IMG/VR virus record: IMGVR_UViG_3300012920_000318
Span: 1 to 21,958 of that record
Reading direction: 5' to 3' (one strand)
Length of the DNA: 21,958 nt
DNA from: a virus
The notes beneath the pieces are model-generated. The model saw only the letters and a list, made by a program, of their open reading frames with translations, searched no databases and had not been told where the DNA came from. The translations under genes were made by a program, and so were the position numbers. Positions 1 to 21,958 of this stretch are shown here, one piece after another (position 1 is the stretch's first letter; each line of letters opens with the position of its first letter).

Positions 1-51
1 AAACACGCCGTTCTTTGCATTAAACAAAAATGTTTTCTTTTCCATTGCCAT
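1..51 (-). CDS. 5' end of an unidentified gene, cut by the left window edge
   Basis: An ATG at 51-49 opens a frame with no stop to base 1, giving 17 residues that begin MAMEKKTFLFNAKNGVF. It follows the oxygenase stop by a single base (TAA-T-ATG). An AAAGG Shine-Dalgarno-like sequence lies at 61-65, nine bases upstream, so this start is well placed. A second ATG two codons later (45-43) could also serve. The short fragment gives no family assignment. Its position at the end of the fibre and oxygenase cluster suggests another late or structural gene, but that is inference from context only. Confidence 0.6.
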   Translation of the reverse strand, partial: MAMEKKTFLFNAKNGVF

Positions 52-52
52 A

Positions 53-556
53 TTATGCTACCTTTCTCACGTTTTCGTCAATACCTTGCATGATGCAAAG
101 ACTGTATTTTGGATTTTCATCTTCACCTATTTCTGTAACAGCATGCGGTGTACCTAGTTTCATGTTGAACATTGCGCCTGGTTTTTCTTGAACCATGTGT
201 GCATTGTCTTGTTCATCCCAATATTTAAAATGTGGTTTATCACTTGATAGGAACACTAATTTGAACATCCAATAACCACCATTGCTATCTTTGTGTCTTG
301 GTATGTGATCACCTGCTTCATATTTGTTAATACAATAGTTCAGTCTGTCGGTCCATTTAATTGGAATAGTTTTAAAAATTGCTTCCCGCAGTTCTTGTGG
401 CATAAAGTCTTGATGTATCTGTTTCAGTCTAGCATTGCCATAATCAGTTCTAAATGATTGTCCACCGTCACGTACACGAAATTTATCTTCGTGTTTTTTT
501 ACAAGTGTCATCACTTCATCTACATTAGACATATAATTTTCTATTAGGTTATACAT
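53..556 (-). CDS. 2-oxoglutarate/Fe(II)-dependent oxygenase
   Basis: This 167-residue protein belongs to the 2OG-Fe(II) dioxygenase superfamily, which couples decarboxylation of 2-oxoglutarate to oxidation of a substrate at a non-haem iron. The iron facial triad is visible: HKD gives His88 and Asp90, and GTPHAV gives His138. Lys150 with Ser152 (KYS) sits where the family usually has Arg-x-Ser to hold 2-oxoglutarate, so this is a conservative change. The frame is open 8 codons further upstream. I chose the ATG at 556 because it overlaps the fibre stop as TAATG and has AGGAG at 561-565, four bases away, which implies translational coupling. Such oxygenases are common in marine T4-like phages. 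The substrate is unknown; neighbouring virion proteins, DNA or host proteins are all possible. No signal peptide or membrane segment is seen. Confidence 0.88.
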   Translation of the reverse strand: MYNLIENYMSNVDEVMTLVKKHEDKFRVRDGGQSFRTDYGNARLKQIHQDFMPQELREAIFKTIPIKWTDRLNYCINKYEAGDHIPRHKDSNGGYWMFKLVFLSSDKPHFKYWDEQDNAHMVQEKPGAMFNMKLGTPHAVTEIGEDENPKYSLCIMQGIDENVRKVA

Positions 557-2391
557 TATGCTCCTGACACATACTCCCACGCAGTGCCTCCTGAATTCAC
601 TCTATAAATTAAATCATTATCTCTGGTTGGATTTTGCACTGAAGGTGTAACACCTGTTAATACTGTTACTGAACTTCCAATTGATACGCTGACAGCAGTA
701 GTTGATGTTGCTATGGTATTTGCGTTCTGTGTGACACCAGCGATGTAAGCCTTGGTTAGTGGTCTCAAGTTTGCCACAGGAGCCAATGTTGTGAGTAAGT
801 TTGCTACTGTACCTGCTCCTGTACCTGTTTTTGTTAAACCTGTTATATCTAAACTGAAATATAAATCTGCTTGTCTATCAACATATTGTTTAACTGCTTT
901 TTCTGTAACCAATAATGAATTTGACGCAGAACTAAACACACCATTTGCATCACCTCCTAATGAACCATCTGTTGATACACCTGTTACTGTGATGCTTGAA
1001 TCTGCAAAACCAATATTCGTTGCTTCAATTGTACCTATAGTTGCAGTGCCAGGTATGGATACTGTGCCAGTGCCTGAACCTGCTAACACTAGATCATCGT
1101 TTGATTTTGCCGCTCTAATTTCATTATCGTCAAACAGTATAGCATCATCTACTATAACATTTCCTGTACCAGCCGCTTTAATTTGTAAATTATCATTTGA
1201 ATTATTTGCTCTTATTTCATTTTCAATAATTGAAACACTTCCTATAGTGAGAGTGTCACCTTCAAAGTTTCCAACAATAGTTGCTTTACTTGAATCAGTT
1301 ACTGATGTTGCCGTAGCCGCCGAAGTTGTCAGCATAGCCTGAAATTTATCAAGTCCTTCGTTCCAGTAAAATACTGCGGCATTGCCTGCTGAACCACGTT
1401 GTATATAGATGCCTGCATCAACATCTCCGCCTGATGAACTTCTATTAAGTTCTAACAATGGATCTTCTATTGTCATGTTTGTTGTTTCAACGGATGTAGT
1501 TGTGCCTTTAACTTGTAAATTACCGTTGACGATAACATCTGCAGTTGCACCATCAATGGTCATTGCAGTTGTATCTGATCCACCATCATTAATATTAAAC
1601 TTAATATCGCCATCGGAAGTTGAATTTTTAATTGTAACATCTGAACCTGATACTGAAATGTTAAAGTCTGAATCTATCCCAACTGTAAATCCTGTATCAT
1701 TTAGCACACCTAGTGTGCCTGATGTTGTATCGTTTGCGTCTGATCTTAAAAAGGATGCACTATCAATATTGTCTAATGTGTCGGCGTTTGTTGCTGTGCC
1801 ATGTATTTTGTATCCAGTTGCTAAATTAATACCCAACCCAAATGATGCTGAACCAAATCCTGTTGGAGTTGTATTTGCTGTGAAAGCCGTGGTAGTAGCA
1901 ATAGCAAATCTTGTTCCTTTGTTGTAAATGCTGGCTACCTTTTGAGTTGAAGCAACATTGTCTGTAATTGAATCCTGTAAAAATCCTGCTTTGCCATCTA
2001 CCGTAGAAAATATTGGGCCAATTAAATCGAAAGCCGCACCATCATACATGTAAAGTTGATCATTAGTAGTATCGTTCCATAACATGCCAGTTGATAAACC
2101 TGTGGAAGGTTCAGATGAAGAACTTTCTACTCCAACATTTACCCAAGCAGTGCCAGTGTATACTTTGAGTCTGTCGTTGGTTTTATCCCACCAAAGTTCA
2201 CCTTCAATTGGTGCACTTGGTGCCGTTGCTGAACTTGAGTTTTCAAGTAACTTTACAAGGTTTTCGTTGAATGCTTCTCCGTAGGATTGATAGTTTCTAC
2301 CTATCAATGAAACTGACGTAGTCGTATCTAAAACACCGTCATTAACGGTTGCTACTATTGATCCATCTGTTTTGTTTATTGTGTATGCCAT
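556..2391 (-). CDS. Tail fibre protein, marine T4-like phage type
   Basis: This 611-residue protein has the layout of marine T4-like phage tail fibres. An N-terminal attachment region (MAYTINKTDG..., with NYQSYGEAFNENLVKLLE at about 33-50) is followed by two copies of a short motif, GELWWDKTND and GMLWNDTTND (about 64-87 and 102-125). A long Gly/Ser/Thr/Asp-rich shaft follows, with two EIRA..SND..GTG units at about 390-447. The C-terminal part holds LVTEKAVKQYVD near residue 495 and a final region ending in EYVSGA. It has few Cys residues and low complexity, as expected for a trimeric beta-structured fibre. The likely role is receptor recognition or attachment of a distal adhesin, at the tail tip. 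AAGGAG lies 16 bases before the ATG, which is far for a ribosome site, and an ATAAATA box lies between the two. The stop overlaps the start of the oxygenase. Confidence 0.85.
   Translation of the reverse strand: MAYTINKTDGSIVATVNDGVLDTTTSVSLIGRNYQSYGEAFNENLVKLLENSSSATAPSAPIEGELWWDKTNDRLKVYTGTAWVNVGVESSSSEPSTGLSTGMLWNDTTNDQLYMYDGAAFDLIGPIFSTVDGKAGFLQDSITDNVASTQKVASIYNKGTRFAIATTTAFTANTTPTGFGSASFGLGINLATGYKIHGTATNADTLDNIDSASFLRSDANDTTSGTLGVLNDTGFTVGIDSDFNISVSGSDVTIKNSTSDGDIKFNINDGGSDTTAMTIDGATADVIVNGNLQVKGTTTSVETTNMTIEDPLLELNRSSSGGDVDAGIYIQRGSAGNAAVFYWNEGLDKFQAMLTTSAATATSVTDSSKATIVGNFEGDTLTIGSVSIIENEIRANNSNDNLQIKAAGTGNVIVDDAILFDDNEIRAAKSNDDLVLAGSGTGTVSIPGTATIGTIEATNIGFADSSITVTGVSTDGSLGGDANGVFSSASNSLLVTEKAVKQYVDRQADLYFSLDITGLTKTGTGAGTVANLLTTLAPVANLRPLTKAYIAGVTQNANTIATSTTAVSVSIGSSVTVLTGVTPSVQNPTRDNDLIYRVNSGGTAWEYVSGA
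1050..1224 (-). repeat. Two tandem EIRA-type shaft repeats in the tail fibre
   Basis: Residues about 390-447 contain NEIRANNSNDNLQIKAAGTG and then NEIRAAKSNDDLVLAGSGTG. These are two copies of roughly 29 residues with the shared pattern EIRA..SND.L......GTG.V. Repeats of this kind are known from fibre shafts of marine T4-like phages. They probably form successive beta-turns of the trimeric stalk. Confidence 0.75.
2015..2206 (-). repeat. Two G-LW-D-TND repeats near the fibre N-terminus
   Basis: GELWWDKTNDRLKVYTGTAW (about residues 64-83) and GMLWNDTTNDQLYMYDGAAF (about 102-121) share the pattern G.LW.D.TND.L..Y.G.A. They lie about 38 residues apart. The motif is frequent in phage fibre proteins and probably forms a small beta-hairpin unit near the attachment end. 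Confidence 0.7.
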
Positions 2392-2398
2392 TGTAGTC

Positions 2399-2406
2399 TA
2401 TTTATC
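2399..2406 (-). promoter_or_regulatory. T4-type late promoter box, GATAAATA, before the tail fibre
   Basis: Reading on the minus strand, GATAAATA sits in the 20-base gap between the 213-residue gene and the fibre gene. It differs by one base from the T4 late -10 consensus TATAAATA. The box ends only 7 bases before the fibre ATG. With T4 spacing, transcription would start almost at the ATG, giving a leaderless message, while the AAGGAG at 2408-2413 would lie outside that transcript. The assignment rests on sequence similarity and position. Confidence 0.5.
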
Positions 2407-2411
2407 GCTCC

Positions 2412-3053
2412 TTAACTTTCCACGAAGTTGGTTAAAGACTGCACTCTCACTGTGTAGTCAATTTGTATTAATCTGTTTAATGATTTCTGCACTGGATGAA
2501 ACACCACGTGGGTCAATAATTTGCCCTGTCCTGCACCTGATCCTGAATATGAATACAATGCTAATTCATCAAATACAAATGAATCTGTAAATGTTGTAGT
2601 GTTATCAAATGCTGACTGTCCTGCAGGTTCACCATAATCTAATAAGCAAGTACACACAATATCTGAATACACATTGCCAGAAGTGTGTCTTACTTCTATT
2701 TTGTTACGGGTAGCGTCTGTGTTAGCCGCTGAAAGATCGTTCATTGTTTTAAAATATGTTTCATTATATAGGGCCGCATTAGATCCTGAATTATTTGGCG
2801 TCAAATACGTTATTACCCCAGTTGCGTCAACTGATGTGCCACCATTCCCAAAATGCATTTCTTCAATATAACCATCGGATCTATTTGCTATAGACTTTGC
2901 AAGTGCTTCTGAAAAGTTTTCGTAATGTATTGCATTACGTTTATCAACATAAACTTCATTTGATTCAGGGTCAAATATTTTGATATGACCTTCAATCAAT
3001 ACGCCTGATTGTTCATCAACTGGTTTTTGCTTTTGTTCTGTGTTGTCTGTCAT
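2412..3053 (-). CDS. Conserved virion structural protein of marine T4-like phages
   Basis: This is a soluble 213-residue protein. I recognise the pattern from marine T4-like phage tail modules, where it is annotated only as a virion structural protein. Landmarks are an N-terminal beta-strand region (GHIKIFDPESNEVYVDKRNA at about 22-41), a helix-like NFSEALAKSIANRS, the segment FGNGGTSVDATGVITYL, then CLLDYGEPAGQSAFDN and the end block VVFHPVQKSLNRLIQIDYTV. There is no signal peptide or membrane span. It lies between the giant protein and the tail fibre, so a baseplate-periphery or fibre-attachment role is plausible but inferred. No good Shine-Dalgarno precedes the ATG (only GGA about 13 bases upstream), and a late-promoter-like box lies 18 bases before it. 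It could be a distant counterpart of a T4 wedge protein such as gp8 or gp10, but I cannot show that. Confidence 0.75.
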   Translation of the reverse strand: MTDNTEQKQKPVDEQSGVLIEGHIKIFDPESNEVYVDKRNAIHYENFSEALAKSIANRSDGYIEEMHFGNGGTSVDATGVITYLTPNNSGSNAALYNETYFKTMNDLSAANTDATRNKIEVRHTSGNVYSDIVCTCLLDYGEPAGQSAFDNTTTFTDSFVFDELALYSYSGSGAGQGKLLTHVVFHPVQKSLNRLIQIDYTVRVQSLTNFVES

Positions 3054-3071
3054 TTTGTTAATATGTCCATA

Positions 3072-3079
3072 TATTTATT
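3072..3079 (-). promoter_or_regulatory. T4-type late promoter box, AATAAATA, before the 213-residue virion gene
   Basis: AATAAATA on the minus strand overlaps the stop codon of the giant gene (TAA at 3080-3078) and ends 18 bases before the ATG at 3053. It matches the T4 late consensus TATAAATA at seven of eight positions. The spacing allows a leader of about a dozen bases. The identical 8-mer stands before gp6, which supports a real shared element. Confidence 0.55.
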
Positions 3080-6000
3080 AAGGTAGTTTTGTAGGACTAT
3101 TAAGCAAAAATGTTGCTTCTGGTCCTGTTGCTCCTTGAATCCCTTTTCCGTCACCTGCAGTGCTTGTTCCTTGGTTTACCCACACACGGCCAGTCTTACG
3201 CACTATCTCAACTTTACGTCCACTTGCTGGTGCAGTACTAAATGTAATTGTAGCATTTTCACCATCAAAAGTAAAGCCTGATGTTATTTTTGTGCCACCT
3301 ACAAATACTGTAACGTCTGCGCCATCTGAACGTGGAACAAATGCAGTTGAATCAGAATCAAACAGTGCAAATGCTGTAGTTAACCCATCTGCTATATGTG
3401 AACAGATTGTAGTTGTATCTGAATAACCTGGCACTGTTTGTGATGTGCCTGCATCTACAACTTCAGTCCCAATTGGATGATTGTTTAGTGCTCCAGTACC
3501 TAGGGTGCCTCTCATTAATTGTCCTAGACTATTTTCTCCTAAATCACGTGTAAAATAAGTGATTCTTTCTTTGTTTATAAACACAACACCTGGCAGGTTG
3601 TTGTCTGGATCTGGTGCAGGTAATATACTTGCATCATTCACAAACATTTCACTATCAGTAATTTTCAATGCTTTTGCTAATTTAGTATTGCTTGAATCTG
3701 CTATTCGTTTGTAGTGTGTTCTGTTAATCATGTCTTTGAAAACTCTGTATCCTATTGCCTCTGTGGTCTTGGTTGTATCAATTGATGTTACAACAATAAT
3801 ATCTGAGTTACTATAAGATGTTCTTGGAATATGAATTTTATTATTTTTTATAATATAATCTGTGCCTGCAATCTGCATGTCACCATTGTATGTTACCCAC
3901 AAATAATCAGTGTTAGTTGGCGTTCTAGATAAAGTGTAAAATCCTCCCCTGTTTGAATCTACTTGTGCTACTGGAGTATCAAATCCTAATTTGTAAACAT
4001 AAACTGTGTTGCCTCCTGATGCACCTGTGGCTGTCAAGTTTACAGTAGTGCCACTTAGACTGACATCAAATGTTGCAAGTTGATTGTCTGACACATGTCC
4101 ATATTGTGTGTGATTAATATTTGCTGTTTTTCCTGCAACATGTATGGTAGCAAATTCAAAATCATTTATAGTAGAGTCATTTGCACTTTCTACCAACACT
4201 TGATAGTATGCACCATCAAATTCACTTGAAGTAAGATCAAATGTATCTAAAGTTACTGAAGACGTGTCTAATGTTTGTGAAGCAATAAACTCAATGCCCA
4301 CGTTGTTAGTAGTTGCAGTTGAACTGCCAAGTTTTGAAACAATTCCAAACACGCCTACACTTGTTGAAGTTGAATTAACAATTTTTAAACTTAACGTTGA
4401 AGAAGCATGAGTTACAGTAAATGTATTTCTGGATGCGGAACCATCGGCTCCTACGGCATTGTAAACATTTATTGTAGGAGTTGATCCATTAAATCCTATT
4501 GTAATTTGTGAAGACTCAACACTTGTTCCATCGCTCACAGCAACAAATATTTCTGCTCCTCTAAAAATACTTGTGTCTAATTCGAATATAGTTTGAGAAG
4601 TTGACCCATTTGAGGTGTATTGCTTTGTAAATGATTCTTGATTAGAACTTAATGGAGACTCTGCATTTGTGTCAGTGCTTAGAACTGCCATTCTGTGTGC
4701 TTTAATTTTTGTTACATTGTCGAGTGCTGTCGCTGTAAGGCTCACTGATCCTGATGTAATACTAGATGTATAAGAAACAAAATCGGTTGTGCCTGTTGCA
4801 TGAACAGTTCCGTAGTTGGTACTACTAACATTATTTCCATCCGTAGTAACTGTAACTTGATCAACTTGAATGTTATCGTTTATATCAGTAGCAACAACAA
4901 AATATTGTGCAGAATTAATTGTTTCAGCACTGAAAGTATCAATAACTGTGCCTGAACTAGTCACAGGATCTTTTGTAATTAAAGTTTGATAAGTTCCTAA
5001 TGATGCATCAACTAGATTCGAACCTTTGAATATTTCTGTTCTTATTCCTAGTAAGTCATGATTTGTAAATGACGTTACTCTTATCTCATCATTTTCTGAC
5101 CCAAAAGATGTCAAAGTCAAATTGCTTCCTTCAATGAGATAATCGTGTCCTATCTTGACTACAATAGCAATCCCATCACCTGGATTTGGTCTTGTGTTGA
5201 AAAATATTACTCCTGTACCAGTTACCGAGGCACTATCTGCTGTTACATTGTTTTGATCTGCAGTATCATCAGATTGATCTGCTGTAATACCTAAACTGTT
5301 AAAGAACCAATCAACACCAAATGTTTGTCTACTTCCATTCAAATAAACTTCTACATCTGAGCCACTTGGAGTAGTTGCTGTATTAATAGTAGTAGGAACG
5401 TTAAATGCAAATGTGCTTCCATCTCCTTGATAGTATGCTGTATCTGGTGGATTTAATCTTTCCCCATTTCTTTCCACAATCACTGTATTGTGCAATGGAC
5501 CAAACTCTGCAGGAGTTTGTGACAAAGCAAAAGTTTTTGTAGAACCATCTGCTTTAATTGTTTGTGTGTTAACTTGTGAATATGTTTGTTCTCCTGCATC
5601 ACCATCAAATATTGTAATTTGTATTGTTGATCCACTTGCAGGTGCAGAAGATAAAGTAACATCAGTACTTGCACTATCCGATCCTTCTGATAAAGTTGCT
5701 GTAGTCACCACACCATTCACAGTTACAAATGCAGTCTTACTTAAATTCACTGTGCTGTCAGCAAGTGCAAACGGAATAGGTAAATTAAATACCGCAGTGG
5801 TTCCATCTCCTGTAAAGTTTCTTTTAATAGATATTTTAGATCCGCTTATACTAAAACTTTGAATTGTAATCAATTGTCCACTTGCTGGTGCACTAGTAAA
5901 CACCACTGTGTTGTTTGCACCAATAGAATAATCTGTTGATGAATCATTTTTGATTCTACGTCTCAAATTACCATCTACCCAAACAAACACACCATCAACG

Positions 6001-9000
6001 TCAGATGGCGTTTGTCCTATAGCAAACGTTGTAGTTGAGCCATCTCCTATATGACTGTTGGTTCTCATGATAGGTGAACCTTGTGAAGGATTAGTAAACA
6101 CCTTCATGTCTAAAGTATCAAAAGTAGACCCAGGCATTACTTCTTCTGGTGCGTGAGATGAATATTCGTCAACAAATGCATTGCCTTCACTTACTACATC
6201 AGTTGGCCTTGTGCCAGCCAAACTATTTGTAAATCCAACACCGTCAACATATTTGTCTAGACCTAATTCATAGGATGGTGTTGCTATGCCATCTTCATCG
6301 ATTATCTGTCCATCATATGGCACTGCATCATATGGTGCTTTATCATACGTGGCTTCTGTATCAAACTGTGGACCTAAAACTTTGGTTCCAGGATATTCAA
6401 GTCCGCTCATTAATTGTCCATATAACACTGTGCTTGAATCTTGTACTCCAGGCATTCCTGCTGAAGTTGAATAGTATGCTTTGATGTAATCAACTGCACT
6501 CCATTCTTCTAAATAATCAGTGAGTGTTGGTGTAGTTGAACTATCAGATAATGTTACTGCATCTGTAAATTGTTTGCCTGATGTAAATTGTTGTAAAACT
6601 TTATAAATGTCATTGCCAAATCTAATATTGTTTCCTGTGTAAGTCGTTTCTGCTTTCCACTCTGATATTGTGTCATTAACAATAATATTGTTCCCAGATA
6701 CTCTGTTGAACTGAAGTGTTGTGTTTATTTGCCTAATTTTATCATTGTCAATAACTGGATATAATTTTGCGGCAATGCCAGTTGAATCTTCTCTGCCTCC
6801 ACCACTCAAAGTTAGAGTTGGTGTAGTAGTGTATCCAGAACCACCGTTCGTAACAATTATTTTATTAATAGCACCGTTTGAAACGTAAGCAGTTGCTTTT
6901 GCACCTGTGCCTCCACCGCCAGATATTGTAATGATTGGCGCTTCTGTATATCCGCTACCACCATCTGCTATTAATATCTTTAATAGGCTTAATTTGTAAT
7001 TGTCTTTATAAATTTTACTTGGGTTGAGTGTGTATCTTGTGTCAAATGCAGAGTTATTCACATCAGGGGTATCATACTGTTCTGTGCTTGTATTCCAATA
7101 TGAAGCATTGTCAAAGTCTGTAACATCTGATCCAAATGTATCTGATTTAGCATAATTTACTCTGTATTGTCTTACCTTTGTATGGAATGGTTTTACTTCA
7201 TCAATATATTGTAAAAGTGCTTCTTGTTGATCTGGTTTATAAGTTGGATCAGTTGATAAATTTTTTAAATCATTTTCAACTGTCAAGAAAGATGTTTTTA
7301 TTGCCCAATCAATGTAGAGTTGTTCAGCCAAAATTTGTTGCAAACAATAGAACCAAAGTTTATTGTATTCTTCTTCTAAATCATCTTGATATATGTCGTC
7401 AAATATTCCAGTTAAAATGTTTTGTAACTCAGTAATAGGCTGTTGATCATAGTTTAATTGATCAAATGTATCACTGTCATATCCTAAAGCATTGTCTTTG
7501 TATGAATAAGCACTTTCTTTTATTTGAATTGTGCCACTGCCTAGGCCTATTTCTTTGTATTTTGCTGTGTCTATTTTTTCAAGCAATCTAAAATTACCGT
7601 CAAATGATGCATTTACTTTAACAATTTCACCTACATCTACCTTTGAATCATTTGGCAAAACATCGTTCTCTGTGCTTAATTTAAAATTAATTAAAGTATC
7701 TTTACTGTATCCAGAGGCGTACCAATCTGCATACGTCCAATATTGCGTGGTATCAAATGTTTGCACAAATGTTCTTGTGAATGTATTGTTTGATTGATAA
7801 GTGTAAATTGCCCAATAGCCATTTGAATCAGAATCTGTTGCTACCAAAACTCTAGTTCCTGTATCTAGTGTTGGTGTGTTAAATTTATTAAGATAGTTTA
7901 GTTCAGTAATATCTGCAACCTTTATGTCATATTCATTTGATGCCGCAGTAGGTTGTTCGTCTTTAAGTAAAAAGTTTTTTAAATTTTTTGTTGATACAAT
8001 CTTTTGTTTGATCAATACATTGTTGATGTTTTCTATCACTGCTGTCAGTACTATGGTTCTGTTTTGTATCATGGACTGACCATCTTCTACTCCATATTTT
8101 TGTGTATTTGAAAAAGTAGTATTTGGTATGTTATTACCAAATTTGTCTCTACCCACTAGTGAATCAATAAGTTTTTGTTTCAATATTGTGTTAGGTTTAG
8201 ATTTTGTATCACCTTCTTTAACAATTAACCATTCATCGTGTTTTGGACTTGGATCATCAACTGTACTCCATTCAACGTGATGCACAATGTTGCCATTGTC
8301 TAATAATGGATCAACGTTCACATAAGACACTGCATTGTTTTTAATAAATGCATTGTAAACATAACCATTGCCTATTGGATCTTCAATAAGTTTTTGAACT
8401 GTTAGAGCATCTAAAGTTCTATTTGGTACGTTAGGTACATCTACTTTATCTCGGACCCAGTAATAATATCTAGTAACAAGAGATTGAGTTTCAGCATCTA
8501 TAAAAGTATTGGTTGAATAATACCTTGTGTTGATTGCAATGCCAGAGTAACCTTGTACTCCATTGGCTGAATTGTTATTGTAAGTGTCTGGAGCCACATC
8601 TGATTCTATCCATTCAAACACATCTACTGTCGCACCAGGAAAAAGTTTGCCCCAATTATTATTTCTATACTCTAATGTGCCTTGTTCATACCATGTATAG
8701 ATTAATTTTTTTGTGTTTAACCAAAGTTCACCAACATGCTCTCTCCCCCATGCTCTATTGTAATCTAAAGTAGGTGCCGCGGCAGTTTGTGCATTTATTG
8801 AATCAGCATCTGTTCCTTCTAAAACTAAATTGTTGTAACTTGCTGGATCATGATCCGATATAAATTTTAATTCACTACTTGCTGGTCCAGGCAATTTTCC
8901 TTTAATTGGATCTATCCAATCTATAAATCCAACTGTTTTATTAGAATTTACATTGAAGAAATAGTTTTGTTGAAGTGCATATGGATCTACAAGATCTTCT

Positions 9001-12000
9001 TGTTGTGAAATAATTTCCCAACCTTTAGTTGTTGAAGTTCCCTTGTTGTATTCTGCCATTAATCCGCTGTTAACTGCTTTTGTGTCATCAAATGGAGCAC
9101 CAACAAATACACCAGCATTGCTGACTGATAGTCCAGTACCAAACTTATCACCAGCATCTACTGTGTTTGATTCTAGTTGTTGATCCAAAGCAAAATAATT
9201 TCCATACATGCCATACACTCTAGCAGTTCCTGATTCTGATTGTGGATCTATAAACCTTGTAGTGTCAAAATCAAAAGTAGTTTCAGTTAGAAGTGTTGAC
9301 CCATCGGCCTTGAATTTGTCGAAAGTAATATTTTTGTTGCCTGATGCATTTTTACTTGACACTGCTAAGACATCTGTAACTGGGTTCATAGTTACAAGTT
9401 CACCATATCTGCTATACTCACTTGGTGCATTAGAATCGATTGTTTGTTGTTGTGTGTATCTGTACACATCAAATACTGTGTTTGACTTAGGTGCTTCACT
9501 AAAAGTAATGTTTGATGTTGATCCATCTACTGAATAACTTCTTCCAGATGCAGAATTATCTGCAGAAATAACTGATGTATCAGCAGTTTCTAAATTACTA
9601 TCTGCATTACCCCCACCTGGTGTGCTCCAAGTCGTTGTACTATCTGCGGCAGTTTCAAACACTCCTATTTGATCTTCAGCAATAGGACTGAAACTCAAAC
9701 TGAATGATGTTGTAGATCCATCTGCTGTAAATGATTCTATGCTTTGTTTGTAATAATATACTCTACCTGTGTCTGGTGCTCCTGTTGGATTATATCCAGG
9801 TGCTCCAACTACAATTTTTGTAGCATCCGTGTTCATTGTAATAGATGATCCAAATTCAAGATCAGCCTGTTGAACGCTAGGTAATAATTTTGCAATTTGG
9901 ACAAATTTTCCATTGTCATTTGCATACACAAACACAGCACCAACATTTGAAGTTGCTCCAGTTCCTAATGTAGAATGGAAAGGGGCCCCAACTGCAAAAA
10001 TTTGTCCTGTCTTATCAACAGCAACACTTGATCCAAATTTAGCACCTGCCAATGCTTCTGCATCTTGTATGCTTCCAAAATAATCATATAGCAAAGTAGT
10101 TGAATTGTATTTGTAAACTTCTGCTCTGCCTTTGTTTGATTCAGAACCAGGCACACCAAACACAGCATAGTTGCCATCTCCAGACAATGCAACTGAAGAT
10201 CCAAAATTTTCATTTGCCGCAGGTGGGTTGCCTGTGACTGTTTGCACGACTGCCCATGTGCCACTTGCGTCTTTGTTTAATATTTCTGCATATCCTTCAC
10301 CACTCAGTGTAGTTTCTGCTGACGCAACAAAGCCAACTATCTCAGTAGAGCCATCAGTGCTTGTGCCAGTGACCTGATAATCTGTGCCAAGGATTGTGTC
10401 AGTTTCAATTGCTAACACATAAGTTGAACTGTTCCAAGATTTCACTGTGCCTGATCCAACTAATGAACTAGATGCATTGTAAATTTTTACTGTAGTGTTA
10501 ACTTTGAAATCTAAAGTAGAACTAAAGTCACCACCATCTAGTGTAACCACTTTAACAAATCCAGAGGCAAATGGTGCAGAGACTAACAACCTATCTTCAT
10601 TGTTATGTGCTAGTGCTAACGCATGTCCATATCTGTCAAATTCTGTTTTTTTGGTCGCACTTGAATTTTCAGTTGATGTTGCTGACTCTTCTATGGTCAT
10701 TGCAATATCACTTTCAATTGATTGCACTGTGTATTTTAAACTAGAAGCAGTAATAATTCTATCTCCTGCTTTTAATTCTTCGGTAAACAAAGTATTGTTT
10801 CCTGTGACCGAACTACTTCCTGATGTAAATGAATATGTTCCATTTAAGTTTGTAGATGCATTACTCACATGTGATGGATTTATAGTGAATGTGCTTGTAA
10901 ATTGTCCGTTATCACTACGTGTCTCAAGATGTAATTTTCCTCCTTGATCTCCAGGAGCGCCTACCCAAACGTTTCTACCTGTGGCGTCTGCCGCAATGGA
11001 ATGGCCATATTCACTAAATGCTTGTCTATTGATGTCATACTGCGTTATTTTTTCTTTGTATGGTAATGTGTTTTGATAGTTTACCCAACGTTTAGTGTAA
11101 TCAGTTTCATAATTGTTTGTAACTGAAACAATATCATTTTTTCTCCAACCTCTCAAAGGAGCAGACGTGTTTATAAATGATGTGTCTGTAAGTTTAAGTG
11201 AAACTAATTTTAACAGATTACCGGACTTTAACATTGATGACCCATCACCTTCTGGTAACTTCTCAGCCAGTTTCACAGAAAATTCATTAGGAGCATCTAC
11301 TGTGCTGTCCATTGTTGCTAAATCAGGAATCTGATATATTCCGTCTATAGATGCATCAACGTCTCTTATTAATACTAAATCATCTTTTGCAAGTCCATGC
11401 GGCTTGTCTGTTGTAAGTCTTACTTGATCTTCACCAAGTAAAGTTGAGCCATCATCTTCATATTTGTCAAACCTGCTGATCTTGATTCCTGTTTCAGTAA
11501 CTCTATATAGGTTCCATTGATTGGTCAAATCTTTTGCTACCCAGATTGTTGTGCCTACCACATAAGTTGAAGCCGCTACATCACCAATAAGTTCATTGAT
11601 ATCTATTTTAGCCACATTGACATATTCGCTGTTGATAGGTCCTGCATTCTTGAACTTGAACACAGACAAATGTGAATTAAGTCCTTGATGCACTGAGTGA
11701 TCATAATTTTTAAATGGTGTGCCTACATAATTGCTAGGCTCAATTCTTAAATTATTTTTTGTAATTTGCACAGCAGGATCGTCTGTTGTAAGTGTGTTGC
11801 CGTCTAAAAGTTTCAACAGTTGTGGATTTTCACCAAACGAATTTTTGTTTAGTCCAAACTCTATATCTTCTTGTGTTCTTCTTCCACCATATCCACCTGT
11901 TCTAAACGCCCATTCTTCATACACATTGTATTTGTTAGTTTCACTTGCTCTAAATTGTGCGTTTAACAATTTTGTAATAGAATTTATTGTTCCTTTTTCA

Positions 12001-15000
12001 CGTATAAATCCTTGATAAAACTTGTATTGCGAACTTTCGTCCATACCTAAATCTTCTAAATAGCCTCTTGGTTGATAACCAATTAGATGCCTTGCTAAAG
12101 TTTGCTGACCTTCATCGAAATTGTCTGAATCTAAATTATAGAAATCCTCAAACTGTGCAGATTTATAATCAAAGTTAGGAAGTAAAGCACTTTGTGGAGC
12201 AACATCTTTAAGATTCCAATCAAGATTGTTAAATTTAGTTTTTCCTGCGTGTCGTTTTTTAGCAACATAAAATTTTGCTTGATATTTTACAACATCTCCT
12301 ACGTTGTAATCTTTGTCTGACATCCAATCTTCAATTTTTGCTTCGTCAAAAACAAATCCAGGAGCAAACAAGTCACCATTCCAATCTGAAGTTTTGAATC
12401 CAGTAAGTTTTAATCGCTCTTGCCTAAATCCTAGTGCTGGGTCATACAATATATCAGAGAACACAGTTGAATTGTCAAACAATATTACATGCTCTTTTTG
12501 TATGATGTTAAATTTTGCAAAATATATTCCATCTTCGTCAGGCCTTGTTGTAAGGTTAGTAGTATTTCCTTGTCTATTCATGTTAATATTTTGTAATGGA
12601 ATACTTGTACCTTCCTGCTGTGACACCAAATATCCTTCATATGGATTGATCAATGTGTCTACCACACCGTTAGCATTTTCGTAAGTAATAGATTCAGATG
12701 CAGGCGATAGTGATATCACTGTGCCTACTGCCCAATTTTGAGTTGACCAAAATAAAAATTCTTTTATGCTTAGAGTCCAATCAGTATTTGTGTTTAGATC
12801 TCTTGAATAACCATCAAAAACAAATCCTTGGGTCTTAAGATATTGTTCATAACCTTGTATAAAGTTAGCAACTTCTTGCCTTGTCTTATATTCAGTTCCA
12901 TAAGGCACAAGTTTTACAGATGTTCTAAATTCTGTGTACTTGGCAACTTGAATGCCGCCAATTAAAGGAAGTGCTGAGCCAATTTCTTTAAGATTTGTTT
13001 CTTCAAAACTGTCACCAGCAGTAAAGGTTGTATTAACACGGTAAAATGCATTGCCATTTTTAACAATAGAACCTGCAACATAAAAACCATTTGGCTGCCA
13101 TTCAAAAAATTCTTCTGAACTTTGTCCTACAGCAATGTTATTACTTGCTTGACTTTTTATTGGCTCATTAATTTTAAATGATCTTTGTGTAGGATCATAG
13201 CCTATAACTTTGTATCCGTTTGCTGTTTTTTGTACTATGACTCCAGAGTATGCAGAAGTTTCAACTGGCGTGCTTTGATGTAAAAATATTTTGTAATTTT
13301 CTTCAGGAATAAACACTTTGTTTGATGTTGATCCTGGAGAAACTGAATCTGCAATTACTTTCAAATTGGTTTTATCTGAAAATCCTGCTAGTCTGTATCC
13401 AAGGTTTAGTTTCAATTTGCCTACTGGCTCGGTAAAGTTATTTTTTATATCTAAATTTTTTCCTTTTAGGTATTCAACAATCATTACATGATAACCTGTT
13501 GCAAAATATTCCTGTGATACACCATCGCTGTCTTTATATGTGCCAGCATAATATACAAAGTCTTTTGGTTGCACCGCAGTGCCAGTCTCATTATAAATGT
13601 ATTGTCCTGTTGGATTTTGATATATTCTTGCAGTATCCCATAATGTTCCGAAGTATCTTGCAGGTGAAGTAAGAGCAGATATTATTTGCTGTGCAAATGG
13701 CCAATCGGAAGATCTTCTCCATGCTGTTTCAGCCGGAGCATTATCTCCTGCTTTGAAATCAAGTTTCATTTCGCTTTGACTTGCAATAATTCTATCTACT
13801 ATAAAATCATTTGGCGGACGCAAGTTGCCTTGACTATCAACTGGAAGATAATCTGTTAGATCTCTTCTTGTGTATTTGGTATAATTTCCTTTTCTATCTC
13901 CTTGATTAATGTGTCCTTTTTCAAGGTCATTCCATAAAATATCGTTGCCAGACGTATATGGAGCAGAACCATATCGTGAATCCCACCAAGTTGGTTTTTC
14001 TGCGAAGCCTAACATTTCCCATGGATGTGTGTGTGGACGATCAGTATCATACATGTCTTTGTATATCCCACGCCAATATCCTTTAAGTGTTTGCCCTGTT
14101 AGTCTTGATCCTACTTGTCCATAGTTCCATGTAAATGAATCTTCAGCGTCGAAAAGATTGTGAGACGTATAATCAATCTGATTGTCACCTGTCCAATCTA
14201 AGAACAATTTGCTTTCTATCTCAGTCCACTCACTTTTTGTCCATGGAGAAAATCTAAAATCCCCAGGACGACCATATAGATCATGTAAGTTTTTTTCGTC
14301 GTATGTAACTTTGATATTATTGTAAATTCTTTTTTCAAGTTCAAGCAACAAGTCATCTCTAATATCGCCATATGCTTTTGTAAGTGATCCATCATGTCCT
14401 TGTATTACTTCCACCGCTGTTGAATCATTCACTTGATTTCTATATGTGTTGTCAACATACTTGCTTGGTTTGTAGGCAGGATATAATCCTAACTTTGATG
14501 GAGTAGGAGGAATGTGACTACCATCAGTGTCTGCATATTCTCTTATCTCAATTTTGTCTCCAATTGTGAAACTATAATCAGTTGTAAAAGTTATTGTTGC
14601 ACTTGTTTTATCAAATGTATAATCTGCTCCATGAACTGCTTGAACATCATTTACCCAAACATACACAGCATTATCACTTAGTGTTGTTTTATCAAAAACA
14701 GCACTCAATCCATAAGTCTTATTGCTATTGTCACTTACTGTATAAGATAGTTTTGTAAAGTTTTCACTCCATCCTATCATGTCTGAGTGATAAAATGCAA
14801 ATTCTTCTGATTTGTTTGCACTTACTAGTTTGATGATAGCATCGACTTTGTCACGCACTGTGCCATCTGGAGCATTATCAATATTTTTAATAAATGATTG
14901 TTTAAATTTTGCATATTCTTTCGATACAAATTTTGTTGCAGAATAAAAGTTTGCATTTGGATGTGTCAGTAAAAACGTTGCTAAAGGAATAGATCCTGAA

Positions 15001-17459
15001 TGTTGCATGATTCTTCTGCCGTATTTTTTTGTTTCATGCAAGTCTTTTAAATTAGTAGATCCTGGTTGCGTGCCTGTAAAGCCTGGCAAATCTTCTGTAA
15101 TGCTTAACACATGATTGTTTAACTCTCCTAAAGTCAAAGTCTCTACAGCGTCATTCAATCCGTTTCTTTCTAAGTTATCTGGTACCTCATAATATCCATT
15201 TTTGTTTTTTGTTGAGTATGGTGCATAAGTTTCAAAAACAATTTTATCACCTATTGTTCTACTTTTAATAAACTGTACAAATTTGCTTTTGTCTTTTGTA
15301 ATAATTGTATAATCAGTGGTAGATGTTTTCTTAACATTGTTTACAAACACATCTATTTCCAAATCTGTTACATCAGATATGTTATCAAACGTTTTAAGTT
15401 TGAAAGTTTTAAGTTCATCTTTGACCACAATCACATCTATGACTCTTTGTTTTGTAAGAAGATTTTGTTTAGTCCAACCGTTTCTTAATTGTGTGGTAAC
15501 AGTGTTATTTACGGTGCTGTCAACACCTACTTCAACATCAATGATGTTTTGCTTATAGTATGCAGACTTTGTAAAAATAGTGTTCTTTTGAGCGTTTGTT
15601 ACATCCAAATATGTAACTTTGTCAGTGCTCAAAGTGTTGTTGAAAACAATATCTGCAACTGTGCCAAAGTTTTCATACTTAATTTTTATTCCATATTCTG
15701 TGTCATTGGTGCCTGTAGTAGATTGTGCAACTTCAAATAATGTAGTGCCTACAAATGATGATGCAGAATAAGTTGTAGTGTCAGTTAATGCAGTGCCTGA
15801 ACTATTGAACAGATCAAACAATGGAGCCTGTTGTACTTTAGTTTTTTGTTGGCACTCTACCCAAGACGTTCCGTTGAATCTATACTGTTTGCCTTTGCTA
15901 TTTGTACCTGCTTCAACAATTACTGTGTTTCCTTCTACAGGTTGTTCTGCCAAAGCAAGATCTAAATACACAACATCTGTGCTATCCACATTCACAAATG
16001 TCACTTCATAAATGTTACTTTTGACATCACCATCAGTGTCATTCTGGAATATTACTCTATCACCTTGTTTGAGTTCAACACCATCAATAAAATGTCCTAA
16101 ACTGCCATTAACAAAACTAAATGCATCAGATGTTGCAGTCTCAATAGCACGGACAGAACGTAACCCTACATTTCCATAATTGAATAATTGTATGTTGCCT
16201 TCAAATTGCACGATTGGTCTTTTGGCTCTCTGAGTTTGATCTAGATTGACTGTGTGCCCGTTATACGTTGCTGTGTTTGTGAGCACCGACTCATGAAACC
16301 ATCTGTTGGACCTTGACCATGCATTAAAGTCTTTTGAATTTCTGTTGATAGTAAAATAGTCTTTTTTGACAGGCACATCACTTCCTGCATCCCATGGATC
16401 TTGATCAAAGTTTTGTGTCCCGTCTTGGTCCCAAACTACAGTTGATGTTGCTTCTGAAAATTCTTCAGGTACTATCATCCTTGCAGTATCAACAAGTACA
16501 ATTTCATTGCCCACACCTTCAACATAATATTCTTTGTTTTTATATGCCGCTGGTATTGTGCCTGCAAATTTAATTTTAAGTCCATTTTCAAATACAACTG
16601 ATGCTTCGGTAGTGTAATCTTTTTTGCCTAATATTTCTGTAGTAATATCAACCGTCGTGAATCCATCCTCAAGATCTTCAATTAAAATATTTCCTTGCAT
16701 TGATGAGTGATTGCCGCAGGCATAAAAAAGTATGTCTGGCAGGTCACTGCTTACATCTGCTTTAGGCACTGTGAACGTAACTGTCCCTACATCTGCGCCA
16801 TTGTTGTCAACAAAATCATCTTCATATTGTAATGTTGATCCGTCTACTTTAGATGTTTTAATGTAAAAAGGATGTCCTTTTGCATTTACTTCAAATTTAT
16901 ATGTGTTGCCTCTGTATAAAGTTAGTGTTGGATTATCGCCTGTGTATCCACTAAAATTGTATGCTCCTGCGGCATTGTTCTTAACTTTTATTGTGCTTGT
17001 ACTTCCTGGTTTTGAAATATCAACCTGCACAACACTCGGCCCTGTTGGCACCCAATAGTAGTTTCTATAATTTACAAGTGCGTCAATGTCTACTGGCATA
17101 CCCCATGAATGACTTTGTTGATTGAAAAGTCTATCATGATTGCTTTTGTTTCCGCCAAGAAATTCTATTTGATTAACAAGATCATTATATGTGCCAAAGT
17201 ATTCAACTGTACCATCATCTTTGACATAGTTGACACTTGGTTCTAGTTGGTAGTTTTGTCTGTCACTATTAAGTTCTGTAAAATAAGTGTCAGTTGGTCT
17301 AAAACTAGGTCCTTTCTTAGATCCTACAAATCCACTTATTTTTTCTAGTTCACCTTTTTGTGTCCATTGATCTAACGTTGCATTTAAAAACTTTTTATTA
17401 CGTTCAGTTTGAAAAACTTCAGGTAACAGTTGAGTTGTAGTTCTCGAAACTGTTGGCAT
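3078..17459 (-). CDS. Giant multidomain baseplate/tail structural protein (4793 residues)
   Basis: One uninterrupted 14.4-kb frame starts two bases after the gp6 stop (TAA-TC-ATG). The N-terminus (MPTVSRTTTQLLPEVFQTER) is typical of a very large virion protein in marine T4-like phages. Modules in order are: conserved N-terminus, 1-150; cupredoxin-like domain, about 155-262; conserved structural region to about 2100, with CBM5/12-like units at about 1454 and 1712; seven FG-GAP repeats, 2151-2800; a mixed region to about 3450; a GSGY pair, 3494-3558; a third CBM-like unit near 3601; 'DGST..F' beta-modules at about 3800-4040; three modules of about 115 residues, 4165-4494; an INKERITYF / LMRGTLGTG block, about 4620-4680; and the C-terminus ending GKGIQGATGPEA...KLP. 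No signal peptide, transmembrane span or catalytic motif is seen. In T4, gp7 and other wedge genes follow gp6, so this may be a gp7-like wedge scaffold fused to adhesive modules. That role is inference; its structural nature is much firmer. Confidence 0.9.
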   Translation of the reverse strand: MPTVSRTTTQLLPEVFQTERNKKFLNATLDQWTQKGELEKISGFVGSKKGPSFRPTDTYFTELNSDRQNYQLEPSVNYVKDDGTVEYFGTYNDLVNQIEFLGGNKSNHDRLFNQQSHSWGMPVDIDALVNYRNYYWVPTGPSVVQVDISKPGSTSTIKVKNNAAGAYNFSGYTGDNPTLTLYRGNTYKFEVNAKGHPFYIKTSKVDGSTLQYEDDFVDNNGADVGTVTFTVPKADVSSDLPDILFYACGNHSSMQGNILIEDLEDGFTTVDITTEILGKKDYTTEASVVFENGLKIKFAGTIPAAYKNKEYYVEGVGNEIVLVDTARMIVPEEFSEATSTVVWDQDGTQNFDQDPWDAGSDVPVKKDYFTINRNSKDFNAWSRSNRWFHESVLTNTATYNGHTVNLDQTQRAKRPIVQFEGNIQLFNYGNVGLRSVRAIETATSDAFSFVNGSLGHFIDGVELKQGDRVIFQNDTDGDVKSNIYEVTFVNVDSTDVVYLDLALAEQPVEGNTVIVEAGTNSKGKQYRFNGTSWVECQQKTKVQQAPLFDLFNSSGTALTDTTTYSASSFVGTTLFEVAQSTTGTNDTEYGIKIKYENFGTVADIVFNNTLSTDKVTYLDVTNAQKNTIFTKSAYYKQNIIDVEVGVDSTVNNTVTTQLRNGWTKQNLLTKQRVIDVIVVKDELKTFKLKTFDNISDVTDLEIDVFVNNVKKTSTTDYTIITKDKSKFVQFIKSRTIGDKIVFETYAPYSTKNKNGYYEVPDNLERNGLNDAVETLTLGELNNHVLSITEDLPGFTGTQPGSTNLKDLHETKKYGRRIMQHSGSIPLATFLLTHPNANFYSATKFVSKEYAKFKQSFIKNIDNAPDGTVRDKVDAIIKLVSANKSEEFAFYHSDMIGWSENFTKLSYTVSDNSNKTYGLSAVFDKTTLSDNAVYVWVNDVQAVHGADYTFDKTSATITFTTDYSFTIGDKIEIREYADTDGSHIPPTPSKLGLYPAYKPSKYVDNTYRNQVNDSTAVEVIQGHDGSLTKAYGDIRDDLLLELEKRIYNNIKVTYDEKNLHDLYGRPGDFRFSPWTKSEWTEIESKLFLDWTGDNQIDYTSHNLFDAEDSFTWNYGQVGSRLTGQTLKGYWRGIYKDMYDTDRPHTHPWEMLGFAEKPTWWDSRYGSAPYTSGNDILWNDLEKGHINQGDRKGNYTKYTRRDLTDYLPVDSQGNLRPPNDFIVDRIIASQSEMKLDFKAGDNAPAETAWRRSSDWPFAQQIISALTSPARYFGTLWDTARIYQNPTGQYIYNETGTAVQPKDFVYYAGTYKDSDGVSQEYFATGYHVMIVEYLKGKNLDIKNNFTEPVGKLKLNLGYRLAGFSDKTNLKVIADSVSPGSTSNKVFIPEENYKIFLHQSTPVETSAYSGVIVQKTANGYKVIGYDPTQRSFKINEPIKSQASNNIAVGQSSEEFFEWQPNGFYVAGSIVKNGNAFYRVNTTFTAGDSFEETNLKEIGSALPLIGGIQVAKYTEFRTSVKLVPYGTEYKTRQEVANFIQGYEQYLKTQGFVFDGYSRDLNTNTDWTLSIKEFLFWSTQNWAVGTVISLSPASESITYENANGVVDTLINPYEGYLVSQQEGTSIPLQNINMNRQGNTTNLTTRPDEDGIYFAKFNIIQKEHVILFDNSTVFSDILYDPALGFRQERLKLTGFKTSDWNGDLFAPGFVFDEAKIEDWMSDKDYNVGDVVKYQAKFYVAKKRHAGKTKFNNLDWNLKDVAPQSALLPNFDYKSAQFEDFYNLDSDNFDEGQQTLARHLIGYQPRGYLEDLGMDESSQYKFYQGFIREKGTINSITKLLNAQFRASETNKYNVYEEWAFRTGGYGGRRTQEDIEFGLNKNSFGENPQLLKLLDGNTLTTDDPAVQITKNNLRIEPSNYVGTPFKNYDHSVHQGLNSHLSVFKFKNAGPINSEYVNVAKIDINELIGDVAASTYVVGTTIWVAKDLTNQWNLYRVTETGIKISRFDKYEDDGSTLLGEDQVRLTTDKPHGLAKDDLVLIRDVDASIDGIYQIPDLATMDSTVDAPNEFSVKLAEKLPEGDGSSMLKSGNLLKLVSLKLTDTSFINTSAPLRGWRKNDIVSVTNNYETDYTKRWVNYQNTLPYKEKITQYDINRQAFSEYGHSIAADATGRNVWVGAPGDQGGKLHLETRSDNGQFTSTFTINPSHVSNASTNLNGTYSFTSGSSSVTGNNTLFTEELKAGDRIITASSLKYTVQSIESDIAMTIEESATSTENSSATKKTEFDRYGHALALAHNNEDRLLVSAPFASGFVKVVTLDGGDFSSTLDFKVNTTVKIYNASSSLVGSGTVKSWNSSTYVLAIETDTILGTDYQVTGTSTDGSTEIVGFVASAETTLSGEGYAEILNKDASGTWAVVQTVTGNPPAANENFGSSVALSGDGNYAVFGVPGSESNKGRAEVYKYNSTTLLYDYFGSIQDAEALAGAKFGSSVAVDKTGQIFAVGAPFHSTLGTGATSNVGAVFVYANDNGKFVQIAKLLPSVQQADLEFGSSITMNTDATKIVVGAPGYNPTGAPDTGRVYYYKQSIESFTADGSTTSFSLSFSPIAEDQIGVFETAADSTTTWSTPGGGNADSNLETADTSVISADNSASGRSYSVDGSTSNITFSEAPKSNTVFDVYRYTQQQTIDSNAPSEYSRYGELVTMNPVTDVLAVSSKNASGNKNITFDKFKADGSTLLTETTFDFDTTRFIDPQSESGTARVYGMYGNYFALDQQLESNTVDAGDKFGTGLSVSNAGVFVGAPFDDTKAVNSGLMAEYNKGTSTTKGWEIISQQEDLVDPYALQQNYFFNVNSNKTVGFIDWIDPIKGKLPGPASSELKFISDHDPASYNNLVLEGTDADSINAQTAAAPTLDYNRAWGREHVGELWLNTKKLIYTWYEQGTLEYRNNNWGKLFPGATVDVFEWIESDVAPDTYNNNSANGVQGYSGIAINTRYYSTNTFIDAETQSLVTRYYYWVRDKVDVPNVPNRTLDALTVQKLIEDPIGNGYVYNAFIKNNAVSYVNVDPLLDNGNIVHHVEWSTVDDPSPKHDEWLIVKEGDTKSKPNTILKQKLIDSLVGRDKFGNNIPNTTFSNTQKYGVEDGQSMIQNRTIVLTAVIENINNVLIKQKIVSTKNLKNFLLKDEQPTAASNEYDIKVADITELNYLNKFNTPTLDTGTRVLVATDSDSNGYWAIYTYQSNNTFTRTFVQTFDTTQYWTYADWYASGYSKDTLINFKLSTENDVLPNDSKVDVGEIVKVNASFDGNFRLLEKIDTAKYKEIGLGSGTIQIKESAYSYKDNALGYDSDTFDQLNYDQQPITELQNILTGIFDDIYQDDLEEEYNKLWFYCLQQILAEQLYIDWAIKTSFLTVENDLKNLSTDPTYKPDQQEALLQYIDEVKPFHTKVRQYRVNYAKSDTFGSDVTDFDNASYWNTSTEQYDTPDVNNSAFDTRYTLNPSKIYKDNYKLSLLKILIADGGSGYTEAPIITISGGGGTGAKATAYVSNGAINKIIVTNGGSGYTTTPTLTLSGGGREDSTGIAAKLYPVIDNDKIRQINTTLQFNRVSGNNIIVNDTISEWKAETTYTGNNIRFGNDIYKVLQQFTSGKQFTDAVTLSDSSTTPTLTDYLEEWSAVDYIKAYYSTSAGMPGVQDSSTVLYGQLMSGLEYPGTKVLGPQFDTEATYDKAPYDAVPYDGQIIDEDGIATPSYELGLDKYVDGVGFTNSLAGTRPTDVVSEGNAFVDEYSSHAPEEVMPGSTFDTLDMKVFTNPSQGSPIMRTNSHIGDGSTTTFAIGQTPSDVDGVFVWVDGNLRRRIKNDSSTDYSIGANNTVVFTSAPASGQLITIQSFSISGSKISIKRNFTGDGTTAVFNLPIPFALADSTVNLSKTAFVTVNGVVTTATLSEGSDSASTDVTLSSAPASGSTIQITIFDGDAGEQTYSQVNTQTIKADGSTKTFALSQTPAEFGPLHNTVIVERNGERLNPPDTAYYQGDGSTFAFNVPTTINTATTPSGSDVEVYLNGSRQTFGVDWFFNSLGITADQSDDTADQNNVTADSASVTGTGVIFFNTRPNPGDGIAIVVKIGHDYLIEGSNLTLTSFGSENDEIRVTSFTNHDLLGIRTEIFKGSNLVDASLGTYQTLITKDPVTSSGTVIDTFSAETINSAQYFVVATDINDNIQVDQVTVTTDGNNVSSTNYGTVHATGTTDFVSYTSSITSGSVSLTATALDNVTKIKAHRMAVLSTDTNAESPLSSNQESFTKQYTSNGSTSQTIFELDTSIFRGAEIFVAVSDGTSVESSQITIGFNGSTPTINVYNAVGADGSASRNTFTVTHASSTLSLKIVNSTSTSVGVFGIVSKLGSSTATTNNVGIEFIASQTLDTSSVTLDTFDLTSSEFDGAYYQVLVESANDSTINDFEFATIHVAGKTANINHTQYGHVSDNQLATFDVSLSGTTVNLTATGASGGNTVYVYKLGFDTPVAQVDSNRGGFYTLSRTPTNTDYLWVTYNGDMQIAGTDYIIKNNKIHIPRTSYSNSDIIVVTSIDTTKTTEAIGYRVFKDMINRTHYKRIADSSNTKLAKALKITDSEMFVNDASILPAPDPDNNLPGVVFINKERITYFTRDLGENSLGQLMRGTLGTGALNNHPIGTEVVDAGTSQTVPGYSDTTTICSHIADGLTTAFALFDSDSTAFVPRSDGADVTVFVGGTKITSGFTFDGENATITFSTAPASGRKVEIVRKTGRVWVNQGTSTAGDGKGIQGATGPEATFLLNSPTKLP
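3420..3602 (-). other. INKERITYF/RGTLGTG module near the C-terminus of the giant protein
   Basis: Residues about 4620-4680 hold PGVVFINKERITYF, then LGQLMRGTLGTG, then HPIGTEVVDAG. This ordered set (…INxERITYF…L..L.RG..GT…H..G..V.D) recurs in structural proteins of marine T4-like phages and probably forms a compact beta-domain. Its function is not known to me. A final 'DG.TT.F' beta-module and a short Gly-rich tail follow. Confidence 0.6.
3978..4967 (-). repeat. Three tandem modules of about 115 residues in the giant protein
   Basis: Residues about 4165-4494 contain three diverged copies in a row. They are anchored by AQYFVVATD, GAEIFVAVSD and GAYYQVLVES, at roughly 4910, 4558 and 4213 on the DNA, so the spacing is about 345 bases. 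The copies share a leading D-x-F/L strand, then A-x-[YI]-x-V, an N-G or A-G turn, a Y-[GN]-x-V segment in two of the three copies, and a closing L-x-[AI]-x strand followed by a V-rich strand. The copies are too diverged to be recent DNA duplications. They look like beta-sandwich spacers or adhesive modules. Confidence 0.7.
6786..6980 (-). repeat. GGSGYT double repeat in the giant protein
   Basis: Residues 3494-3558 contain IADGGSGYTEAPIITISGGG and VTNGGSGYTTTPTLTLSGGG, joined by TGAKATAYVSNGAINKI. This GGSGYT..P.[IL]T[IL]SGGG unit is a widespread short beta-repeat in phage and marine bacterial surface proteins. It is probably a linker or stalk element. Confidence 0.75.
9060..11009 (-). repeat. 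Seven FG-GAP motifs: predicted integrin-alpha-like beta-propeller
   Basis: Seven motifs with the [FY]G..[ILV]....(D/N)......V.(G/S)(A/V)P pattern begin at residues 2151 (YGHSIAADATGRNVWVGAPG), 2277 (YGHALALAHNNEDRLLVSAP), 2419 (FGSSVALSGDGNYAVFGVPG), 2475 (FGSSVAVDKTGQIFAVGAPF), 2536 (FGSSITMNTDATKIVVGAPG), 2685 (YGELVTMNPVTDVLAVSSKN, degenerate) and 2773 (FGTGLSVSNAGVFVGAPFDD). Repeats 3 to 5 are spaced 56-61 residues apart, the usual blade length. The wider gaps hold insertions, including a 'DGSTTSF' beta-module between repeats 5 and 6. Seven is the blade number of the integrin-alpha propeller, so a complete propeller is a natural reading. Classical DxDxDG calcium loops are mostly lost. Confidence 0.85.
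16674..16997 (-). other. Cupredoxin-like domain with type 1 copper ligand pattern
   Basis: Residues about 155-262 of the giant protein form a beta-rich segment with YRGNTYKFEVNAKGHPFYIK early and ILFYACGNHSSMQGNILIED at the end. His196, Cys248, His251 and Met255 match the order and C-x2-H-x3-M spacing style of type 1 copper sites, in which one upstream His joins a C..H..M loop. Related YYYC.NHSGMGG segments occur in many marine phage virion proteins. The fold is likely; real copper binding is not shown by sequence alone. Confidence 0.7.
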
Positions 17460-17461
17460 GA

Positions 17462-20400
17462 TTAATACCCGCCGGAACTAGATGAACTTGAACTAGAACT
17501 TGAAGAACTTGATCCACCACTATATGACGTTGAAGAAGATGTTGTTGTGGTTGTAGTGCTAGTCCCTGAACTACCACCAGTTGTTGCTGACACTGTGTCA
17601 GCAGTTGTGGTAGCAGATGTTATCACTGTTCCACTTGCTTTTATGTTTCCTTGTGAGATGCTATTGATTATTTCTACATTGTCTACAGTGGCACCACTGA
17701 TGAATATTTCATCTGAGTTAGATTCAATTTGGAACAATGATCCAAAAGCAGTATCCTGTTTGTTAGGAACAATTACAATTGAACTTATTTGCGGAGCAAG
17801 TGAGTTATGAATGTAAGTTGAAAGTTCGGTGTAGAAAAATGAATCACCAAATGTCCAATTTTCAATAGCAAAGTAATTGTTAATTGCGTTTATTACCTGC
17901 GTCTTGATATCACTATCAGTTATTGTTAGGTCTTTATTTTTGATTACTTTAAATGTTGCTTGTAAGTTGTTGTCAGCATTTGGACCAAATAATAATTTAT
18001 ATTTGACAGGTCTATAAACAATTTCGTCTGATACATTCTTAAATTCACTCAATGTTGGATTGTAAGATGTTCTTAAGGATGCAGTTGTTGGAGCAGGTGG
18101 AATACTTCCCACTTGTCCATTGAATATCCAACTTCTATATTCTGTGTCATATGCAGTTGTGAGAATATGTAAATCAATTAGATTACTTACACTAGGATCA
18201 ATTCTTCTGTCATATCTTGCCGCGTGTTCATAATTGTAATTTAAGTTATCTCTTCCAAGTGATGCCTTATATGTGTCAGATACATTTATTAAAGATCCTT
18301 TTGTAGAGTCATATTGTTGTATTGTACCTGCGTTGAAAAAATGAAATAATTGTCCATTGCTATACTGTGTAAGATCTAAACCTGACCCACCACTTGATAA
18401 AACAAAGTCTGTGCTTGGCACAACATCAAAGTAATCTGATGCCTTTGTTGTATCTTTTTTGAAATACACATATTTTGAACTTGTATTTTTATTTGGATCA
18501 ACAACACTTGTAAAAAGATCAGGATTGTCTACTACACCATCATCATCTGTATCATTGAACGACACGGCTACTTCTCTGGTGTCATTAAATCCTGTTGAAA
18601 GCACTCTATTACCTACTATTGCAAAACTATAATCTTCTGCAAGTTGCACAGTAGAATCAGGCATAGTGTTAAACTTCAACACTTTAATTTGGTCTTGCAC
18701 TATTTTGCCAGTAGAAGCATCAAATATTTTTTGATCTTCATCATAAAAAAATCTGTTTTTTGTTGCAGACCTAAACACATAATTTGTATTTCTAACTTTT
18801 ATTGTGTACACATTGTTCGTTGCTGTAAATTGAAAAAGCCAACTTGCATCTTTATTTGCATCTGCCGTGCTACCTTGATCACCTAGGTTGAAAGCACTGT
18901 TTAATTTAATGTTTTCAGCATTTATAAACTGCCATGAACTGGTATCAACATTGTAAGTCAATCCAAATGTGTTGTAATTTTTAATTGCATCTATCAGTAA
19001 ACTTTCTACAGACGTTGGAATGACTGTTGCATAGGTTGGAATAATTTCTTTAATGATTGCATTGCTAGGCACTTTATCTGATAGTGTAATTGGTCCTTTG
19101 CCATCAGTAAAATTGCCTTTTCCATAATTAGATCCATCTAATTTAACTTCAACAACTTTAGTCCACAATACTGATTGAGAGCCTGCGTGACCTGCCTGTC
19201 CTGCCATCAATGTACCATTAGCCATAAAATGTTGTCCTGCAGGTGGCTCAAATTTAATCAAAGCACCAGGCTTGATGTATTTTAAATTTGTTGTAGTAAA
19301 ATTACCTACAGCAAGTGGTCCAGTCTCTTTGAAATAACCTGTATAAGTGTTTGTTGCTTCCGTGCTTAGATTCCAAGTGTAAGCAGTGCCTGTGTTTTGC
19401 CTTGTGTATGCATCATAATAAAAATCTCTTATTCCTACACTTTTAAGAAGGGGAGTAATGGTGTTGTTGATAATGCCTGTAATTTCAGATGTTGATGCAA
19501 AAGAAAAGGATGAAGTTGGCTCTGTCGTTTCTTTGTAAACCACACCTTCATCTGCAAAAATATTAGTAGAAGAATACGCTCCTGTTGGATCAATCAAATC
19601 GTAGTATCTTGAAATTCCAGATGCTGTTCTGTTGACTGCTTTTGTTTTTGCTATACCTTGAAACTGTGTTAGTGGCACTACTTGATAGTCTTCAGCAGTG
19701 GTCATTCTATTGTTGGCATAATAAGCCTGAGGTGCTTTAGTTTTGATATCTTCGTTTGATTCAGTTGCACTTGCATTGTCAACAGTTGTTACTAGATCCA
19801 TAGTCAAGGTAACTGTGTTCACTTGTCCTTTAGCATTTCTATATTCTAACGATGCAGTTATGCCACGCATGTCTCTTGGTCTGATTGTGAAAGTTTGATT
19901 GATAGAACTTCTATAGTATGTTCTAAATAATCCATTTGGATTTTCTCCAAACACACCATCCGCAAACACAAGGTCAATGGCGTCACCTGCTCTAGTGTTT
20001 ACACTGAATAATTTTCTAACTGATTCAGACAATGAATTATAAATCACGTTGTTTCCTGTTATTGCAGGAACCTTGGTCCATGCATTGTCTAATGTTCCAT
20101 TTTCTGTAAGATCATACAACCAAACATCTGAATTATTAATGTTGTTTTTATCCACTGAAACTATTGTGTTAGGTGATGGATCTGTAACTGTGAATTCTGA
20201 AAATCCTAATTCACCTTGTTTAAACATCATAAAAAATCCTGTGTTTTCTGATTGGTTGCCTTTTCCATCTGCTCTGTATAAAAATCCAAATCTATTGCCA
20301 GGAATAGGAGATTCTTCATAGATATAATCTTGATTTCTGAATGTTGAACTTACTAATTCAAAAGGCATTGGTTGTGAATTAACAGTTCTTGTAAATTTAA

Positions 20401-20995
20401 GAATTGGCACATCTAAATTTGTACTTGCAAATTTATATTGTTGAGTGTTCACTCCTCCTATTGTGCCTTTAATTGCAGGTGAACCAAATTTTTGTGTGCC
20501 ACTCAAGGTACCATTCAAGACTGCAATAAATTGTTCTAACCAATTTGTGTTTGTTGGATCATTCCAACCAATTATTTTATTTGATAAGTCTGTTCCTGCA
20601 GAATCTGTAATACCTTCTGTAGTGCTGATGCTTGTTACTTTTAAAAGTCCTGAACCTGCTTGGTTACGTTTTGGCACATAACTTAAAAGTCTTGCAAGTC
20701 TTAAAATTGAATCTCTTCTTTCTGCTGTGTCAATAAAGTTTTCTCTTGCATTTAGATCAGTTCTGAATGATAAATTCTGTCCAAGATATGCAATTAAATC
20801 AATAAGTGCAATATATTCTGATGATTCTATGTAATCATTGAAATCTTCTGGATAATTGTTTTGTAGATACTGTATCATAGTTCTGCGAATTGTGTCAAAA
20901 TCATATGATAAGAAATCACTTTGCTGGAATGATCTATAGATCTTTTGCCAGTCTTGTGATATTAATAAACTATTCTGTCTATCTGTTGTGGCCAT
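17462..20995 (-). CDS. gp6: Baseplate wedge protein gp6 (baseplate J-like), enlarged
   Basis: In T4, gp6 forms the ring of wedge dimers that joins the baseplate periphery to the hub and rearranges at sheath contraction. The N-terminus is the marine gp6 type (SQDWQKIYRSFQQSDFLSYD, then ESSEYIALIDLIAYLGQNLS). The J-like core has VFADGVFGENPNGLFRTYY near 342 and NRMTTAEDYQVV near 428. The C-terminal gp6 block is at about 1000-1118 (INNYFAIENWTFGDSFFYTE, then LSTYIHNSL and FGSLFQIES). At 1177 residues it is much longer than T4 gp6 (about 660). Extra sequence lies mainly in the middle, with an EF-hand-like loop DTDDDGVVDNPD at 815-826, and in a Ser/Thr/Gly tail at about 1120-1177. It starts 40 bases after gp25, preceded by an AATAAATA box and no Shine-Dalgarno. 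Confidence 0.93.
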   Translation of the reverse strand: MATTDRQNSLLISQDWQKIYRSFQQSDFLSYDFDTIRRTMIQYLQNNYPEDFNDYIESSEYIALIDLIAYLGQNLSFRTDLNARENFIDTAERRDSILRLARLLSYVPKRNQAGSGLLKVTSISTTEGITDSAGTDLSNKIIGWNDPTNTNWLEQFIAVLNGTLSGTQKFGSPAIKGTIGGVNTQQYKFASTNLDVPILKFTRTVNSQPMPFELVSSTFRNQDYIYEESPIPGNRFGFLYRADGKGNQSENTGFFMMFKQGELGFSEFTVTDPSPNTIVSVDKNNINNSDVWLYDLTENGTLDNAWTKVPAITGNNVIYNSLSESVRKLFSVNTRAGDAIDLVFADGVFGENPNGLFRTYYRSSINQTFTIRPRDMRGITASLEYRNAKGQVNTVTLTMDLVTTVDNASATESNEDIKTKAPQAYYANNRMTTAEDYQVVPLTQFQGIAKTKAVNRTASGISRYYDLIDPTGAYSSTNIFADEGVVYKETTEPTSSFSFASTSEITGIINNTITPLLKSVGIRDFYYDAYTRQNTGTAYTWNLSTEATNTYTGYFKETGPLAVGNFTTTNLKYIKPGALIKFEPPAGQHFMANGTLMAGQAGHAGSQSVLWTKVVEVKLDGSNYGKGNFTDGKGPITLSDKVPSNAIIKEIIPTYATVIPTSVESLLIDAIKNYNTFGLTYNVDTSSWQFINAENIKLNSAFNLGDQGSTADANKDASWLFQFTATNNVYTIKVRNTNYVFRSATKNRFFYDEDQKIFDASTGKIVQDQIKVLKFNTMPDSTVQLAEDYSFAIVGNRVLSTGFNDTREVAVSFNDTDDDGVVDNPDLFTSVVDPNKNTSSKYVYFKKDTTKASDYFDVVPSTDFVLSSGGSGLDLTQYSNGQLFHFFNAGTIQQYDSTKGSLINVSDTYKASLGRDNLNYNYEHAARYDRRIDPSVSNLIDLHILTTAYDTEYRSWIFNGQVGSIPPAPTTASLRTSYNPTLSEFKNVSDEIVYRPVKYKLLFGPNADNNLQATFKVIKNKDLTITDSDIKTQVINAINNYFAIENWTFGDSFFYTELSTYIHNSLAPQISSIVIVPNKQDTAFGSLFQIESNSDEIFISGATVDNVEIINSISQGNIKASGTVITSATTTADTVSATTGGSSGTSTTTTTTSSSTSYSGGSSSSSSSSSSSSSGGY
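17465..17640 (-). other. Low-complexity Ser/Thr/Gly tail of gp6
   Basis: The last 58 or so residues of gp6 are Thr/Ser/Gly-rich (TTTTTTSSSTSYSGG) and end with 13 consecutive serines before GGY. The serines use mixed TCN and AGY codons, so this is not a simple trinucleotide run. The segment is probably disordered. Confidence 0.85.
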
Positions 20996-21005
20996 TTTAT
21001 GTGTG

Positions 21006-21013
21006 TATTTATT
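21006..21013 (-). promoter_or_regulatory. T4-type late promoter box, AATAAATA, before gp6
   Basis: AATAAATA on the minus strand lies in the 40-base gap between gp25 and gp6 and ends 10 bases before the gp6 ATG. It is one mismatch from the T4 late consensus and identical to the box at 3072-3079. The rest of the gap is AT-rich, with a small TTAA-TTC-TTAA dyad just upstream, and has no Shine-Dalgarno. The start of transcription would lie a few bases before the ATG. Confidence 0.5.
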
Positions 21014-21035
21014 TTAAGAATTAAGTGCGTAGTTA

Positions 21036-21524
21036 TTAGTAGGATCCAGCACTTGCAACTGCAGAAGTATCTCCTGCTTGTATGGCATTAGATGTTACTT
21101 GTAGTCCTTGTTCCTGGTCAAAACCTAGCGTTAATGATTCTTTAATTTGATATGGCACATATAATAAGTCCAATGCAATACTGAGTCCATATTCTGCTTG
21201 AGTAACTGCCAATACTTCAAGCACCCATCTTGGATCTCTATCTACTATCTCAATTATATCCTCTTCAACTGCTTTACTGACTTCACTTGTAAAAGGCTCA
21301 AATAATAAGTCGTATATGATTGTGCCGTAATCAGGAAGTTCTAATTTTTCGCCTTTTTTAATATAGAGAGCATTTAACAAGTCTGTTCTTGCAAGTTCAT
21401 AATCATACAGTGTGTTTGAGTCAAAATCTCTATTGACAGTAGAAAATCCTACATAAGTCTTTAGGTTGCGTGGAGATCCAATTTTGTCAGACGTTGTAGT
21501 TTTTGTTAGTTTTACCTTTGCCAT
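21036..21524 (-). CDS. gp25: Baseplate wedge protein gp25-like (TssE/gp25 family)
   Basis: This 162-residue protein belongs to the gp25/TssE family, the wedge component that contacts the sheath and central hub in contractile machines. The hallmark blocks are LLNALYIKKGEKLELPDYGT (about 49-68), YDLLFEPFT (71-79), and DRDPRW (95-100) where T4 gp25 has YEPRI. The central acidic residue of the conserved EPR triad is therefore Asp rather than Glu. A C-terminal extension after residue 135 is Ala/Ser/Gly-rich (QAGDTSAVASAGSY) and has no T4 counterpart. The start follows the PAAR stop by one base (TAA-T-ATG) with AGGA at 21529-21532, four bases upstream, which implies coupled translation with the PAAR gene. 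Confidence 0.92.
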   Translation of the reverse strand: MAKVKLTKTTTSDKIGSPRNLKTYVGFSTVNRDFDSNTLYDYELARTDLLNALYIKKGEKLELPDYGTIIYDLLFEPFTSEVSKAVEEDIIEIVDRDPRWVLEVLAVTQAEYGLSIALDLLYVPYQIKESLTLGFDQEQGLQVTSNAIQAGDTSAVASAGSY

Positions 21525-21525
21525 A

Positions 21526-21801
21526 TTATCCTGCGTTTACGTTTCCTGATCCATTAGCATGTGGATGAGCACAATCTGCCAAATCACCTTCTCTAATTAC
21601 AAATTTTCCGCCTGCTTTAACAGTGCTTGAACTTTCATTTGTACTATTTGGAGCCGCGTGTATGCCTATGCCATGTCCTGCATGTGGACCATCACCTTTT
21701 ACGTTGATGTCTACACCATTTACTTTTACATTACTAACTTGTCCGTTGGCTAATACACCTCCTTGTATATCGCTTACTCCTATTTTTGTTATTGCTGGCA
21801 T
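21526..21801 (-). CDS. PAAR-domain spike tip protein
   Basis: This 91-residue protein begins MPAITKIGVS, as PAAR proteins do, and continues with glycine-rich short strands (NVKVNGVDINVKGDGPHAGH). PAAR proteins form a sharp metal-stabilised cone on the tail spike that pierces the host envelope. Candidate metal ligands cluster in two places: His40, His43 and His48, and Cys77, His79 and His81 (DCAHPH). The family usually uses three His and one Cys for zinc. The C-terminus ends in HANGSGNVNAG. The gene lies just upstream of gp25, a usual place in marine T4-like phages and functionally parallel to T6SS loci. AAGGA at 21814-21818 is 12 bases before the ATG, a slightly long spacing. Confidence 0.88.
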   Translation of the reverse strand: MPAITKIGVSDIQGGVLANGQVSNVKVNGVDINVKGDGPHAGHGIGIHAAPNSTNESSSTVKAGGKFVIREGDLADCAHPHANGSGNVNAG

Positions 21802-21808
21802 GTTGTAT

Positions 21809-21952
21809 TTAAGTCCTTGTACTCAAGTCATTTGCTGTTCGTTTGCTTTTAAACGGTTCTAAGTATTCTCTGTCAGTCCTATCTGCTGTAACTACATTCT
21901 GTGCCTTGTTTTCATGTAAACTCCATTCTTCATGCACTGGCACTCTTTTCAT
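21809..21952 (-). CDS. Small ORF of 47 residues or C-terminal end of a longer gene, unidentified
   Basis: From the ATG at 21952 the frame encodes 47 residues beginning MKRVPVHEEWSLHENKAQ and ending NDLSTRT, with TAA at 21811-21809. The product is hydrophilic and charged, with no membrane segment. The frame has no stop between this ATG and the right edge (AGC ATA ATG), so the true start may lie outside the window. It precedes the PAAR gene by seven bases, in the same direction, so it is probably co-transcribed with the spike and wedge genes. I do not recognise the family. A short baseplate accessory protein or the end of a hub protein are both possible. Confidence 0.55.
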   Translation of the reverse strand: MKRVPVHEEWSLHENKAQNVVTADRTDREYLEPFKSKRTANDLSTRT

Positions 21953-21958
21953 TATGCT

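Follow-up and report, generated by a model that had tools for sequence, protein, structure and literature searches.

The best-known FG-GAP propellers are those that form the ligand-binding heads of animal integrins, where the alpha heads are closed seven-bladed rings and the integrin N-terminal strand completes blade 7. FG-GAP proteins are already known in phages, both as stand-alone proteins and within annotated wedge proteins of two cyanophages. In the literature we covered, which is incomplete, we found no description of an FG-GAP domain in a phage baseplate, cyanophages and jumbo phages included. Here we analysed a stretch of 21,958 nucleotides (positions 1 to 21,958 of IMG/VR virus record IMGVR_UViG_3300012920_000318; hereafter the window), in which a giant protein related to virion proteins of cultured jumbo phages is predicted to carry such a propeller within its core.

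A giant gene next to gp6 and its FG-GAP motifs

The giant gene lies on the minus strand, with genes for gp6-like, gp25-like and PAAR-like proteins upstream of it. The features of this region were as follows:

3078..17459, minus strand: giant virion protein with the propeller, 4793 aa (open frame; orthology to RaK2, PA5oct and other jumbo phages)
12204..12344, minus strand: CBM5/12-like small module, residues 1706-1752, in the core upstream of the propeller (Pfam PF02839, E 3.4e-7)
17462..20995, minus strand: gp6-like baseplate wedge protein, adjoining the giant gene (phrog_10646, E 0)
21036..21524, minus strand: gp25-like baseplate wedge protein (PF04965, E 0.0014, below cut-off; phrog_261, E 1.1e-7)
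21526..21801, minus strand: PAAR-like tip protein (PF05488, E 9.8e-6, just below cut-off; phrog_281)

A Ser/Thr/Gly run of about 40 residues (window ~17465-17590) ends the gp6-like protein. At the far end of the window (53-580) lies a gene for a 175-aa protein that matches phrog_2297, named DNA endonuclease, with E 2.5e-5; its HxD-type sequence is presumably more like that of a 2-oxoglutarate/Fe(II) oxygenase.

Outside the propeller, the giant protein has orthologues in RaK2, GAP32, PBECO4, XaC1, Vibrio 2.275.O, PA5oct, SCTP-2, Atu_ph07 and Phosso. It matched phrog_10938 with 1192 bits, and BLAST matches to RaK2 spanned residues 12-3441 of the window protein. The core is orthologous on both sides of the propeller to the giant virion proteins of RaK2 (ORF070), GAP32, PBECO4, PA5oct, Atu_ph07 and SCTP-2, and the giant gene comes directly after gp6 both in the window and in those jumbo-phage records in which the neighbouring gene is annotated as coding for a wedge protein. 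The PA5oct orthologue is marked in its record as detected by ESI-MS/MS, so the giant protein is a virion component in that phage. Relatives of the window were found on contigs of up to 245 kb, and the clade thus includes jumbo phages. Host names taken from MAG contigs (Pelagibacter, Rickettsiales, Porticoccaceae and others) were set aside, because phage contigs can be wrongly binned.

In T4 the gene directly after gp6 is gp7, and this shared gene order suggests a link between gp7 and the window protein. T4 gp7 has 1032 aa as against 4793 aa, and no profile similarity to it was detected in three core regions (hhalign probability <1%). A model of core residues 1000-1900 (mean pLDDT 83.7) gave no overall fold match in the PDB at E 0.001. 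Only CBM5/12-like modules gave credible matches, and the other core fold-search matches were discounted. The module at residues 1706-1752 superposed on a phage Milano baseplate chain (8fqc; Z 8.7, 1.1 Å over 45 residues) and on a chain in the phage 7-7-1 tail-fibre entry (9rkv; Z 8.2), the two matches lying at 1.1-1.3 Å over 45-46 residues and being limited to this 45-residue module, with the rest of the window protein unmatched. A second CBM5/12 or chitin-binding-like module lies at residues ~1447-1498 (window ~12966-13121). Because the link to gp7 is one of gene order only and the modelled core region has no overall fold match, we call the giant protein no more than wedge-like.

Scanning the whole 4793-aa protein for FG-GAP-like motifs gave seven, starting at residues 2151, 2277, 2419, 2475, 2536, 2685 and 2773, and none elsewhere. 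Each was assigned by its motif together with its conservation in relatives:

10953..11009, minus strand: blade 1 FG..GAP motif, residues 2151-2169
10572..10631, minus strand: blade 2 FG..GAP motif, residues 2277-2296
10149..10205, minus strand: blade 3 FG..GAP motif, residues 2419-2437
9981..10037, minus strand: blade 4 FG..GAP motif, residues 2475-2493
9798..9854, minus strand: blade 5 FG..GAP motif, residues 2536-2554
9357..9407, minus strand: blade 6 motif, degenerate (YGELVTMNPVTDVLAVS), residues 2685-2701
9093..9143, minus strand: blade 7 FG..GAP motif, residues 2773-2789

These are exactly the residues at which the original prediction had placed seven FG-GAP motifs, and their number is far above the shuffled expectation: over 2000 shuffles of the 686-aa region the motif count averaged 0.32 and never went above 4, compared with the 7 real ones. 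The window protein matched Pfam FG-GAP_2 (PF14312; E 1.1e-15, 58 bits against a cut-off of 23, four significant stretches) and gave no match to the classical FG-GAP model (PF01839); by profile assignment, its repeats are members of PF14312 and not of PF01839.

Predicted fold, blade number and loops

AlphaFold2 modelling of residues 1800-2960, using 87 aligned sequences of which most share 22-32% identity with the window protein, predicted with high confidence a complete seven-bladed integrin-alpha-like propeller in the giant tail protein (mean pLDDT of the whole model 76.5, pTM 0.75). Blade stretches were mostly near or above pLDDT 90, and the low-confidence stretches were mostly inserts. With the ring model as query, all 50 Foldseek PDB matches listed were integrin alpha chains, and VIA-align superposed model residues 2132-2817 on integrin alpha-M with Z 41.7 and 2.7 Å over 359 residues. 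The structural alignments began at model residue 333, and most of them started at integrin residue 1. The ring and its first strand were delimited as follows:

9036..11066, minus strand: seven-bladed FG-GAP propeller, residues ~2132-2808 (AlphaFold2 model; structural match to integrin alpha heads)
11040..11057, minus strand: N-terminal strand, residues 2135-2140, at the place of the integrin alpha ring-closing strand (DSSP and alignment starts; pairing putative)

Since the model superposes on closed rings, the predicted ring is probably closed as well. The original prediction of one closed seven-bladed domain is thus supported by structure prediction, the modelled fold matching closed integrin alpha heads; the span proposed for it, 9060-11009, runs from motif 1 through motif 7, and the folded ring is slightly longer. 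In a search of PDB sequences with the propeller profile, integrin alpha-M reached only E 0.12. Antibody light chains also appeared in that search (E 0.007-0.1, via the blade-5 insert) and were judged spurious, because the values were weak and restricted to this insert.

The blade number was followed across relatives by scanning IMG/VR with two core regions, which yielded 160 loci, one of the regions giving at least 596 matching stretches. In the alignment of 87 sequences, the FG glycine was conserved in 82-87 rows at each of the seven positions. When each blade was scored by a profile made from the other six, a test that guards against forcing by the alignment, median scores were 18-29 bits versus 0-1 for shuffled copies, with segments centred on the aligned motif and thus somewhat favourable to them. 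Counting units above 8 bits in the 146 proteins with both flanks gave 7 in 50 proteins, 6 in 62, 3-5 in 16 and 0 in 18; none of the 146 had eight units, and none had units outside the site. Three held-out sequences that are complete across the site and come from a collection absent from profile building (L183, L184 and L189) each contained exactly seven evenly spaced units. Because the seven positions are conserved, eight units never occur and the three held-out sequences also have seven, sequence comparison supports a blade count fixed at seven within detection limits, with variable spacing. Exactly seven blades, proposed originally from the window alone, therefore appears to be a family trait, the number not varying freely among propeller-bearing homologues (87 aligned and 3 held-out).

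Two other accounts of the motifs were weighed against the closed ring. S, T, G, D and N are abundant in the giant protein, and motifs might arise by chance in low-complexity Ser/Thr/Gly-rich sequence; this reading is already refuted by the shuffles, the Pfam match, the predicted fold and the conservation of the motifs in relatives that are mostly only 22-32% identical. If the motifs are true repeats, the domain could still be open, eight-bladed or of a different fold, and eight C-D-like strand pairs can indeed be read from DSSP when the hairpin strands that flank the ring are counted. The extra pair, however, consists of the host hairpin and the strand at the place of the integrin alpha closing strand, no relative has an eighth FG-GAP unit, and the superposition on closed seven-bladed rings spans the whole domain at 2.7 Å. 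We therefore regard anything other than a closed seven-bladed ring as very improbable.

For comparison of loops, strands were taken from DSSP of the window model and carried to the relatives by the alignment. The A-B loop, from FG to GAP, had a median of about 5 aa, and in none of 609 cases was it longer than 25 aa. Additions collected elsewhere: 44-49% of relatives exceeded 25 aa in the C-D loops of blades 3, 4 and 5, and 46% did so in the B-C loop of blade 2, and the B-C loop of blade 6 was long in all of them. The window protein has three large inserts, all predicted with low confidence by AlphaFold2:

10644..10880, minus strand: insert between blades 1 and 2, residues 2194-2272 (low-confidence model stretch)
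10293..10574, minus strand: insert in the B-C loop of blade 2, residues 2296-2389 (model and loop statistics)
9468..9746, minus strand: insert in the C-D loop of blade 5, residues 2572-2664 (model and loop statistics)

Among the proteins compared, the blade 1-2 insert and the blade-2 insert were found only in the window's own clade, and a few further relatives have segments similar to the blade-5 insert. These statistics, with fixed A-B loops and variable other loops, agree with the suggestion that the inserts between blades represent additional displayed segments. CBM5/12 matches were also seen inside the propeller region of three relatives (L070, L121 and L165), which suggests that modules of the carbohydrate-binding type have been inserted there as well.

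The insertion site and its history

On the core, the ring is flanked by the two strands of a beta-hairpin, each assigned by DSSP and by the same strand in propeller-less sisters:

11070..11084, minus strand: host beta-hairpin first strand, residues 2126-2130
9003..9020, minus strand: host beta-hairpin second strand (WEIISQ), residues 2814-2819

The hairpin is empty in four propeller-less sisters (L054, L081, L087 and L088). At the site L054 reads GWAVYTYN-GAT-WDRTRQQSAKVDI, and its counterpart L066 reads WGVYTFN, then the ring, then AWNLTRQQPKVDV; a comparable pair of segments was seen in PA5oct, L124, L173, SCTP-2, Atu_ph07 and Phosso. Comparison of sisters that have the ring with those lacking it defines its borders, so that the whole ring sits in one hairpin turn, and the turn of one conserved beta-hairpin is, from these sequence comparisons, a well-supported insertion site. 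In another relative (L035, locus 2660-4306) there is no propeller, and the same turn is occupied by a YHYH domain (PF14240, E 8.3e-31).

The cultured jumbo phages also differ from the window at this site. None of the nine with an orthologue has FG-GAP units there, and the site is either shorter (226-531 aa in seven of them versus 950 in the window) or, in Atu_ph07 and Phosso, filled by about 1550 aa of other sequence, with GGxGY-type repeats in Atu_ph07. Repeats of the form GGxGYTxxPxV, like those filling the site in Atu_ph07 and Phosso, occur elsewhere in the window protein (residues ~3495-3560, window 6780-6977).

A tree built from 95 rows of core sequence by a quick search under LG+G4 contained a branch with 99% support, on one side of which stood the nine cultured propeller-less phages with three contigs and on the other side 83 rows, 79 of them with the ring. 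At least four ring changes are needed on this tree, one at the deep split, whose direction the core tree does not give, and three later. The three later changes (L087; L054 together with L081; L035) are best read as losses of the ring. With the ring absent in four relatives and replaced by YHYH in L035, the module is exchangeable on a conserved carrier, only one replacement being clear.

Proposed role and comparison with known systems

In our view it is rather likely that the ring serves as a binding module, facing outward and exchangeable between lineages, and that the protein carrying it is a scaffold of the baseplate-wedge type in a jumbo-type contractile phage. From the integrin fold, the variable loops on a fixed ring and the dropping or replacement of the ring while the core persists, we infer that the ring is displayed outward and binds a ligand, and it would sit at the baseplate periphery. 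The orthology of its carrier to virion proteins and the CBM5/12-like modules of the core also fit this proposal. In this mechanism the giant protein would serve as the large scaffold, and the ring, inserted as one unit in the hairpin turn, would hang head-like from the core on a two-strand stalk. Facing outward, it could during adsorption contact a host-surface ligand or, perhaps, a virion partner. The invariant short A-B loops would hold the blades together, and the long lineage-specific additions on the other loops would set what the ring contacts. Because the hairpin turn is empty in some relatives and filled by YHYH in another, it may act as a socket for exchangeable modules, whole modules being swapped between lineages.

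The main rival to this proposal is that the ring is a structural or assembly platform to which another virion protein docks, for instance a fibre or the wedge beside it, with no host contact. Beta-propellers often act as protein-protein platforms, retention of the ring in 79 of the 83 clade members is compatible with a structural role, and the core modules are of a type known from phage baseplate and tail-fibre chains. Against such a platform, the ring has apparently been lost in three lineages with core and hairpin retained, one of them with YHYH in the loop, and the loop additions vary by lineage. On balance we consider a purely docking role unlikely, although it deserves to be kept in mind. 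The displayed binding module that we favour would make the ring a concrete host-contact candidate for the clade, in which we found no named isolate. A wider reading, in which a large clade of uncultured jumbo phages recognises hosts by an integrin-like head, with the loop domains as variable ligand site and modules exchanged in the socket, is possible but put forward only tentatively. Comparison with empty sites allows what was a vaguely understood giant structural protein to be described as a core whose docking loop is defined.

Among phages, FG-GAP repeats also occur in S-TIM5 gp054, in Vibrio nt-1 and in a 409-aa frame of Atu_ph07, but in separate genes or on other carriers, and the annotated wedge proteins of S-MbCM6 (7022 aa) and S-H9-1 (1539 aa) that contain them are other carrier proteins as well. 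In some of these cases the annotation is that of a virion or wedge protein. The searches made revealed no relation between these carriers and that of the window. A tblastn search of the phage collection with the propeller gave no match at 1e-5; relaxing the threshold to E 10 brought up S-TIM5 and Phosso. The 7022-aa protein of Synechococcus phage S-MbCM6 (L180, 50779-71847), annotated gp8 baseplate wedge (T4-GC_108), matches the S-TIM5 FG-GAP protein at six places and is another giant wedge protein with such repeats. Sinorhizobium phage Phosso (PV764938) has about 40 FG-GAP_2 matches at ~48000-69000 and 92000-94000, in frames of 3702, 3182, 429 and 398 aa, its giant wedge-like protein being without a propeller.

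Compared with the integrin alpha head, the modelled ring shares the seven FG-GAP repeats and the fold of the whole domain, including the N-terminal strand, and both have extra segments inserted in their loops. Integrin alpha chains carry calcium-binding loops of the DxDxDG type, whereas no DxDxDG motif was found in the window; nine of the 87 relatives have one such string each, several of them outside the ring. The integrin head is followed by thigh, calf and membrane segments, and the window ring by conserved phage core; the window repeats, moreover, fit PF14312 rather than PF01839 and sit inside a phage core protein. Because the calcium motif is absent from the window and the flanks are phage core, we do not regard the ring as a member of the integrin alpha family. 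In most of this broad environmental clade, a predicted integrin-type fold with its blade number held at seven is built into a virion protein and conserved there, and work on the cultured jumbo phages, which have no propeller at this site, would have missed it.
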